This document shows positions 1-64,000 of a stretch of DNA of 64,000 nucleotides, piece by piece (the first letter of the stretch is position 1; the number at the start of each line of letters is the position of its first letter). The DNA lies in NCBI GenBank assembly GCA_017450125.1, contig JAFSWZ010000040.1, positions 1 to 64,000 of the forward strand, written 5' to 3'. A program made the translations under genes and the position numbers. A model generated the notes under the pieces. That model saw only the letters and a program-made list of their open reading frames with translations. It was not told where the DNA came from and did not search any database. Source of the stretch: Synergistaceae bacterium. Its GTDB lineage: Bacteria > Synergistota > Synergistia > Synergistales > Aminobacteriaceae.

Positions 1-39
1 GAAAAGGCCGTAGGTATGGATATTTTTGCGGAACGGTAA
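1..39 (+). CDS. ntpF: V/A-type ATPase subunit F, C-terminal tail (partial)
   Basis: Only the last 12 codons and a TAA stop (37-39) are inside the window. The residues EKAVGMDIFAER resemble the C-terminal helix of the V/A-ATPase central-stalk subunit F, and this gene sits directly before subunit A, its usual place. An AGGAGG ribosome site (43-48) for the next gene follows. The identification rests mainly on context because so little is visible. Confidence 0.6.
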   Translation, partial: EKAVGMDIFAER

Positions 40-61
40 ATTAGGAGGCGGGAGATATTAA

Positions 62-1855
62 ATGCCTGAGAAGAAAGAAATTAAAGGAGTAATAGAGAGG
101 ATCTCCGGCTCTCTTGTCGTAGCTGGCGGGATGGAGGGCGCGTCGATGCAGGACGTTGTGCACATCGGCGAACTCGGACTCGTCGGCGAAATACTGGAGG
201 TAAACGGCGACAAGGCATCAATACAGGTCTACGAGGAAACATCCGGCCTTATGCCCGGCGAACCAGTAGTGTCGATGGGAGAACCTCTGAGCGTTGAGCT
301 TGGCCCGGGGATCATTGAGCAGTTCTACGACGGAATACAGAGGCCGCTCGAACTTATCGAGATAGCAGCTAAGAGCCCCTACATTTCGAGGGGAATCAGC
401 GTACCTGCGATTGACCGCAAAAAGAAATGGGACTTCACCCCGAAGGTCAAGGTCGGCGAGGAAGTCATTGCTGGCGACATTCTCGGAACGGTTCAGGAGA
501 CCGTAGTAGTCGAACATAGAATCATGGTGCCCTACGGTGTGAAGGGCAAAGTGGCCAAGATCGAGAAGGGCGAGCACACAGTCGAGGACGTTATAGCGGT
601 AATCGACGACAACGGCACGAAGCATGAAGTGAAGATGCTCCAGAAGTGGCCTGTCCGCCGTCCGCGTCCCGTGAAGACACGTCTTGCGCCGAACGTTCCC
701 ATGACGACGGGACAGAGAGTCGTTGATGCGTTCTTCCCCGTAGCACTCGGCGGAACAGCGTGCGTGCCCGGCCCGTTCGGTTCAGGGAAGACTGTTATAC
801 AGCACCAGTTCGCGAAGTGGGCGCAGGCTCAGATAGTGGTTTACGTAGGATGCGGCGAACGCGGAAACGAGATGACCGACGTTCTGCTTGAGTTCCCGGA
901 ACTCGATGACCCGCAGACCGGCCAGCCCCTGATGAAGCGCACAACCCTCATTGCGAACACGTCGAACATGCCCGTCGCCGCACGTGAAGCCTCCGTGTAC
1001 ACAGCAATCACGCTCGCAGAGTACTACCGCGACATGGGCTACTCTGTGGCACTTATGGCAGACAGCACCTCGCGCTGGGCAGAAGCTCTCCGCGAAATGT
1101 CCGGCCGTCTCGAAGAAATGCCCGGCGAAGAAGGTTACCCCGCATATCTGGGCACACGTCTTGCGAGCTTCTACGAGAGAGCTGGACGCTGCATCGTCAA
1201 CGGCAAGGACGGCCGCGAAGGAAGCATTACCGTTATCGGGGCAGTCTCACCTCCCGGCGGCGACTTGTCCGAGCCCGTTACGCAGAACACGTTGCGCGTT
1301 ACCAAAGTCTTCTGGGGACTTGATGCTAACCTCGCGTATCAGAGGCACTTCCCCGCAATCAACTGGCTGAACAGCTACTCGCTCTACACGGAGAGGCTTG
1401 ACCCGTACTGGGACGAGAAGTTCGACGACCAGTGGAGCAGCCTCCGCGTCGAGGCGATGAGCCTTCTCGAGCAGGAATCACAGCTCAACGAAATAGTGAG
1501 GCTCGTCGGAATCGATGCCCTTTCGCGTGATGAACGTATGGTAATGGAGACGGCCAAGTCTCTGCGTGAAGACTTCCTGCACCAGAACGCTTTCCACGAG
1601 ATAGATACTTATGCTTCTATGGACAAGCAGTTCAAGATGCTGAAGACTATCGTAGCTTTCCACCATGCGGGGCTTGACGCACTCAGGAAGGGCGCGCCGA
1701 TGAACAAGCTGTTCAACCTGCCTGTACGCGAGCAGATTGCAAGAATGCGCTACCTTGAGGAGAAGGACATCGGGCAGATCGACAAGCTCGAGGATACCAT
1801 CAAGGAGCAGATTAGTGCAATAGTACCTGTCGGAGGTGATAACAATGCTGCCTAG
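62..1855 (+). CDS. ntpA: V/A-type ATP synthase catalytic subunit A
   Basis: This is the catalytic nucleotide-binding subunit of the membrane rotary V/A-type ATPase, which couples ATP turnover to H+ or Na+ transport. The protein has 597 residues, the usual length. The Walker A motif GPFGSGKT lies at residues 237-244, and the SRWAEALRE and GYPAYL segments typical of A subunits follow. The N-terminal barrel and the non-homologous insert before the P-loop are present. The ATG is 13 bases after a perfect AGGAGG. The TAG stop overlaps the start of subunit B by 11 bases, which suggests translational coupling. The gene belongs to one operon with F, B and D. The sequence does not settle the coupling ion, because subunit K lies outside the window. 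Confidence 0.97.
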
Positions 1856-3245
1856 AGAGTACAGGACAATATCAAGCATTTCCGGCCCGCTGATGATGGT
1901 CGAGAAGACTGCGGATGTGCGTTATGACGAGCTGGTAGAAATCACCCTCGCGAACGGAGACAAGCGCAGGGGAAAAGTTCTTGAGATAGAGAAGGACAGG
2001 GCACTTGTTCAGGTCTTCGAGGGCACTTCAGGCATAGAGAACGAGGACGCGAAGGTTCGTTTCTTGGGCAAGGTCTTGACGCTTCCCGTGTCGAAGGACA
2101 TGCTCGGAAGAGTCTTCAACGGACGCGGCGAGCCCATCGACGGAGGAGCTCCGCTTATCCCCGAGCAGAACATAGACATTAACGGTATGCCCATGAATCC
2201 GTTCTCGCGCGACTTCCCTTCGGAGTTCATTCAGACGGGAATTTCGACGATCGACGGCCTTAACCCGATGGTCAGAGGGCAGAAGCTCCCGATATTCTCA
2301 GCGTCAGGACTTCCCCATAACCGTATGGCGGCACAGATTGCGCGTCAGGCAACGGTTATCAGCGGACATGAAGATTTCGCGGTTGTGTTCGCGGCAATGG
2401 GTATAACGTTCGAGGAAGCGTCGTTCTTCATGGAGGACTTCAGGAGGACGGGCGCGCTTCAGAGGACAGTGCTCTATATCAACTTGGCCGACGACCCGGC
2501 GATTGAGCGTATCTCAACTCCTCGTATCGCACTGACTGCGGCGGAATACCTTGCGTTTGAATGCAACATGCACGTTGTCGTCATTCTTACCGACCTCACG
2601 AACTACTGCGAGGCTCTGCGTGAGATTTCTGCGGCACGCAAAGAAGTTCCCGGCCGTCGCGGCTATCCTGGCTACCTGTATACAGACCTTGCGACGATGT
2701 ACGAACGTGCAGGCCGTCTCAAGGGCAAGAGCGGTTCAATCACGCAGATACCCATTCTCACGATGCCTGAAGACGACAAGACGCACCCGATTCCTGACCT
2801 TACGGGCTACATCACTGAGGGACAGATAATCCTCAGCAGAAGCCTTCACCGTCAGGGAATTTATCCGCCGGTTGACGTTATGCCTTCGCTTTCACGTCTG
2901 AAGGATAAGGGTATCGGCAAGGGCAAGACCCGCGAGGATCATGCAGACCTTATGAACCAGCTTTTCGCGGCCTATGCACGCGGCAAGGAAGCGAAGGAAC
3001 TTGCGGTAATTCTCGGCGAAGGTGCTCTGTCGGACGAGGACAAGGCTTTTGCGAAGTTCGCGGATGTCTTCGAGGACAAGTATGTACGTCAGGGCGAGTA
3101 CGAGAACAGGACGATTCAGGAGACGTTACAGCTGGGCTGGGATCTGCTCACGATGATTCCTGTGAAGGAACTGAAGCGTATCCGCGACGCATACATCGAC
3201 AAGTACTTAAAGCCGCTGCTTGAGGGCAAGAAGGCCGACGCGTAA
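1845..3245 (+). CDS. ntpB: V/A-type ATP synthase subunit B
   Basis: Non-catalytic nucleotide-binding subunit that alternates with A in the V1/A1 head. It has the B-subunit start region ([15 protein letters not shown]), the segment [18 protein letters not shown] where catalytic subunits have their P-loop, and the conserved [12 protein letters not shown] loop near residue 350. The ATG at 1845 is chosen over the in-frame GTG at 1836 because GGAGG (1832-1836) lies at the right distance from the ATG and would overlap the GTG. This gives 466 residues, standard for the family. The start lies inside the end of the subunit A gene. Confidence 0.97.
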
Positions 3246-3260
3246 GGGAGGGATTGACCG

Positions 3261-3884
3261 ATGGCACGCATCAACGTCAACCCCAACCGTATGGAGCTGT
3301 CGCGTCTGAAGAAGAGGCTTGCGGTTGCGAGACGCGGGCACAAGCTCCTGAAGGACAAGCAGGACGCGTTAATCAAGGCGTTCTTGGAGAAGGCAAAGGC
3401 CGGCAAGGAGTTGCGGGAGGAAGTCGAGAAGGAGTTAGCGGAGTGCTACGGAACGTTTGTGCTCTCGCGCGCTCAGACTACCCCCGAGATTCTGGAGCAG
3501 GCACTCATCTTTCCGGGCGCGAAGTCCACGCTGTCCGTGAAGTGGCGCAACGTCATGAGCGTAATGGTTCCTGAATACGACGTTAAGCAGGAAGGAAGCC
3601 CGGTGAATTACGGCTTCGTGAACGTACCTCTTCTGCTTGATGCGGCTCTGGAACAGTTCAGCAGTCTCATAGGAAGGCTGTTGCACTTGGCCGCAGAGGA
3701 GAAGGCCATCAGGCTCATGGCAGGAGAGATTGAGCGCACAAGACGCAGGGTCAACGCGCTGGAATACGTGATGATTCCGAACCTTGTGGAGACGATACGC
3801 TACATCAGCATGAAGCTCGACGAGCAGGATCGCTCGACGTTAAGCAGGCTGATGAAGATAAAGGAAATCGTTTCTGGAAAGTAA
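3261..3884 (+). CDS. ntpD: V/A-type ATP synthase subunit D
   Basis: Central-stalk (rotor) subunit D, 207 residues, mostly alpha-helical and coiled-coil. It opens with the diagnostic NPNRMELSRLKKRLAVARRG and has the late motif RRVNALEYVMIPNLVETIRYI cut across the second long helix. The start ATG follows GGGAGGG at a normal distance. It is the last gene of the ATPase operon: 15 bases separate it from subunit B, and a strong terminator begins 15 bases after its stop. Confidence 0.95.
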   Translation: MARINVNPNRMELSRLKKRLAVARRGHKLLKDKQDALIKAFLEKAKAGKELREEVEKELAECYGTFVLSRAQTTPEILEQALIFPGAKSTLSVKWRNVMSVMVPEYDVKQEGSPVNYGFVNVPLLLDAALEQFSSLIGRLLHLAAEEKAIRLMAGEIERTRRRVNALEYVMIPNLVETIRYISMKLDEQDRSTLSRLMKIKEIVSGK

Positions 3885-3899
3885 AAGCAGTAACGTAGG

Positions 3900-3948
3900 A
3901 ATCCCCCTAATAAATGACACTCAATTGTCATTTTGGGGGATTTTTTTT
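3900..3948 (+). terminator. Rho-independent terminator of the V/A-ATPase operon
   Basis: AATCCCCC (3900-3907) pairs with GGGGGATT (3935-3942). A second inner stem, ATGACA/TGTCAT, lies in the loop. The outer stem runs straight into eight T residues. It closes the ATPase operon and separates it from the LysR gene. Confidence 0.9.
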
Positions 3949-4002
3949 GGGCATGTTACAATACTCCGCAAATTATCATACCGTAACAGGAGGTTTATCT
4001 TC

Positions 4003-4929
4003 ATGGCCACACTTCAGCAGCTCAGCTACGCAGTCAAAATCAGCGAGGCAGGTTCAATCAACAAGGCTTCCGAAATCCTATATGTGGCTCAGCCGTCATT
4101 AACGAGCTCGATTCAGGAACTGGAGCGTGAGTTCGGCTTCAAGATTTTCCACAGGACGGGACGCGGAGTAATTCTCACGCCGGAAGGTTCGGAGTTCATT
4201 CTTTATGCGCGTCAGGTCTGCAGCCAGTATCAGGAACTCATTGACAGGTTCAGCAGCCCGCAGACCATCAAGAAGAAATTTGCGGTCTCGACGCAGCACT
4301 ACTCTTTTGCGGTCAAAGCCTTCGTCGAACTCGTGCAGGAATATGACACGCTCAACTATGATTTTGCCATCAGGGAGACAATGACCCGGGACGTTATCAG
4401 CGACACAGCCAGCCTCAAAAGCGAAATCGGAATACTTTACCTGAGCAGCTTCAACAAGTCCGCAATCACAAAGCTGCTCCGTGCTTCAGGCCTAGAGTTC
4501 CACCGCCTGATAACCTGTAGTGCGTATGTGTACCTCTGGGCCGGACATCCGCTCGCAAAAAACTCATCGATAAAGTTCGAGGAGCTCCAGAACTACCCCT
4601 GCCTGTCGTTCGAGCAGGGCGACACTTCATCATTCTATTACGCTGAAGAGATACTCAGCACCCGCGAATATTCCCGCGCAATCAAGGCCAACGACCGCGC
4701 AACCATGCTCAACCTCATGAAGGGCCTCAACGGTTACACGTTATGTTCCGGGATAATCTGCACGGAGCTCAACGGCAACGATTACCTTGCTGTTCCGTTC
4801 GAGGCAGAGTCTGTCGACGAGAGCAGCATCATGGAAGTCGGCTACATCACGCGCGAAAACACAATACTTAGCAGGATCGGAGAACAGTACATCGAGAAGA
4901 TAAGAGCCTATCTCGGAGCAGAAAAATAG
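4003..4929 (+). CDS. LysR-family transcriptional regulator
   Basis: DNA-binding regulator of 308 residues. The N-terminal winged helix-turn-helix covers about residues 1-60, with the typical SINKASEILYVAQPSLTSSI recognition region and FHRTGRGVILTPEG wing. A periplasmic-binding-like effector domain fills the rest. ATG 4003 is preceded by AGGAGG (3988-3993); in-frame starts further upstream lie inside the terminator and are rejected. It stands directly upstream of, and in the same direction as, the YeiH-tau-sulfite reductase genes. It is therefore a good candidate for their activator, perhaps responding to a sulfur compound as CysB and Cbl do. That role is inferred from position only; the stop is TAG. 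Confidence 0.88.
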   Translation: MATLQQLSYAVKISEAGSINKASEILYVAQPSLTSSIQELEREFGFKIFHRTGRGVILTPEGSEFILYARQVCSQYQELIDRFSSPQTIKKKFAVSTQHYSFAVKAFVELVQEYDTLNYDFAIRETMTRDVISDTASLKSEIGILYLSSFNKSAITKLLRASGLEFHRLITCSAYVYLWAGHPLAKNSSIKFEELQNYPCLSFEQGDTSSFYYAEEILSTREYSRAIKANDRATMLNLMKGLNGYTLCSGIICTELNGNDYLAVPFEAESVDESSIMEVGYITRENTILSRIGEQYIEKIRAYLGAEK

Positions 4930-4963
4930 CAAAACTTTATAGCTTGGTATTCGTGGCACGTAT

Positions 4964-4991
4964 TAGACAGATTTTAATTCACACCTAAAAT
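4964..4991 (+). promoter_or_regulatory. Candidate sigma-70 promoter of the sulfur locus
   Basis: TAGACA (4964-4969), a 16-bp spacer and TAAAAT (4986-4991) lie in the 98-bp gap between the LysR gene and the yeiH-like gene. A second AT-rich TATAAA lies at 4997-5002. The surrounding AT-rich stretch could also hold the LysR site, but I see no clear T-N11-A dyad. Confidence 0.45.
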
Positions 4992-5027
4992 GTATGCTAT
5001 AAATTTTCAGGAACGAAGTGATACAAA

Positions 5028-6359
5028 TTGTCTGGTACAAAATTCAAGCTGAGCAGTCTTTGGAGCTCAGAAGACGGCCTAGCTAACTGGATAGGGTTCA
5101 TCATTATCGCAGTTGGAGCATACAGCGTATTGACGGGAGCTTTCGATTTTTCTGCGGCGACTTTCTCGACGTGGGGCAACGGCAAAAGTTTATCTGAGCA
5201 GTTCACCTCAGGGCTGTACACGAAATGACTGCGGACGTACGTAGTGCTGGCGGTGCTCTTCACGCTCGGGGCAGCCCTCAAAAAGGAGAATCCCGCAAAG
5301 TTCCTCGCAGGTTTCACGGTACTCTTCGTGCTGTCGGTTCTTGTGAGGCTCATAAGCGCGGAATACACCTTCAATCGTTATCTTGAGTGGGCATTCTTTG
5401 CGTTGATAGTCGGCCTCGTAATCGCCAACACAACAGGGACTCCCGAATGGCTGAAGTATGCTGCGCAGACCGAGTACTACATCAAGGCAGGACTCGTGAT
5501 AATGGGCTTCTCGGTTCTGTTCTCGAACATCGTGAACTTCGGGCTTTACGGTCTGGGTATCGCGTGGGTAGTTACGCCGATAGTGATACTGTTCATGTGG
5601 TGGTTCGGAGTAAGCGTGCTGAAGATTGACAGCAAGCCTTTCGTCATCACGATAGCCACAGCCACGAGCGTCTGCGGAACAAGTGCGGCCATAGCCTCAG
5701 CAGCCGCATCGAAGGCCAAGAAGGAAGAGTTATCGCTGGCGGTCTCAATCTCGATAATCTTCACGATATTAATGATGGTGTTCGAGCCGGTAATCATCCG
5801 TGCAGTCGGTCTCGGCGAACTCATGGGCGGCGCGCTCATCGGCGGGACTGTAGACTCAACAGGAGCAGTTACGGTTGCGGGTACGGCACTCGGACAGCTT
5901 GGCTAGACTTCGGCGGTACTCGTGAAGTCCATACAGAACATACTGATAGGGTTCATCGCGTTTGCGGTGGCTGTGTTCTTCGCTACAAGAGTCGAGAGGA
6001 AGCAGGGTTCGAAGAGTGAAGTTACTGCGGCGGACATCTGGACGCGCCTGCCGAAATTCATTCTCGGTTTCTTCGCGGCATCTATAATCGCATCGTTCGT
6101 GTTCCTGCCGCTGGCCGACAAAGCAAACGTCAGCGCAATCAACAAGGTGCTTGACCAGTACAAGAACTGGGCGTTTGTGCTGGCATTTACGAGCATCGGC
6201 CTCAATACCAACTTCAGGGAGCTTAAGGACAGCCTTGCTTCTGGCAAAGCATTAACCCTCTACATCGTCGGACAGTTCTTCAACATCGTATTGACCTTTG
6301 CGGCAGTGTATCTCCTCCTCTCAGGAAAATTCTTCCCGCTCCCCAGCATTGCACTCTAG
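5028..6359 (+). pseudogene. YeiH-family putative sulfate/sulfite exporter, broken by two in-frame stops
   Basis: One reading frame of about 443 codons encodes a multi-spanning membrane protein of the YeiH / putative sulfate exporter family. Conserved stretches are TATSVCGTSAAIAS and GGALIGGTVDSTGAV, and it has the N-terminal extension of the longer family members. It is interrupted by TGA at 5226-5228, where Trp (TGG) would fit, and by TAG at 5904-5906, just before the conserved VLVKSIQN segment. The frame does not shift, and sequence on both sides of each stop still looks like the family, so the lesions are recent or are sequence errors. The start is TTG 5028 after AGGAA, because a stop lies just upstream. 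The intact parent probably exported sulfite or sulfate next to the sulfonate importer. Confidence 0.8.
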
Positions 6360-6363
6360 GAAA

Positions 6364-6660
6364 ATGATTAACGGTTTACGCAGGCACGGGGCAGAAGTAA
6401 TTTCTGCTCTGGTGCTCTCCTTGTCGGTGGTGTGCACGATATACATCATGATTCACAACATAGGGCTTGATGACTCGCTGGACTTCGGGGCGGGAGCTTA
6501 CTACTACGCAGATATGCCGGGCTTCGAGAAATGGACGGATAAAGTGTATTACATATCGCAGTTCCCGAGCATCGTGATAATTCTGCTGTTCCTTGTGTGG
6601 GGAGCCGTAATGTATTGGCTGTGGATATGGCTCGACATCAGAGAGGAGAAAAAATCTTAA
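6364..6660 (+). CDS. Small two-helix membrane protein
   Basis: A 98-residue protein with hydrophobic segments at about 12-31 and 67-92, a loop rich in Tyr, Asp and Gly between them, and a charged C-terminus. I do not recognise the family. The ATG at 6364 follows TAGG. Its TAA stop overlaps the ATG of the permease gene by one base (TAATG), so the two are probably translated together. The position suggests an accessory part of the importer or of the neighbouring exporter. Nothing in the sequence shows a catalytic or metal-binding site. Confidence 0.6.
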   Translation: MINGLRRHGAEVISALVLSLSVVCTIYIMIHNIGLDDSLDFGAGAYYYADMPGFEKWTDKVYYISQFPSIVIILLFLVWGAVMYWLWIWLDIREEKKS

Positions 6661-7457
6661 TGCTGGACAAAACATTAATCTTCATTCAGAAGCACAAATA
6701 CGGCCTCATATCTATAGGCTCAGTGTTCGTATTAGTGTTTCTGTGGTGGCTGGGGAGCGTCTTAAACTGGTTCAACCCCGTATTCATTCCGTCAATCGGG
6801 TCGGTAAAAGATGCCTTCCTTCAGACGCTGGAGGACGGGTACAAGGGCTATTCTCTGCTCTACCACATAGGGGCGAGCATGAAGAGGCTGTTTATCGCCG
6901 TAACATTGGCATTCATAGCCGCGTCAGTTCTCGGGCTTGTCTGCGGAATGAGCAAGGTTGTGCTGGCGGTAATTGACCCGTTCATAGAGTTCTACCGTGC
7001 ACTTCCTCCGCTTGCCTACAACACATTGATAGTCCTCTGGCTCGGAATAGGGGACGAGTCGAAAATTGCCCTGCTGTTCCTGAGCGCGTTTGCACCCATC
7101 TTCATTCAGACGGTGTTCGGTGTACAGAGAATACCCAGAGACAGAATCAACGGAGCACGTTCGCTCGGGGCTGACAGTTTCACGCTGTTTTTCAAGGTGA
7201 TATTCCCGTCTGCACTGCCGGATATTCTCACGGGGCTTCGCACGGCCGTCGGCGTGGCTTATGCGACGCTGGTTGCCGCAGAAATGGTAGCTTCGGCTTC
7301 GGGCATCGGCTGGATGGTGCTTGACGCGAGCAAGTACATTCTTTATCCGACCGTCTACTTCGGAATAATCATCATGGGACTCATCGCAATATTAATCGAC
7401 CTTGTATTACGCCGTCTTATTCTTCTTGCCACGCCATGGCAGAGAGAGACAGCATAA
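6660..7457 (+). CDS. Taurine/sulfonate-type ABC transporter permease
   Basis: Inner-membrane permease of the BPD_transp_1 / TauC-SsuC type, 265 residues with about six hydrophobic segments. The cytoplasmic EAA loop that contacts the ATPase reads GARSLGADSFTLFFKVIFP, and the motif PPLAYNTLIVLWLGIGDESK is typical of TauC/SsuC permeases. ATG 6660 is chosen because GAGAGGAG lies just upstream and because it overlaps the previous stop. It forms one importer with the binding protein and ATPase genes that follow directly. Confidence 0.85.
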   Translation: MLDKTLIFIQKHKYGLISIGSVFVLVFLWWLGSVLNWFNPVFIPSIGSVKDAFLQTLEDGYKGYSLLYHIGASMKRLFIAVTLAFIAASVLGLVCGMSKVVLAVIDPFIEFYRALPPLAYNTLIVLWLGIGDESKIALLFLSAFAPIFIQTVFGVQRIPRDRINGARSLGADSFTLFFKVIFPSALPDILTGLRTAVGVAYATLVAAEMVASASGIGWMVLDASKYILYPTVYFGIIIMGLIAILIDLVLRRLILLATPWQRETA

Positions 7458-7477
7458 ATTTTGAGGAGGGTACAACT

Positions 7478-8455
7478 ATGAAAGCGGTAAAGGTTTTAGC
7501 GTTGCTGTTAGTTCTTGTCATTGCAGGACAGGCACAGGCAGCTTCACAGCCGAAAGTGATCACAATGGGCTACTGGGAATCCCCGAACGGCGAGCTTCTG
7601 GTGAAGGAAACAGGCGCATTGTCTGAGGCGTTCCCCGATATACAGATACGATGGCTCGAGTTTCAGTCGGGCACGGATATTCTGACGGCCATGCAGTCCG
7701 GCTCTCTGGACTTCGCAACTATAGGCACTCCTCCGGCAGTAATGGGCATCATCAACAATTACCCGTTCAAGGTGTTCTACCTTCACGATGTTATAGGCGA
7801 GAGCGAGGGGCTGATAGTCAAGAAGTCTTCGGGCATCGAATCAATCGCTGACCTCAAGGGCAAGAAAATCGCCGTACCTTTCGGGACAACTTCGCACTTC
7901 GCGTTCTTGAACGTCCTCAAGGCTAACGGCCTCAAGGTCTCAGACTTCACGCTCTACGACATGACCCCGCCGGATATTTTTGCGGCATGGCACAGGGGAG
8001 ACATCGACGGAGCTTATACGTGGGAGTCCGTGAAGTCCCAGCTCATAGAGGCAGACGGAAGGCAGCTGATAAGTTCTGCAGAGGCGGCAAAAGTCGGCGG
8101 CCTTACAGCAGAGATAGGCATAGTGAGCACGAAGTTCTACGCGGTATATCCTGACATCGTGAAGAAGTACATAGACATTCTTGATGAGGCTGTGCATTCA
8201 TACAGGGAGAATCAGGAAGCCGCCGCCGGTCTCATGGCTAAAGGTCTTGGCCTGCCGGTTAAGGACGCGTTGACAGCCATGAATGAAATCATCGTCAAGG
8301 ACAAATCCGAACAGCCTGAATATTTCCGTGAGGGCGGAGAACTTCAGAGCGTACTTTTTGCGACGGGAGAATTTCTGTACGACCAGCACAGTGTGGTGAA
8401 GAAGCCTGAGCAGGACATAATCAACCGTGCAATATTGACGGAACTATACGAGTAA
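7478..8455 (+). CDS. TauA-like sulfonate/taurine substrate-binding protein
   Basis: Secreted binding protein of 325 residues with a clear signal peptide (MKAVKVLALLLVLVIAGQAQA, probable cleavage before Ala-Ser). Two stretches match my recollection of Escherichia coli TauA closely: KKIAVPFGTTSHFAFLNVLK and PPDIFAAWHRGDIDGAYTW. ATG 7478 has GAGGAGG at 7463-7469. An in-frame ATG at 7436 would overlap the permease gene and remove the signal peptide from the N-terminus, so it is rejected. The ligand is probably taurine or another small sulfonate, in keeping with the sulfite reductase downstream. Related SsuA/ThiY-like proteins bind other ligands, so the ligand is inferred. Confidence 0.85.
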   Translation: MKAVKVLALLLVLVIAGQAQAASQPKVITMGYWESPNGELLVKETGALSEAFPDIQIRWLEFQSGTDILTAMQSGSLDFATIGTPPAVMGIINNYPFKVFYLHDVIGESEGLIVKKSSGIESIADLKGKKIAVPFGTTSHFAFLNVLKANGLKVSDFTLYDMTPPDIFAAWHRGDIDGAYTWESVKSQLIEADGRQLISSAEAAKVGGLTAEIGIVSTKFYAVYPDIVKKYIDILDEAVHSYRENQEAAAGLMAKGLGLPVKDALTAMNEIIVKDKSEQPEYFREGGELQSVLFATGEFLYDQHSVVKKPEQDIINRAILTELYE

Positions 8456-8469
8456 GAGGAGGAACAGCC

Positions 8470-9297
8470 ATGATAAAGACGGGCAGCATACACAGTGAAG
8501 AGCCTTTACTGAGCCTTCAGGGAGTCGATATGAACTTCAAGCAGGGCAGGGGATATTTTCAGGCACTCAAGGATATCAACCTTGACGCGTACGACGGAGA
8601 TTTCATCTGCCTTCTGGGTTCGAGCGGGTGCGGCAAAACTTCACTGCTGAACATTATGGCGGGTTACGTCCGGCCAAGTTCGGGGCAGGTTATCTTCAGG
8701 GGGCAGGAGTTCACGAGGCCTTCAAGTGATGTCGGAGTAGTCTTCCAGCAGCAGAACCTGTTTCCGTGGCTTACGGTGTACAAGAACGTAGAATTTGGCT
8801 TGAGGCTGAAGAGGCTTCCGGCTTCGGAACGCAGGGAAATCGTCGAACATTACCTCGAGCTTGTCGGGCTTGAGGACGCAGTGGACAAATACCCTCACCA
8901 GCTCTCGGGCGGAATGAAGCAGAGGGCAACTATCGCACGGACATTAGCCCCTGATCCGAAAGTCGTGCTCTTCGACGAGCCTTTCAGCGCACTTGACGCA
9001 CTGACCCGCGAGAAGATGCAGGAGCACATACGCTCGATCTGGCAGAGGTCGAAAAAGTGCTTCCTGTTCATCACACACGACGTGGATGAAGCGTTGCTGC
9101 TCTCACGCAGGCTGTTAATCATGAAGGCCGGGCCCGGAAGAATACACGCGGATTACCCCAACCCATTGACACGCGACGGACGGGAATACAACGCATGGGA
9201 CATCCGCAACGCCGAAAGCTATAAGGAAGTCCGCGAAAGCATCATAACGATGATTCAGAGCGAAGAGGACATCAAGATTGCAAGCCTTGCCGGATAA
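8470..9297 (+). CDS. Taurine/sulfonate-type ABC transporter ATP-binding protein
   Basis: Cytoplasmic ATPase of 275 residues that drives the importer. Walker A is GSSGCGKT at residues 50-57, the signature is LSGGMKQR, Walker B is VVLFDEPF, and the H-loop is ITHDVDEAL. The Q-loop stretch QQQNLFPWLTVYKNV is the form common in TauB/SsuB proteins. It follows the binding protein by 14 bases with an AGAGGAGG ribosome site. The next gene starts one base after its stop. Confidence 0.9.
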   Translation: MIKTGSIHSEEPLLSLQGVDMNFKQGRGYFQALKDINLDAYDGDFICLLGSSGCGKTSLLNIMAGYVRPSSGQVIFRGQEFTRPSSDVGVVFQQQNLFPWLTVYKNVEFGLRLKRLPASERREIVEHYLELVGLEDAVDKYPHQLSGGMKQRATIARTLAPDPKVVLFDEPFSALDALTREKMQEHIRSIWQRSKKCFLFITHDVDEALLLSRRLLIMKAGPGRIHADYPNPLTRDGREYNAWDIRNAESYKEVRESIITMIQSEEDIKIASLAG

Positions 9298-9298
9298 C

Positions 9299-11322
9299 AT
9301 GAACAGACGAAAAATTTTAGTGCTCGGTATCGACGGCATGGATCAGCACACGACGAAGAGGCTTCTTGATGAGGGCAAGCTCCCCAACATCAAGGAGTTT
9401 CTTGAGCGCGGTTCAGCCCGTGAGAATCTCGACATGCTCGGTGCACTCCCTACTATCACCCCTCCGTGCTGGACCACCTTAGCGACAGGAGCATACCCGG
9501 CGACGCACGGCATAACGTGTTACTGGCGGCAGTCCCCCGACAGCCTTGATGCCGTAGTGTACAACATGGACTAGCGTTTCTGCAGAGCCGAGCAGATCTG
9601 GAACGTTACGGCTGAAGCAGGGATTAAGACTCTCGTGTGGCACTGGCCCGGTTCGTCTTGGCCGCCGAGTTCAGCGAGTGAGAACCTTCATGTTGTTGAC
9701 GGCACACAGCCCGGCTCGGTGAACATGGGAATCGCGCAGATGGACTGGGAGAAAGTCATCATAGCATCTAAGGACACGGACAGCCTGAAGTACATTCCCA
9801 GAGCAGAGAGGCCTGCAGGTGTCGGGTGCATAATCGATAACGTTGAAGCACTGATACCCAGCAATTCTGATGATGAGATGATGGAATTATGGTGGGGCGA
9901 CGAGGCGAGAAGCGGCAGAGAGATACGCACATACGTTCACGGTCTCGAGGACTCGGAAATCATGATAGGCGCGAGGGTAGGTTATGACGTTGTGAGCAGT
10001 CCCATAAAGAAGGCCGAACGCTGGAACGTTGAGACTGGTGATGACGCGCTGGAGTTCGTGCTGTTACTGTCGGGAGGAACTCAGCGGCGCGTGGGATTAA
10101 TCCTCAAGGACGGCGGGGCTTATTCGGAGGTCAGAATCTACAAGAACAAGAAGGCACTTCAACCCATCGTTACACTTCACGTCGGCGAGATGACGAGCGG
10201 AATAATTGACGAGGCAAGCAAGAACGGAATCACCAAGCCCTGCAGCAGGTCATACAAGCTGCTTGAACTTGCAGAGGACGGCTCAAAGCTCAGGCTGTGG
10301 GTGAGCAACGCGCTCGACACCACGAATAATACCCTCTGGAGTCCGCCGGAACTTCTTGAACGCCTGCCGGACTCTCCTCCGCCCGTGAGCTTAATCGGCG
10401 GCGAAGACTCGAACCTTGTGCGTGAAGTCTTCCTGCCCTCTTGGGAAGTCTATAACCGCTGGCAGGCACAGAGCATCAAGCATCTCATCGAGACCGAACA
10501 TTACGGGGCAGTTTTCACGCACCTTCACAACGTAGACTGCGCGGGGCATCAGTTCTGGCACTTGGCCAAGACCCTGCCGGAATGGGAGTACACCGACGAG
10601 AAAATCTATCAGCCGTTCATTGAGCAGGTGTACATTCAGACTGATAAATATCTGGGCGAGTTTCTGGACTTCCTCGATGAAGGCTGGACTGTCTTTATCG
10701 TCTCGGATCACGGACTGATTGTCGGCGAGAACATTCCTCCTGACATAGGCGAGTACGGCGGGCTGAATCTCGGTGTCATGAAGGAGCTGGGCTACACAGT
10801 CTTGAAGAAGGACGCGAACGGCCAAGAGATTGACGCTGTCGACTGGGAGAAGACGCGTGCAGTCCAGATACGCAGCAACTACATCTACATAAACCTTAAG
10901 GGCAGGGACAAATTCGGCATCGTTGAGCCTTCAGAGAAATATGCTCTTGAAGAACAGATTATCTCCGACCTCTACAGCTACAGAGACAAGCGGACACATA
11001 AGCGGGTTGTAGGGCTGGCGTTGCGGAACAGGGACAGCATAGCACTTGGACTCGGGGGCAGTGAATGCGGGGATATATTCTTCACCGTTGAGGAAGGGTA
11101 CAACAGGCTTCACGGCGACGGTCTGAGCACATCAGGGGGATATTTCGGGACATCAGTAACGCCGGTGTTCATAGCATCGGGCGGGGGATAAAGCAGAACT
11201 TCACAACTTCAAGGGTAATCCGTCAGGTTGACCTTGCGCCGACAATCTCGGCACTGCTCAATGTGAGAGTTCCGCACGACTGCGAGGGTGCGGCTGTGTA
11301 TCAGATTATGGAGGCTCAGTGA
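9299..11322 (+). pseudogene. Alkaline-phosphatase-superfamily phosphodiesterase, disrupted by a stop and a frameshift
   Basis: The reconstructed protein of about 674 residues belongs to the type I phosphodiesterase / nucleotide pyrophosphatase branch of the alkaline phosphatase superfamily. Visible motifs are GIDGMD (metal), PTITPPCW with the Thr nucleophile, HNVDCAGHQFWH and SDHG (metals). A TAG at 9572-9574 replaces what is probably a Ser codon. At 11183-11187 a run of five G stands where six are needed; with six, the frame continues as IKQNFTTSRVIRQVDLAPT to TGA 11320-11322, a typical family C-terminus. Start ATG 9299 lies one base after the ATPase stop. If functional it may hydrolyse a phosphate, phosphonate or sulfate ester linked to the imported compound. 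Confidence 0.82.
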
Positions 11323-11717
11323 TGAATGACCTTACACAGGATGAGTTTGATGAATTGATTTACGACGACGAACAGGCTGCAGTAATCTTCTTCCACAAAA
11401 CGGGCTGTGCTGTATGCGAGGAAGTATCAGGGAAGCTCGACGGCCTCAGCAGGAATTACAACCTCATTTTTGCGGGTGTCAATGCCCTTGAGGAACGTGA
11501 ATTGTTCTCGCGCTTCGGGCTTCGCGGAGTTCCGCAAGTATTGTTCTTCAAGGACGGAAGGTTACTCAAGACGTTAGCTGGACGGCACGACAGCAGGGAG
11601 TACGTGAACAGCATAGAGCTTCTGACTCTGTCGGGAATAGAAGCATCGCAGGCCTTGAAGAAACATGATGACGCTCCTGAACTTGAGACGGTCTCAGGAC
11701 ATGGAGCAATGATTTAG
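11322..11717 (+). CDS. Thioredoxin-like protein
   Basis: Small protein of 131 residues with a thioredoxin fold: redox motif CAVC at residues 29-32 after a beta strand (AVIFFHKTG), and the cis-proline loop GVPQ at about 69-72. After residue 90 the tail is atypical. The ATG overlaps the TGA of the phosphodiesterase (TGATG), and the sulfite reductase follows 15 bases after the TAG stop. Its likely role is reductant delivery or thiol repair for that enzyme, inferred from the pairing. The TAG is in frame with the reductase start codon, so readthrough would give a fusion. Confidence 0.8.
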   Translation: MNDLTQDEFDELIYDDEQAAVIFFHKTGCAVCEEVSGKLDGLSRNYNLIFAGVNALEERELFSRFGLRGVPQVLFFKDGRLLKTLAGRHDSREYVNSIELLTLSGIEASQALKKHDDAPELETVSGHGAMI

Positions 11718-11732
11718 AGAGGGGATAAGACA

Positions 11733-12608
11733 ATGCCAGCAATAGATTACGCATCACTGAAGAAGGGCGGCTTCATGCGCCAGCGGCCGGTTGAGTATTT
11801 CTCGCTGAGGCTGGGAATAACAGGAGGCCACGTAACAGCAGAACAGTTAGCCGTAATAACAGAAGTATCCAAGAAATACGGGAGGGGCTGGATACACCTG
11901 ACATCGCGTCAGGGCATCGAGATACCGTATATAGAGTACGATGACATAGATGCCGTGAAGGAAGAATTATCGCGCGGAGGAGTGTTTCCCGGAGCAAGCG
12001 GCCCGCGTGTCCGCACGATAACGGCCTGTCAGGGTAACGCTGTCTGCGGCAATGCCTGCATCGACACTCAGAGTATCGCCTGTATTCTGCATGAACGTTA
12101 TTACGGCCAAGATCTGCCCCACAAGTTCAAGATGGGAGTTACAGGCTGCCCCAACAACTGCCTGAAAGCTGAGGAGAACGATCTCGGCATCAAGGGGGGA
12201 ATACGCCCGGAATGGATCGGTGAAGGGTGCGTGCATTGCGGAAAGTGCGCGAAGTCATGCCGCAGAGGAGCAATCACGGACGCTGACGGGAAGATTATTG
12301 TTGACCGTGATAAATGCGTAAGCTGCGGAAAGTGCGCGAGGGTTTGCCCGGCCGGAGCGTTCGAGGCTCAAGAAGGATATTGCGTGTACTTCGGCGGACT
12401 GTTCGGGAACACGATTAACAGGGGAGAAGCATTGTTACCCTTCATAACGGACAGGGAAGCACTGCTTAGGGTTTGTGATGCCGCAATAAGTTTCTTCCGC
12501 GAAAACGCACAGCCCGGCGAACGCTTCAAGTTCACGATTGACAGGGTGGGGATTGACGCGCTAAGGTCAAAACTCACTGAGGCACTAGAAGAAAACTCCC
12601 CCGCGTAA
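11733..12608 (+). CDS. Siroheme sulfite/nitrite reductase with two [4Fe-4S] ferredoxin motifs
   Basis: A 291-residue reductase of the anaerobic sulfite reductase subunit C / small dissimilatory-type group. The coupled siroheme-[4Fe-4S] site shows the pattern C-x5-C (Cys99, Cys105) and C-x3-C (Cys139, Cys143). An inserted bacterial ferredoxin domain has CVHCGKCAKSC (166-176) and CVSCGKCARVC (195-205). It probably reduces sulfite from sulfonates to sulfide in the cytoplasm. The start ATG follows GAGAGGGG. The gene is the last of the locus. Nitrite is a possible alternative substrate, but the TauA-like neighbour favours sulfite. No asrA or asrB partner is adjacent; the GltD-like flavoprotein across the terminator may supply electrons. 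Confidence 0.85.
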   Translation: MPAIDYASLKKGGFMRQRPVEYFSLRLGITGGHVTAEQLAVITEVSKKYGRGWIHLTSRQGIEIPYIEYDDIDAVKEELSRGGVFPGASGPRVRTITACQGNAVCGNACIDTQSIACILHERYYGQDLPHKFKMGVTGCPNNCLKAEENDLGIKGGIRPEWIGEGCVHCGKCAKSCRRGAITDADGKIIVDRDKCVSCGKCARVCPAGAFEAQEGYCVYFGGLFGNTINRGEALLPFITDREALLRVCDAAISFFRENAQPGERFKFTIDRVGIDALRSKLTEALEENSPA

Positions 12609-12620
12609 AGTCTGCGGGGG
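12598..12620. terminator. Hairpin between convergent genes
   Basis: CCCCCGC (12598-12604) and GCGGGGG (12614-12620) form a 7-bp GC stem whose loop contains the TAA of the reductase gene. Only a weak T-rich stretch follows on either strand. It sits between two convergent genes and probably serves both. Confidence 0.55.
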
Positions 12621-12627
12621 CATCGTG

Positions 12628-13851
12628 TTATTGATTGCTCTCCATGAAGGCCATCATTGCCGCCGCTGCCTTCTTCGCTCCGTCGACAGCATGAACAACC
12701 GTCTTAGCTCCAGTAACTACATCTCCCGCCGCAAAGACTCCCTCACGCGTGGTCATGTAGTTATCGTCGACGATGAGGAGGCCGTTCTCCGCCGCAGTAA
12801 GCCCGCTCGTTGTGCGCACAAGTTTTCCGCGCGGCACTTGGCTGATGGATATTATCGTAGAGTCCGCCTCAACCTGTATGCGCTCGTCCTCGTGGCCTAT
12901 AATCTCGTCGTTCTCGCCGTAAATCGTCCTGCAGAACACAGGCCCTTTCTCCGTAATCTCCTGCACCTGCATTCCCGTAACAATCTCCGCACCGTCAAGC
13001 TCAGCGTACGCAACCTCGCTCGAACTCGCCGCAATCTCCTTGCCCATCGCGTACAGAGTTACGTAGCGCGTTCCGTTGCGCAGCGCCGTGCGGGCAACAT
13101 CCATCGCCGCATTGCCCACGCCGATGACCGCGACACGTTCACCCAGATGGTGAGCCTTCGGGTTCGCGAGGTAGTTCATCGCGTAATGTACATTCCCGAA
13201 ACTTTCTCCCTTGATGCCGAGCGTTCGGGGAAGTTCCGCGCCTGTCCCGACGAAGATTGATGCGTATCCGTCCCTGAAGAGGTCGTCAATCATGAGGATG
13301 CTTCCTATTGTGGCGTTGAGGCGGATCTGTATTCCCATCTCGTTGAGACGGGCTTCATAACGGTCAAGCATACTCTTCGGGAGTCTGAACTCCGGGATGC
13401 CGTACTGCATTACGCCGCCGATTTTGCTCTTCCACTCGAAGACTGTTACAGGGTAGCCTTCTCGCGCAAGAAGGACAGCGACGGTGATTCCTGCCGGTCC
13501 TGCACCGATGACGGCGACTTTCTGGCTCTTGCGGTGAACGGGAACTGAGACGAACATACGGTCAAGGTACATTTCGGAGATGTATTTCTCGATGCTGGAG
13601 AAGTGTACGGGGCTGTCTTTTCGGCCGCGTATGCAGTGGCCGGCGCATTGCTTAGCGTGGTTGCAGACTTCCGCGCAGACTGCGGACAGCGGGTTGTTGG
13701 CGAACAGCTTTTCTCCGGCTTCCATGAGCTTGTGTTGCTTGAAGAGCTGGATTATCTCAGGAATAGGAGTGTGGACAGGACAGCCTTCCTGGCAGAGCGG
13801 ACGTTTGCAGTTCAGGCAGCGTTCGGCTTCGGTTACTATGTGCAACGGCAT
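12628..13851 (-). CDS. GltD-like FAD/NAD(P)-dependent oxidoreductase with N-terminal Fe-S domain
   Basis: Cytoplasmic flavoprotein of 407 residues similar to the small subunit of glutamate synthase and to the alpha subunits of NfnB/SudA-type enzymes. Eight cysteines in the N-terminal Fer4_20-type domain (12, 15, 20, 24 and 59, 63, 69, 73) would bind two [4Fe-4S] clusters. The FAD-binding GAGPAG is at 116-121, the second Rossmann motif VIGVGNAAMDVA near 240, and the C-terminal FAD motif is GVFAAGDVVTGAKTVVHAV. No GltB large subunit is adjacent, so it is probably an NAD(P)H-linked electron carrier. It could feed the sulfite reductase; that is a guess from position. A TATAAT (13897-13902, minus) in front suggests its own promoter. 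Confidence 0.82.
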   Translation of the reverse strand: MPLHIVTEAERCLNCKRPLCQEGCPVHTPIPEIIQLFKQHKLMEAGEKLFANNPLSAVCAEVCNHAKQCAGHCIRGRKDSPVHFSSIEKYISEMYLDRMFVSVPVHRKSQKVAVIGAGPAGITVAVLLAREGYPVTVFEWKSKIGGVMQYGIPEFRLPKSMLDRYEARLNEMGIQIRLNATIGSILMIDDLFRDGYASIFVGTGAELPRTLGIKGESFGNVHYAMNYLANPKAHHLGERVAVIGVGNAAMDVARTALRNGTRYVTLYAMGKEIAASSSEVAYAELDGAEIVTGMQVQEITEKGPVFCRTIYGENDEIIGHEDERIQVEADSTIISISQVPRGKLVRTTSGLTAAENGLLIVDDNYMTTREGVFAAGDVVTGAKTVVHAVDGAKKAAAAMMAFMESNQ

Positions 13852-13908
13852 GTGATGTTTCCCCCTCTTGAACAGAATTGTTGCGTGAATGAAGGCATTA
13901 TAGCATTC

Positions 13909-14871
13909 TCAACGCTGTCCCTTGTCGTACACTTGGCCAAGAGCACGCGGCGACCTGTTGTGCTTGCTGAATAACACCAGCAGTAACAGCGTCAAGACAT
14001 ACGGCAGAATCCTCACAAGGTCATTGTACCCCGAAGGAAGCCCGAGCTGATTGATGATTGCCGCACCTCCGCTACGAGCAAAACCGAAAATCAAGCACGC
14101 GCCGAGCGACGGCAGAATCGACCAGTTCCCGAAGATCAACGCCGCAATAGACAGATACCCGTAGCCCAGATAAATATCCGGCGAGAAGTTCGCACTCACT
14201 GAATACGCAAACGCAAGCCCCGCTATTCCCGACAGACACCCCGAGATGAACACCGCAACAGTCCTCACGGCGTACACGTTAATTCCTGCCGCGTCCGCAG
14301 AGTGCGGATTGTCCCCGCAGGCACGGAGACGCATTCCGTAAACCGTCCTGTAGAGCACGTACCACATCACCACAGCCACAACCACAATGATGATCTCGAA
14401 CGGGTAGATGTCCCTGAAGACCGCTCCGACAACAGGAATATCACTCAGTCCCGGAACAGTCAGGCGTGTGCTCGCCCCCAGCGTGAACTTGTTGGCTGTG
14501 CTCCCGAACAGTGAAGCGTTGATGCTCTTGGTCAGGAAGCTCGTTAAGGCCATCGCAAGAATGTTCATCACAACTCCGCTGATGACCTGGTCGGCCTTGA
14601 AGCGTATGCACAACAGCGCGTGAAGGAGCGCGAACATTCCACCGCCGATTACTGCGCACACAAACCCCACGTAGTACGGCACCTGCGAACTCGGCCCGAA
14701 TATCCCCGCCAGCCACACCACAGCCAGCGCGCCGGTGAACGCACCGAAACCCTGAAACCCTTCAAGCGCAAGGTTGGTGATGCCGCTCTTCTCGCTGTAT
14801 ATTCCGCCGATCGCCATTATGAACAGCGGAAGTGAGAACGCCAGCCCGTCAATAATTATCATGTCCAGCAT
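13909..14871 (-). CDS. BMP-type nucleoside ABC transporter permease (second)
   Basis: Membrane permease of about 320 residues of the BPD_transp_2 family (YufQ/NupQ/BmpC-like), which pairs with BMP lipoproteins. It has many hydrophobic helices, the N-terminal GIYSEKSGITNLALEG and the late KHNRSP segment typical of this subunit. ATG 14871 is chosen over in-frame codons further upstream because AGGAGG precedes it and the upstream permease stops two bases earlier. It is the last gene of a four-gene importer operon. Confidence 0.85.
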   Translation of the reverse strand: MLDMIIIDGLAFSLPLFIMAIGGIYSEKSGITNLALEGFQGFGAFTGALAVVWLAGIFGPSSQVPYYVGFVCAVIGGGMFALLHALLCIRFKADQVISGVVMNILAMALTSFLTKSINASLFGSTANKFTLGASTRLTVPGLSDIPVVGAVFRDIYPFEIIIVVVAVVMWYVLYRTVYGMRLRACGDNPHSADAAGINVYAVRTVAVFISGCLSGIAGLAFAYSVSANFSPDIYLGYGYLSIAALIFGNWSILPSLGACLIFGFARSGGAAIINQLGLPSGYNDLVRILPYVLTLLLLVLFSKHNRSPRALGQVYDKGQR

Positions 14872-14873
14872 GG

Positions 14874-15905
14874 TTATTTCCTCCTCTTCCTGTCCAGAAC
14901 GGCAGAACACGCCGCGAACGTCAGAATGAATGCCGTTATCAGGCTCGCTATCTCCGGCTCGATGTGCTGGCGCGAGCTCATGTACACCGTGCCTTTAGAG
15001 ATTATCGTTATCAGGAACGACGCAAGAACGCATCCGACGGGGTTATTTCCGCCGAGAAGTGATACTGCGATTGCGTCAAAGCCCATTGACGGAGTTACGC
15101 CCGGCTGAATCGCGGCCAAGTAACCGCAGAAGTACGACACTCCCGCAAGCCCCGCAAGTGCTCCCGAGAACGTCATTGTGAGCAGTGATGTACGCTGTAC
15201 GTTCATCCCCGCGTAGTAGGCCGCCTTCGGTGAGAGGCCCACAGCTTTGACCTCGTAGCCGTAAGTCGTCCGGTTCAGCACCCACTGTAGCACAAGAGCC
15301 GTAACAATCGCCAGCGGAAACGCCAGCGTAATATCCACCTTCAGCTTCTCCCATCGGAAGCCCGAAATCGTCAGACGTGCCGCGTCAACAATGGACTTGC
15401 TCTGACGCGATACAGGATTAATGTAGAACGTGTTGATGTAGAACGTTATCAGGTACATCAAGATAGAGTTCAGCATTATCGAGCTGACCACCTCGCTGAC
15501 GTTGAAGCGGTAACGAAGCCAGCCGATGAGTGCACCGATTAACGCACCGGCCAAGAATCCCGCAAGCACCACAACGATTCTTGACGGGATGAAGCCCGCA
15601 AGAATGTGTGCAGTTATTCCCGCCGCCATCATCTGCCCGCTCACTCCGATGTTGAAGAACCCGCCTTTCAGTGCCAGCGCAACCGACAAGGACGCAAAAA
15701 TCATCGGTGTCATCGCGTCAATGAAGCTCATGAAGTCCGTGAACATGCTCTGACGGCCAGCGTACTTCGCCTTCTCCATCAGGCCCGAGCCCTGCAGAAG
15801 GTTCATGTATGCGGCTACCGGGTCTTTGCCCATCATAAAGAGTATTAACGCTCCGAACAGAAGGCTTATCACTATTGCGAGGCAGGACAGAAAAAGTTTC
15901 CTCAT
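14874..15905 (-). CDS. BMP-type nucleoside ABC transporter permease (first)
   Basis: Membrane permease of 343 residues, BPD_transp_2 family, similar to YufP/NupP. Characteristic segments are GGFFNIGVSGQM and FDAIAVSLLGGNNPVG. Its start overlaps the end of the ATPase gene by four bases (ATGA), and its stop lies two bases before the next permease ATG. With its partner it forms the channel of a probable nucleoside (guanosine/inosine) importer; the substrate is inferred from the family. Confidence 0.87.
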   Translation of the reverse strand: MRKLFLSCLAIVISLLFGALILFMMGKDPVAAYMNLLQGSGLMEKAKYAGRQSMFTDFMSFIDAMTPMIFASLSVALALKGGFFNIGVSGQMMAAGITAHILAGFIPSRIVVVLAGFLAGALIGALIGWLRYRFNVSEVVSSIMLNSILMYLITFYINTFYINPVSRQSKSIVDAARLTISGFRWEKLKVDITLAFPLAIVTALVLQWVLNRTTYGYEVKAVGLSPKAAYYAGMNVQRTSLLTMTFSGALAGLAGVSYFCGYLAAIQPGVTPSMGFDAIAVSLLGGNNPVGCVLASFLITIISKGTVYMSSRQHIEPEIASLITAFILTFAACSAVLDRKRRK

Positions 15906-17434
15906 GATTTCCGCACCCCCATCATGTACAGGCCTATATCATCTACAGTTAATTCACTCGCGGGAGCTATCTTGTTGATGCTTCCGTTGTAGATTACGGC
16001 GATTGTGTCCGCGCAGTCCATAATCTCGTCGAGGTCGAGGGAGATTAACAGCACCGCCGCTCCTCTGTCCCGTTCGGCGACAATCTGCCTGTGAATGTTC
16101 ATCACTGCTCCGGCATCGAGGCCTCGTGTCGGCTGCATGAAGATGATTAACGGTGTCCGCATGTCGACTTCACGCGCGATGATTGCCTTCTGCTGGTTTC
16201 CGCCGGACATTGAACGGGTTATCGTTGCTCCGCCCTGACTGCTTCGGATGTCGTAACGTTCCAGCAGCTTCTGGCCGTGCTCGTTGAAGGCCGACTCGCT
16301 GATTACTCCTTTGCGCGAAAACTCAGGGCTGTAGTACAGGCGAAGCGGGAAGTTATCACGAAGCGTGAAGTCCAGCACTAACCCGACGTTGTGCCTGTCC
16401 TCAGGGATGTACGCTATTCCTGCCTCGATGCGCTCCCTCACACCTGCGCGGGTAATGTCCTGTCCGTTGAGAGTGATGCTTCCTCCTGCGCAGGGCATTA
16501 GTCCCGCGATTGCGTCGGCCAGCTCGTTCTGCCCGTTCCCGGAGACTCCAGCAACCGCAAACACCTCGCCCGAATGAATCTCGAAGCTGACGTTCTTCAC
16601 TGCCTCATAGCCCGTTATGCTCTTCACGCTCATTCCCGAAACACTCAGCACAGCATCACCAAACGATGCGGGCTTCTTCTCCGTAGTGAAGGAGATTTCG
16701 CGTCCAACCATGAGCCGTGCCATCTCGTCGGTTGAGGTTGAAGGCACGTCGAGGATTGCCGCTAACTTGCCGTGATTCAGGATTGCGCACCTGTCCGCGA
16801 CTGCCTTGATCTCGTTGAGCTTGTGGGTGATGAGAATGATAGTTTTGCCGTTGTCGCGAAGCCCCCTCACGATGTCTAGGAACGACTCTATCTCCTGAGG
16901 CGTTAGGACTGCGGTAGGCTCGTCGAAGATGAGTATCTCCGCCTCGCGGTAAAGCATCTTCAGAATCTCTACCCTCTGACGTGAAGCTACGTTGAGGTTC
17001 TCGATGATGTCTTCAGGGTTAATCTTGAGGCCGTAACGCTCGGAAAGTTCCGCGATGTCCGCATTGGCCTTCTTGATGTCTACACAAGGGAAAAGCCCCA
17101 GAAACTTGCTCCGGGGCTCTTGGCCAAGTATTATGTTTTCGGTAACGGTGTAGTTCGACACAAGGCGGAACTCCTGATGCACCATGCCGATACTCAGCTT
17201 CGTAGCATAACGCGGGGAGTTAATCCGCTCACGACGGCCGCGAATATATATCTCCCCTTCGTCAGGCTCATACATTCCGAACAGCATACTCACCAGCGTG
17301 GATTTGCCCGCACCGTTCTCGCCGAGCACCGCGAAAATCTCGCCCTTGTTGATTGTGAGCGAGACATCATCATTCGCGACGATGCCGGGAAAACGTTTCG
17401 TTATGTGCCGGAACTCTACGATGGGTTCGCTCAT
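15902..17434 (-). CDS. BMP-type nucleoside ABC transporter ATPase with two ABC domains
   Basis: A 510-residue tandem ATPase like YufO/NupO and RbsA. The N-terminal domain has Walker A GENGAGKST near residue 39, and the C-terminal domain has GVSGNGQNE in place of a consensus P-loop, the usual situation in this family. Both halves have Walker B-like strands (EILIFDEPT and PLIIFMQPT, where Met-Gln replaces Asp-Glu). The second signature reads MSGGNQQK. It overlaps both neighbours by four bases, so the operon is tightly coupled. The MQPT change means the second ATP site probably does not hydrolyse ATP. Confidence 0.9.
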   Translation of the reverse strand: MSEPIVEFRHITKRFPGIVANDDVSLTINKGEIFAVLGENGAGKSTLVSMLFGMYEPDEGEIYIRGRRERINSPRYATKLSIGMVHQEFRLVSNYTVTENIILGQEPRSKFLGLFPCVDIKKANADIAELSERYGLKINPEDIIENLNVASRQRVEILKMLYREAEILIFDEPTAVLTPQEIESFLDIVRGLRDNGKTIILITHKLNEIKAVADRCAILNHGKLAAILDVPSTSTDEMARLMVGREISFTTEKKPASFGDAVLSVSGMSVKSITGYEAVKNVSFEIHSGEVFAVAGVSGNGQNELADAIAGLMPCAGGSITLNGQDITRAGVRERIEAGIAYIPEDRHNVGLVLDFTLRDNFPLRLYYSPEFSRKGVISESAFNEHGQKLLERYDIRSSQGGATITRSMSGGNQQKAIIAREVDMRTPLIIFMQPTRGLDAGAVMNIHRQIVAERDRGAAVLLISLDLDEIMDCADTIAVIYNGSINKIAPASELTVDDIGLYMMGVRKS

Positions 17435-18543
17435 TCCGCGTCAAGTCCCTCGAAGCTGTCGGGCATTGTGCCGGAGTAGAAGGAAGCAGGAAGAATCTTG
17501 CCGGCCTTCATGAGTGCAAGTGCCGCGTCAAGTTTCGTGATTGCGTCCGCGCTGAGCTGATGCCGTCCTTCTGCCTTGACGTAGTCTATCGAGTCCTCTG
17601 CCGCACCAAGCAGGAAGTTGCCGCCCTTGAAGTTCCCCGCCGCAACATCCCTTAACACTCTCGCGTCGTTCTTGTCCATGACCTTCAGCGAGCTCGTCAG
17701 GATAACGTTAGCTTCTCCGTTCCTGCCGTCGTCGAACTGGTCAGCATCACAGCCGATGATGTACACGTCCTTAGCCTCTTTTGCCGCCGTGAACACTCCC
17801 ATTCCGGCACCGCCTGCCGCAACGAAGATTACATCACAGCCCTCACGGATTAATGCCTGTCCGACTATCTTTCCGTTAGCTTGGTCGATGAACGAGCCGA
17901 CGTAGTTTCCGCCGACCTGCTTGCCGGTTACGTCAGTCCCTGAGTATGAAGCGAGCTCCACAATCTGCGCGTCCGTGCCGTAATGCTTATTGGCATAATT
18001 CACGCCAGACATGAAGCCGTACTGGTAATTCACGTTCGTTGGGAAAGCTATACCGTTCACGACAGCAACCTTCTTCGTCTTAGTGGAGAGTGCCGCCGCG
18101 AGACCTGCGAGGAATCCGCCCTCCTGCTCCTTGAACTTCATAGCGTTGATGTTGCTGACCTCGATTTCCTGTCCGTCGGAATTTGCCGGCCAAGTGTCAA
18201 CAAGCAGGAACTTCACATCAGGGTTGTCCTCTGCGAGTTCGGAGATGCCCGAGAACTGGAAGCCCACGCACACGATTGCGTCATAGTCTGCTGCGATGTC
18301 CTCTACGGTCTTTACGCACGAGGCAGGGTCGCCGGTCTTGTCCTGAATTGTCGTGTAGGACGAGTCAGGGTTGGTCTCGATGAACTGAAGCACTCCGTTA
18401 TAGTTGTTCTCGTTGAAGCCGCCGTCGTGAACGTCATTAGGTGAAGTAACGATAGCGGTTTTTACGGGTTCGGCGGAACATGCTCCGGCGAACAAAGAGA
18501 CGAACAGCACAACAGCAAGTGAACGAATAAAACACTGCTTCAT
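17431..18543 (-). CDS. BMP family substrate-binding lipoprotein
   Basis: Basic membrane protein (BMP/PnrA-like) of 370 residues, the extracellular nucleoside-binding part of the importer. The N-terminal signal ends in FAGAC, an imperfect lipobox, so lipid attachment at that Cys is likely but not certain. The motif DGGFNENNYNG and the later GCDADQFDDG are typical of PnrA-like proteins. ATG 18543 follows GAGGTG; a GTG five codons upstream is less likely. First gene of the operon, read divergently from the NCS2 permease, which fits a shared purine/pyrimidine salvage theme. Confidence 0.88.
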   Translation of the reverse strand: MKQCFIRSLAVVLFVSLFAGACSAEPVKTAIVTSPNDVHDGGFNENNYNGVLQFIETNPDSSYTTIQDKTGDPASCVKTVEDIAADYDAIVCVGFQFSGISELAEDNPDVKFLLVDTWPANSDGQEIEVSNINAMKFKEQEGGFLAGLAAALSTKTKKVAVVNGIAFPTNVNYQYGFMSGVNYANKHYGTDAQIVELASYSGTDVTGKQVGGNYVGSFIDQANGKIVGQALIREGCDVIFVAAGGAGMGVFTAAKEAKDVYIIGCDADQFDDGRNGEANVILTSSLKVMDKNDARVLRDVAAGNFKGGNFLLGAAEDSIDYVKAEGRHQLSADAITKLDAALALMKAGKILPASFYSGTMPDSFEGLDAE

Positions 18544-18578
18544 AAAAACGCACCTCACTAAAAATTTGGGATGCGCGT

Positions 18579-18584
18579 ATTATA
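18579..18584 (-). promoter_or_regulatory. Candidate -10 element of the nucleoside importer operon
   Basis: On the minus strand TATAAT stands 35 bases before the lipoprotein ATG. I see no good -35 hexamer at 16-18 bases, so only the -10 is claimed. Confidence 0.4.
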
Positions 18585-18632
18585 GCAGTATGCACACGTA
18601 AAAGAATCCTGCCGTTAAACTTATGCTCTCAC

Positions 18633-18661
18633 TTGACAAAAAGTTATTCTCACCGTAAAAT
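18633..18661 (+). promoter_or_regulatory. Sigma-70 promoter of the NCS2 permease gene
   Basis: TTGACA (18633-18638), exactly 17 bases, then TAAAAT (18656-18661), 40 bases before the ATG. The leader is too short for a purine riboswitch. Confidence 0.75.
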
Positions 18662-18701
18662 CCCCCGCTTGGAATAAAAATCTAGTTTACGGAGGTACAT
18701 C

Positions 18702-20114
18702 ATGGCCAGACATATGGTTTATGGCATCAACGACAAGCCCCCCTTCCTCATAATGCTTCTGTCAGGAGCACAGCACGTGTTGACGCTTTTCGGTGCGACG
18801 ACTCTGGTTCCCCTCATATTCGGTCCCGCAATGGGAATGACCCCGTTGCAAATAGCATCGTTAATCTCCTGCGTATATTTCGGAATGGGAGTAGCGACAT
18901 TAATTCAGACAAGCAAGAAGCTCGGTTCAGGACTACCAATCGTTCAGGGATCGAGCTTTTCTTTTATCCCCAGCGTAATGACCGTCGTAGCTCTCTACAA
19001 GGCGCAGGGAGCAGAAACTATAATGCAGTACATGGCCGGTGCTCTGATAGTCGGAGGAGTAATCCTCTCGGTCATCGGCTACAGCAGAATCGTAGGAGTC
19101 ATCCGCAAGGTCATCACTCCCGTAGTCATCGGCCCGGTCATCATGGCAATCGGCTTCTCGCTCTACGACACAGCAATCAGCGGCAACGCGGCCAAGTACT
19201 GGCCTGCCTCGCTGGGAGTTGTGCTGTTAATCTTCGTGTTCAGCCTCGTTATCAAGAACAAGTACATCAACATCTTCGCCATACTCCTCGCGATCGTCCT
19301 GACTTACTGCGCATGTCTTGGCCTCTCGATGAGCGGTGTATTCGCGCCCGGACATCCTGCATACGTGAGCCTTGACACAGTGAACGAGGCCTCATGGCTC
19401 AGGTTCTCGAGCTTCGCGGACCTGAAGGGGCTCATAATGCCGTGGGGAGCTCCGAAGTTCAGCGTAATGGCGGTAACTGCACTGCTTGCGGGGTTCTTCG
19501 CGACAATGATTGAGAGCATCGGCGACTACCACTCTGTGTCGTACGCGTCGGGAGTTGCTGACCCTGACACCGCGACAATCAGCAGGGGCATCGGCGCGGA
19601 AGGCCTGTGCTGTGCACTGTCGGGACTGTTCGGCTCAGTCGGAACAACCTCTTACACCGAGAACATCGGACTTATCGGGCTGACCGGCGTTGCATCAAGG
19701 GTAGTTGTCCGCACGGGAGCGGTAATCCTCATCCTCATGAGCTTCATCGGCAAGCTCAGTGCACTCATTGCGACGATGCCTTCACCGATAATCGGAGGTG
19801 CATACATCGCGCTGTTCGGCACAATCGGTGCAATGGGTATTCAGGTTCTGATGAGGGCTGACATGTCGAGCCAGAGGAATATATTAATTGTAGGGTTCGC
19901 GTTCTTGATGGCACTCGGCCTGCCCGGCTGGGTTGAAGCCAATCAGGCAATCTTCATGAACCCCGAGAGCTCGCAGGTCATGCAGACGCTCGGCGGAATG
20001 GCTTGGGCAGTGCTGAAGACACCGATGGCTGTTGCGGGACTTTGCGCGGCACTGTGCGACTCGCTCATTCCCGGAACGGACGAGGAACGCGGGATTAACG
20101 TTCAGCCGGAGTAA
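18702..20114 (+). CDS. NCS2 family uracil/xanthine permease
   Basis: Integral membrane transporter of 470 residues with about 12-14 hydrophobic segments. It carries the NCS2 hallmarks SGAQHVLTLFGATTLVPLI at the N-terminus, VQGSSFSF, and GLCCALSGLFGS with GTTSYTENIGLIGLTGVASR further on. The QH and TSYTENIG forms fit both uracil (UraA) and purine (PbuX/XanP) branches, so the base carried is left open. GGAGG precedes the ATG. A strong promoter lies in front and a terminator behind, so it is a single-gene unit, divergent from the nucleoside importer. Confidence 0.9.
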   Translation: MARHMVYGINDKPPFLIMLLSGAQHVLTLFGATTLVPLIFGPAMGMTPLQIASLISCVYFGMGVATLIQTSKKLGSGLPIVQGSSFSFIPSVMTVVALYKAQGAETIMQYMAGALIVGGVILSVIGYSRIVGVIRKVITPVVIGPVIMAIGFSLYDTAISGNAAKYWPASLGVVLLIFVFSLVIKNKYINIFAILLAIVLTYCACLGLSMSGVFAPGHPAYVSLDTVNEASWLRFSSFADLKGLIMPWGAPKFSVMAVTALLAGFFATMIESIGDYHSVSYASGVADPDTATISRGIGAEGLCCALSGLFGSVGTTSYTENIGLIGLTGVASRVVVRTGAVILILMSFIGKLSALIATMPSPIIGGAYIALFGTIGAMGIQVLMRADMSSQRNILIVGFAFLMALGLPGWVEANQAIFMNPESSQVMQTLGGMAWAVLKTPMAVAGLCAALCDSLIPGTDEERGINVQPE

Positions 20115-20135
20115 GGGACAGGTATTCAGCAATTC

Positions 20136-20169
20136 TTCCCTCAGTCTCACGGGCTGGGGGAAAATTTTT
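20136..20169 (+). terminator. Rho-independent terminator after the NCS2 permease
   Basis: TTCCCTCAG (20136-20144) pairs with CTGGGGGAA (20154-20162) with one G-T pair, followed by AATTTTT. Confidence 0.75.
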
Positions 20170-20190
20170 AACGAACAACGAACAACGAAC
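20170..20190. repeat. Three perfect tandem copies of a 7-bp unit
   Basis: AACGAAC is repeated three times without mismatch directly behind the terminator and just before the methyltransferase remnant. It may mark replication slippage at the decayed 5' end of that gene. Confidence 0.8.
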
Positions 20191-20191
20191 C

Positions 20192-20529
20192 GAATTTGAT
20201 GCCTTTGCACAGGATTACTCGCAACTAGTTAATGAAAGCCTTTCTTCCGCCCTCAAGGGCAACCCTCAGGAAAATTCCACCAGAGCTCAGGACAGGGGCT
20301 AATCTTTTCACGAGCAGCCTCGACGAGCTCAGCACGGACTACTATGCTTGCTCTTTCGGAATGCAGGGAACTGCTGAAGTCGGCGGGCTTCAGGGAAATA
20401 CAAGTGAGGTACATGATATTTTTCCCCAAGCAGGTTAGCTTCATGAGGTGTCTTGAACGCTGTATTTCGTGGCTTCCTTTGGGTGCTCAGTACATGGCTG
20501 AAGGCATCACCCCAACTCAGCAGGAATAA
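20192..20529 (+). pseudogene. Remnant of a class I SAM-dependent methyltransferase
   Basis: Two pieces of one protein survive. The first (20192-20302, ending in TAA) reads FDAFAQDYSQLVNESLS, the usual N-terminus of methyltransferases of this type. The second, in another frame (about 20281-20529), reads ECRELLKSAGFREIQVRYM then PLGAQYMAEGI, their usual C-terminus. The central SAM-binding part with the GxGxG loop is missing, so an internal deletion of well over 100 codons has removed the active site. No clear ribosome site is left. It fills most of the 475-bp gap between the permease and the DJ-1 gene; nothing else is seen there. Confidence 0.65.
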
Positions 20530-20589
20530 CTGTTGACCGGCGCGTCTGTGCTACAATTAAGGCATTCCGATTAACGAGGTGAACTGTTC

Positions 20590-21144
20590 ATGAAGACAGC
20601 GGCAATTTTCCTGATAGACGGTTTCGAGGAGACAGAGGCACTCACGACGGTAGACATTCTGCGTCGCGGGGGCGTGGTCGTAACGACAGTGTCCCTGATG
20701 TCCGGCCAAGAAGTGGTCAGCAAGAACAAGATTCCCGTATGTGCCGATGCGATGTTCGACGCGGTGAAGGCTCAAAGTTTCGACATGCTGATACTTCCCG
20801 GCGGAACGCTGAACATCAAGGATCACGAGGGCTTGCAGGAGCTCGTGAAGAAGTACCACGCTGAAGGCAAGCTCATCGGTGCGATATGCGCTGCTCCTGC
20901 GGCACTGGGCAAGGCGGGAGTTCTTGCGGGTAAGACTGCGGTCTGCTATCCCGGCCTCGAGAAGCATCTTGAGGGCGCACGCATAGGAACTCACATTGTG
21001 GAGACGGACGGCAACATCACGACAGCGAAAGGCCCTGCGGTAACACCGTTCTTTGCGCTGAAGCTGCTCGAGATTCTTGAGGGCAAGGCGATGGCGGACG
21101 AGGTAGCTGAAGGCTTCCTGATTCCTCTCGTGTACAGAGGCTAA
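20590..21144 (+). CDS. DJ-1/PfpI family protein
   Basis: A 184-residue protein with the DJ-1/ThiJ/PfpI fold. The nucleophile-elbow cysteine is Cys100 in GAICAAPAAL, and the acidic residue typical of the family is in FEETEA near residue 14. The length and the DJ-1-type ending put it with the YajL/DJ-1 branch (protein or metabolite repair of glyoxal adducts, or redox chaperone) rather than with PfpI proteases. The ATG follows ACGAGGTG. It is a single-gene unit closed by a terminator; its reaction cannot be fixed from sequence. Confidence 0.88.
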   Translation: MKTAAIFLIDGFEETEALTTVDILRRGGVVVTTVSLMSGQEVVSKNKIPVCADAMFDAVKAQSFDMLILPGGTLNIKDHEGLQELVKKYHAEGKLIGAICAAPAALGKAGVLAGKTAVCYPGLEKHLEGARIGTHIVETDGNITTAKGPAVTPFFALKLLEILEGKAMADEVAEGFLIPLVYRG

Positions 21145-21153
21145 ATACAGCAA

Positions 21154-21187
21154 ATCCCCCCAGTTCAACGCTGAGGGGATATTTTTT
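21154..21187 (+). terminator. Rho-independent terminator after the DJ-1 family gene
   Basis: ATCCCC (21154-21159) pairs with GGGGAT (21175-21180), with an inner CAG/CTG pair, followed by A and six T residues. The T run overlaps the stop codon of the convergent gene. Confidence 0.88.
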
Positions 21188-22394
21188 AGTGAATAGCGTA
21201 ATTCTTTGCGCAGTCAAGCATCGTTGCGCGGTCGAGGGGCTTGACGTTCTCCACAATCCATTCGCGCATCTCCTGACCTTCCGGCGTGTCCTGCGAGGCC
21301 GACAAGAACCCCAGCTCCACTCCCAGCCCTTCAGCAACATCGTGCGCGATAACCGGCCAGACTTTCCCGATGTCCCCGACGATGGGGATGCTGCCTTCAT
21401 GGCGCGCAAATGCACTCATCTCCATCCTGAAGGGAATCTTGGCCGCCTTCGTCTTGGGCAGTCCCTTGTCGATTGCCTCCTGTACAGTCTGGTTGAGCTC
21501 GACAGCACGCCGTAAATTCTCGTCAAGGTCAATGCGGATTAACGACTTCTCGCGCAGGTTGTACGTATTCTGACCGCTCCACCATGCCCAGATACCGTGC
21601 CCCGTGTAGCACTCAAACGGCCCGTCGTGAATCTCCTGCGTCAACGCTACTGCACTCTCAATAATCACATCGCACGAGGCCAGCATACGTGAGATTCTCA
21701 TTGAGCGTTCAGAGACCGGGATACTGTCGCCGATGGACATTCCGACAGCACCGCCGCCCACAAGCTGGGGAATCGTAACCAGCACAGGTATTCCCCTCCG
21801 TGCCGCCGCACCGAGCATCGTATGTTCATCGCAACCCCAGCCCGCAACAGTCTCGAACGGAAGCCCGTACATCCTCGCCAAACTTAACACTTCGTGCGCA
21901 AGCCTCTCTGTCCGCAAGCCCATAGGATACGCCATGTTTCCGGCGGCCTTGATTATCTCGTTTACGTGAGGAAGAGCAGCCCCGCGAGCCAGCAGGTCAT
22001 CATCAAGGGGCATTTCACGTTTCAGGGCAGCAATCTCGTCATCAGTCAGGCACGTGAACTCGAACACATCACCGCGCGGCATCTTGGCCATGTCCATACC
22101 GAGAGCCCCTGCGTCAACACGGTAAACCCTGTCGAGCGAGCCCGCCATTTCGTGGGCAACAACAGCCGAGCTCGTCGAGACAGCATCAACTATCCCCGCG
22201 CGTATAAGCTCCGCAATGAGGGTTGTTACTCCCTCGTGAATGTTCGGCCCTGAACCAGTAACAACCATTACACGGCCGCCGTTCTTCTTCACAGTGATTA
22301 TGCGTTCAACGGCGGAGGCTAAGCCCTGCTGTGAGCGTTCATCCAGTGAAGCCCGGAAGTTACCGAGCTGTGATATTCCGAAAAGGTTTGACAT
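21186..22394 (-). CDS. Unrecognised Rossmann-like protein (403-residue class)
   Basis: I do not recognise this protein with confidence. It is soluble, about 402 residues, with no signal peptide. The N-terminal third has a strand-loop-helix VMVVTGSGPNIHEG followed by GIVDAVSTSSAVVAHEM, reminiscent of deoxyhypusine synthase-like and archaeal LOR/SDH-type folds, which bind NAD in this way. A second glycine-rich stretch is LVGGGAVGMSIGDSIPVS. Start ATG 22394 follows GAGGTG. It comes last in the hydrolase operon, 27 bases after the preceding stop, so it is probably co-regulated with secreted esterases. Enzyme activity is unknown. Confidence 0.6.
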   Translation of the reverse strand: MSNLFGISQLGNFRASLDERSQQGLASAVERIITVKKNGGRVMVVTGSGPNIHEGVTTLIAELIRAGIVDAVSTSSAVVAHEMAGSLDRVYRVDAGALGMDMAKMPRGDVFEFTCLTDDEIAALKREMPLDDDLLARGAALPHVNEIIKAAGNMAYPMGLRTERLAHEVLSLARMYGLPFETVAGWGCDEHTMLGAAARRGIPVLVTIPQLVGGGAVGMSIGDSIPVSERSMRISRMLASCDVIIESAVALTQEIHDGPFECYTGHGIWAWWSGQNTYNLREKSLIRIDLDENLRRAVELNQTVQEAIDKGLPKTKAAKIPFRMEMSAFARHEGSIPIVGDIGKVWPVIAHDVAEGLGVELGFLSASQDTPEGQEMREWIVENVKPLDRATMLDCAKNYAIH

Positions 22395-22421
22395 CAATAC
22401 ATCACCTCTACGTGAATATTA

Positions 22422-23330
22422 TCACCTTTGCTTCAGCCAGAATGACAGTGCATTATTGATCCATCCTTCAGCAATTGTGCCCTCACCTAACCCGAAGCCG
22501 TGAGACAGTCCCGGAAATACCTCTATCATCGTGTCCGTGCCGCTGGACTTGATGGCGTTGATGCGTCTCTGCATAACCTGATAGGGAGCTATGCCGTCTT
22601 CCGTTCCCACACAGTTATACGTCGGCGGTTCGCTGCCGGTAACCTCGCTGAGGCCTGTGTACTGCATTATCACGGCTGAAGGTCTGGGGTACGCTTTCTC
22701 GCCGAAGGACTCCGTGCCGTAACTTCCGAGCCATGCCGCCATCCTTGCACCCGCGCTTCCTCCCCAGAGCGAATAGCCCTTAACGTCAACGCCGAGTTCT
22801 TCTGCGTGGTCATGTATGAAGGCTATAGCACGTGCGAGGTCTTCACATGCTGTGTCTGGACGGTAGATGAGCGCAAAAGCATTGTAGCCCTTCCGAGAAA
22901 TCTCGAGCGCGTGAGGGAAGCTATCATGCATTGCCCCGACGAACACAAACCCTCCGCCCGCATTGCAGACCGCGAACTTCGCGCCCGCTTTCCCCCTGAA
23001 GAAGAACAGCCCGGTGTTTCTGGCTCTCGGGTCATCATCAGGGTATATGCGGTAGAAGACCTGCCGCCCCTCGTTCACTTCACCAAGCAGGTAGTTCACG
23101 ATGTCAACGGTGCGTGAAGGCTTTATGTTGCTGTACCACGTGAGGCCGAGCGTCCCGAGAGTGTCGCCGTGATAGTATCTGTCATTAACGGGGAAGAGTA
23201 GCCGCCCGTAATCAGGGAACATGTTAATCACGTCAGCTATCTTTGTGTCCGCGTTCACTGCCCCGAAGGCAGAAGCTGTCCCGCCCACAGCGAGCAGGAG
23301 CAGGACAGCAATAACATTCTTAGTACACAT
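22422..23330 (-). CDS. Secreted alpha/beta hydrolase (HSL-like esterase)
   Basis: A 302-residue hydrolase with an N-terminal signal peptide (MCTKNVIAVLLLLAVGGTASA). The nucleophile elbow is GGSAG (WGGSAGARMA). A candidate acid lies in CVGTEDGIAPYQVM, and the catalytic His in FPGLSHGFGLGEG. An NAGGG-type oxyanion loop (AVCNAGGGFVF) places it near the hormone-sensitive-lipase/acetyl-esterase group. Its start overlaps the end of the carboxylesterase gene by 11 bases. Likely substrates are short acyl or aryl esters outside the cytoplasm. Confidence 0.8.
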   Translation of the reverse strand: MCTKNVIAVLLLLAVGGTASAFGAVNADTKIADVINMFPDYGRLLFPVNDRYYHGDTLGTLGLTWYSNIKPSRTVDIVNYLLGEVNEGRQVFYRIYPDDDPRARNTGLFFFRGKAGAKFAVCNAGGGFVFVGAMHDSFPHALEISRKGYNAFALIYRPDTACEDLARAIAFIHDHAEELGVDVKGYSLWGGSAGARMAAWLGSYGTESFGEKAYPRPSAVIMQYTGLSEVTGSEPPTYNCVGTEDGIAPYQVMQRRINAIKSSGTDTMIEVFPGLSHGFGLGEGTIAEGWINNALSFWLKQR

Positions 23331-24954
23331 AATCCGGCACGAGAATATTCATCAGCACGTCGTCATGATGATGCGTAACTATAGGCTTGTCGTCGAAGAG
23401 CATTGTTGCTCCGTTCTCGCGGGTGTACGCTTCCCAGCCGGGATTGCCGGTGCGCGCAAAGTCTATCCATGCCTGGCTCATCTTGTCAGCGAGTGCCTGT
23501 GCCCTCTCTCCGCCGCCCGTCGCCATTTCCGACAAAGCAACGTTGTTGAACACGAAGGGCAGTTCTGAGCAGTGATAGGCCAGAGCGTAACCGCCCATTA
23601 TCGGGGTCTCCCACGTGAATACGTACGTGAAGACCGGCGCGCCCTGTTGGTCTGCCTTGAGTGCCGCGATTTTCTTTGCGCGGGTGCGGAGCCACGAGTC
23701 GACGTACAGAGCATCAGCCTTCGTCTTGTAGGGGTAAGCCTTAAGGAACGCATTAACGATTGCGTCGGACTTGTCGCCGTATTTCGCCATGAGCATCTCG
23801 CCGACTTTCGCGTCGTCCCAGAAGTTCTTGTTGTCGCTCTGAGTGTTCGCCATGTCAGCAAGAAGCGGCATTGACACCCATTCATTGAGGCATGAGCCTA
23901 CGATGAGGGGAATATCCTTCGCGAGGTCAGTGAACTTAGTCTCGGCGGGGTTCTCGGGGATAAATTCACCGTCAACCACAGGACACCACATGAGCGACCT
24001 GCGGCCGAGTGCATTGATGATGTTCTTCTCCTCCGCGACCTGAGCTAATGCCTTGTTCGATGCGGCGGCTAACTCCGCATAAGGCACATCAATAATCTTG
24101 TCGACCTCTTCAGGAGCAATGCCGAGATTCTTCAGCGTGAGTTCCGTAACGTAACGGCTCGTGTCTGCTGGCGTTAAGGTCATGCCTGAGTTCTCAGTTG
24201 CACCGCTCTCGAGAATTGCCTTGTGGAACAGCCCCTTAGCTGACGGCGTTCCCATGAGGGTGATAATCTTTGCTGCTCCTCCTGACTGTCCGAAGAGGGT
24301 AACATTCGCGGGGTCTCCGCCGAAATTTGCGATGTTGTCGCGTATCCATTCGAGAGCCGCGATGATGTCGCGCGTGCTCTGGTTAAATGAATCCTTGTAC
24401 TTTTCGCCGTAAGCTGAGAGGTTCAGGAAGCCTTCAAGGTTCAGCCTGTGGTTCACAGAGACAACGACGACATCACCTTTGCGGGAGAGGTTCTCGCCGT
24501 CGTACACGTCCTCAACCGTAGCTGCTCCCATCATGTGTCCGCCGCCGTGAAGCCAGACCATTACGGGACGTTTCGCGTCGTCGAGGGCGGGTGTCCAGAT
24601 GTTGAGGTTCTGGCAGCTGAAGCTCTGTGCGAGGATGCGGGGTTCCCAGTGCGGCCAGAAGTAATGAGGCGGGAAGATGTCTCCTTCACGCGAGGTGTCC
24701 TGCGGGGACATTGTGCCGTAGGTCAGGGCGAGACGGATGCCTTCCCACGCGGGAACTTTCGTCGGGGGCATGAAGCGTTCTGCCTGAGCGTAAGGGACTC
24801 CGTGATAGGTGTAGATACCGTTGCGGATGTAGCCCTGAAGTTTTCCGCCTTCAACGTCGACAACTGCGATGCCCGGCCCGGCCTGAATCTCTGCTCCCGC
24901 ACAGCCGGCAAGCACCAGCACAACAAACAAACCTGCTAAAATTTTGCGTATCAT
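23320..24954 (-). CDS. Secreted carboxylesterase type B (PnbA-like)
   Basis: Type B carboxylesterase of 544 residues, the normal length, with a signal sequence that ends in a lipobox-like LVLAGCAG, so it may be a lipoprotein. The oxyanion region is WLHGGGH. The nucleophile elbow is FGQSGGA, where most relatives have GESAG, so Glu and Ala of the consensus are replaced. The catalytic His is in YHCSELPFVF. Segments such as GVPYAQ and NIANFGGDPANVTLFG are diagnostic. It overlaps the next gene by 11 bases and lies three bases from the previous one, within an operon of esterases. Confidence 0.87.
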   Translation of the reverse strand: MIRKILAGLFVVLVLAGCAGAEIQAGPGIAVVDVEGGKLQGYIRNGIYTYHGVPYAQAERFMPPTKVPAWEGIRLALTYGTMSPQDTSREGDIFPPHYFWPHWEPRILAQSFSCQNLNIWTPALDDAKRPVMVWLHGGGHMMGAATVEDVYDGENLSRKGDVVVVSVNHRLNLEGFLNLSAYGEKYKDSFNQSTRDIIAALEWIRDNIANFGGDPANVTLFGQSGGAAKIITLMGTPSAKGLFHKAILESGATENSGMTLTPADTSRYVTELTLKNLGIAPEEVDKIIDVPYAELAAASNKALAQVAEEKNIINALGRRSLMWCPVVDGEFIPENPAETKFTDLAKDIPLIVGSCLNEWVSMPLLADMANTQSDNKNFWDDAKVGEMLMAKYGDKSDAIVNAFLKAYPYKTKADALYVDSWLRTRAKKIAALKADQQGAPVFTYVFTWETPIMGGYALAYHCSELPFVFNNVALSEMATGGGERAQALADKMSQAWIDFARTGNPGWEAYTRENGATMLFDDKPIVTHHHDDVLMNILVPDYVY

Positions 24955-24957
24955 GAT

Positions 24958-25998
24958 TTACAACCCCCTTGATTCTAGCCACTTCTCTATGTGGTCTGCT
25001 ATTTCCTTATTGTTCAGCTCTTGGAACATGAAATGACTGTTGCCCGTTATTCCTTCATCAGGAAGATATATGACTGTAGCATCTCCGCCGTCTTCATTGT
25101 AATGCTTCGCGAAATCCCGGCACTGGTCAAGTACGCTCTTCCAGAATGCAGTACTCTTGATGTCCTCCGGGCCGTTATCGATGTAGTCGCCGAAGTAGAA
25201 GACCATCGGGACTTTCGCCGCAACAAACTTCTTGTAGGTCTCGCTTCCGACTTCAGGAGCGAAGCCCGGCTCTATTGCTACAATTGCCGCCATGTTCTCC
25301 GTGTCTGTCTGCCAGCCGACGCGTCCTCCCTGAGAGTGTGTGATGTAGACTGCCTTCTTGCCGGTCATCCTGCGAACGTCAGACAGCACTGCGCTCAAAG
25401 CCGAACCGAAAACTACTACGTCATAATTTCCCGTGTTAGGTGTCATCTGGCGCAGGAACTGATTTAACGCTTCTTCTCCTGCAGGGAACTGACTTCCTTC
25501 GTAGCGGTTCGGTGTTCCGCGACCGATGCGGAAGTGTGTGTACCATGCCTGATCTCCCGGATTGTACTCTGTTCCGTTCGCGCGGGTATCCTGCTCGTTG
25601 TTCACGATTCTGACGGTAGAGCCTGCCGCACCGCGTCTGGGCTGGTCAACGAGGAACGCTGCTCTTCCTTTCTTCAAGAAGATGTCGCTCCAGCCCTCGC
25701 GTCCGTCCGGCGTACTCTGCCAGCCTGTTCTTGTCTGCCCGTAACCGTGAAGGTATACTATCGGGGTCTTGGTTTCCCCTGCAGGAATCTGATAGAAAAC
25801 GTTTGCGTGATCAACATGCGCTGTGTTTCCTGCGCGGGTGAAGTCAAGCCAGTTTTCCGCAACGTTGAACTCTCCCGGAAGCGGCTCTGTTACCGTCCCG
25901 CCCGAAGAGAATACACCCTGCTTCGCGATGTCGATTGCGTGCGCAGGAAGTGCCAGCGACAACAGCACCAGCACCACAATAACCTTCTTCACTGTCAT
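24958..25998 (-). CDS. Secreted alpha/beta hydrolase
   Basis: A hydrolase of about 346 residues with a strong signal peptide (KKVIVVLVLLSLALPAHA). An HGYGQT oxyanion segment, the nucleophile elbow THSQGGRVGW and a late GNSHFMF containing the catalytic His are visible. It resembles fungal-type secreted esterases with an HSQGG elbow. Two starts compete: ATG 25998 overlaps the TGA of the upstream gene (ATGA coupling), while GTG 25992 has AGGAGG at the ideal seven-base distance. The mature protein is the same either way. Confidence 0.78.
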   Translation of the reverse strand: MTVKKVIVVLVLLSLALPAHAIDIAKQGVFSSGGTVTEPLPGEFNVAENWLDFTRAGNTAHVDHANVFYQIPAGETKTPIVYLHGYGQTRTGWQSTPDGREGWSDIFLKKGRAAFLVDQPRRGAAGSTVRIVNNEQDTRANGTEYNPGDQAWYTHFRIGRGTPNRYEGSQFPAGEEALNQFLRQMTPNTGNYDVVVFGSALSAVLSDVRRMTGKKAVYITHSQGGRVGWQTDTENMAAIVAIEPGFAPEVGSETYKKFVAAKVPMVFYFGDYIDNGPEDIKSTAFWKSVLDQCRDFAKHYNEDGGDATVIYLPDEGITGNSHFMFQELNNKEIADHIEKWLESRGL

Positions 25999-26603
25999 TC
26001 CTCCTTGCTGATGCACCTCTTGAACCACTCATCAAGAAATGCCGTCTGCTCGTCCGTGTGAAACCAGTGATCTCCTCCCGGCATCACCGTCAATTCTGCG
26101 TTATGCTTCTGCGCAAACTCACGAACTCTCCCCACTGGAATCAGGTTGTCCTTCTCCCCGTGAAGAATCCACGTCGGAGCCGTCCACTCGATCGGGTTGT
26201 CCCGAACGTAACGCAGGCACTCCCACGACAACTTCTCGCCGAACTCCGTGTCAACCTCCTTCTTGGCCTCAAGTTCCGCTTCGCTGACTCCTGCATAGGC
26301 CATCATGCCAGCAATCAGCTTCTCCATGTTCACGACAGGCGAGATGAAGAACGCACGCGCAACGTCCTTCCCCTTCAGCGCGTTCATGCAGAAGTATGCT
26401 CCGATGCTCACGGCAATCACCGAGACACGCCCGAACTTTCTGCTCAGAGACTCATACTCAGCTATGATTTCGGGTTTCGTGTCGTAAGGTGTCGTGCCGC
26501 GATAGTCGAGCCCGATGATTTCGCAGCCATCGTACAGCCTGCGGAAGTACCGTGCTTCGTCAGGATGGCCGCCCTTACCGTGAATGTAGATTATGCACTC
26601 CAT
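25995..26603 (-). CDS. Cytoplasmic alpha/beta hydrolase
   Basis: A 202-residue alpha/beta hydrolase without a signal peptide. It begins with the strand-HGKGG oxyanion motif, has the nucleophile elbow AVSIGAYF, an acid in HGEKDNLIP and a His in PGGDHWFH. The size and arrangement fit the small YfbB/RsbQ-like or thioesterase-type hydrolases. ATG 26603 follows AGGAGG. It is the first gene of a five-gene minus-strand operon and is read divergently from the MerR gene. Confidence 0.8.
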   Translation of the reverse strand: MECIIYIHGKGGHPDEARYFRRLYDGCEIIGLDYRGTTPYDTKPEIIAEYESLSRKFGRVSVIAVSIGAYFCMNALKGKDVARAFFISPVVNMEKLIAGMMAYAGVSEAELEAKKEVDTEFGEKLSWECLRYVRDNPIEWTAPTWILHGEKDNLIPVGRVREFAQKHNAELTVMPGGDHWFHTDEQTAFLDEWFKRCISKEE

Positions 26604-26646
26604 CACTTCTCCTCCTGTTGGATTAATGTTTAGTTCGGGTGTTAGA

Positions 26647-26677
26647 ATTTTAGCAATAGGTTGCGACTAACGCTCAA
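26647..26677 (-). promoter_or_regulatory. MerR-type promoter with a 19-bp spacer and dyad operator
   Basis: On the minus strand TTGAGC (26677-26672) and TAAAAT (26652-26647) are separated by exactly 19 bp, the over-long spacing typical of MerR-activated promoters. The spacer carries a dyad: AGCAATAG (26652-26659) and CTAACGCT (26667-26674), seven bases apart, with six of eight positions symmetric. It faces the hydrolase operon and lies 20 bases before the MerR gene on the other strand. Confidence 0.65.
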
Positions 26678-26695
26678 ATACTTTTACGGGGTGTG

Positions 26696-27118
26696 ATGGC
26701 TGTGATTTATACGATGATGGAAGCCTGCCGCGAAACCGGCATGACCTATCAAGGCCTCAAGTTCTACTGCAACGCCGGACTTGTCCCGAACGTAAAGCGC
26801 GACAAGATTAACCGCCGCATCTTCGACGAGCACGACATAGCATGGATAAAGAGCCTCCGGCAGCTCAGGAAGTGCGGGATGAGCATTGCCGACATGAAGG
26901 AGTACATGACACTGTGCCTTCAGGGCAGAGACAGCATTCCCGAACGTCAGGCTATACTTGCCCGGACAAGAGAGAGGCTGCAGAGCCAGATTGACGAGAT
27001 GAAGGAGGCGGTGAAGTACATTGACGGCAAGCAGGGCTTCTATGACGGAGTGCTTTCCGGCGCGGCGGAATACATCAGCCACCTTCTGCCTTGTGCCTGC
27101 AGTCTGGACAGACACTAA
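26696..27118 (+). CDS. MerR-family transcriptional regulator
   Basis: A 140-residue regulator. The N-terminal winged helix covers about residues 1-70 (GMTYQGLKFYCNAGLVP and NRRIFDEHDIAWI), and a dimerisation coiled coil runs over about 80-120. The C-terminal part (MSIADMKEYM, later ERQAILARTRERL) is like AdhR/SoxR-relatives that respond to aldehydes or organic compounds. A CAC motif near the end could also bind metal or react with electrophiles. ATG 26696 is preferred to GTG 26693; the ribosome site (GGGG) is poor. It probably controls both the divergent hydrolase operon and itself through the dyad in the shared intergenic region. Confidence 0.85.
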   Translation: MAVIYTMMEACRETGMTYQGLKFYCNAGLVPNVKRDKINRRIFDEHDIAWIKSLRQLRKCGMSIADMKEYMTLCLQGRDSIPERQAILARTRERLQSQIDEMKEAVKYIDGKQGFYDGVLSGAAEYISHLLPCACSLDRH

Positions 27119-27173
27119 CAACCGCAACATATATTTACGCGTACAAATTTCCCTTAAAGGAGGGCATACATTC

Positions 27174-28196
27174 ATGCACTTGTCAATCATGCCGGTAAAG
27201 TCCTTCTCGCCCCGCGAGCCGAAAACCCACAACGCCAACGCTTGGGGGCTGGTCTACGGGGGCGCAATCACCGCCAACGTCGAGGGTCAGGTCAACATTC
27301 ACCCGATAACCTACGAGCTCAACGGCATAACGATAGCGGCAAACGTCTACACTCCCGCAGGCTATGACCCGTCGAAGAAGTATCCCGCAGTAACCGTCGC
27401 ACATCCCAACGGCGGCGTTAAGGAGCAGGTTTCGGGACTGTTCGCGCAGAGGCTCGCTGAGCTGGGGTACATCACGGTTGCGGCTGATGCGGCGTTTCAG
27501 GGTGAGAGCGGAGGACAGCCCAGACACACGGATATTCCGTTCTTCAGGACTGAGGACATTCACGGGATGGTTGACCTGCTGATGATTTACCCGGGCGTTG
27601 ACCCCGAGAGAATCGGGATGCTGGGTATCTGCGGAGGAGGCGGCTACACCATCAACGCGGCCAAGAGCGAGAAGCGCGCAAAGGCGGTCGCAACGCTGAG
27701 CATGTTCAACACGGGCAGGGTCAGGCGCGAAGGGTACATGAGCACGCAGATTAAGGACATTCAGGAGAGGCTGGCGCAGGCTTCGTTTGCGAGGGGCGAA
27801 GAAGCGGCATCAGGGACGGTAGATTTTGATGCTCTCACCGATGAATACATCGAGTCGATTCCGAACGACCTTTACCGCGAGGGCATGAAGTACTACGGAA
27901 AGACGCACAGGCACCCTCACTCAACGTTTGAGTACACGCGCTCAAGCCTCGCCGCACTCATGACTTGGGACGCAACGGACAACCTCAAGCTGATTAATGT
28001 ACCACTGCTGATGATGGCGGGAAGTGCCGCTGATTCCCTCTACCTCAGCGAGGATGCAATAGAGAAGGCGACAGGCACAAACGACAAGGAATTATTCCTG
28101 ATACCCGGAGCACTTCACATCCAGACGTACTATGTTCCCGAGTACGTTGAGCAGGAAGTCAGCAAGCTCAAGGAATTTTTCGGGCGGACACTGTAA
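27174..28196 (+). CDS. Alpha/beta hydrolase, YcjY/dienelactone-hydrolase-like
   Basis: A 340-residue cytoplasmic hydrolase. After a beta hairpin and the AHPNGG oxyanion loop comes the elbow GICGGGGY, with Cys rather than Ser as nucleophile, as in YcjY-like proteins and dienelactone hydrolases. The late acid/His residues lie in MAGSAADSLYLSEDA and PGALHIQTYY. ATG 27174 follows AAGGAGG (27157-27163); in-frame upstream codons overlap the MerR gene and are rejected. It follows the MerR gene by 55 bases and is closed by a terminator, so it is a probable target or partner of that regulator. Confidence 0.83.
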   Translation: MHLSIMPVKSFSPREPKTHNANAWGLVYGGAITANVEGQVNIHPITYELNGITIAANVYTPAGYDPSKKYPAVTVAHPNGGVKEQVSGLFAQRLAELGYITVAADAAFQGESGGQPRHTDIPFFRTEDIHGMVDLLMIYPGVDPERIGMLGICGGGGYTINAAKSEKRAKAVATLSMFNTGRVRREGYMSTQIKDIQERLAQASFARGEEAASGTVDFDALTDEYIESIPNDLYREGMKYYGKTHRHPHSTFEYTRSSLAALMTWDATDNLKLINVPLLMMAGSAADSLYLSEDAIEKATGTNDKELFLIPGALHIQTYYVPEYVEQEVSKLKEFFGRTL

Positions 28197-28214
28197 TCCC
28201 ATGACAACAAAAAC

Positions 28215-28248
28215 AGCCTCCTTCAACGCTGAGGGAGGCTTTGTTTTT
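28215..28248. terminator. Bidirectional terminator between convergent genes
   Basis: AGCCTCC (28215-28221) pairs with GGGAGGCT (28233-28240). TTTGTTTTT follows on the plus strand and TGTTTTTGTT on the minus strand. The loop sequence TTCAACGCTGAG also occurs in the 21154 terminator. Confidence 0.9.
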
Positions 28249-28258
28249 CTCATCGGCA

Positions 28259-29092
28259 TCAGGACTTTCTTCCTCTGAGATAGACGAACCAGTACACAGC
28301 TCCGACGAGCCCTGCCCCTCCGAGAATGTTGCCCAGAGTTACAGGAAGAAGGTTGTCCGCGAACATGCTGCACCAGTTCAGCGCGTCAATCGAGGTCTGC
28401 GAGGCTCCTGCTTCGAGGGCTTTGCTGACGTAGAGCGGCGTGCACTTGGCCAGAATACCGGCTGGAATGTAGTACATGTTTGCGACGCTGTGCTCGAACC
28501 CCGACGCGACGAACACCCACACCGGGAAGAACGCACACACTGCCTTGCTGATTCCGTCCTTCGCGCCGAAAGACATCCACACTGCGAGGCACACAAGCCA
28601 ATTGCACAGCACGCCGAGAACGAACGCCCTCGCGAACGGCATAGCAATTTTCCCGGCCGCAGCCTTCAGCGTGAAGCCCCCGAGAAGTCCGCCGGTGAAA
28701 TCAAGCTGCCCCGACCAGTACACGAGGAACGCGACGAGGACTCCTCCGGCCAAGTTACCGAGATACACGACAGCCCACGACCTGAGCAGCTGCCAGAGAG
28801 TAATCTTCCTTTCCATGAGCGCGGCAATCATGAGGCAGTTGCCGGTGAAGAGTTCTGCTCCTGCCATTAGGACGAGCATTAGGCCTGCGGGGAAAATCAG
28901 TCCGCCGATGAGCTTGGCGGTGCTTGGGCTTGAGATTGCGTGAGAGACCATGCTTGAGGCTTGAGCTCCGAAGGCGATGAACGCTCCGGCCAAGACTCCC
29001 AGCACGAACTGTTGAACGACGGAGAGAGCAGCCTTCTTTGCGCCGACGTTGACGGTGAAGTCTGCTGTCTCTGAGGGAGTAAGATAACTCAT
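28259..29092 (-). CDS. Formate/nitrite transporter family channel (FocA/NirC)
   Basis: Integral membrane protein of 277 residues with six hydrophobic segments and the FNT signatures AGAFIAFGA near residue 36, GAELFTGNCL near 105, GVLCNWLVCLA near 180 and ASGFEHSVANMYYIP near 215. FNT proteins are pentameric channels for formate, nitrite or hydrosulfide. Its ATG overlaps the stop of the ABC ATPase gene (ATGA), so it is translated with an ABC importer, an unusual pairing. A specific substrate cannot be read from sequence. Confidence 0.92.
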   Translation of the reverse strand: MSYLTPSETADFTVNVGAKKAALSVVQQFVLGVLAGAFIAFGAQASSMVSHAISSPSTAKLIGGLIFPAGLMLVLMAGAELFTGNCLMIAALMERKITLWQLLRSWAVVYLGNLAGGVLVAFLVYWSGQLDFTGGLLGGFTLKAAAGKIAMPFARAFVLGVLCNWLVCLAVWMSFGAKDGISKAVCAFFPVWVFVASGFEHSVANMYYIPAGILAKCTPLYVSKALEAGASQTSIDALNWCSMFADNLLPVTLGNILGGAGLVGAVYWFVYLRGRKS

Positions 29093-30195
29093 GCCTGCTC
29101 GAGGTCGTCCACAAGAACCTTCGTCAACACAGGGTCAAACGACAGAGACACCTTCTCGCCCTCGCCCCAAATCTTCTTCACGTCAGGGTTGTCTATCTGC
29201 ACAAGAACATTCCCCAAGTCCGTCTTTACCCACGTTTCTACGCTGTTGCCGAGATAGATGTTTGCGGTTACGACTCCGTCCTCGACACCCGCGCCGGGCT
29301 CACCTAGAGACAGGGACTCGGGACGTGCCATCACCAACGCTTTATCTCCAGCCTTGAGCTTGTCGGACCAGCGGGGAGCTTCGAACCTCTGACCCTTAAT
29401 CTCGACGTGGCACGACGAATCGATGCCCTTAACCTCGCACGGGAAGAACGCTACCTTTCCCACGAAGCCGGAAACAAACGTATCTACAGGGTCGCGGTAA
29501 ATGTCGCTGGGCGTTCCGATCTGGATTATGTGTCCCAGCTTCATCACTATGATTCTGTCGGAGAGGCTCATTGCTTCAACGCGGTCATGTGTAACGTACA
29601 TTGCTGTTATACCGAGCGACTTCTGGAGACGGCGGATCTCTACGCGCATCTGTTCGCGGAGAAGAGCATCAAGGTTGCTCAAAGGCTCGTCGAGAAGCAG
29701 GACTGACGGTTCGACGATTAGAGACCTCGCGAGCGCGACTCTCTGCTGCTGTCCTCCCGAGAGCCTCGAAGGCGGACGCTTCCCCATCTGGCCAAGACCG
29801 ACCATCTCGAGGAATCTCTGTACCTTCTCGTCAATGTCCTTCTGTGCTACCTTCCTGAGCTTCAGGCCGTAACCGACATTCTCGGCTACGTTCATGTGAG
29901 GGAACAGGCCGTAGCTCTGGAAGACCATTGCTGTATCGCGCTTGTTCGGGGGAGTCGTGGTTACGTCGTTGTCCCCGATGAGAATGCGGCCGCTCGTCGG
30001 CTGTTCGAAGCCTGAGAGCATACGCAGGATGGTTGACTTCCCGCAGCCCGAAGGCCCTAACAGCGTTACGAGTTCGCCGGGCTCAAGCCTGAAGGACACT
30101 CCCGCAACGGCCGCAACATCCTGCCCCGACTGCGGATCACGAAATATCTTCTTTATGTTGTCAAACGTTACTGACTTAGATTTACTGCTCGCCAC
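29089..30195 (-). CDS. ABC transporter ATP-binding protein, FbpC/PotA type
   Basis: ATPase of 368 residues. Walker A is GPSGCGKST, the signature is LSGGQQQR, Walker B is VLLLDEPLSNLDA, and the H-loop is MYVTHDRVEA, where Gln is usual before the Glu. A C-terminal TOBE-type domain (about 240-365) has the MARPESL motif. This is the regulatory ATPase class of ferric-iron, polyamine, sulfate and phosphonate importers. It lies between the fused permease (19 bases) and the FNT channel (overlap). Confidence 0.9.
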   Translation of the reverse strand: MASSKSKSVTFDNIKKIFRDPQSGQDVAAVAGVSFRLEPGELVTLLGPSGCGKSTILRMLSGFEQPTSGRILIGDNDVTTTPPNKRDTAMVFQSYGLFPHMNVAENVGYGLKLRKVAQKDIDEKVQRFLEMVGLGQMGKRPPSRLSGGQQQRVALARSLIVEPSVLLLDEPLSNLDALLREQMRVEIRRLQKSLGITAMYVTHDRVEAMSLSDRIIVMKLGHIIQIGTPSDIYRDPVDTFVSGFVGKVAFFPCEVKGIDSSCHVEIKGQRFEAPRWSDKLKAGDKALVMARPESLSLGEPGAGVEDGVVTANIYLGNSVETWVKTDLGNVLVQIDNPDVKKIWGEGEKVSLSFDPVLTKVLVDDLEQA

Positions 30196-30214
30196 TTTGT
30201 TTTCTCCTTTCTGT

Positions 30215-32425
30215 TCACGTTACGTTCTTCGCAAGATTGCTGTTCTCACGCACCAACAGCCTCATGATTCCGAATGCTCCGAACACGATGATGATTAACA
30301 CCGTCGACAGCACGCTCGCAAGTCCGAAGCGCAGGTTCTCCGAGAAGTTGTAGATTAACACAGTAATGTGATACCACTTTGCCGAAATCAGGAAGATTAC
30401 CGCGCTGACTGCCGTCATTGAGCGCACGAATGTATACGACAGGCTCGACAGGAACGCAGGACGCACCAGCGGAAGCACTATGCTCCTGAACACCGTAGCC
30501 TGATCCGCTCCCAAGTCTGTAGCCGCCTCCTCTATCGACGGGTCAATCTGTCTCAGCGACGCTATTCCTCCCTCAATTCCGACGGGAAGCTCGCGGATAA
30601 CATAATTGATGACGATTATTGCCGCAGTACCGACGAGGATTATCGGCGCGTGGTTGAAGGCCAGAATGTAGCTTATGCCCAGCAGTGTGCCGGGAAGAGC
30701 GAAGGGAGTCATTAACAGCATCTCAAGCAGCTTCTTGCCGTGAAACTTTCTGCGGACAATCAGCAGTGCCGCAATCATCGCCACAATTCCCGCAATCGGT
30801 GTTGCTATCGCCGCAAGGGTTACGGTGTCGAGCAGTGCATCAGTCGAGCGCGTCAGAGCCTCCGTGATGTTCTCGAGGCTGAACGTGTAATCAATGCCCC
30901 AGTTCTTCACGAAGCATCCCGCGAAAATCGTTCCGTACAGCAGGACAAGGAATATCACTATCGCGAAGATTATTCCCACAAGGAAACGTCTAACACCCGG
31001 AGTCGTCAGCTCGGTTATGCGTCCTGAAGGCTTGCCCGTAACTGTAACGTATGACTTCTTCGCGACCCAGAACCTTTGCGCGAGGAACGCCGTAAGTGTA
31101 GGAAGCAGCAGGAGTATCGACAGAGCCGCGCCGTGCCCGAGCCTGTTCATTCCCGTAACCTCAATGTAGCTCTCGAGTGATAACACTCTGAGGTCTCCGG
31201 CCAAGAGCAGGGGATTCGCGAAGTCAGCAAGCGATGTCGTGAAGACCAGAAGCCACGCGCTCAGCAGTCCCGGAACAGCAAGCGGAAGTGTTATTTTGCT
31301 GAAGGTCTGGAAGCGTGTTGCGGACAAGTTCAGCGATGCTTCCTCAAACGTAGAGTCGATGGCCTGAAGCACTCCGCTCAACGTCAGAAACGCTATCGGG
31401 AACATTCCCATTGTCTGCACGAGCACGAGGCCGGGCAGTCCGTAGATCGAGAAGTTCAGCCCTATCACACGAAGCCACCGTGTGAACAGTCCGTTGTTCC
31501 CGAACAGAAGAATTATCGACAGCGTCAAGGAGAACGGAGGCGAGATTACGGGGAGGACTCCCATTGTGGAGATGAGCTTCTTGCAGGGTGCGTTTGTACG
31601 TGCGACAACGAACGCGAACAAGAATCCCACAAGCGTCGAGAATGTCGCCGTCCAGCATCCGAGCTTCAGGCTTCCCCACAATGCGGACATGTAGCCTTCG
31701 GAGTTCAGGATAGTCTTCCAGACACCGAGAGAGAATTTGCCGTTCTCCAAGAATGACAGCCTCAGTGCCTCGAACAGCGGATATGCTACGAACGTCAGCG
31801 TCATCAGGAACAGCCCCGCGAGCGCGAAGCCGACGATAGGGTCTCTGCTCATCATCAGCTGCCAGATTACGACGACGAACAGCACGAACGCCCCGAAGAA
31901 CAGAGTGTTCATCATCCGCATGAAGCCCTGTTCGCCCTCAGTGCTGAACGCGAACACCAGCGCGCCTTCAACGTCGTGCGTCTTCAGGTCAACGGCAGGG
32001 GCAAAGAACAAAGCCTGCTCTTCCTTCGCGCCAACCTTCCAGTTCTTAACGCTCCTGTAGATTTCCTCATACGCGGCATTGTCGAAACCTTTGGAGAACT
32101 CAGGGTCAGTCGCAAGCTCCTCTGTGAGTTTCGCAAGTTCCGGGTCGCCAAGAGGAGTCTCATTGAGCTTCTCGCCGGGCATCGGGATTTCACGGACAAG
32201 AGCAACGGTGTATTCTCCAGCCTCTTCGGCAAGACGCTTCAGCCACTCGCTGACCTCATCATCGCCGGAAGGGTAGCCCGCCGCGACTGTCTCGACTGTC
32301 CTGCGCTGACTGGTTCTGCTCTGCTTCAGGAACTCATCACGGACGCTGGTATAAACCCACGCGCCAACGAGCACCACGAACAGAATCGTGAGCAGGAAAT
32401 TGATAACTCGTTTATTCACATCCAT
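30215..32425 (-). CDS. ABC transporter permease, fused double domain, FbpB-like, with extracytoplasmic N-terminal insert
   Basis: A 736-residue protein with two BPD_transp_1 permease domains in one chain. The two EAA loops are EEASLNLSATRFQTFSKITLP and EEAATDLGADQATVFRSIVLP cut at their ends. Before them a single helix (about 8-28) is followed by roughly 145 mostly polar residues and a second helix, which puts a domain outside the membrane. FbpB relatives are usually about 500-560 residues, so the N-terminal part is an addition. One chain can thus form the whole channel. The pair of domains and the FbpA-like binding protein suggest ferric iron or an anion such as a phosphonate. Confidence 0.87.
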   Translation of the reverse strand: MDVNKRVINFLLTILFVVLVGAWVYTSVRDEFLKQSRTSQRRTVETVAAGYPSGDDEVSEWLKRLAEEAGEYTVALVREIPMPGEKLNETPLGDPELAKLTEELATDPEFSKGFDNAAYEEIYRSVKNWKVGAKEEQALFFAPAVDLKTHDVEGALVFAFSTEGEQGFMRMMNTLFFGAFVLFVVVIWQLMMSRDPIVGFALAGLFLMTLTFVAYPLFEALRLSFLENGKFSLGVWKTILNSEGYMSALWGSLKLGCWTATFSTLVGFLFAFVVARTNAPCKKLISTMGVLPVISPPFSLTLSIILLFGNNGLFTRWLRVIGLNFSIYGLPGLVLVQTMGMFPIAFLTLSGVLQAIDSTFEEASLNLSATRFQTFSKITLPLAVPGLLSAWLLVFTTSLADFANPLLLAGDLRVLSLESYIEVTGMNRLGHGAALSILLLLPTLTAFLAQRFWVAKKSYVTVTGKPSGRITELTTPGVRRFLVGIIFAIVIFLVLLYGTIFAGCFVKNWGIDYTFSLENITEALTRSTDALLDTVTLAAIATPIAGIVAMIAALLIVRRKFHGKKLLEMLLMTPFALPGTLLGISYILAFNHAPIILVGTAAIIVINYVIRELPVGIEGGIASLRQIDPSIEEAATDLGADQATVFRSIVLPLVRPAFLSSLSYTFVRSMTAVSAVIFLISAKWYHITVLIYNFSENLRFGLASVLSTVLIIIVFGAFGIMRLLVRENSNLAKNVT

Positions 32426-32444
32426 ACCTCCCTGCTGGTGAAGA

Positions 32445-32756
32445 TTAGTTCACGAATAACTCTTTGCGGTTGTTGTAGTAAGTCCTGTTGATTATGAAGC
32501 CCACTCCCGAGCCTGCAAGCTGGTATCTGACGTAAATGCAGTACACACCGAGAGCAGCCAGAGCAGCAGCATAGGCAACGTCAACAAACTGCAACGACGG
32601 AAATGCCGCGTAGACACGATCCTTCACGTTCCCGTAGTGCATGCCGCAGAAAATATAGGCCGCCGAGACGAATGACCCAATTCCTCCGGTCCACAAGGCA
32701 AAGTAAATCAAGAAGTTGTGCCACTTCATACCTAACGGTTTGTAGTTCTCGCTCAT
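32445..32756 (-). CDS. Small membrane protein of the ABC operon
   Basis: A 103-residue protein with three hydrophobic stretches (about 15-37, 55-78 and part of 80-100). The opening LGMKWHNFLIYFALWTGGIG resembles short membrane proteins common in gut Firmicutes that begin with MKWHKFLIYFALWAG; they have no assigned function that I know. It sits between the binding protein and the permease. The ATG is preceded by a GGAA-type site. An accessory transporter role is inferred from position alone. Confidence 0.65.
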   Translation of the reverse strand: MSENYKPLGMKWHNFLIYFALWTGGIGSFVSAAYIFCGMHYGNVKDRVYAAFPSLQFVDVAYAAALAALGVYCIYVRYQLAGSGVGFIINRTYYNNRKELFVN

Positions 32757-32774
32757 TTTTATTCCTTCTTAATG

Positions 32775-32808
32775 AAAAATACAGCCCCCCATCATCACAA
32801 CGGAGGGC
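32775..32808 (-). terminator. Intra-operon terminator/attenuator after the binding protein gene
   Basis: On the minus strand GCCCTCC and GGGGGGC (plus positions 32802-32808 and 32784-32790) form a stem followed by TGTATTTTT. It lies 15 bases after the binding-protein stop and before the small membrane gene. It would leave more transcript for the binding protein than for the permease and ATPase. Confidence 0.65.
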
Positions 32809-32822
32809 GTGAATCACAGATG

Positions 32823-33824
32823 CTACTTCTCGGGAGCAGTGGATATCTCCTGATTCCAGCGTGCAAGCAGACGCTCTTTGTTGGCCGCGTCCCACTGGTC
32901 GTCCTGATTGACGAGGTTCATCTTCTCGAGAGAAAATCCCGTGTCGGTCGGAGTTGCCAGCTTCGACAGCGGAATAACGTACCAGCGCGCGATTATGTCC
33001 ATAGCCTTCTGGCCGAGCACCCAGTCATAGAGCTTCTTCGCGTTGAGGGGGTCAGGGCCGTCCTTGAGGATGGACATTGACGCGGTCTCGAAACCTGTTC
33101 CGTCTTCGGGAATTACTATCTCGAGCTTCGCGCCTTCCTTCTTGAGCTTAATCTGGTCGTGAAGGTAGCCGATCGCTATCGGAATTTCGCCCAGTGCGCA
33201 GGACTTTCCGGGCGCAGAACCTGAACGCGTGAACTGCTCGACTGCTTTTGCCATGTCCTTGAAGTACGCAAACGCCTTGTCCTCGTCGCCGCCGTTGATG
33301 CGGATTACCGTCGTAATCATGTTGTAGGCTGTCCCGCTGGTGCTGGGGTGCGCAACACGTACCTTCTTGGCGTATTCCGGCTTGAGGAGGTCAGCCCAGC
33401 TCTTCGGCATCGTGAGGCCGAGCTCCTTCGCGCGCTCGGTGTTCATGCAGAAGGCTATAGGTCCGACGTATAGTCCCGTCCAGTAGTTGTCGGGGTCTCT
33501 GTACCTGTTGGGGATTGAGGACGCAACGCGCGAACGGTAAGGCGTGGACAGACCGCGCAGCTTGGCCTCGATGTGCTGAGTTCCGACTCCGCCGACCCAG
33601 ATGCTCGCCTGCGGGTTAGCCTTCTCAGCCTCGAGACGTGCAATCGCTTCGCCGCCGGAAAGACGTACCCACTCAACCTTGATGCCCGTTTCGGCCTCGA
33701 ACGCGTCGAACAGTGCTTTAGCCAGAGGCTCTTCCATCGTGGTATAGGCCTTGACGACTTCAGCACCGAATGCGCAGGACGCAAGAAGCATCACTGCAAC
33801 GAGAGATAACGCAAACTTTTTCAT
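32823..33824 (-). CDS. ABC transporter substrate-binding protein, FbpA/AfuA-like
   Basis: Extracytoplasmic binding protein of 333 residues with a signal peptide (MKKFALSLVAVMLLASCAFGA; ASC could serve as a lipobox). VVKAYTTMEEPLAKALFDAF and VEWVRLSGGE match type 2 periplasmic binding proteins for ferric iron or related ligands, and PNRYRDPDNYWTGLYVG is typical of the group. ATG 33824 is preceded by AGGAGG; an earlier in-frame codon would hide the signal peptide. It is the first gene of a five-gene importer/FNT operon. I do not see the tyrosine pair that would prove ferric-ion binding. Confidence 0.85.
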   Translation of the reverse strand: MKKFALSLVAVMLLASCAFGAEVVKAYTTMEEPLAKALFDAFEAETGIKVEWVRLSGGEAIARLEAEKANPQASIWVGGVGTQHIEAKLRGLSTPYRSRVASSIPNRYRDPDNYWTGLYVGPIAFCMNTERAKELGLTMPKSWADLLKPEYAKKVRVAHPSTSGTAYNMITTVIRINGGDEDKAFAYFKDMAKAVEQFTRSGSAPGKSCALGEIPIAIGYLHDQIKLKKEGAKLEIVIPEDGTGFETASMSILKDGPDPLNAKKLYDWVLGQKAMDIIARWYVIPLSKLATPTDTGFSLEKMNLVNQDDQWDAANKERLLARWNQEISTAPEK

Positions 33825-33928
33825 GAATGCTATTCCTCCTGAGTGTGTAAAGTTTGTTGGAACGTAAGAAATGTGATGCGCATATTGTAGACGCGCGGGC
33901 ATAATTTCTACAGAGTATTTCTATCGGC

Positions 33929-33934
33929 TATAAT
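33929..33934 (+). promoter_or_regulatory. Candidate -10 element of the protease gene
   Basis: A perfect TATAAT 36 bases before the ATG of the HtrA-type gene. No convincing -35 hexamer is seen 16-18 bases upstream. Confidence 0.4.
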
Positions 33935-33969
33935 AAGCCATCCCGATTGACGGAGGACGTGATGAATTG

Positions 33970-35415
33970 ATGACCCCTGAGGAAGCCTGCCTGTACTTGG
34001 GAATTTCCCTCGATGATGAAGATTTGGACATGGACAGGATAGAGCGTAACTACAAGACAAAGCTCTCGATATATGACCCGCGACGCTTCAGCACAGATAC
34101 CCCCGAACACAGAGAAGCCCGGAGGATGAGGCGTAGCATTGAGGAGGCATACACCTGTCTTGTGGAAACATACGACGAGCTTTACGGAGCAGACGGAGGC
34201 GGAGAAGATCGCAGCACCGGCACGCTCCTGAAGGTTACTGCCGCGACGACGACAATAGCTGCGTTGTGTCTTGCCGGGTTCATCTGGCTGACGTACTCCG
34301 AGACTCCTAGCGTCAAGCCCGTGCCTTCCACTGATGCAGTTCACGCACAGGACTACGAGAGGCTTCTTCACGAGGTGGAGAGGCTGCGCGAGGCAGCAGA
34401 GGCGCGCCGTCCGCAGGGTTTAGCACAGAGCACGGCACTTCCCGACTACGCAGACCTCGTTGAACGCGTGATGCCGTCGATGGTGATGATACGCACTGAT
34501 GTCGGGACAGGGAGCGGATTCTTCGTTAGCGGTCAGGGCGATATCCTCACGAACTGGCACGTGATACGCGGAGCCTCGAGGATAACGGTTACCATGACGG
34601 AAGGCAGGCCGCAGTCTGCTCTGCTGAAGGATTACGACACGGCGAAGGATATTGCGCTCCTCAAGGTGAACGCACAGTCAGCTACACCGTTTCTGCGGAT
34701 AAGTCCCGTGCTTCCGCGACAGGGAGAGGCAGTTATGGCGGTGGGCAACCCGCGAGGCTACGAGGGAACTGTGTCGAACGGAATAATCTCGGCTTTCCGC
34801 GAGAACAACAACATCATACAGTTCACTGCGCCGATCTCGCAGGGTTCAAGCGGAGGAGCACTCATCAACCTTAAAGGCGAGGTTGTGGGTATGCCGACGA
34901 AGTTACGGACGGACGGGCAGAACCTGAATTTTGCGATTGCGCCGAACGTTCTGGCCAAGTTTCTGGATGAGGCGAAGGACAAACCTGCGAGAGCTCTCAA
35001 CGGTACGCGGACGGAAGCGGAGAGTTACGAGGATTACGGGCTGAAGTTCGTGCGCAGGGACGAGAGCTATGAGATGTACCTTGAGACCGGCAATATCGAC
35101 TATGACCCTGTGTCGTCAATAGCTTCGTTCGTGAGCGTGTGGCTTCCGACGGCGCGGACAAACTCGATGATGAAGCGCGACCCGAATTTCCGTGCGGTGA
35201 AGGGCAAGGATTTCGGGCCGTGTATGCTGGTGTATGTTGCTGACTTGTCGGAAGGGACGTATATTCACCTGCGGACGCTGAACCTCTACACTGACGGGAC
35301 GACGGCGCGGGATTACGTGAAGCCTGTAGAGCAGTACCGCTGGGTGAGGCCGTCGCGCGGGAGCAGGATTGAAGTCCTGATGAAGGAAGTCAGGCAGCAG
35401 CTAAGCATCAGGTGA
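33970..35415 (+). CDS. Membrane-anchored HtrA-type serine protease with degenerate J-like N-terminus
   Basis: A 481-residue protein in three parts. Residues 1-75 form a helical unit that looks like a J domain in layout (YLGISLDDEDLD, then IERNYKTKL and a late EEAYTCL helix) but has YDP in place of the catalytic HPD. One transmembrane helix covers about 88-108, and a short coiled coil about 128-146. The trypsin-like domain has His197 (TNWHVI), Asp228 (AKDIALLKV) and Ser294 (QGSSGGAL). There is no PDZ domain; residues 320-481 are a region I do not recognise. ATG 33970 is chosen over TTG 33967. It converges on the 11-gene conflict operon and stops four bases from it. The large protein at 42068-44821 has a similar J-like start, so the two may share a chaperone partner. 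Confidence 0.82.
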   Translation: MTPEEACLYLGISLDDEDLDMDRIERNYKTKLSIYDPRRFSTDTPEHREARRMRRSIEEAYTCLVETYDELYGADGGGEDRSTGTLLKVTAATTTIAALCLAGFIWLTYSETPSVKPVPSTDAVHAQDYERLLHEVERLREAAEARRPQGLAQSTALPDYADLVERVMPSMVMIRTDVGTGSGFFVSGQGDILTNWHVIRGASRITVTMTEGRPQSALLKDYDTAKDIALLKVNAQSATPFLRISPVLPRQGEAVMAVGNPRGYEGTVSNGIISAFRENNNIIQFTAPISQGSSGGALINLKGEVVGMPTKLRTDGQNLNFAIAPNVLAKFLDEAKDKPARALNGTRTEAESYEDYGLKFVRRDESYEMYLETGNIDYDPVSSIASFVSVWLPTARTNSMMKRDPNFRAVKGKDFGPCMLVYVADLSEGTYIHLRTLNLYTDGTTARDYVKPVEQYRWVRPSRGSRIEVLMKEVRQQLSIR

Positions 35416-35419
35416 GCTG

Positions 35420-35953
35420 CTACATTGACTGACCGGCAGATTCTCCCTGACCTTCGCCGGAAGTCTCGCCCCAGCCCTGACCCCAGCCCTCAGAAGTGCC
35501 GGTCGCTTCCTGTGCTGGCTGTGCCTCCATACTTTCTGCTGACTGCTGGCTCTCCTGAACCTCGCTCTCCTTCACCGTGAACTTGTCGCAGTCCTTCGCC
35601 TTGTTCGAGGTAAATTCTTTGACCTGTTCCCTGTTGAGGTTGTTCATTAGTTCGCTGTAGTCAAAGTCGTTGCCCTTCATCTCATGTTTGTGCGACATGT
35701 TAGAGCCTGCGTCCTCAACTTGGTACAAGTCAGGGTTGTTCATGAGGTCGTTGAACTCCTTCTGCGTCAATCCCTGCTCCTCTGCCCAGCGTATTGCTCT
35801 GGCGTTCTCGCACCCGTACTTGTGCCCGAGATGGTGCTTGCCCTCTATCACTTTTCCTGAATAAGCGTCAACAAACTTACCGTCTTTGTTCTTACCTTTC
35901 GCCTCAACCTTCTCACGTACTTCTTTGCGGATGTACGGCCTGTGAAGTTTCAT
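35420..35953 (-). CDS. GH-E family HNH/Endo VII-type nuclease, probable toxin
   Basis: A 177-residue protein. Residues 1-95 match my knowledge of the GH-E group of HNH/ENDO VII nucleases found as toxin domains: RKEVREKVEAKGKNKDGKFV, then HLGHKYGCEN, a KEFNDLMNNPDLYQ segment and finally SNMSHKHEMKG. GH and E of the name are visible in LGHKYGCE, with a Cys before the Glu; a further His pair is in SHKHE. The C-terminal 60 residues are low-complexity, rich in Gly, Gln, Glu and Ser. There is no secretion leader or long N-terminal delivery domain, so it is free-standing. It is the last gene of the operon, six bases after the immunity gene. Probable effector cutting nucleic acid. Confidence 0.8.
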   Translation of the reverse strand: MKLHRPYIRKEVREKVEAKGKNKDGKFVDAYSGKVIEGKHHLGHKYGCENARAIRWAEEQGLTQKEFNDLMNNPDLYQVEDAGSNMSHKHEMKGNDFDYSELMNNLNREQVKEFTSNKAKDCDKFTVKESEVQESQQSAESMEAQPAQEATGTSEGWGQGWGETSGEGQGESAGQSM

Positions 35954-35959
35954 CCCTCA

Positions 35960-36283
35960 TCACTCCTTCTCCGGCTCAAACCCGAAATCCCTGCTGACCT
36001 TGAACGTCCCCGTCCCTTCTTCGCGCTCAAAGGCCATTCCCTCAGCCGCGTCAAGGTACGGGAAGACTGTCTTGTCGATGTTCAGGATAGTATTGATGTC
36101 GTAGATGCCTATGTTGTCCGGGTTGTCCGCGTATTCCTGATCCTCTGTGCCGGACATGAACACCCAGCCGCTGTACTGGTCATCATCGCCCGTCTTCTCG
36201 CGGTACATGAACCTCACAGGAAGCCGCCCGTCCACAAGCCGCCTCGATGCGTTGACGTAACCGAAATGGCTGATGTCTGCCAT
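35960..36283 (-). CDS. DUF2185-type immunity protein
   Basis: A 107-residue acidic cytoplasmic protein matching the DUF2185 family, which is known among immunity proteins of polymorphic toxin systems. Typical stretches are RLPVRFMYREKTGDDDQYSG, then SGTEDQEYADNPDNIGIYD and a late LDAAEGMAFERE. It directly precedes the GH-E nuclease gene (6-base gap), so it is the likely antidote for that nuclease. Immunity before toxin is the reverse of the usual polymorphic-toxin order and is what one expects if the antidote must be made first. A GGAGGGAG ribosome site precedes the ATG. Confidence 0.78.
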   Translation of the reverse strand: MADISHFGYVNASRRLVDGRLPVRFMYREKTGDDDQYSGWVFMSGTEDQEYADNPDNIGIYDINTILNIDKTVFPYLDAAEGMAFEREEGTGTFKVSRDFGFEPEKE

Positions 36284-36298
36284 AACGTTATCTCCCTC

Positions 36299-38491
36299 CT
36301 AGTATCTTCTGCGCTGGCCAAGATACTTGCTGTGAACCCAGCCGACTTTCCCCGTCTGGGTGCATACCTTGCGCCACGCCTTGCTTTGCCCGATGACTTC
36401 GACGAGGTGTCCGACGTAGAGTTTCCCGATAGAAGTATAGTTCGTGCCCGGCCCTTCGCGCAGGTTCAGTTCGTCGCCGGTTACACGCATAAGGACTCCT
36501 CCGTGCTCTCCCTTGTCGCCTATCCTATGCTGAAGAAGATCACTGCGTATCCATCCCTCAGCACCGCCCGGAAGCGTAACCTTGTACCACACGCCGTCGG
36601 CCCTCTGAGCGGGTTCGCCTGCATCTACAGGCACTCCCTCTTCAAGCACAGCAATAGAGGCAGCGTTGATGTCCGGCCTCTTCCTGACGTTGACCTTCGT
36701 GCCGAGCGTCGACAGCTTCAGCTTCCGTGCTGGCGCGTCCTTCTTCACCTGTTTGTTCCCCGTAGTCTTGGCCGGAACTTGCAGAGGAGTCGCGGCTGGC
36801 GAGGGCTGTCTCGCGGGAGCACGCTGGACTGACGCACTGCCAACAAGCGGCCGTTTTGCTGTCGGCATAATCTTTCCCCACGAAATGCTGGAGATTCCCC
36901 AGAGCAATAACCACATCACCAGCGCAGGCATGATGAACGGAACAGTCTTCCTCACCGCAAACTTCATCTTGTCGAAAGCATTAACCCCGCTGTCGATGAT
37001 TCGCGGCAGGACGGATTTTCCCTCGCCAAGAAGCCACATCACAGGCTCAAGCACCCCCGACGGACTGTACGCCCTGCCGTCAAGCTCATGACCAGTCGCT
37101 GTCGTGGCAAAATAGCGCGTGTCCGTGAAGTTCGCGGCAATGAGATTAACCACGCTCCTGAAGCCGTGAGCGTCAAGAAACCTCCTGCACACCTCCTCGT
37201 CCTGCAACCCGCCCGAAAGTTCCGCGCTGAACTTGTCTGCCTTAGTGATAACGACTGCCGCAGGTACTGTGCTCATCTGCGAGGTCGTCAGGCTCTTCAG
37301 CTTCTTGTGCTCGGAGCAGAAGGCAGAGATCGCCGCGTGTGTCTCTGACGGTGAAGCGTCAGGGTCAACCATCAGCATTATGCCTTTTGCGTACTCGAAC
37401 TGGAGCTGAAGGTAGTCCGCCGATGTTATGTTCTGGAAGGCCTCGCCCGCTATGTCGTACATGCTGAGCAGGTAGGGCACGTGCATCGAGAACTCATGCT
37501 TGATGCTGTACATTCCGGCGTTGAGTTCTGTTGTGCCGGAGATTTTGTTCCCGCTGTTGTACGCACCCTCGAGCGTCTGGAAGGCTCTCTGCGGATTGCA
37601 GGTGTGCGTGATGTGAGAAGGTATCCGGCGAAAGTACTCGTGGAAGAACGACGCAAGGTATGTCGTCTTGCCCGCGCTGGTGTTGCCGACCACCTGAATC
37701 CCGAAGTGCTGTGCGTAACCTTCAACGGGGCTGTTGCACAGCGGACACACCGCAACAAGATCGTTCCGTCCGTTGAAGACCGTCGTAGGGAGGAGCTCTC
37801 CGCATGAACACTTTGTGCGGAAAATGCCGTACGGTCCGGGCTGGAGGTTGTGGAGAGTGCCGCATTTCGGGCACACAAACAGAGGAACTCGCCTGCGCTT
37901 GCATTTCGGGCAGGGGTTGTCTATGGCGTTGAGGAGGAGGGCGGTCTTGTCCGAGAGCCTGAGCAGCATATAGCCCGCGAAGAACAGTAGCCACCCTGCG
38001 CCAAGCACCACCGACAGCAATGCGCAGAAGATGAGGGCGAAAGCGTACCCGAACAGGTACAAGGACAAGGCCGATGCCAGCCAGAATAAATATATCCAGA
38101 GGTCATGCAGGAAAAAATCTTCCCAGTGCAAGTTTCTTTCCGCAATACGTCCTATTTCTTGAAGCGCAGTCCCCATACCTGCACTTGAAGCTGACCATAT
38201 CATTTCGAGCTGCTTTAATCCAGGCCCGAAGAAGTATCCGCGTTTTACGCCGGGAGCGTGAGGGTGAGGGTCTGAGTAATAAGCATATGGGTTTCTGCTG
38301 GCAGACACAGCATGACAGAAAACATAGCCGGCCGTATACAGTGCAAACAGTACGCCTATGCCGGCAACAATTCCTCCTATCACGAGCAGCGCAGGCAGCA
38401 CTACATGCACAATGAACCATATGATAGCGGCAATAGCAATAACAATGAAGCCGAGAAACCCTAATGCCTCATCATCAGATTTCTTGCTCAC
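36299..38491 (-). CDS. Membrane GTPase with zinc ribbons and two SH3b domains
   Basis: A 730-residue protein. Hydrophobic segments span about 11-57 and 130-180. Zinc-ribbon pairs follow (CPKC 194-197, CPKC 207-210, CSC 228-230, CPLC 249-252). The GTPase domain has P-loop GNTSAGKT (269-276), switch II DIAGE (MYDIAGEAF) and base motif TKAD (VITKADKF), and ends with LEPVMWLL. A further hydrophobic stretch near 520-540, a Pro/Ala linker and two SH3b domains (KVNVRKRPDINAAS and LNLREGPGTNYTS) complete it. It fits the Double-GTPase type described in predicted conflict systems. Bacterial SH3 domains often bind cell wall or peptides. It overlaps the GAP1-like gene by four bases (ATGA). Confidence 0.8.
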   Translation of the reverse strand: MSKKSDDEALGFLGFIVIAIAAIIWFIVHVVLPALLVIGGIVAGIGVLFALYTAGYVFCHAVSASRNPYAYYSDPHPHAPGVKRGYFFGPGLKQLEMIWSASSAGMGTALQEIGRIAERNLHWEDFFLHDLWIYLFWLASALSLYLFGYAFALIFCALLSVVLGAGWLLFFAGYMLLRLSDKTALLLNAIDNPCPKCKRRRVPLFVCPKCGTLHNLQPGPYGIFRTKCSCGELLPTTVFNGRNDLVAVCPLCNSPVEGYAQHFGIQVVGNTSAGKTTYLASFFHEYFRRIPSHITHTCNPQRAFQTLEGAYNSGNKISGTTELNAGMYSIKHEFSMHVPYLLSMYDIAGEAFQNITSADYLQLQFEYAKGIMLMVDPDASPSETHAAISAFCSEHKKLKSLTTSQMSTVPAAVVITKADKFSAELSGGLQDEEVCRRFLDAHGFRSVVNLIAANFTDTRYFATTATGHELDGRAYSPSGVLEPVMWLLGEGKSVLPRIIDSGVNAFDKMKFAVRKTVPFIMPALVMWLLLWGISSISWGKIMPTAKRPLVGSASVQRAPARQPSPAATPLQVPAKTTGNKQVKKDAPARKLKLSTLGTKVNVRKRPDINAASIAVLEEGVPVDAGEPAQRADGVWYKVTLPGGAEGWIRSDLLQHRIGDKGEHGGVLMRVTGDELNLREGPGTNYTSIGKLYVGHLVEVIGQSKAWRKVCTQTGKVGWVHSKYLGQRRRY

Positions 38492-40824
38492 GATTCCTGT
38501 TCACCCCTCATGAATAACCCTGCCAGCTTACCCAGCAGTCCCTTCTTCGGCCTGCGCTTGAGCTCCTTCGTAGCAAGCTCCTCTATGTCCGCGAACATGT
38601 CCGACGCGGCTCTGTCCTTGCGCGGAGTAGCTTTGTCGAGCTGCGAGAGGGCTTTCTCCGGGCTGGACATCTCGTAGAGCACGTCAACCACAACATTAAC
38701 CGCCTCGTCCCTGTGAGCCTTCGACGAGTACGCGAGAAAACGCAGCCAGTCTTCAGGACGTTTCTTCACGCTGCTGACAAGCTCATACACCACGTCAAAC
38801 AGAAGCTCCCTCGAGGCCGTTCTGCTGAGTATCAGGCTGTACATGTACGCGCTGTCCTCGTCCGCGCTGAACTTCCGGGACATGAAGACCCTGCAGAATC
38901 TGTCGCTGTCCATCGACGTGAACAATGCTGTCTTCTCCGCCTCAGAGAGACGCACGGACGCACGAATCTCCTCCGCGAACCTTATGAGCTCGTCGGTTTT
39001 CTTGGCCGATTTTATGCCCCTGCCAAGCACCTTGCCCGCGAAATCGCCGAGCCCCTTATCGTCGAGCAGTCCGCAGAACTTCACTGCCTCAGCGAACGAC
39101 GCACAGATTGCAGGTTCTTCGTCAAGGATGAAGTTCACCACAAATTCCCCTTTGCCGCCCGCGCAGGTCAAAACCATATCCCTTGCTCTGGCACGGTTGC
39201 CGTCCTTTCCGCTCAGGAAGTCCATAAGCCCCGACATCGCTTCTTTGTCCCGCTTCTCTGCACACAGGCTTATGCACCGCGAGACCAACGCCCTAGTTTC
39301 ATCCTGCGTAATCTTGTGTTCCGTCATTCGTGCGCATTTGTTGAACAGCTTGCAGAAGTACAGACCTTCCGGCGGCGCAATCTCCGACGACACAAACTTC
39401 TTCAGTGCCTCCGCTGAAACAGCAACAGCCGCAGCATCCTTCCCGAAACTGCTTGAGAGTATGTGCTCCAGCAGCTCGTGCCTGCCGCTGAACATGTTTT
39501 CACGGACAAGAGCGCACATCGCGGAAGAGAGGTTTTCCCGTGCTGTGCCGTCGTTCATTGTGCGGGAGTTGCGCTCAACCCATTCGGCCAAGAGAACGGC
39601 AGCGTCAAAGTCCTGCTCCGCCACCCGCACGAAGCTGTCCCTAAGTGTGCTGTAGATTCGGCGTGCCTCCGGCGTATCAGCGAGGCCGTAACTGCACAAG
39701 CTCCCGACCACTGCGGAAAGTTCCCGTGAGGTGAGAGCATCAACGTTCTTGAGGCCGCAGAAAGCCTCGTAGAGTTCCGGCATGTCAGGCGAGGGATGCC
39801 GTATGTCCAGTGCCTGCAGGAAGCCAGCGCAGAACTCTCTGTGTTCGCTGTCGAAGCCCGTTATCGCGCCGAAGTACCCCGCGCCCGTGTCTGCCTCGAA
39901 CTCCGCAGTCATCTTCACTCCGTCGAGCACCGCAAACTGTTTCGCCGCAAACGCCATCACCGGCCCGTTGTTGCTGTTGTCCTGCATGTTCACGCCGACG
40001 ATCATCGCCCGAAACCTCATGCGCTGGCTGGGGTCCTGGAAGTTCATCATGGGCTGGTACTTGCCGTCAAGAGCCCTGACCGTGTAGACGTTGGAGGACG
40101 GGTAATTGTCCAGCCGCGTCGCGAAAGGCAGTCCCGCAGACATACGCGGCGAGAACGCACACTCTATCGCGGCAATCCACAGCTCGATGTTTCGCGAGCA
40201 GGCCTCACGTATCACGAGGTATCTGCGTTCTTCCGGCTTCAGGGCGTACTGCGCAATGAGAAACGACACAGCCTTCTTCAGCAGTTCCGTCCTGCCGCCC
40301 GCGATGAACTCCCTTATGTCGTCGAGCGTGTAACCCTTCCCCGATGGCACAAGCTCTCTCATTGGCAGAGGCGCAGGATTCACGGAGTAGTAGTAGGGTT
40401 CGTCGTTCAGCTTTGCGTTCCACACAGAAGAATCACCGAACAGTTCCCACGCGTAGAAGTTTCCGAAGTCCCCCGCAAAAATCTGGTTCAGAAAGTTGCC
40501 CGGCTTCTTGGTGTAGTTCCCCACGCGTTCAGGGTCATAGTGCACGGGGTGAAACTCTGTTATGAAGCTCTGTCCAAAGTCCGGCACGCAGTAGAGATAT
40601 GCTTCATCCATGAAGGGCTTTGCGCTGTCCGCATCGGAGTAAACATCAGCGTATGACTGTTTTGCCTGCGCGGCGTTGAGGAGAAGCTCTGCGTCAACAA
40701 AACCGCTCTGCGCAAGGAGTTCGGGACTGCAGGCGTAAACCTTGTAGCCCTCGCTCGTTATTGGTTTCCCGCTGAGGATGTCGATACCGTTCCGGCAGCG
40801 CGTGTAGATAAGTTCGTAGAACAT
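38488..40824 (-). CDS. GTPase-associated protein 1 (GAP1)-like protein
   Basis: A 778-residue soluble, mostly helical protein. The N-terminal part (MFYELIYTRCRNGIDILSGKP cut short, FITEFHPVHYD, LNQIFAGDFGNFYAWELF) looks like the GAP1-N domain found beside Double-GTPases. The rest is an alpha-helical repeat-like region without catalytic motifs that I can see, ending in a basic tail. It stands between the two GTPase genes, overlapping one by four bases and 11 bases from the other. It is probably the scaffold or regulator of those GTPases. The family call rests on resemblance plus context. Confidence 0.65.
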   Translation of the reverse strand: MFYELIYTRCRNGIDILSGKPITSEGYKVYACSPELLAQSGFVDAELLLNAAQAKQSYADVYSDADSAKPFMDEAYLYCVPDFGQSFITEFHPVHYDPERVGNYTKKPGNFLNQIFAGDFGNFYAWELFGDSSVWNAKLNDEPYYYSVNPAPLPMRELVPSGKGYTLDDIREFIAGGRTELLKKAVSFLIAQYALKPEERRYLVIREACSRNIELWIAAIECAFSPRMSAGLPFATRLDNYPSSNVYTVRALDGKYQPMMNFQDPSQRMRFRAMIVGVNMQDNSNNGPVMAFAAKQFAVLDGVKMTAEFEADTGAGYFGAITGFDSEHREFCAGFLQALDIRHPSPDMPELYEAFCGLKNVDALTSRELSAVVGSLCSYGLADTPEARRIYSTLRDSFVRVAEQDFDAAVLLAEWVERNSRTMNDGTARENLSSAMCALVRENMFSGRHELLEHILSSSFGKDAAAVAVSAEALKKFVSSEIAPPEGLYFCKLFNKCARMTEHKITQDETRALVSRCISLCAEKRDKEAMSGLMDFLSGKDGNRARARDMVLTCAGGKGEFVVNFILDEEPAICASFAEAVKFCGLLDDKGLGDFAGKVLGRGIKSAKKTDELIRFAEEIRASVRLSEAEKTALFTSMDSDRFCRVFMSRKFSADEDSAYMYSLILSRTASRELLFDVVYELVSSVKKRPEDWLRFLAYSSKAHRDEAVNVVVDVLYEMSSPEKALSQLDKATPRKDRAASDMFADIEELATKELKRRPKKGLLGKLAGLFMRGEQES

Positions 40825-40835
40825 CGTTATTCTCC

Positions 40836-42044
40836 TCAGTCAACAAATCCTGACCTCTTGAACAGCCACATCACCGGGTCAAGAACTCTGTGCGGCCTGA
40901 TGTCAGCGATGTAATTCCTCGCGTCAGGCGCAGAACCGAAGCTCGATACCCCGAAGAAGCGCATGTCCTTGAAGTTCGCCTCCAGTGCTGTGATGAACGC
41001 TCTCTCGCCTATCAGCATAAGCCAGTCGCGAATCTCCCTGTCCACTGCCGCAAACTCCCCCTCGTTCACATGGCCGTAACTGTCCGTGAGGAGCGAGGTA
41101 CTCTTGACGGTCGCACCGTTCGCGAAAGACGGGTGATTCAGCACGATGTCGAACTTCGTCAGCACTACGGCGACAGGCACGTTAAGCAGCTTGTCGGTGC
41201 TGATGTCGTAAGCACTGCGCAAGTACCTCGCCATGTCATTTACGATGTTCACGGGATTCTTGGCCTCGCTGTCCGTGCCTCCGAGTGAAGCTATGCGCGC
41301 CTCATCCGAGACTATTTCCCTGACTTTAGGCAGAATGAGCGGGTCGAGGGTCAGGATGATTGCCTTCGAGGCTCTGATGTTACGGCAGACCGGCGATGAC
41401 GGCGAAAGATTCTGCTCGTAGTTTTCCCCTGCTCCGTCGAAAATCGTGAAGGTGTAGGCCGGTACAGTGCTGCCCCTGCGCTGGCTGAGGTTCTTTATCA
41501 TCCATATCTGCGTGATTATTGAGCCTCCTGCATTTCCCTCTACGGGATAGCCTTTGTAGACAGTGTTTCTGTTCTTCTCGTGAATCTGCAAGGTTCGCTG
41601 ATCGGCTGCTGCCAGACTTAGCGGGATACCATGAAAGCGGCTCAGCTCCTCGAGCATAACGGTGATGTAGTTGGTCTTGCCGGAGCTTATCATGCCCACG
41701 ATGCTGAAAGGAAGATTCTTCGTGTCCAGCACTTCTGGAGGAAGCACTGCCTTACAGCTTTCTACAGGACATACTCTGAGAGTGGCTGTGCCTCCGCAGT
41801 TGGGGTTTGCGCATTTCACTGACTTGGTGGTGAATCTTCCCGGATGTGCTTCTGTTCCGCAGTCAGGACAGATGTGCCGTATCTCGCTCCTGTTGTACTT
41901 CTGCATACAGTACGGGCACGTAAAGCTGTTCGCGTCTCCGATGTTCAGGACTCTCATAACTACGTTGAGCAGACGCTTCGACAGCCCGAAAAGCCCCTTG
42001 CCGCCGCTGATCACCAGCCCAAATAAATCTTGCAGCAATTCCAT
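40836..42044 (-). CDS. Zinc-ribbon GTPase, Double-GTPase type
   Basis: A 402-residue protein with an amphipathic N-terminal helix (about 1-35), zinc-ribbon cysteines (CPYC 43-46, CPDC 59-62, CANPNC 78-83, CPVESC 92-97), and a GTPase domain with P-loop GMISSGKT (117-124), switch II DGAGE (IFDGAGENY) and base motif TKFD (VVLTKFDIV). The final LDPVMWLFKRSG parallels the end of the GTPase domain in the 730-residue membrane protein, so the two are paralogues. No SH3 domains or clear transmembrane helix. It may act as the soluble partner of the membrane GTPase. Confidence 0.8.
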   Translation of the reverse strand: MELLQDLFGLVISGGKGLFGLSKRLLNVVMRVLNIGDANSFTCPYCMQKYNRSEIRHICPDCGTEAHPGRFTTKSVKCANPNCGGTATLRVCPVESCKAVLPPEVLDTKNLPFSIVGMISSGKTNYITVMLEELSRFHGIPLSLAAADQRTLQIHEKNRNTVYKGYPVEGNAGGSIITQIWMIKNLSQRRGSTVPAYTFTIFDGAGENYEQNLSPSSPVCRNIRASKAIILTLDPLILPKVREIVSDEARIASLGGTDSEAKNPVNIVNDMARYLRSAYDISTDKLLNVPVAVVLTKFDIVLNHPSFANGATVKSTSLLTDSYGHVNEGEFAAVDREIRDWLMLIGERAFITALEANFKDMRFFGVSSFGSAPDARNYIADIRPHRVLDPVMWLFKRSGFVD

Positions 42045-42067
42045 GAATATTTCTCCTTCCGTGATTG

Positions 42068-44821
42068 TTATACAGTTCCGTTGAAGCCCCTGTCGTACCT
42101 GAACACGAAATTCTCTCCCGGCCTCAACTCCCGCCAGAACAGATAAAGCCTCGTGCCTTTAGGGAGCTTGCGCGTGATCTCGAAGGTCTGCTCTAGATGC
42201 TTCGAGGGCTTCGGCGGCGTAACCGGCTCAGCCTCAAGGACTGCCTCTGCGTTGCTGTCGGTGTAGTTCACGAGAGGCCTTCCGTCCGACGACACGCACA
42301 CCACAAAGCCCGGCCAGCGTCTTACCGGCCTGTTGGCTTCACCCCTGACGCTGAACTGCACGTTCTTGAACCATGAGCGCGACACACTGCAGAACACGTT
42401 TGCGTTCAGGGGACGGTTTACGGTCGTCCTGCACGGCGCGGAAACTACCTCACGGCCTTCTGCCTCATACACAGCAAACAGCGTTATGTTGAAGCTGTCA
42501 TCAGCCCCCACGCCAAAGTCTATCTTGAGAGTGCCGCTGTTCAGCACGGATTCGGCACTGACTGTCTGCAGGGCTGAGGCCTGCGAGAACACATCACGTT
42601 CGCTCGCCCATGTCCCGTCAGTCCTCACGAAGTACACTAACTTCTTCAGCGAAGGCCTGCGACGCATCGACACAGCAAGCGTTATGTGGACTGTGCTCGT
42701 TGCCCCTGAGGGCGCGGGTTCTTCGGTTACTTCCGTCCCGCTGGCATCAACCGTACACGCAGAGAACGTGCTTATCTCGACGTTGTTGCTGCTGTAGAGA
42801 GTTTTTCCGCCCGAAGACACTGCGCCCCTGAGGACGTAGTACCTGTCGGGCTGAAGCCTAAGCTGGCAGCTCCTCATCTCTGAACGCGCACTCCCCATAA
42901 CTTCATCGCCGGAAAGTATCTGAATGTCCGCCCCGCCTTCAATGATGCTCCACGAGAGACGGTACACGTTATCCGAGACGCGCGCCGCCGAAATGGTGAA
43001 CGGCCTGATTTCCGGCGTGGGTATCACGTCGTAGCGCACGGTTCTGCTCTTGCCGGTTTCCCATACATAACATACAGTCAGCGAGAAGGAGTATCTTTTC
43101 CCGAACTTCACATTATCGACGGTTATGCTGTTCATCGCTGATCTGGCCAAGACAACGGAAGCTTCGTTCCCAGCTTGGCAGACGACACGGACTCCCGAGC
43201 AGTTCTTCGGCTGTGTCCATAAGAGGCGGAGAGTGTTTCCGCTCTGCGTGTGCTGAACGTTGGAGACAGCTGACAAGACGCTGACGTTCGCGCTTGCCGG
43301 AGGAGAATACAGCCTCGCACGAAGCACGAACACTGAGTAGCTGTAGTCCGCGCCCGATTCGAGGTTCTTGTCCCTGTACGAGAGCTCGAGCGAGCCCCTG
43401 AGGATGACTTCCCCGTCGTCGGGAGCTGATGGCGCACGGTTTCCCTTTCTGCGGACGAGGGTATACTTCACGCCGTGTTCTCCAGTCGGCCTCCAGGTGA
43501 GTGAGACTGCGACGTTCTCGTCGTCTGCTGAGGCGGAAAGACTTGCGCACGGCAGAGGAGGAGTCTGCGACAGAAAATCCTGTGCGGGCTTGAAGTCTGC
43601 GCATCTGGTGAGGATGTCAAGGCACATGTTGACCTTCTGTACCTGCGGGGCAGAGGCAACCGACGCGAAATCCCTGTGGCATTCAGCGAGCATCGCCTCA
43701 GGGAAAACATGTCCGCAGTCCGGGCACGTGTCCGCGTCAAGCAGCACGTAATGTCCTTTCGGGCACTGCTTGTAGAGCTTCTCCCCGCAGTTCGTGCACC
43801 TGTTGAGCTTGCGGGCTTCGGCGACGCTGTGAAACTCGCACACAGTCCGGCAGTGCGCGCACCTTACCGTGAAGACAGGATTGGACGGGACGTAAGGATT
43901 ATTGACGATGCGGGCTTCGGAGTTGTACAGCGCGAGAGCAATATCACTGTCCCCGAAGACGGCTGTTATCGTCTTGATGCAGAAATCGGCGATCTCCGGG
44001 TCTCTCTTGTCGGCATCATCAAGCTCCCTCATGTAAGTAAAGAGTTCTTGAAGGTTCGGCGACTTGTAGAGTATGTAGAGGTCATAGCTCTTCCTGTGCT
44101 CCTCGCTGTCGAACACGTGCGATGCCGCCAGACCCGCAATGTTGGCCGCCAGCTTCTCGGCTGTCCCGTCCTCAAGCAAGGTGTATTTCCTCTGGTAGTC
44201 TTCACACACCGACTTGAGACGGCTCAAGGGATACTTCCTGTAACTTGCGGCAGAAGCAATGTCATCGGAGATGTACGCCACGAAAGCATACAGATCCGTT
44301 ACGCTTTCAGCAGCCTTTGCCTTCGCGCGGAACTTCTCGAGCTCACTGTAAATTTTTTCGATGTTCGTCGGGTACTTCGGCAGCTTGGCCTGAGCAGAAC
44401 TCTCCTCGACCGTGAAACCGTTTGCCTCGTACACAGCCCGTATTTCCTCGAGGGGAAGCCCTCCGCTCACAGCAGTGTTGTTCCGTATGCTCTTGAGCTT
44501 CCCTGTCGTAACAGTACGCACCGAACGCGCCGCCGCCTCTATCTTCACCCTCGCATCAAGACGCTTCTTCAGGAACGCAACACGTGCCTTGACCATCGCA
44601 ATAAACACCGGCTTGAACTTCGCGCCAGCACCGAACATCTCTTCACGTTTATCCTTAAGGAACTTCCTCTGTGCTTCTGCCTCGCGGCGTTTGTCCTGAT
44701 CGGAAGTGCTCATCGCCTCGCCGAGTTCCCTGTCCTTGCGGGTTATCGCTGACTTTACGGCCTGTTCACTCTCCTCCTCAAGTGATACGCCGGTAAGCTC
44801 GAAGAAGTCATAGTCCGGCAT
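42068..44821 (-). CDS. J-like / zinc-ribbon / FN3-repeat protein
   Basis: A 917-residue soluble protein. Residues 1-65 (DYDFFELTGVSLEEES, then a lysine- and glutamate-rich helix with KRREAEAQRKFLKDKREEMF) resemble a J domain without HPD and parallel the start of the HtrA-type protease. A helical part follows, then zinc-ribbon motifs (CAHC, CTNCG, CPKGH, CPDCGHVF) at roughly 320-380. From about 410 on there are several beta-rich repeats of fibronectin type III character (LTWRPTGEHGVKYTLVRR, LRLLWTQPKNCSGVRVV, YRLSWSIIEGG). It precedes the GTPase genes and follows two Hsp70 genes, so it probably links chaperone and target. No enzyme motif is seen. Confidence 0.62.
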   Translation of the reverse strand: MPDYDFFELTGVSLEEESEQAVKSAITRKDRELGEAMSTSDQDKRREAEAQRKFLKDKREEMFGAGAKFKPVFIAMVKARVAFLKKRLDARVKIEAAARSVRTVTTGKLKSIRNNTAVSGGLPLEEIRAVYEANGFTVEESSAQAKLPKYPTNIEKIYSELEKFRAKAKAAESVTDLYAFVAYISDDIASAASYRKYPLSRLKSVCEDYQRKYTLLEDGTAEKLAANIAGLAASHVFDSEEHRKSYDLYILYKSPNLQELFTYMRELDDADKRDPEIADFCIKTITAVFGDSDIALALYNSEARIVNNPYVPSNPVFTVRCAHCRTVCEFHSVAEARKLNRCTNCGEKLYKQCPKGHYVLLDADTCPDCGHVFPEAMLAECHRDFASVASAPQVQKVNMCLDILTRCADFKPAQDFLSQTPPLPCASLSASADDENVAVSLTWRPTGEHGVKYTLVRRKGNRAPSAPDDGEVILRGSLELSYRDKNLESGADYSYSVFVLRARLYSPPASANVSVLSAVSNVQHTQSGNTLRLLWTQPKNCSGVRVVCQAGNEASVVLARSAMNSITVDNVKFGKRYSFSLTVCYVWETGKSRTVRYDVIPTPEIRPFTISAARVSDNVYRLSWSIIEGGADIQILSGDEVMGSARSEMRSCQLRLQPDRYYVLRGAVSSGGKTLYSSNNVEISTFSACTVDASGTEVTEEPAPSGATSTVHITLAVSMRRRPSLKKLVYFVRTDGTWASERDVFSQASALQTVSAESVLNSGTLKIDFGVGADDSFNITLFAVYEAEGREVVSAPCRTTVNRPLNANVFCSVSRSWFKNVQFSVRGEANRPVRRWPGFVVCVSSDGRPLVNYTDSNAEAVLEAEPVTPPKPSKHLEQTFEITRKLPKGTRLYLFWRELRPGENFVFRYDRGFNGTV

Positions 44822-44827
44822 TCCGCA

Positions 44828-47008
44828 TCAGTCCTCCCATGTGTCAGCGTCTTCTGTGCCGGATATTCCGCCCTTCACCGACGCACTCTCTCCGAGACTT
44901 TGCGCTATTGTCCCGAAAGCGTGGCCGAGTTCTCCCGAGCCCTCCACAAAGACAGCGTTTGCGTCGTCCGACGAAATATCTCGCAGGAAGTCTATGTCCG
45001 CTTCACCGAAGCCTATGCCCGCCGTGTCTATGCCTGCACGGTTGCACTGCCTCGCCGCCTTCACTGCCCTGCTCTGATCCGACCACACGCCGTCAGCAAG
45101 AACTATCGCGAACCTCCGGCCTTCTTCGTCCTCAAGAACGTCCATTATTTCCCCGAAAGGATGTGCCGAGTTTCCGTAGCCGGTCTGCCCGCACTTTATG
45201 GACTTTATGGCTCTGAGGCACTGCCTCTTGTCGTCCGTCAGCCTGCAGACTATTTTTGTACGGTCAGAGACGGCCATAATTCCGACGCGCGTATACTCTA
45301 AGTCCAGCTTGTCAACGAAATCGCACATCGCGTCCTGAGCGTCTTGCAGGGGCTCGCCGGACATGCTTCCCGACACATCCACCGCCATAACGAGATTCAG
45401 TGTCTCGGGCTCGGGGTCTTCCGTGCGTTCGACGGGACTCGAGAACTTCGACATGTCTTCAGGGACGGGCTCGCGGCGTATTGGAAGGTTCACGGAGGAG
45501 CTGTCCTGACGCGCTTCAACGTGAATTATCCCGTTGTTGTCGTAGGTGTACTGCACGCGGATTGTGGTCTTGCCCCTCGTCGAAGGGTTGTGCTGTATCC
45601 CCGTAACTACGTACCTGAACGTTACCTTGTTCTCCAGCGGAGCTTCTTTGTCGCCCTGAAGAACATAGATTTCCATATCGGCGGCCTTCTTCGACGTTGT
45701 CCTGAACGAGAAGGCTTTTGCTGCCTTTACTGGTCTGGGGTGGTCGGCGGGTATGATTATGTCGTTGATGTATCTTGTGCCGTCGGGGCTGACTGCTATC
45801 ATTCCCATTGCGTGGGCTGTGGTCTCGCGTACGGAGATTACCTCGAGACCCGAGAGCCTCCTCTCAGGCTTCACTAGGCCAGTGAACTGCGCTCTCTCAG
45901 TAACCTTCCTGCCGTCCTTCACGACGAACGACACGCGCGAGTACACGGGATTCTCCTTCACAGCCTGAACCGCCGCACCGAGTGCCACCGCCTCATCCGG
46001 GTTCACGTGGGCAATGGGCTTCTTGCCGAAGATTCCCGCGAGATGCTCAGAGACAGCGGGCATCCTCGTAGAGCCTCCGACCAGCAGGACATCAGCAACG
46101 TCGTTCACGCTGACCTGCGCCTTATCTAGCACGGACAGGCAGAAATCACCCGTGCGTTTGAGGAGGTCTGCCGTCGCCGAAGCGAACTCTGCGCGTGTTA
46201 CCTGCACAGTGATATTCCCCAAGACCGGCAGGGATACCACAGCGTTCACGCTCATGAGCTGCGAGAGGCTCTTCTTCACGCCCTCAGAGAGACCGCGTAT
46301 TGTCCTCATTGCCCGAAAGTCTGACTTTATGTCCTTGTCCGTCTCGGCAGAAACTTTGTCCGCAATGAGCTCCGAAAGCCTCTCGTCCCAATCCCGCCCG
46401 CCGAGAAAATGATCTCCGGCAACCGCAATGGCCTGAAGCTCGCCGTCCTTCTGCATGTGCGTCAGGGTAACGTCGAACGTTCCGCCTCCCAAGTCGTAGA
46501 CGAGAATATTCGCGTTCTCGCGCCAGTGGTTAAGGCCGTAGGAGATTGCGGCGGCGTTGGGTTCATCGATTATCTTGCGGACAATCAACCCTGCCTCCTG
46601 CGCGGCGTTGAGGGTTGCTTCCCGCTCCACAGAGTAGAAGTAGGCAGGAACGGTGATGACTGCGTCGGCGATTTCTTGGCCTGTGCCTGCTTCGGCGTAC
46701 TCCTTGATGTACCTCAGGAGCATTGACGACAGCTCTTCGGCCGTGTAATCCTTGCCGTCTATTGCGCAGTAGGTCTCGTTCTTCCCCATGCTGCGCTTGA
46801 ACGTCGCCGCACATCCCCCAAGCCCGAGCCTGAACGCTTCCTCTGCTTCGCTCCCGAAAATCGGCCTGCCTTCCTCGAAGAGAATCACCGACGGTGTTAT
46901 GTGCCTGCCGTCGGGGTTGGGGATGATTTCCGGGCGGCCTGTTGATGGGTTGACGTACGCTGCCGCAGAATACGTTGTGCCTAAGTCTATGCCGATCGAT
47001 ATTGGCAT
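44828..47008 (-). CDS. Hsp70 fused to a von Willebrand factor A domain
   Basis: A 726-residue protein. The Hsp70 ATPase domain has phosphate-1 motif IGIDLGTTYSAAAYV, phosphate-2 VYDLGGGTFDVTL and adenosine motif VLLVGGSTRMPAV, followed by a beta substrate-binding-like part to about 520. In place of the helical lid and EEVD-type tail is a vWA domain (about 538-705) with a complete MIDAS: DVSGS (544-548), a Thr/Gly loop GQTGYG and Asp in VLADGVWSD. Fusion of a chaperone ATPase to a metal-dependent protein-binding domain is rare and suggests regulated recruitment of a partner. It is separated from the upstream Hsp70 gene by six bases. Confidence 0.85.
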   Translation of the reverse strand: MPISIGIDLGTTYSAAAYVNPSTGRPEIIPNPDGRHITPSVILFEEGRPIFGSEAEEAFRLGLGGCAATFKRSMGKNETYCAIDGKDYTAEELSSMLLRYIKEYAEAGTGQEIADAVITVPAYFYSVEREATLNAAQEAGLIVRKIIDEPNAAAISYGLNHWRENANILVYDLGGGTFDVTLTHMQKDGELQAIAVAGDHFLGGRDWDERLSELIADKVSAETDKDIKSDFRAMRTIRGLSEGVKKSLSQLMSVNAVVSLPVLGNITVQVTRAEFASATADLLKRTGDFCLSVLDKAQVSVNDVADVLLVGGSTRMPAVSEHLAGIFGKKPIAHVNPDEAVALGAAVQAVKENPVYSRVSFVVKDGRKVTERAQFTGLVKPERRLSGLEVISVRETTAHAMGMIAVSPDGTRYINDIIIPADHPRPVKAAKAFSFRTTSKKAADMEIYVLQGDKEAPLENKVTFRYVVTGIQHNPSTRGKTTIRVQYTYDNNGIIHVEARQDSSSVNLPIRREPVPEDMSKFSSPVERTEDPEPETLNLVMAVDVSGSMSGEPLQDAQDAMCDFVDKLDLEYTRVGIMAVSDRTKIVCRLTDDKRQCLRAIKSIKCGQTGYGNSAHPFGEIMDVLEDEEGRRFAIVLADGVWSDQSRAVKAARQCNRAGIDTAGIGFGEADIDFLRDISSDDANAVFVEGSGELGHAFGTIAQSLGESASVKGGISGTEDADTWED

Positions 47009-47014
47009 GACCTG

Positions 47015-48727
47015 TTACCCCTGAACTGTGCCGGATGTGTTGATTCGTCCGATAAGTTTCTTGTCGCTCTCCACCTGCTCCCGCGTCTTGAGGAACTCTG
47101 ACCTCAAGCTGGCTTCGGCCGTCTCGCCCGTCGTAACATTGGTCGCGTACACAGTGAGACCGTCAGAGCCGCACTTGAAGCGTATCAGTATCGGCGCGCC
47201 CTTAGGAGTTCCCGCAGGAAGAGGCAGGATGACAGTGCCGAGATGCTTCACCTTGAGCGTCGGGTCTGTCGCCTGAGGTTCACCCTTTTTGTTGAACGGA
47301 GGAGTAACGTAGCGTTCGTCCTTGCTGATGTTCTCGAACACAGGCACTGTGAGTTCCGGCAGGTTGTCTTCAGCAACTTTGTACGTCTCCTCTGCCTCTG
47401 CGGGCGACGGGCCTCCGATGAAAAGCAGGTTGTCGATCATCAGCTCCTTGCCGCCGGGAGCACCGGGAGCAGGCACAAGCACAGCAGGGCCGAACGAGCG
47501 CGAAAGTATATCCGCAACCTCAATAGTTCCGCCCTCACCGAATGCCTCGATGAGGCCGCGCACCGTATCATCATCGCCGCCGCCACCGTTGGTATCTACT
47601 TCCTCCGTGCGTTCCTTGAACTTCTCGATGTACTTCATGCCCGCAGCAATCGCCGCACCTTTCGCCACCGCATAATCAGGATCCTCTACCCTCACGCGCA
47701 GGCTTCCGCTGTCCTTCTCCGGGAACATTGCCTTGACGGCATCCTGCACCATCGGCATACGCGTTGAGCCCCCGACGAGAAGCACTGTGTCTATGTCGTC
47801 TGCACTGAGGCCGTTTTTCCCCAGAAGCTGGCTGACGAACGTTGTTGTTCTCTCAACAAGAGTCTTGGTGCGCTCGCGGAACTCCTCTGCAGTTATGGTG
47901 ATTCTCGTTGTTCCGACGTTTATGCTAAGGGTCGGCAGAAGAGAGAGCCTCTTCTTGTTTTCCTCCGACTGTGCCTTTATCAGCGCAGTTGTCCTCGCGT
48001 CTATGTCTTTGGTGCTGATGCCGTTCTCGTCGGCATAAAGCTCGCTGATGTAGGTTTCCATCATCTTGTCCCAGTCCACGCCGCCTAACCTGTCGTCGCC
48101 CGTAGAGTCCAGAATCACTATCTGTGCGTTGCCCCCGAACTCATCGACGGAGAAGTCCAGAAGCGTAACATCAAACGTGCCTCCGCCCAAGTCGTAGACC
48201 ATTATTCTCCTGTTCTCGCTGAACTCGTGCGAACAGTAATTCAGTGCCGCCGCTGTAGGTTCGTGAATTATGTCGAGGACTTCGAGCCCCGCTATCTCTC
48301 CTGCCTGACGGGTTGCTGTCTTCTCCGCGTTGCCGAAATACGCCGGGCACGTGATTACTGCCTTGCTGACAGGGTAGCCCTGTTCCTCGACCTCCTGCTT
48401 CATGCGCTTGAGTATCAGCGACGAGACCGTGATAGGGTCATAGTCCACGCCGTCGAATGAATACCTCACGTCTTCCTTGCCTATCTCGCGCTTCACGAAC
48501 TGCACAACTCTGTCTGGTTCAGAAGCCGCCATCTTCTTGGCCTCCTTGCCGACTATCTGGAAGTGAGGCTGCTGTCCCGTCTCGTCGGGCTGGAAGTACA
48601 CCGCAGAAGCTATCTTCCTGTCCTCTTCGCTGTAGAGCTCGAACACTTCCGGCTTGGCGTTGTTGTCCAGCGTCGCGATAACTGAATACGTCGTCCCTAA
48701 ATCAATACCGAAAACTTTCTCTGCCAA
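47015..48727 (-). CDS. DnaK-like Hsp70 protein, divergent
   Basis: A 570-residue Hsp70. The ATPase domain is complete: VFGIDLGTTYSVIATLDN, VYDLGGGTFDVTLLDF and VLLVGGSTRMPMVQDA. After about residue 390 comes a Gly/Asp-rich linker (GGGGDDDTVRG) and a divergent substrate-binding region with DPTLKVKHLGTVILPLPAGT. The canonical DnaK is about 610-640 residues, and the helical lid is short or missing here. It starts with TTG after AGGAAAGGAAG. A housekeeping DnaK would stand with dnaJ and grpE; this one sits with GTPases and a VirD4-like ATPase, so it is a dedicated paralogue. Confidence 0.87.
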   Translation of the reverse strand: MAEKVFGIDLGTTYSVIATLDNNAKPEVFELYSEEDRKIASAVYFQPDETGQQPHFQIVGKEAKKMAASEPDRVVQFVKREIGKEDVRYSFDGVDYDPITVSSLILKRMKQEVEEQGYPVSKAVITCPAYFGNAEKTATRQAGEIAGLEVLDIIHEPTAAALNYCSHEFSENRRIMVYDLGGGTFDVTLLDFSVDEFGGNAQIVILDSTGDDRLGGVDWDKMMETYISELYADENGISTKDIDARTTALIKAQSEENKKRLSLLPTLSINVGTTRITITAEEFRERTKTLVERTTTFVSQLLGKNGLSADDIDTVLLVGGSTRMPMVQDAVKAMFPEKDSGSLRVRVEDPDYAVAKGAAIAAGMKYIEKFKERTEEVDTNGGGGDDDTVRGLIEAFGEGGTIEVADILSRSFGPAVLVPAPGAPGGKELMIDNLLFIGGPSPAEAEETYKVAEDNLPELTVPVFENISKDERYVTPPFNKKGEPQATDPTLKVKHLGTVILPLPAGTPKGAPILIRFKCGSDGLTVYATNVTTGETAEASLRSEFLKTREQVESDKKLIGRINTSGTVQG

Positions 48728-48749
48728 TGTTCAACGCTTCCTTTCCTGA

Positions 48750-49289
48750 TTAGTTCACTTTCCTGTAGAGCTTCACGAGCTCCTGTATTATCGGGTGATT
48801 CTCCCTGCAGAAACCCGTCTGCACACTCTCCGCAATCTTCCCGTGAAGTTCCTGATCCTCCGTGTCCTCGTAACCCACAACGTGAGTCAGACGGAGCTTG
48901 CGTTCACTGCCCTGTTCGCTCTTCTGCGGGTGAACGCCGTAACACTCCAGCACCTGCAGAACGTCAAGCAGTATGTAGCCCACTCTCTTGCGCAGTGTCT
49001 CGTCCTCTATCGAGGCGGGAAGGCTCTCGTGGTCAACGTATATCCGCGCTATGTCCCTGAGAATGTCGTCGAACGCACGGCCTCTGTCGATATCGCGGTA
49101 CTTCTCGAGCTCTGACTCTGCGGCACGTATTCTTCCGGCCTGGAAGTTCTGGCATATCTTGTGAATCTCCCTCAGCTCCGTGAACACGTGCTGCATCATC
49201 GTATCTTCCGCCGGTTTCTCCTCCGCGACCTGCGGGACTGGTTCGGCCTGCACGGGGTCAACAGCCGATGTTTCCTGTTCTTCACACAT
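48750..49289 (-). CDS. GrpE-like protein, divergent
   Basis: About 179 residues: an acidic low-complexity start, a long helix (about 50-90) and a short C-terminal part with GVHPQKSEQGSE and VQTGFCRENHPIIQELV, which recall the GrpE motif around GVEP and the final beta hairpin. GrpE releases ADP from Hsp70. Gene position (immediately before the Hsp70 gene) supports the call, but sequence similarity is weak. ATG 49289 (AAAGGAG upstream) is preferred to an earlier in-frame start at 49364, which would overlap the preceding gene. Confidence 0.5.
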   Translation of the reverse strand: MCEEQETSAVDPVQAEPVPQVAEEKPAEDTMMQHVFTELREIHKICQNFQAGRIRAAESELEKYRDIDRGRAFDDILRDIARIYVDHESLPASIEDETLRKRVGYILLDVLQVLECYGVHPQKSEQGSERKLRLTHVVGYEDTEDQELHGKIAESVQTGFCRENHPIIQELVKLYRKVN

Positions 49290-49314
49290 CGATAATTCAG
49301 CTCCTTTGCTTGTG

Positions 49315-50712
49315 CTAGATGCTGCCGATGAATATTCCTTCCTTCCTGTAAACGCACGCCACACCGGAAGGGAGGCTCTCTATGCTCCTGCCCCTGACTC
49401 GCGGCAAGTCATGTTCCTGCTCGCTGAGGCTTTCTGCAGGGTTATAGCTTGCCCATCCGCCGGAACTCGAATGCTCGCGCTGTGTCTTTATCTTCCTGTA
49501 TGTGCCGAAATACTCCGACCACCTGCGGCAGGAGTCCGCGCTCTGGTGGCAGAAAACGCACACAACCCCTGCATCGTGCGTCAAGTCCCGGAACAGTTCG
49601 TCGGAGTTGTTCTCGTGAGTGTACTTCGAGCGGGACAACGACAATGACGCGGCAAAATCACTGTGGCTGATAGCGTACGTCCTGCCCCTGATGATGTCGC
49701 TGATCTCCGGGAATTTCGCGATGTAGAAATCATCAATGATGAAGTTGAAGTTACAGTGATTTTTGTCTAGAAGAAGAAGGTAGTTGATGAGCAGCTTCAC
49801 GGCGAGTTCTGCAGTGCCTTTGCCGATGTCTATCATCACAGCTCCGTTGTGGTTCAGCGTGCGCACTATGCTTGAGCGTCCGGCTCTCTTTGCGCCGAAT
49901 ACATGCCTGAAGTCATCGGCCAAGTTCGTCAGGAACGTACGCAATGACACTCTCGCCCCTGAACCTGCGTCGTAATCCTCGAGCCAGTCAGAATACTGTT
50001 TCTTCGTCAGCACTCCCGAAGCGTTGAGGCGTATTATCCCGTCCCTGAGCTTACCGAGCGGGAAGGAAGCGATGTCCTCTATGCACGCATCAGGCCGCTT
50101 TGTGAGTACTACATTGACCAGCGCGCGCAAGAGAGATTCTGTGCCATTATCCTCGCCGATGGTGTCAGAGATCAGCCTCACAATGTCATCAGGTATCAGC
50201 CCGGCAAAAATGTCGCAGTAAAGCCCTTTCGCCGAGATTATCTCGTGTACCTTGCAGCTGGAGGCAATCATTGACTCGAGCGTGGAGTCGGAGTTGTGGA
50301 TTATCACGAGCGGCATATTGCTGGTCTGCGACCTATAGATGAACGGCATCAGAGTCCTGCACCTGTCCGCCTCTGTTCCGCCGGAAACCACCACGCTCTC
50401 GGGAAGTTTGCTGTCTCCTTTCAGGTAGTCTAATGCAGGTTCAGCGTCCTTATCAGTAACGGTCTCTGTGTCGTCGAATTTCGGGTCATCGTTGAGGCAG
50501 ATAGCATTCTTGTCGACAGAAGATGAGACACGCACTCCGCGATTGTTCTTGCTGGCTCGTGCTGTGCGGCGTATCCTCTTGCCGTCCTGGAACAGGGATA
50601 AAGTCTTCCGCAGAACAGTGAACGCCCCTAAAAACGTTGCACCGACTATTTTAGTTGCTACACCAAAAGCTATGCCGAAGAAGGAATCTATCGCTCTCTC
50701 AAAGATATCCAT
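49315..50712 (-). CDS. Degenerate VirD4/TraG-like ATPase partner
   Basis: A 465-residue protein with a hydrophobic N-terminal segment (about 9-35) and a basic stretch after it. VVVSGGTEADRCRTLMPFI occupies the place of a Walker A motif but lacks Lys-Ser/Thr. NFIIDDFYIAKFPEISDII parallels Walker B and the downstream sensor region of the neighbouring ATPase, followed by a SHSDFAASLS segment in the place of LAGLQSIRQL. I read it as a catalytically dead paralogue that could form mixed rings with the active one. It starts one base after the stop of that gene. The similarity was judged by eye and needs a profile comparison. Confidence 0.5.
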   Translation of the reverse strand: MDIFERAIDSFFGIAFGVATKIVGATFLGAFTVLRKTLSLFQDGKRIRRTARASKNNRGVRVSSSVDKNAICLNDDPKFDDTETVTDKDAEPALDYLKGDSKLPESVVVSGGTEADRCRTLMPFIYRSQTSNMPLVIIHNSDSTLESMIASSCKVHEIISAKGLYCDIFAGLIPDDIVRLISDTIGEDNGTESLLRALVNVVLTKRPDACIEDIASFPLGKLRDGIIRLNASGVLTKKQYSDWLEDYDAGSGARVSLRTFLTNLADDFRHVFGAKRAGRSSIVRTLNHNGAVMIDIGKGTAELAVKLLINYLLLLDKNHCNFNFIIDDFYIAKFPEISDIIRGRTYAISHSDFAASLSLSRSKYTHENNSDELFRDLTHDAGVVCVFCHQSADSCRRWSEYFGTYRKIKTQREHSSSGGWASYNPAESLSEQEHDLPRVRGRSIESLPSGVACVYRKEGIFIGSI

Positions 50713-50713
50713 G

Positions 50714-52015
50714 TTACTTGTACTCCTTGAACTTGAAGCGGAACGGCGGAATCTCAGGCATACCCACCACAGCTTCGCCGGTCTCCAGCGAAATTATGTC
50801 CCAGTCCTCGACCACAAAACCGTCATGACGCTTGTACTCTGCTGTCCCGTCGGCATGTTCGAGGCGTTCAACAACAGCATTCTTCCCGAACATTCCGCTG
50901 ACGTATTCGCGGGTATTCGGGTCTGAAGACCTGAAGGCCGCAACCGTCGAGAAGCCTGCTATTGCGTTGTGTGCCTGAGCCTCTTTGTCGTAAATCGCGT
51001 CGAGCTGCCTGATGCTCTGAAGCCCGGCGAGTATCTTCAGGCCAAGACTGCGCCCGAAGTTGATTCCGTCGTCGAGGTGGCGTAGTCTGGGCAGGAGCTT
51101 AAGCTCGTCGGCGATAAGGTAGACGTTGCCCTGCGACTTCGTGCGTCCCAATGCTTCCTTGAGTGCGAGGTCAAACAGCAGCGAGTACACCGGCGCAAGG
51201 ACATCACCTATCGCTAGGTCATACTCGAGGAAGACAGTTCGTCCCTGCTTCGCGCGGATGAACCTCCGCATCGAGAAATCCCCCGCGTCGGCGAACACTC
51301 CCGTCAAGATGTCGCGCATCGTGCTGTACACTTCAGAGAGCACGCCCTGCGACTGGTTAGCGGCTCTGGGGTCAATGTACGTGCTGATTGTCTGAAGGTC
51401 TTTGTGGGCGGAGAACGTGTCGTGGAAGTCTTTTGCGGTCATTGTGTCGAGGGCGTATTTCAGGTCGGCGTTGGTGAACTTCAAGCCCTTCCTGATGAAT
51501 GAAATCATTAGTGCACCGAGAAGGTCAGAGGCGGCGGCGGGAAAGAAGGGGTTGTTGTTGTTCTCCATTCGCCGGGCAAAGAATGACTTGCAGATTTCCT
51601 GTACGTTCTGGGAGATTGAGACGTTGTCCCAGCCGTCTGCGGTGATTTCGTTGTGTATGCTCCATTTTGCGGAGGCCTGCCTGTACTTGGCGGAGTTGCC
51701 GATTACTGAATCTTTCTTGGGGTCGTAGAACTTGTCGCAGAAGTCTCCTTTGCTGTCGAAGATCATCATCACGTCGGATGAAGTCATCTTCTCCTTGAGC
51801 TGCCGGACAATGTGGTAGAAGAGATTAGTTTTGCCCGTGCCTGTCCCGCCTAACAGGAGGATGTGGCGGCTGAGGATATCATCAGTGAGCCCGAAGGATG
51901 ACTCTCTGCCAGAATGCTTGCCGCTGAGAATCACTGAGGCAGTGCCTTTGCTGAGAGGAGGCGGGGAGTTATTTGCCAGAACAGAACCGTAAACAACATC
52001 GCTGGTAAGATTCAT
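50714..52015 (-). CDS. VirD4/TraG-like ATPase (type IV coupling protein fold)
   Basis: A 433-residue P-loop ATPase. Walker A is LGGTGTGKTNL near residue 55, MMIFDSKGDF follows, as in coupling proteins of type IV secretion, then the FFPAAASDLLGALM helix, Walker B VYLIADEL, and the sensor LKILAGLQSIRQLDAIYD. It lacks an N-terminal transmembrane anchor; the degenerate partner gene next door supplies one. No relaxase, mating-pair or oriT genes are near, so conjugation is unlikely. ATG 52015 follows GGAGG (52026-52030). It is the first gene of the 11-gene operon. Confidence 0.8.
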   Translation of the reverse strand: MNLTSDVVYGSVLANNSPPPLSKGTASVILSGKHSGRESSFGLTDDILSRHILLLGGTGTGKTNLFYHIVRQLKEKMTSSDVMMIFDSKGDFCDKFYDPKKDSVIGNSAKYRQASAKWSIHNEITADGWDNVSISQNVQEICKSFFARRMENNNNPFFPAAASDLLGALMISFIRKGLKFTNADLKYALDTMTAKDFHDTFSAHKDLQTISTYIDPRAANQSQGVLSEVYSTMRDILTGVFADAGDFSMRRFIRAKQGRTVFLEYDLAIGDVLAPVYSLLFDLALKEALGRTKSQGNVYLIADELKLLPRLRHLDDGINFGRSLGLKILAGLQSIRQLDAIYDKEAQAHNAIAGFSTVAAFRSSDPNTREYVSGMFGKNAVVERLEHADGTAEYKRHDGFVVEDWDIISLETGEAVVGMPEIPPFRFKFKEYK

Positions 52016-52060
52016 CAATGAATTTCCTCCTGCGTATGGGATGCAGGTATCTTACCACAG

Positions 52061-52095
52061 ATAAAAGAAGGGAGACAGACCTTAGACCGTCCCCC
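52061..52095 (-). terminator. Terminator after iscU
   Basis: On the minus strand GGGGGAC and GTCTCCC form an imperfect stem (plus 52089-52095 and 52070-52076) followed by TTCTTTTAT. It separates the isc operon from the conflict operon, so the latter needs its own promoter. I see only a weak TAAGAT at 52050-52055 (minus strand). Confidence 0.65.
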
Positions 52096-52105
52096 TGAGT
52101 GATGA

Positions 52106-52525
52106 TTAGTCTTCGTCGTGGTGCTCCATCGGGATAACCTCCATCCCGTGCTTGGCTCGGTAATCGTTCAGTGCCGTGTGTATCGCCTCTTCGGCCAAGA
52201 CAGAGCAGTGCATCTTTATCGGCGGAAGCCCGTCCAGTGCTTCAGCTACTGCGCTATTGGTGAGATCCCATGCTTCCTGCACGGTGCGGCCCTTAATCAT
52301 CTCCGTCGCCATACTCGACGAAGCAATTGCCGAAGCGCAACCGAACGTCTTGAACTTCACATCCTCGATAATCTGCGTGTCAGGGTTGACCTTCAGGTAT
52401 ATCTTCATGATGTCCCCGCACTTGGGGTTGCCCGCCTCGCCGACTCCGTCCGCATTCTCAATCTCCCCGACGTTGCGCGGGTTGATGAAGTGATCCATTA
52501 CCTTCTGGCTGTAATCCAGTGCCAT
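52106..52525 (-). CDS. iscU: Fe-S cluster assembly scaffold IscU
   Basis: NifU/IscU scaffold protein of 139 residues on which iron and sulfide are assembled into [2Fe-2S] clusters. The three ligand cysteines are Cys36 (NPKCGD), Cys63 (FGCASA) and Cys107 (KMHCSV), and the neighbouring Asp38 is kept. It follows the desulfurase gene by three bases. The short acidic-His tail (EHHDED) is a small oddity. Confidence 0.95.
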   Translation of the reverse strand: MALDYSQKVMDHFINPRNVGEIENADGVGEAGNPKCGDIMKIYLKVNPDTQIIEDVKFKTFGCASAIASSSMATEMIKGRTVQEAWDLTNSAVAEALDGLPPIKMHCSVLAEEAIHTALNDYRAKHGMEVIPMEHHDED

Positions 52526-52528
52526 AAT

Positions 52529-53713
52529 CTACTTTTCCCCCTTCAAATAATCTTCCCACAACGGCGACATTGCGCGTCTCCGTGCAACTATCTCCGGCAG
52601 AACCTCAAGCACGTAATCTATCTGCTCATCCGTCGTCAGCCTCCCGAGCGTGAACCTCAGCGACCCGTGAGCCATCTCGTGCTTCAGCCCCAGTGCCAGC
52701 AGAACATGCGACGGGTCAAGGCTGTCCGATGAGCACGCGCTTCCTGTTGAGGCGGAGATTCCCTTAGCGTCGAGGTCAAGCAGCAGCGTCTCTCCCTCAA
52801 CGCCGATGAAGCTGAAGTTCACGTTGTTGGGAAGCCGGAGGTCTCCCGTTGCTCCGTTCAGCTTTGCGTGAGGAATGCGCTCGAATATCCCCGCAATAAG
52901 CCTGTCCCTGCGCGCTGAATTAATGGCCTTGTCCGCCTCGAGCCTTCCGCTGAGAATCTCCATCGCCGTGCCGAATCCCACTATGCCCGCAATGTTCTCT
53001 GTGCTCGCTCTGCGATGACGTTCCTGCCCCCCGCCGTGAATGAAGTTCTCGGGGTTCACGCCCTTGCGCAGGTACAACGCTCCTACACCTTTAGGGCCGT
53101 ACATCTTGTGTGCACTCATCGAGAGCATGTCGATATTCATTGCTTTAACGTCAATCTTCAGGTGCGCGGCGGCCTGAACTGCGTCGGTGTGGAAGGGTAT
53201 CTTCCTCTCTCTGCACAGCGCACCTATCTCCGCGACGGGCTCAATCGTACCTACCTCGTTGTTCGCGAACATCACGGACACAAGCGCGGTCTTGTCGGTG
53301 ATTGCGTTCTTCACGTCCTCGACGCTGACCCTGCCTTCGCTGTCCACAGGAAGATACGTTACCTCAACGCCCCTGTACTTGTGCAGGTATTCGGCCGTAT
53401 GAAGAATTGCGTGATGCTCAATCTGAGTCGTAATGAGGTGGTTCTTGCCCTTCAGGAGTGCACGGTCAAGCGTTCCCTTCAACGCCCAGTTGTCGGCCTC
53501 GCTCCCTGATGCCGTGAAGAATATCTCCGACGGGTCTGCGTTCAGTGCGGCGGCGACTTGGCCGCGAGCCTTCTCGATTGCTGTCCTGCTCTGCCGCGAG
53601 AATGAATACACGCTCGACGGGTTGCCGAACCATTCGCCGAAGTACGGCATCATTGCCGATAACACTTCCGGGCTTGTCGGGGTTGTTGCCGTGTGGTCAA
53701 GATATACGAACAT
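52529..53713 (-). CDS. iscS: Cysteine desulfurase IscS/NifS
   Basis: PLP enzyme of 394 residues that takes sulfur from L-cysteine as a persulfide. HTDAVQ, the PLP lysine in SMSAHKMYGPKGVG, and the mobile-loop catalytic cysteine in STGSACSSDSLDPSHVL are present. It lies between the iscR and iscU genes with no gaps. The length and loop are those of the NifS/IscS group I enzymes. Confidence 0.95.
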   Translation of the reverse strand: MFVYLDHTATTPTSPEVLSAMMPYFGEWFGNPSSVYSFSRQSRTAIEKARGQVAAALNADPSEIFFTASGSEADNWALKGTLDRALLKGKNHLITTQIEHHAILHTAEYLHKYRGVEVTYLPVDSEGRVSVEDVKNAITDKTALVSVMFANNEVGTIEPVAEIGALCRERKIPFHTDAVQAAAHLKIDVKAMNIDMLSMSAHKMYGPKGVGALYLRKGVNPENFIHGGGQERHRRASTENIAGIVGFGTAMEILSGRLEADKAINSARRDRLIAGIFERIPHAKLNGATGDLRLPNNVNFSFIGVEGETLLLDLDAKGISASTGSACSSDSLDPSHVLLALGLKHEMAHGSLRFTLGRLTTDEQIDYVLEVLPEIVARRRAMSPLWEDYLKGEK

Positions 53714-54205
53714 TTATGCTTCTTCCTCCCTTGATGCCTTGATTGCTCTCTCCCTGACTTCCTCGCGTTCAGGGTCTGTGCTGATGTTCTCTAGAAGGGT
53801 TATTCTCTCGTCTACAATGTCTTCAAGCGTCGTGCTGCTGAGAATCTCATCAACCGACCCCTTCACCTTCCGCCACAGTGTGAACGTCGGGCACGTCGGA
53901 GCGTTCTCACAGCCCTTCTCCGTCTGGCATGACCCGAAGATGAACGGTTCGCCCAATGCCTGCAGAATATCAGCTATCGAGATTTCGTCAGCTTTACGCG
54001 CAAGCAAATAGCCTCCCTGAGCACCTCTGACGCTCTCGAGGAGTCCTCCTCTGCGGAGCTTGCCGAACAATTGCTCGAGGTAGTTTAGCGGGATGTTCTG
54101 GCGTGATGCTATGTCGCTGACCGGCACGGGCTCGGAGTTCCGCGAGTGTGTGCACAGATCAGACATTGCGCGCAGTCCGTAGCGTGCTGTTGTCGAAAGC
54201 CTCAA
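53714..54205 (-). CDS. iscR: Rrf2-family Fe-S regulator IscR
   Basis: Regulator of 163 residues. The start is TTG 54205 (MRLSTTARYGLRAM), the conserved Rrf2 beginning, with GAAGGGA upstream; longer in-frame starts run through the promoter. The winged helix covers about 1-75, with the GGYLLAR wing. Cys93, Cys99 and Cys105 (CQTEKGCENAPTC) are the [2Fe-2S] ligands. As in other bacteria it probably represses its own operon when clusters are plentiful, and its promoter lies back to back with that of the cysteine desulfidase, so it may control both. Confidence 0.9.
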   Translation of the reverse strand: MRLSTTARYGLRAMSDLCTHSRNSEPVPVSDIASRQNIPLNYLEQLFGKLRRGGLLESVRGAQGGYLLARKADEISIADILQALGEPFIFGSCQTEKGCENAPTCPTFTLWRKVKGSVDEILSSTTLEDIVDERITLLENISTDPEREEVRERAIKASREEEA

Positions 54206-54242
54206 CTGATAATCTTTCCCTTCTTGTCTTGGAACTTGCGCA

Positions 54243-54271
54243 AGGATAGTATATGCAACCTGCATTGTCAA
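54243..54271 (-). promoter_or_regulatory. Sigma-70 promoter of iscR-iscS-iscU
   Basis: On the minus strand TTGACA (54271-54266), 17 bases, TATCCT (54248-54243), 38 bases before the TTG start. It overlaps the promoter region of the divergent desulfidase gene. No clear IscR type 1 palindrome was recognised. Confidence 0.65.
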
Positions 54272-54283
54272 GATTGAGTGATA

Positions 54284-54289
54284 TATAAT
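54284..54289 (+). promoter_or_regulatory. Candidate -10 element of the cysteine desulfidase gene
   Basis: TATAAT within an AT-rich stretch 47 bases before the ATG. The divergent iscR -35 lies 13 bases upstream of it, so the two promoters overlap and could share a regulator. Confidence 0.4.
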
Positions 54290-54335
54290 TGCGGGCACTT
54301 ATCAGACAGTTTCGCACAAATTAAGGAGGGTAATC

Positions 54336-55634
54336 ATGATTTCGAGGGAGCTTTACGACAACTACACGGCGATTCTGCGCGAGGAGCTTGTCCCTGCAAT
54401 GGGATGCACTGAGCCTATCGCCATAGCCTACGCCAGCGCGAAGGCATGTTCCGTTCTCGGAGTGGAAGCCCGGCATCTTCACGTGTCGTGCTCGGGAAAC
54501 ATCATCAAGAACGTTAAGGGCGTAATTGTCCCGAACTCAGGCGGGCAGAAAGGCATTGAGGCGGCGGCGATTCTCGGAGCAGTCGGAGGGGACGCGGAGA
54601 AGGCGTTAGAGGTGATTGCGTGTGCTGACGACAAAGCACGGGCACTCACACGGAAACTTGTGCGCGAGAGATTCTGCGATGTGTCGCTGGCTGAGGACGT
54701 GCCGAATCTCTACATTGAGGTTACGGCAGAAGGAGACGGGCACACAGCAGCGGTTAGGATTGAGAACCATCACACTGACATTACGCGCATCGAGAAGGAC
54801 GGAGTTACGGTGTTCGAGGAAGCTCCGGCAGAGAAGGAAGTTCCTTCATCATCAGCGGACAGGAGCAAGATGAAGCTGTGCACGATTCTGGATTACGCCG
54901 ACAGCCTGAACATTGAGGACGTTGAAGAGCTGCTGACACGTCAGATTGAGTACAACTCCCGCATCTCTCAGGAAGGGCTGGACAACAAGTGGGGCGCGTG
55001 TATCGGCAAAACCATCATCGAGACGTGGGGGAATGACGTACGCTCGTGCGCGTGTGCCCGTGCCGCCGCAGGAAGTGATGCGAGAATGAGCGGCTGTCCT
55101 CTTCCCGTAATCATCAACTCAGGGAGCGGCAATCAGGGAATCACCGTAACAATGCCCGTCGTCGAGTACGCTGAACAGTGGCGGATTTCGCGGGATAAGT
55201 TATTGAGGTGTTTGGCCGTGAGCAACCTCGTGAGCATATACATCAAGCACTTCATAGGGTCGTTGTCGGCGTTCTGCGGGGCAGTCAGCGCGTCGGCAGG
55301 TGCAGGCGCAGGAATAACCTACATGGCGGGCGGGGACTATGCCAGTGTCGGGCGAACAATCACCAACACACTCGGCAACGTCGGAGGAATCGTCTGCGAC
55401 GGAGCGAAGCCCAGCTGTGCGGCCAAGATTGCGTCATCAGTACACGCGGCGATTCTCGCGCACTACATGAGCATGAACGATGACGAGTTCAGGGGCGGAG
55501 AAGGTTTCGTTGAAGACGACGTGGAGGAGACCATCAGGAACATGGGCTATATCGGCAAGGTAGGCATGAAGGACACTGACAGGGAAATCTTGAACGTCAT
55601 GATAGACCGTGTTGATGTTGATTCGTGCCTGTAA
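54336..55634 (+). CDS. cyuA: L-cysteine desulfidase (UPF0597/CyuA family)
   Basis: A 432-residue enzyme that breaks L-cysteine into pyruvate, ammonia and sulfide in the cytoplasm with a [4Fe-4S] cluster. The N-terminal signature is VPAMGCTEPIAIAYA with Cys24, and the later cysteine-rich parts CACARAAAG and CDGAKPSCAAKIA supply further cluster ligands. Glycine-rich segments SASAGAGAGITY and TLGNVGGIVCDGA are typical of the family. AGGAGGG precedes the ATG. It is followed by an amino-acid symporter, which suggests uptake and fermentation of cysteine (or serine). Confidence 0.9.
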   Translation: MISRELYDNYTAILREELVPAMGCTEPIAIAYASAKACSVLGVEARHLHVSCSGNIIKNVKGVIVPNSGGQKGIEAAAILGAVGGDAEKALEVIACADDKARALTRKLVRERFCDVSLAEDVPNLYIEVTAEGDGHTAAVRIENHHTDITRIEKDGVTVFEEAPAEKEVPSSSADRSKMKLCTILDYADSLNIEDVEELLTRQIEYNSRISQEGLDNKWGACIGKTIIETWGNDVRSCACARAAAGSDARMSGCPLPVIINSGSGNQGITVTMPVVEYAEQWRISRDKLLRCLAVSNLVSIYIKHFIGSLSAFCGAVSASAGAGAGITYMAGGDYASVGRTITNTLGNVGGIVCDGAKPSCAAKIASSVHAAILAHYMSMNDDEFRGGEGFVEDDVEETIRNMGYIGKVGMKDTDREILNVMIDRVDVDSCL

Positions 55635-55692
55635 ATCTTGATTCATGGTGTAAACTTTCAGGAATATATTTTTTCAGGAGGTAATCTATCTC

Positions 55693-56919
55693 ATGAGCAG
55701 TAACTCTTTCACGTCAAGCCTGCCCTTCAAGCTCATCGTGGCACTTGTGCTGGGCATACTTGCCGGTCTCGGCCTCAGTTCTATGGAGGGAAGTGCGTTG
55801 TGCACCGCTCTCCTGAACATCATCGTAACCATACGCTTCATCTCCGGGCAGTTCATCAACTTTTGCGTACCGTTAATCATCATCGGTTTCGTTGCTCCGT
55901 CAATCACCCGTCTTGGCAGCAACGCCTCAAGAATGCTTCTTCTTGCGTTGACGCTGGCCTATGTCTCGTCAATCGGTGCGGCATTCGCGGCGACTTTCGC
56001 TGGCTACTCGATCATTCCGTTCCTGAACATCGCAACGGAAGTCGAGGGCTTGAAGAGTCTTCCTGATGTCGTCTTCAAACTCAACATTCCGCAGATTATG
56101 CCGGTAATCTCCGCGCTGTTCCTGTCAATCACCGTAGGACTTGCGGCGGCGTGGAACAGAAGCAAGTACATCATCAACGTTCTCGAGGAGTTCCAGAAGA
56201 TAGTCTTGAGCATCGTAACGAGATTCCTGATTCCTGTCCTGCCGTGGCTTATCGGAACGACTTTCTGCGGGCTTGCGTACGAGGGCTCAATCACAAAGCA
56301 GTTCCCCGTGTTCCTCGCGATAATCCTTATCGTTATGGCCGGGCATTATATCTGGATGGCTCTGCTGTACTTCATCGCGGGCGTGTATTCCGGCAAAAAC
56401 CCCTTCAACATCATCAAGAATTATGGCCCTGCGTACATGACTGCTGTCGGGACAATGTCGAGCGCGGCAACTCTGTCAGTTGCCCTCGAGTGCGCAAGGA
56501 AGTCTGAGCCTACGCTTCGTGATGACATGGTGAACTTCGGCATTCCGTTATTCGCGAACATTCACCTTTGCGGCTCTGTAATGACTGAGACGTTCTTTGT
56601 GATGGCGATCTCGAAGATACTCTACGGGACTTATCCGACGATGGGCAACATGATACTGTTCTGCCTTCTGCTGGGAGTGTTCGCGATCGGTGCTCCGGGA
56701 GTTCCTGGCGGTACGGTAATGGCTTCGCTGGGACTGATTACGGGAGTTCTCGGCTTCAACGAGGCTGGAACAGCGTTGATGCTCACGATCTTTGCTCTTC
56801 AGGACTCCTTCGGGACGGCCTGCAACGTTACGGGAGACGGAGCGTTGACGCTTATTCTTACGGGTTACGCTGAGAAGCACAAGATTTCCGCTGAGGGTCT
56901 GGAGAACATTCTGGGCTGA
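55693..56919 (+). CDS. DAACS-family sodium:amino acid/dicarboxylate symporter
   Basis: Membrane protein of 408 residues of the DAACS (glutamate transporter fold) family, close in size to SstT. The motifs SSAATLSVALECA (the serine-rich hairpin HP1), then NLHLCGS-like ANIHLCGSVMTETFF and the HP2 stretch GAPGVPGGTVMASLGL, and NVTGDGALTLI near the end are visible. ATG 55693 follows AGGAGG. It lies 58 bases after the cysteine desulfidase, so it probably brings in cysteine, serine or threonine for it. Substrate not proved by sequence. Confidence 0.88.
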   Translation: MSSNSFTSSLPFKLIVALVLGILAGLGLSSMEGSALCTALLNIIVTIRFISGQFINFCVPLIIIGFVAPSITRLGSNASRMLLLALTLAYVSSIGAAFAATFAGYSIIPFLNIATEVEGLKSLPDVVFKLNIPQIMPVISALFLSITVGLAAAWNRSKYIINVLEEFQKIVLSIVTRFLIPVLPWLIGTTFCGLAYEGSITKQFPVFLAIILIVMAGHYIWMALLYFIAGVYSGKNPFNIIKNYGPAYMTAVGTMSSAATLSVALECARKSEPTLRDDMVNFGIPLFANIHLCGSVMTETFFVMAISKILYGTYPTMGNMILFCLLLGVFAIGAPGVPGGTVMASLGLITGVLGFNEAGTALMLTIFALQDSFGTACNVTGDGALTLILTGYAEKHKISAEGLENILG

Positions 56920-56930
56920 TTATGAAGAAA

Positions 56931-56952
56931 CCCGGAGCCTTATGACTCCGGG
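56931..56952. terminator. Terminator between convergent genes
   Basis: CCCGGAG (56931-56937) pairs with CTCCGGG (56946-56952). On the minus strand TTTCTTC follows; on the plus strand a weaker CTGTTATT follows. It ends the desulfidase/symporter unit and the large secreted-protein gene. Confidence 0.75.
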
Positions 56953-56965
56953 CTGTTATTGCTGA

Positions 56966-59900
56966 TTAACGTGGTTTCCTTCCGAACAAGAATATTCCCG
57001 CGCAAATCAATCCTGCAACGCCGAACACGCCAGCACTGCACCCGCCATGTGATGATGGAGCAGGCTCACCGTTACCCGCCGACGAAGCGGATACGTAGCT
57101 TTCTTGCTCACCGGCTGCCGCGCTGATTTCGAGCGTCCTGAACTCGCGTTCTCCTGCATGAGCCGAAGCATAGACTATGAAGTCTCCGTTGACTGCCTCA
57201 GCTGGGAGGGTGAAGATTCCGTCCTCCGAGATGTCCGCGCTCACGGCTTCGTCATTGACGAACACAGCGACATCTGAGACCTCAATATTACGGCCGTATT
57301 CGTCCTGCCACTGCCCTATCTCGAACGTGAGAGGTTCACCGGCCTCTACAGGCACATAACCTTCGAGCTTCTCGTCCCCGCTAAGGAGGTACAGCCTTGT
57401 GTAGACAGCGTCTGACGTGCTGCCGCTGTCAGGGGTATCAGCTGTGGGTGCTGAGCCCGTGTTAGAGGGGGTGTTAGTCTGCCCTGTGCTCTCAGAGGTG
57501 TCGCCCTCGTCATCTTCAGCCTCCTTATCGTCTCCGGTCGAGTCGTCAGCCTTCAGTATTACGATGGAGAGCTGGACTGTCTCTTCGCCGGCCTTGTTCT
57601 TGGCCTTCACGGTTATGTTGAATGGTCCCGCCTTCTTGGGAGTACCGTAGATGATGCCTTCCTTCTTGTCGAGCTTCAGGCCGCTCGGGAACTTGCCGAT
57701 CTTGCTCCACTTTATGGGGTCAGTGCCTGATGCTCTGAGGTATTCGGTGTACTCTACGCCAACCCTTCCGTCAGGCAAGGATGCCGTTATGATGGTTGGT
57801 GCTGTCTTCACGACCTTAACCTTGAACGACTTCGTTACGGAGCCCTTCTCGTTCTCAGCCTTGACCTTGAACTTGTACTTGCCGAGTTCCATAGGTATGC
57901 CGGAAATCCTGCCGGTATCCTCTTCGAGCGTCATCCAGTCCGGCAGATCTCCGACGGCGTACCACGCTATAGGTTCTGCGCCAGAGCATTCGAGGGTAGC
58001 TTCCCACATGCTGCCTACGTGGGCATCAGGTAGTTCTTTGGACGTATATTTGGGCTTGGTTGTGCTGCCTGTGCCGCCTGACTTGTAGTAGGGGTTTTTC
58101 GCGATATTCACGGTGTACGACTGCTCGACATACCCGTTATTGCTGCCCGTAACCCTTATCGTGAACGGGAACGCGCCTGCCTTCTTGGGAACACCCTCCA
58201 AGAATATGTAGTTCTGATATGCTTCAAGCCTTGTACCAGGAGGCAGCTCTCCAGCGACAACCGAAGCAGTGTACGGTGATGATCCGCCTCTGACGGTAAT
58301 GTAGGAAGAGTAATTGAGACGCATCATCTTCCACTGTACGAATCCGCCTCGCAGCGACATGCTGTAGTTCCGCCAAGCCGTGCTTGATGCCGGTGATATT
58401 TTCAGGGTGTAAGACCGCGTGTTGTACCCGCCGTCGCTGATTCTCTTCGCCTGCAGCGTGAACTCATAGGTGCCTGAAGCCTTTGGTATTCCGCTCAAGT
58501 AGACTTTGCCGACGTTGTAGCCGTTTGCTGATTTTTCCTCGATGCTCAAGCCTGGAGGAAGAGAGCCTTTCGAGACAAGGAATATGTAATTGTCGAGGTT
58601 CTTCGTGCTTGGCGATGAAGTATCCTTGATGCCCGTCCAGTCGTAATAGCTTGTCCCTGCCTGACCGCTGAGGAAGTTGTACAACAGCTTTATATTTGGG
58701 TCTTGGTATTCTGTGGCTACGTTCCCGACGTAGATGACGAACTCGCGTGTTGTCGTTGTGCTAGAGTCGCCGACTAGGTTGCTGAGTTCCACAGTGAACC
58801 TGAAGCACCCTGTCTGAGTGGGGATACCCGTAATCGTAGCTTCGCGCTTGCTGGATTTGCCGTTAAAGGTCAATCCTGGCGGAAGCTTGCCTTTGGTGAT
58901 CTTCCATCTCATGCTCCATTCGGTGCCCTTTGCCTTGATGGTTTGGTTGTAGCGGGAGTTCAGGTCGCCGCGTGCAAGTGTCTCCGCAGTCTCGAACACT
59001 GGAGGCTCATACACCACGATGTAGCTCTGCTTATGGGCTGATGAGCCGGATGAGTTTGCGGCCGTAACGCTGAAGTAGTACATCAAGGGCATGTACGAGT
59101 CCTTCCCCGCGTCGGTATGAGCGACAGTACCGCTGATTGTGCCCGTTGTACCTGAGCCGCTTATGGACAGTCCGGGAGGAAGGTTGGTGCGTAGGTGTGA
59201 TGCACTTGACGGAAGAGTCCCGGCTGATGTCGACCACGTTATTGGGGTTGAGCCTGTGGCTGTCAGGGTGTTGCTGAACCATGTCCCTGCTACGACTGTC
59301 TTGGGAAGGCTGCCGATGCTGGTGATTACCGGGATCGGAATAGGGCCAGGCTTAATTACGTTGTAGGTGTTTTCGGGCATCCACGCTATGCGCCAGCGTC
59401 CGTCAGATGTTGCGTACATGACCTGACACCAGCCGTTCTCTTTGGTGAGAAGGTAGCACTGATCTTCTGCATCAATACCGTACGACCAGCTCCGCCCGGA
59501 ATTGAGACGCCTATAGAGGCCATAAGCACTCCTCGCCGCCTTGAAGGACTCTGTCTCCGACCCCTTGACGAAGAGCTCGCGCAGTCTCACGTATGCAGTC
59601 CTGCGCCCGCTTGATGTAGGGTAGGATATTTGAGCGTATACGACGCTGTTGCTGTTCACGCCGACACCTAGCAGCCAGTCTTCATCGTTCTCACCTGTCC
59701 ACGCGCTTGAAGAAAGCCTGCTTGTCAGCTCCTTGTTGCTGTACAGGTTGTAGTAGCGTCCAGAGGAGAGCGTGTATATCTTGGCGTACTTGCTCGAGGT
59801 CAGACTGCGGAGTCCCTGACTGTATATTGCGGGGTTCTCGACATAATCGTCGTCAGGTCTTGGAGGGAATGGCACTGAACCGAAGCGGTATATCGAGAAA

Positions 59901-60469
59901 CCGCCTCTATATCCCGGATTCGTGTAACGCCGCGCCAGCTCAGAATACGTGTAGAAGCTGTTTGATATTTTCTTCACGCCGTATCCGCTTACGTGCGACT
60001 GGAAGAAGTAAACACCATTGCTCTCAAAACCGTTGATGAGCGCAGTGTGAACACTCGAGCCGCCAGAATAATATGACCAACGCATTTGCACAACATCACC
60101 AGCACTTGCCTTCTGAAACGCTTCACGAACCTGCGCTTCACTCGGGCCTGAGCTGTTGTGATGAGCGTTGAGATACTGTGCCAGCATAATGCTGTCCAAT
60201 CCGTTGAGGTACGCCTCATAGCAGAACCCTGAGAGTGCACCTCTGCCATCATCCTTCAGCACCCAGTCCACAAAGCAGTAGCAGTTTGTACCGTAGTAAT
60301 CGTTATCAACATCACCGCCACCGCGTCCAGGAACCTTCAGGACTTCCAAATCGCGCCACTTCTGGGAATTTACGTCGTACATCAGGCTTGTAGCCGAGCT
60401 CATACCCGTGAGCCCAAGCACCGCACACAGCACCACCGCAATAACCCACATAAATCTTCTGTGTGTCAT
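56966..60469 (-). CDS. Secreted CHAP-like / putative Ig (He_PIG) repeat protein with Synergist-CTERM tail
   Basis: An 1167-residue exported protein with a signal peptide ending near GMSSA. Residues about 60-200 look like a CHAP/NlpC-type amidase or peptidase: Cys in TNCYCFVDW, His in SSVHTALINGF. An SH3-like part follows. Then come about six He_PIG-type Ig repeats, recognisable by LPPGLS, LPPGLT or LPSGLK followed by GTI.GTP/SGIP turns. After an acidic Thr/Ser/Asp-rich linker and a short beta domain the protein ends with SHGGCSAGVFGVAGLICAG and FLFGRKPR: Gly-Cys, hydrophobic helix, basic end, the Synergist-CTERM arrangement for surface anchoring. Likely a surface adhesin or wall-acting enzyme. 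Confidence 0.8.
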   Translation of the reverse strand: MTHRRFMWVIAVVLCAVLGLTGMSSATSLMYDVNSQKWRDLEVLKVPGRGGGDVDNDYYGTNCYCFVDWVLKDDGRGALSGFCYEAYLNGLDSIMLAQYLNAHHNSSGPSEAQVREAFQKASAGDVVQMRWSYYSGGSSVHTALINGFESNGVYFFQSHVSGYGVKKISNSFYTYSELARRYTNPGYRGGFSIYRFGSVPFPPRPDDDYVENPAIYSQGLRSLTSSKYAKIYTLSSGRYYNLYSNKELTSRLSSSAWTGENDEDWLLGVGVNSNSVVYAQISYPTSSGRRTAYVRLRELFVKGSETESFKAARSAYGLYRRLNSGRSWSYGIDAEDQCYLLTKENGWCQVMYATSDGRWRIAWMPENTYNVIKPGPIPIPVITSIGSLPKTVVAGTWFSNTLTATGSTPITWSTSAGTLPSSASHLRTNLPPGLSISGSGTTGTISGTVAHTDAGKDSYMPLMYYFSVTAANSSGSSAHKQSYIVVYEPPVFETAETLARGDLNSRYNQTIKAKGTEWSMRWKITKGKLPPGLTFNGKSSKREATITGIPTQTGCFRFTVELSNLVGDSSTTTTREFVIYVGNVATEYQDPNIKLLYNFLSGQAGTSYYDWTGIKDTSSPSTKNLDNYIFLVSKGSLPPGLSIEEKSANGYNVGKVYLSGIPKASGTYEFTLQAKRISDGGYNTRSYTLKISPASSTAWRNYSMSLRGGFVQWKMMRLNYSSYITVRGGSSPYTASVVAGELPPGTRLEAYQNYIFLEGVPKKAGAFPFTIRVTGSNNGYVEQSYTVNIAKNPYYKSGGTGSTTKPKYTSKELPDAHVGSMWEATLECSGAEPIAWYAVGDLPDWMTLEEDTGRISGIPMELGKYKFKVKAENEKGSVTKSFKVKVVKTAPTIITASLPDGRVGVEYTEYLRASGTDPIKWSKIGKFPSGLKLDKKEGIIYGTPKKAGPFNITVKAKNKAGEETVQLSIVILKADDSTGDDKEAEDDEGDTSESTGQTNTPSNTGSAPTADTPDSGSTSDAVYTRLYLLSGDEKLEGYVPVEAGEPLTFEIGQWQDEYGRNIEVSDVAVFVNDEAVSADISEDGIFTLPAEAVNGDFIVYASAHAGEREFRTLEISAAAGEQESYVSASSAGNGEPAPSSHGGCSAGVFGVAGLICAGIFLFGRKPR

Positions 60470-60528
60470 GAAAATCTATCCTCCTTCTTCATGCACAAAA
60501 ATTCCGTATGCCTTCATGCGCCGCTGAC

Positions 60529-60549
60529 AACCTCCCCCTAAGGAGGCTT
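60529..60549 (-). terminator. Hairpin after the papain-like protease gene
   Basis: CCTCC (60531-60535) and GGAGG (60542-60546) form a short stem in the 133-bp gap between two large minus-strand genes. The T run on the minus strand is poor, so termination is uncertain. Nothing else is seen in the gap. Confidence 0.3.
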
Positions 60550-60602
60550 CTCCTCATGCCCGCACCTCCTGCACCGCCTTACACAGTGCGCAAACGAGAC
60601 CC

Positions 60603-63600
60603 TCATCTGCCTCGAGCCCTCCTCACCGCCGCCAAAGCGAGCACCAGCATTCCCGCGTACACTCCAGACCACGAATTGCAGCCGGAGTCATGATTCTCAA
60701 GTAGGGAGTACTCACCTTCGGGCTCGTCTTCAGGTTCGTCTTCGGGCTCATCTTCAGGTTCGTCTTCAGGCTCGTCTTTCTTGGCCTCATTCACTGTCAG
60801 GGTAAGACTCTTCTCCTCGTAGCCGACCTCGTTCATCGCAGTGAAGAAGATCTCGTGCTGCCCGGCAGCTTCCGGCTGGCCGCTCAGAACTCCTTCCTTG
60901 CTCAGCGATAAACCGGCGGGAAGAGAGCCGCTCCTCCATTCGCTTGACGGATTCCCAGATGATGACATCGTGAACGAGTACGACACACCTACCGTCCCGT
61001 CAGGCAAGTATGCTGTGGTGATTACAGGAGGCCTGTTGTACGTCGTCCACGACTCCGTGAACGTCATGATGCAGGCATTGTACGGTCCTCCGCTGACATC
61101 CTTTCCGTCCTGCCACACTGACGGCACGCCGTCGCCTTCCGCAAAGAAACTCTCCCCCTCGTTCACGGCAATCTCCAGGTACTTATCCAAGCTGGCTTCA
61201 ACCGCTGTAGGGTATCTGTAGCTGGATGTCTGGAACGTCGTCATCTTCAGTATGACCGAGTAGTAATCCCCTTCGTAGAGATTTACAGCCTCAGGGAGCG
61301 TAACTGTGTGGTAGCCGGCAAAAGCAATGCTGCCGCTCGACAACGGAAGCTCAGCGCGTCCGGGGTCTGTCGGGACTCTCTTGCCGAACTTGTTGATGTA
61401 GAGCTGGTACGTCATGTTGTTGTCCGTCGTGTGGAACGACACGCGGGTGATACGCTCATTGCGCGAGGCACGGAAAATCCGTGCTCCCCATCCTGAAGTG
61501 ATGTCCTTAGTATGGTTTGCGCTGCCGTTGGTCCGTAAATTTCGTGCTCCCTGTCCTGAAGTGATGTCCTCAGTGGGGCTCTGCTCCTTCACTATGAATG
61601 ACCTCAGCTGCACAATACCCCCATCCGTCCCAGCCTGAGCGTACGACATCCAGAAGCAGCCGTAGTCATCATCGCCCAGCTTGGCCAGCTCGCCGGTCTC
61701 CTTGTCGGTCCAGCGGCTTGAGCGTACCAGCCATGCACCATTGACACCCGGATTGTTCTTGAAGTTCGAAGCAGGGTAATCGTCGTCCCAGCCCACAAGA
61801 AGTGCCGCGTGCGACAACGCGGTGCTGTTTGTTGAGTAGAACGTGGAATAATTGCTGTCGTAACCTTGAAGCGCGTTGACGTAACGGAAATACACAGCTC
61901 CGTGATCCATAATCTGCTGCTTGATGTAGTTCACGGTCTCGGTATCATTGGCATAGTCCGTCTTTATGTCGTGGAGTTCGTTCACGTCAGAGAGTATCAC
62001 GCGTGATTTGTCGAAGCTGCCCGCCGCCTTGCCGTTCAGGAACGCGTTTACCTTGCTGTTGGAATCACTAGACATTGTGCCGGCTTCAGAATAAGGCATC
62101 GCTGACTCATCAACAGGGGCTATATCTATCTTGTTCAGGAACGAGACTGCAATATCGGGGTCGCCTCCCTCCATGAGGACATCCTTGCCGCGCCTCATGA
62201 AGTTGTCAAAGCTGGCCTCATACGCAAACCATGCGAGATGAAGTTCTGAGAGGTCAAGGCTGGCCGGGGAGGCTGGGGCTTTGTGTAGCATGTAGTCTGC
62301 TTCCATTGCTCCGAGAACTGCGAACGCCCAGCAAGTCTCATAAATTCCCTGATGTCTTACCGGCGATAGGTTTCCGCTTGTTCTGGCATCATACGATGCT
62401 GGCAGGGAAGGCATGTTGACATTAGGCGGGTTGCTGCTGAGGTGCGATGTGCCCACAGGGCTCGGCCTTGCTCCTGAAGGTACATTGCTGTCCTCATCGC
62501 TCCTCCACGCGTCAGGGTTTTGCTGCCAAGTCTGGAAGTCTGTTGCGGCCGGAGCTTCCTCGACTGCTTGGGGTTCGTCGTCCCACTCGCAGATGAATCC
62601 GTGAGCTTCAGCACCGTCTGAGTCGTCCCACTTGCCGTTGGCGGAAGAGTTTGCGGCATTCGAGTCCCACACGATATGAACGTTGTTTCCTGAGCCGTCG
62701 GGCTGTCCGTCCCCGAAGTTGCTGTACTGACGCTCCAGAACTTCGTCGGTAACCCACTCGAGCCAGCCGGAAGCGTTGGACTTCGCGCCGATCCAGTAGT
62801 ACGTGTAATTTGTCGTGGACTGCCTGAGGAGGGCTTCGACCTGTTCCTGTTCGAGAGAGCTTGTTATTGTCGCGAGGTGTCCGCCGAGTGCCTCACAGCG
62901 GGCTTTCGCGTTCTCCCACGTCGTGGGTTCGTTGAAGACCTGATAGCGGTGCTTGTTCCAGGAGATTTGCGGCGTGGGGTCTGAGGAGTCTGGGATTGGA
63001 ATGTCTCCGCTGCTTCTCCCTACTGCCGGGTAGCTTGAAGGACAGCTGTTGCCCTCTATGGTCGCATTGTAGGAAGACCCGGCGATACCGCCAACATCAC
63101 CTGAGACAGAAGTGATCTCAACACCTTCCTCGACGGTACAGTTCTTGATAGTGATGCCGCCTGCACGTCCAGTGATGCCGCCTGCATCTTGCGAAGCTGT
63201 TATGATGGTGCCAGCCTCTACAGTACAATTCTCTATACTGATTCTGTCCCCGCTCTCCTCAAAATCATATGAGTATCCTACGATACCGCCTGTACAATAC
63301 CAAAGAGAAGTGTTGGCAGATGTAATCTCAGCGTTCACTGTACAGTTCCTGACTGTTCCGCCATGCAGCCATCCAACTATCCCGCCTATGTCGGCAGCAC
63401 TAGGTGAACGATACGATATACTGCCGTTGAAGCTGCAGTTCTCGATTACTCCTGAATACATGTGAGCTGTGATCGCACCGCAAGCATCCGATGCCTCTAT
63501 ATCCCCGACGACATTGAGATTCATCACTGCAGGAACATCGCCACTAGTACGGTAAAACAAGCCACTCTCCGCTTCGTTCAGCTCAACCGTGTGCCCCTGC

Positions 63601-63887
63601 CCGTCAAAGTGCCCCTGAAAGATTCCGTAACTGCTCCAGCCAGTCAGAGATATATCCGCGCCCAGCTTGTAGTACTTCCCTGACGCTTCCTCGCCGCTCT
63701 TGATTCTGTCGCGCAACAGCGTCATGTCCTCAGACGATCTGATGAAGTAAGCGTCCTCCCAGCTATCACCACTCCTGCCCATGTTGTAGTATTCACCGCC
63801 GAAAGAGTATTCCTCAGCTCCGGCTGACGAGACACCCACCGCCGAACACAGGACAGCTAACAGTGCCATCACAAGAAATTTCCTCAT
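60603..63887 (-). CDS. Secreted C1A cysteine protease with GLUG repeats, C-type lectin domain and Synergist-CTERM tail
   Basis: A 1094-residue exported protein (signal peptide MRKFLVMALLAVLCSAVGVSS cut short). GLUG-like repeats (IGGIVGWLHGGTVRNC, TGGIVGYSYD, GGITGRAGGITIKNC) cover about 120-280. A C-type lectin domain follows at about 305-435 (ALGGHLATITS, YWIGAK, GKWDD). The papain-like domain (about 485-735) has Gln and Cys in RHQGIYETCWAF and His in LSHAALLVGWDD. The third catalytic position reads WLVRSSRW, where papains have Asn, so Asn is replaced by Ser. Next are a beta domain, one He_PIG repeat, five Glu-Pro-Glu-Asp units and a Cys/hydrophobic/Arg tail. Probably a surface protease acting on glycoproteins. 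Confidence 0.82.
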   Translation of the reverse strand: MRKFLVMALLAVLCSAVGVSSAGAEEYSFGGEYYNMGRSGDSWEDAYFIRSSEDMTLLRDRIKSGEEASGKYYKLGADISLTGWSSYGIFQGHFDGQGHTVELNEAESGLFYRTSGDVPAVMNLNVVGDIEASDACGAITAHMYSGVIENCSFNGSISYRSPSAADIGGIVGWLHGGTVRNCTVNAEITSANTSLWYCTGGIVGYSYDFEESGDRISIENCTVEAGTIITASQDAGGITGRAGGITIKNCTVEEGVEITSVSGDVGGIAGSSYNATIEGNSCPSSYPAVGRSSGDIPIPDSSDPTPQISWNKHRYQVFNEPTTWENAKARCEALGGHLATITSSLEQEQVEALLRQSTTNYTYYWIGAKSNASGWLEWVTDEVLERQYSNFGDGQPDGSGNNVHIVWDSNAANSSANGKWDDSDGAEAHGFICEWDDEPQAVEEAPAATDFQTWQQNPDAWRSDEDSNVPSGARPSPVGTSHLSSNPPNVNMPSLPASYDARTSGNLSPVRHQGIYETCWAFAVLGAMEADYMLHKAPASPASLDLSELHLAWFAYEASFDNFMRRGKDVLMEGGDPDIAVSFLNKIDIAPVDESAMPYSEAGTMSSDSNSKVNAFLNGKAAGSFDKSRVILSDVNELHDIKTDYANDTETVNYIKQQIMDHGAVYFRYVNALQGYDSNYSTFYSTNSTALSHAALLVGWDDDYPASNFKNNPGVNGAWLVRSSRWTDKETGELAKLGDDDYGCFWMSYAQAGTDGGIVQLRSFIVKEQSPTEDITSGQGARNLRTNGSANHTKDITSGWGARIFRASRNERITRVSFHTTDNNMTYQLYINKFGKRVPTDPGRAELPLSSGSIAFAGYHTVTLPEAVNLYEGDYYSVILKMTTFQTSSYRYPTAVEASLDKYLEIAVNEGESFFAEGDGVPSVWQDGKDVSGGPYNACIMTFTESWTTYNRPPVITTAYLPDGTVGVSYSFTMSSSGNPSSEWRSGSLPAGLSLSKEGVLSGQPEAAGQHEIFFTAMNEVGYEEKSLTLTVNEAKKDEPEDEPEDEPEDEPEDEPEGEYSLLENHDSGCNSWSGVYAGMLVLALAAVRRARGR
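60716..60775 (-). repeat. Five 12-bp repeats coding Glu-Pro-Glu-Asp
   Basis: Five near-identical 12-base units lie before the anchor tail of the papain-like protease and code for an acidic, stiff spacer (EPED repeated). Such spacers lift a domain away from the surface, and the repeat number can change by slippage. Confidence 0.85.
61480..61572 (-). repeat. Imperfect direct duplication, 63-bp period
   Basis: The 30 bases at 61480-61509 recur at 61543-61572 with three mismatches. In the protein this gives two DITSG(Q/W)GAR segments 21 residues apart, just after the papain-like domain. The period is a multiple of three, so the frame is kept. Confidence 0.8.
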
Positions 63888-63913
63888 AGTTCCGTCATAC
63901 CTCCTCTCTGCGA

Positions 63914-63962
63914 AAAATCCCCGCCGCCCAAGCCATGCAGGCCTCTGGGAGTCGCGGGGATA
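63914..63962 (-). terminator. Terminator of a minus-strand gene beyond the window
   Basis: On the minus strand ATCCCCGC and GCGGGGAT (plus 63955-63962 and 63918-63925) form a strong stem with an inner GC-rich loop, followed by TTTTTC. It ends an unseen gene to the right. It leaves only about 25 bases before the protease gene ATG, too little room for a full promoter, so the protease may rely on readthrough. Confidence 0.65.
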
Positions 63963-64000
63963 TTCTGCATGTACTTAGAGTGCTCAGTGTTTCATGCCCG

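Follow-up and report, generated by a model that had tools for sequence, protein, structure and literature searches.

A lidless Hsp70-vWA fusion in a compact operon of a Synergistaceae bacterium, probable chaperone core of a predicted GTPase-centred conflict system

Two Hsp70 genes lie side by side in the DNA of a Synergistaceae bacterium analysed here (contig JAFSWZ010000040.1 of assembly GCA_017450125.1, positions 1 to 64,000; this whole stretch of 64,000 nucleotides is referred to as the window), and one of them encodes a vWA domain at the place where an Hsp70 carries its helical lid. This arrangement raises the question of which process would be served by a chaperone built in this way. We propose, with a probability of roughly 0.6, that the fusion protein is the chaperone core of a GAP1-N2-type GTPase-centred system that includes Hsp70; systems of this type are predicted to act in conflict, as defence or in the response to stress.

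The two genes are part of a row of 11 consecutive genes on the minus strand, running from 52018 to 35420, in which gaps and overlaps do not exceed ~25 bases throughout (Table 1), and this tight spacing of same-strand genes is one of the reasons for the conflict-system reading. Upstream of the operon lie nifU, nifS and a Rrf2-type gene, with a terminator-like hairpin between them and the operon, terminator-like sites in this region being no more numerous than in shuffled sequence. An empty-site test on four relatives gave no clean insertion point, because the gene that follows nifU varies among them and the trypsin-like gene flanking the operon is absent after nifU in all four. A PADLOC search returned weak generic matches and nothing more. 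Elsewhere in the window, two large secreted-type proteins are encoded at 56966-63887 (minus strand), the second of which has papain-like, lectin and Ig-like domains.

Table 1. Features of the operon and of its upstream border, in positions of the window.
Feature	Position	Strand	Remarks
Terminator-like hairpin, nifU/operon interval	52069..52096	-	10-pair stem, then T-rich tail
TraD/VirD4/HerA-superfamily ATPase	50714..52018	-	first gene of the operon; Pfam TrwB_AAD_bind E 2.2e-44, Walker A GGTGTGKT
465-aa protein, unknown family	49315..50712	-	no Walker A seen
GrpE-like protein, tentative	48750..49289	-	Pfam GrpE E 0.0024, below cut-off
Second Hsp70, 570 aa	47015..48727	-	Pfam HSP70 E 2.2e-76
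Hsp70-vWA fusion, 726 aa	44828..47008	-	Pfam HSP70 E 1.4e-105; VWA E 2.7e-20
J-like/double zinc-ribbon-like/FN3-repeat protein, 917 aa	42068..44821	-	fn3 E 2.5e-6; DZR below threshold
GTPase with N-terminal zinc ribbons, DO-GTPase2-like	40836..42044	-	DO-GTPase2 E 7e-4, below cut-off
778-aa protein in GAP1 position	38488..40824	-	GAP1 matches below threshold in G051 relative
Membrane DO-GTPase, zinc ribbons, C-terminal SH3 repeats	36299..38491	-	DO-GTPase2 E 4.8e-11, SH3_3 E 7.2e-23
Imm33 immunity-type protein	35960..36283	-	Pfam Imm33 E 4.4e-25
GH-E HNH/EndoVII nuclease, possible effector	35420..35953	-	Pfam GH-E E 7.1e-18

The original prediction of two neighbouring Hsp70 proteins, one of them with a vWA domain in the place of the lid, was confirmed: the two frames are separated by 6 bases, both products belong to the Pfam HSP70 family, and a single frame encodes the whole fusion. 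The protein comprises an NBD (residues 1-350), a disordered insert (359-390), an SBD-beta (~392-515) and the vWA domain (538-689), which follows the SBD-beta where both alignment and model lack an SBD-alpha lid. The SBD-beta was recognised by a profile (E 2.5e-18 in a 3-sequence search) and by matches to DnaK SBD structures of the PDB (E 1.3e-6), and residues 1-516 superposed on full-length DnaK in its ATP state (PDB 4b9q) with a Z of 46.8 and an rmsd of 2.3 over 472 residues. The AlphaFold2 model of the fusion, based on 31 alignment rows, had a mean pLDDT of 78; residues 1-350 and 391-515 were modelled at high confidence, the insert at low and the vWA domain at moderate to low confidence. The second Hsp70 consists of an NBD followed by a very divergent C-terminus, weakly SBD-beta-like in a profile comparison, in which no lid was seen and for which the PDB gave no match.

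Regarding the vWA domain, its Pfam match lies far beyond chance, and the modelled domain shows, at low confidence, the order of strands and helices of a vWA; when modelled alone, with no relatives, its pLDDT was 46, too low to look for similar folds. A complete MIDAS had been predicted for it. When the domain was aligned to a profile built from 24 further sequences, almost all of which are clear vWA domains, D544, S546, S548 and D639 fell in the expected columns, but the threonine is out of register: its column holds a Gly in the fusion, with T609 one residue earlier, so that a complete MIDAS is possible at best. That the domain is a metal-free module for peptide binding or dimerisation, simply replacing the lid, is quite possible and compatible with either of the readings of the operon weighed below; the Gly in the threonine column favours such a module and the very low model confidence of the loop at ~607-618 was counted for it, against which stand the conservation of D544, S546, S548 and D639 and the fact that T609 could supply the MIDAS threonine through a small loop insertion. 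We consider it unlikely that the fusion represents a new kind of Hsp70 whose metal-dependent vWA, in the lid's place, would couple closure over the client to the capture of a second protein.

The Hsp70 part itself retains its ATPase residues. The motifs DLGTT, DLGGGT and GGST are present in the NBD, together with the catalytic K, E, D and T residues. Compared with DnaK, HscA and HscC of E. coli in an alignment, both Hsp70s were unchanged at the catalytic and nucleotide-binding positions examined, which include D8, G10, T11, T12, K70, E171, D194, GGGT and D201 (DnaK numbering). The positions that contact the J domain, on the other hand, are altered in both proteins (R167 to K or D; N170 to D or H). 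The linker VLLLD is replaced by ISVRE or IEVAD, and a long insert precedes it in both. The combination of retained ATPase residues with changed J-contact residues is a further reason for the conflict-system reading.

Neither gene was expected to be a housekeeping one, and this holds, because the housekeeping DnaK of the genome is encoded on another contig (C10; E 6e-242) and both Hsp70s stand apart from it. In phylogenetic analyses neither protein grouped with the DnaK of Synergistales, the 570-aa protein only by a small margin: placing the fusion inside the Synergistales DnaK clade was rejected by the AU test (p = 0.0038), and placing the 570-aa Hsp70 there was marginally rejected (p = 0.041). 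A first NBD tree located both on long branches outside the branch of DnaK, HscA and HscC (93/98) and left open their grouping with a lidless Hsp70 encoded on a plasmid of Rhodococcus pseudokoreensis (NZ_CP070617); in a second tree, from which four very long rows had been taken out, the three proteins formed one clade (99/96). Although this grouping also speaks for the conflict-system reading, the kinship is suggestive only, since it had not been expected in advance and the branches that it unites are long. The long branches, together with the occurrence of the fusion in one genome of the phylum, could also be taken to mean that it is an ordinary DnaK paralogue that drifted and acquired a vWA by accident, its neighbourhood being irrelevant. 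We regard this as very improbable, given the tight operon, the presence of two different Hsp70s with all catalytic residues retained, and the description of a similar gene set by Kaur et al. in the text on their HSP70 theme (PMC7159879).

The Rhodococcus plasmid offers a further comparison. Its module unites a lidless Hsp70, a J-protein, a GrpE and an ATPase of the pumping type within a single row, as the operon does with its own lidless Hsp70s, its J-like and GrpE-like proteins and its TraD-like ATPase; unlike the operon, it has no GTPase, FN3 or vWA annotated, its J motif is HPN in place of HPD, and it lies near Tn7-like transposition genes. This row (L061, 9989-15977), with its lidless Hsp70, J-TPR protein, GrpE and FtsK/SpoIIIE ATPase, may represent a separate accessory system.

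Two co-chaperone-like genes had been predicted near the Hsp70 pair, and both assignments stood only in part. For the GrpE-like protein, the Pfam match is colinear (residues 70-190 of the protein against 37-154 of the family) but below the cut-off, a profile-profile comparison with five GrpEs gave no match, and none was found in the PDB. Although the frame can be prolonged to a GTG at 49364, a start there would overlap the preceding gene; the internal ATG at 49289, at which the region of the original prediction ends, is the better start. For the J-like protein, the first ~27 residues do resemble J domains (hhalign E 3.4e-4, probability 38%, over 27 residues corresponding to the first helix), but nothing beyond them does and the HPD motif is absent from this N-terminus. 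The loss of HPD and the changed J-contact residues of the Hsp70s would be consistent with an interface of which both sides have been rewritten, as judged from one sequence per side, and changed contacts in both Hsp70s facing a J-like partner without HPD fit an insulated, private machine. With respect to DnaK-DnaJ-GrpE, then, the likeness consists of the NBD and SBD-beta of the fusion and of its GrpE-like and J-like neighbours, whereas the missing lid, the long linker insert, the changed J-contact residues and the separate branch set it apart. In G037 (contig C44, ~15830-16012) and G032 (contig C103, ~1086-1262), frames of ~1010 aa, both with two interrupting TGA codons, match the zinc-ribbon region of this FN3 protein.

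The neighbouring genes led us to compare the operon with the GTPase-centred conflict systems, built on DO-GTPases and GAP1, that were predicted by Kaur et al. in 2020 (PMC7159879). According to their text on the HSP70 theme of the GAP1-N2 systems (~14%), it comprises an HSP70 and a GrpE, with a second HSP70 devoid of the peptide-binding domain in a subset; FNIII proteins that carry a DnaJ or TPR fusion; a zinc-ribbon DO-GTPase and a second DO-GTPase with TM helices and SH3; and a GAP1 protein with GAP1-N2, M and C domains. The operon shares with this description an Hsp70 and a second one without a normal peptide-binding domain, a GrpE-like gene, a J-like/FN3 protein, a protein in the GAP1 position, a zinc-ribbon DO-GTPase and a membrane DO-GTPase with SH3, and this close agreement of the domain sets is a main reason for the conflict-system reading. 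On its own side it has the Hsp70 fused to a vWA, the TraD-like ATPase with its 465-aa neighbour, the Imm33/GH-E pair, a Synergistales host and a J domain without HPD; none of these features appears in the passages on the HSP70 theme. As far as those passages and our domain assignments go, the operon looks like a version of the predicted system type, to which the fusion and the ATPase would be added features.

Of the two GTPases, the membrane copy scored above the curated cut-off of DO-GTPase2 and has hydrophobic N-terminal segments, while the zinc-ribbon copy scored below it and shows CxxC pairs, an SGKT P-loop and 53% identity to its relative in G051 (CAJOEQ01), the nearest named relative, grouped in the same genus. 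The 778-aa protein itself had no Pfam match and no significant GAP1 domain. Its G051 relative, 47% identical over the aligned part and located beside the GTPase, showed GAP1-N2 at positions 1-15 (E 8.6) followed by GAP1-M at 26-89 (E 0.053), in the right order though below threshold and neither significant alone. This order is another reason for the conflict-system reading and, together with its position, makes the 778-aa protein a probable GAP1 protein. At the start of the operon, no further conjugation gene was found among the scanned neighbours of the TraD-like ATPase. The 465-aa protein gave no significant match in Pfam, NCBIfam or the PDB; it was considered as an inactive sister of the ATPase, an idea dropped as BLASTP found no match. 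At the 3' end, the GH-E nuclease gene directly follows that for Imm33, and the pair may be a passenger, because it is missing beside the corresponding GTPase in G051. A second GTPase cluster was noticed in the same genome on contig C24 (L057, 9959-15431). Its products are a dynamin-like GTPase of 782 aa, a DO-GTPase2-like protein (E 1.1e-6) and a P-loop paralogue that has a coiled coil at its C-terminus.

The distribution of these genes is very patchy. Among 188 genomes of Synergistota, the Hsp70-vWA fusion was found only in this one, its C-terminal part being matched elsewhere in the phylum only by separate vWA or SBD regions; the 465-aa protein occurred in 1 of the 188 and the protein in GAP1 position in 2, which fits an acquired system. 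A scan of genome contigs for the pattern of the DO-GTPase pair retrieved G051 alone (CAJOEQ010000119.1), with peptide patterns too narrow for this result to speak for genomes beyond Synergistota. No plasmid or phage record covered 80% of the fusion, plasmid records had no match to either GTPase, and a scan of viral contigs with the single fusion protein and a scan with the vWA gave no relatives; the scan with the Hsp70 alignment retrieved Hsp70s of 31-35% identity, which were taken as alignment rows. Plasmid matches annotated as dnaK in Ruminococcus and Subdoligranulum were rejected as relatives of the system, being hrcA-grpE-dnaK-dnaJ operons.

The main rival to the conflict-system reading is a dedicated assembly chaperone: the Hsp70 pair and the GrpE-like and J-like proteins would fold or assemble an envelope machinery of membrane GTPase, FN3 and SH3 proteins, with no role in conflict, and the nuclease pair would be an unrelated toxin cassette. 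In support of this idea, one GTPase has hydrophobic N-terminal segments and SH3 domains. The FN3, GTPase, GAP1-like and membrane GTPase genes also have relatives on the fragmented contigs of G051, which lack GH-E/Imm33, with no close relative of these Hsp70s among the matches listed from this assembly, where contigs may be missing, as if the chaperones were optional. Nevertheless, the patchy distribution and the overlap of the gene set with the conflict system described in the HSP70-theme text (PMC7159879) imply that an assembly chaperone is somewhat unlikely.

A different class of predicted defence operons, CoCoNuT, also includes Hsp70-like and vWA proteins with FtsK-like ATPases (PMC11090510). 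There the Hsp70 occurs either as a fusion with McrB/McrC homologues or on its own, and the TerY-type vWA is a protein by itself (PMC11090510); our operon has no McrB. The motif DVSGSMSGE is common to the vWA of the fusion and a Caballeronia vWA. The Caballeronia plasmid pSBC2-5 (L065, 5567-19002) has a row of genes for two vWA proteins, a WXG100 protein, an FtsK-type ATPase, a CARF protein, a PP2C phosphatase and a kinase, which resembles published CoCoNuT extensions.

If the operon is a conflict system, its parts could work as follows. We infer that the membrane SH3 DO-GTPase, the zinc-ribbon DO-GTPase and the GAP1-like protein would form a nucleotide-controlled switch, and that sensing would fall to the J-like FN3 protein, which would deliver a client or an invader protein to the Hsp70-vWA. 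The lidless SBD-beta would bind this client under the control of ATP, the vWA, in the lid's stead, would dock the fusion on a partner of the system, possibly the GTPases, and the GrpE-like protein would reset it. Candidates for output are the TraD-like ATPase and the GH-E nuclease at the end of the operon, which Imm33 would hold in check. Several points weigh against the conflict-system reading: the GAP1 matches are below threshold, the GrpE-like and J-like assignments are weak, the branches of the Rhodococcus grouping are long, the GH-E/Imm33 pair is absent from G051, and the multicellular habit with which GAP1-N2 systems are reportedly associated, in the relevant text of Kaur et al. (PMC7159879), is not known for Synergistales. 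A defence protein, bNACHT25, depends on host DnaJ for phage sensing (PMC12169576), and a private chaperone set in a conflict operon would be a plausible extension of such dependence.

The DO-GTPase/GAP1 systems are so far genome predictions, and our literature search found no experiment on any of their members. A compact, complete-looking operon with intact Hsp70 catalytic residues represents a direct way in, since mutations can be placed separately in the Hsp70 ATPase, in the vWA and in the GTPases. Furthermore, a lidless Hsp70 with a binding module in place of the lid and a J interface that has been rewired would be a test of how much rebuilding the standard Hsp70 cycle allows and, if the coupling of client closure to capture through the vWA were true within a conflict system, the chaperone itself would be the sensor-switch from which a GTPase or ATPase effector receives invader proteins.
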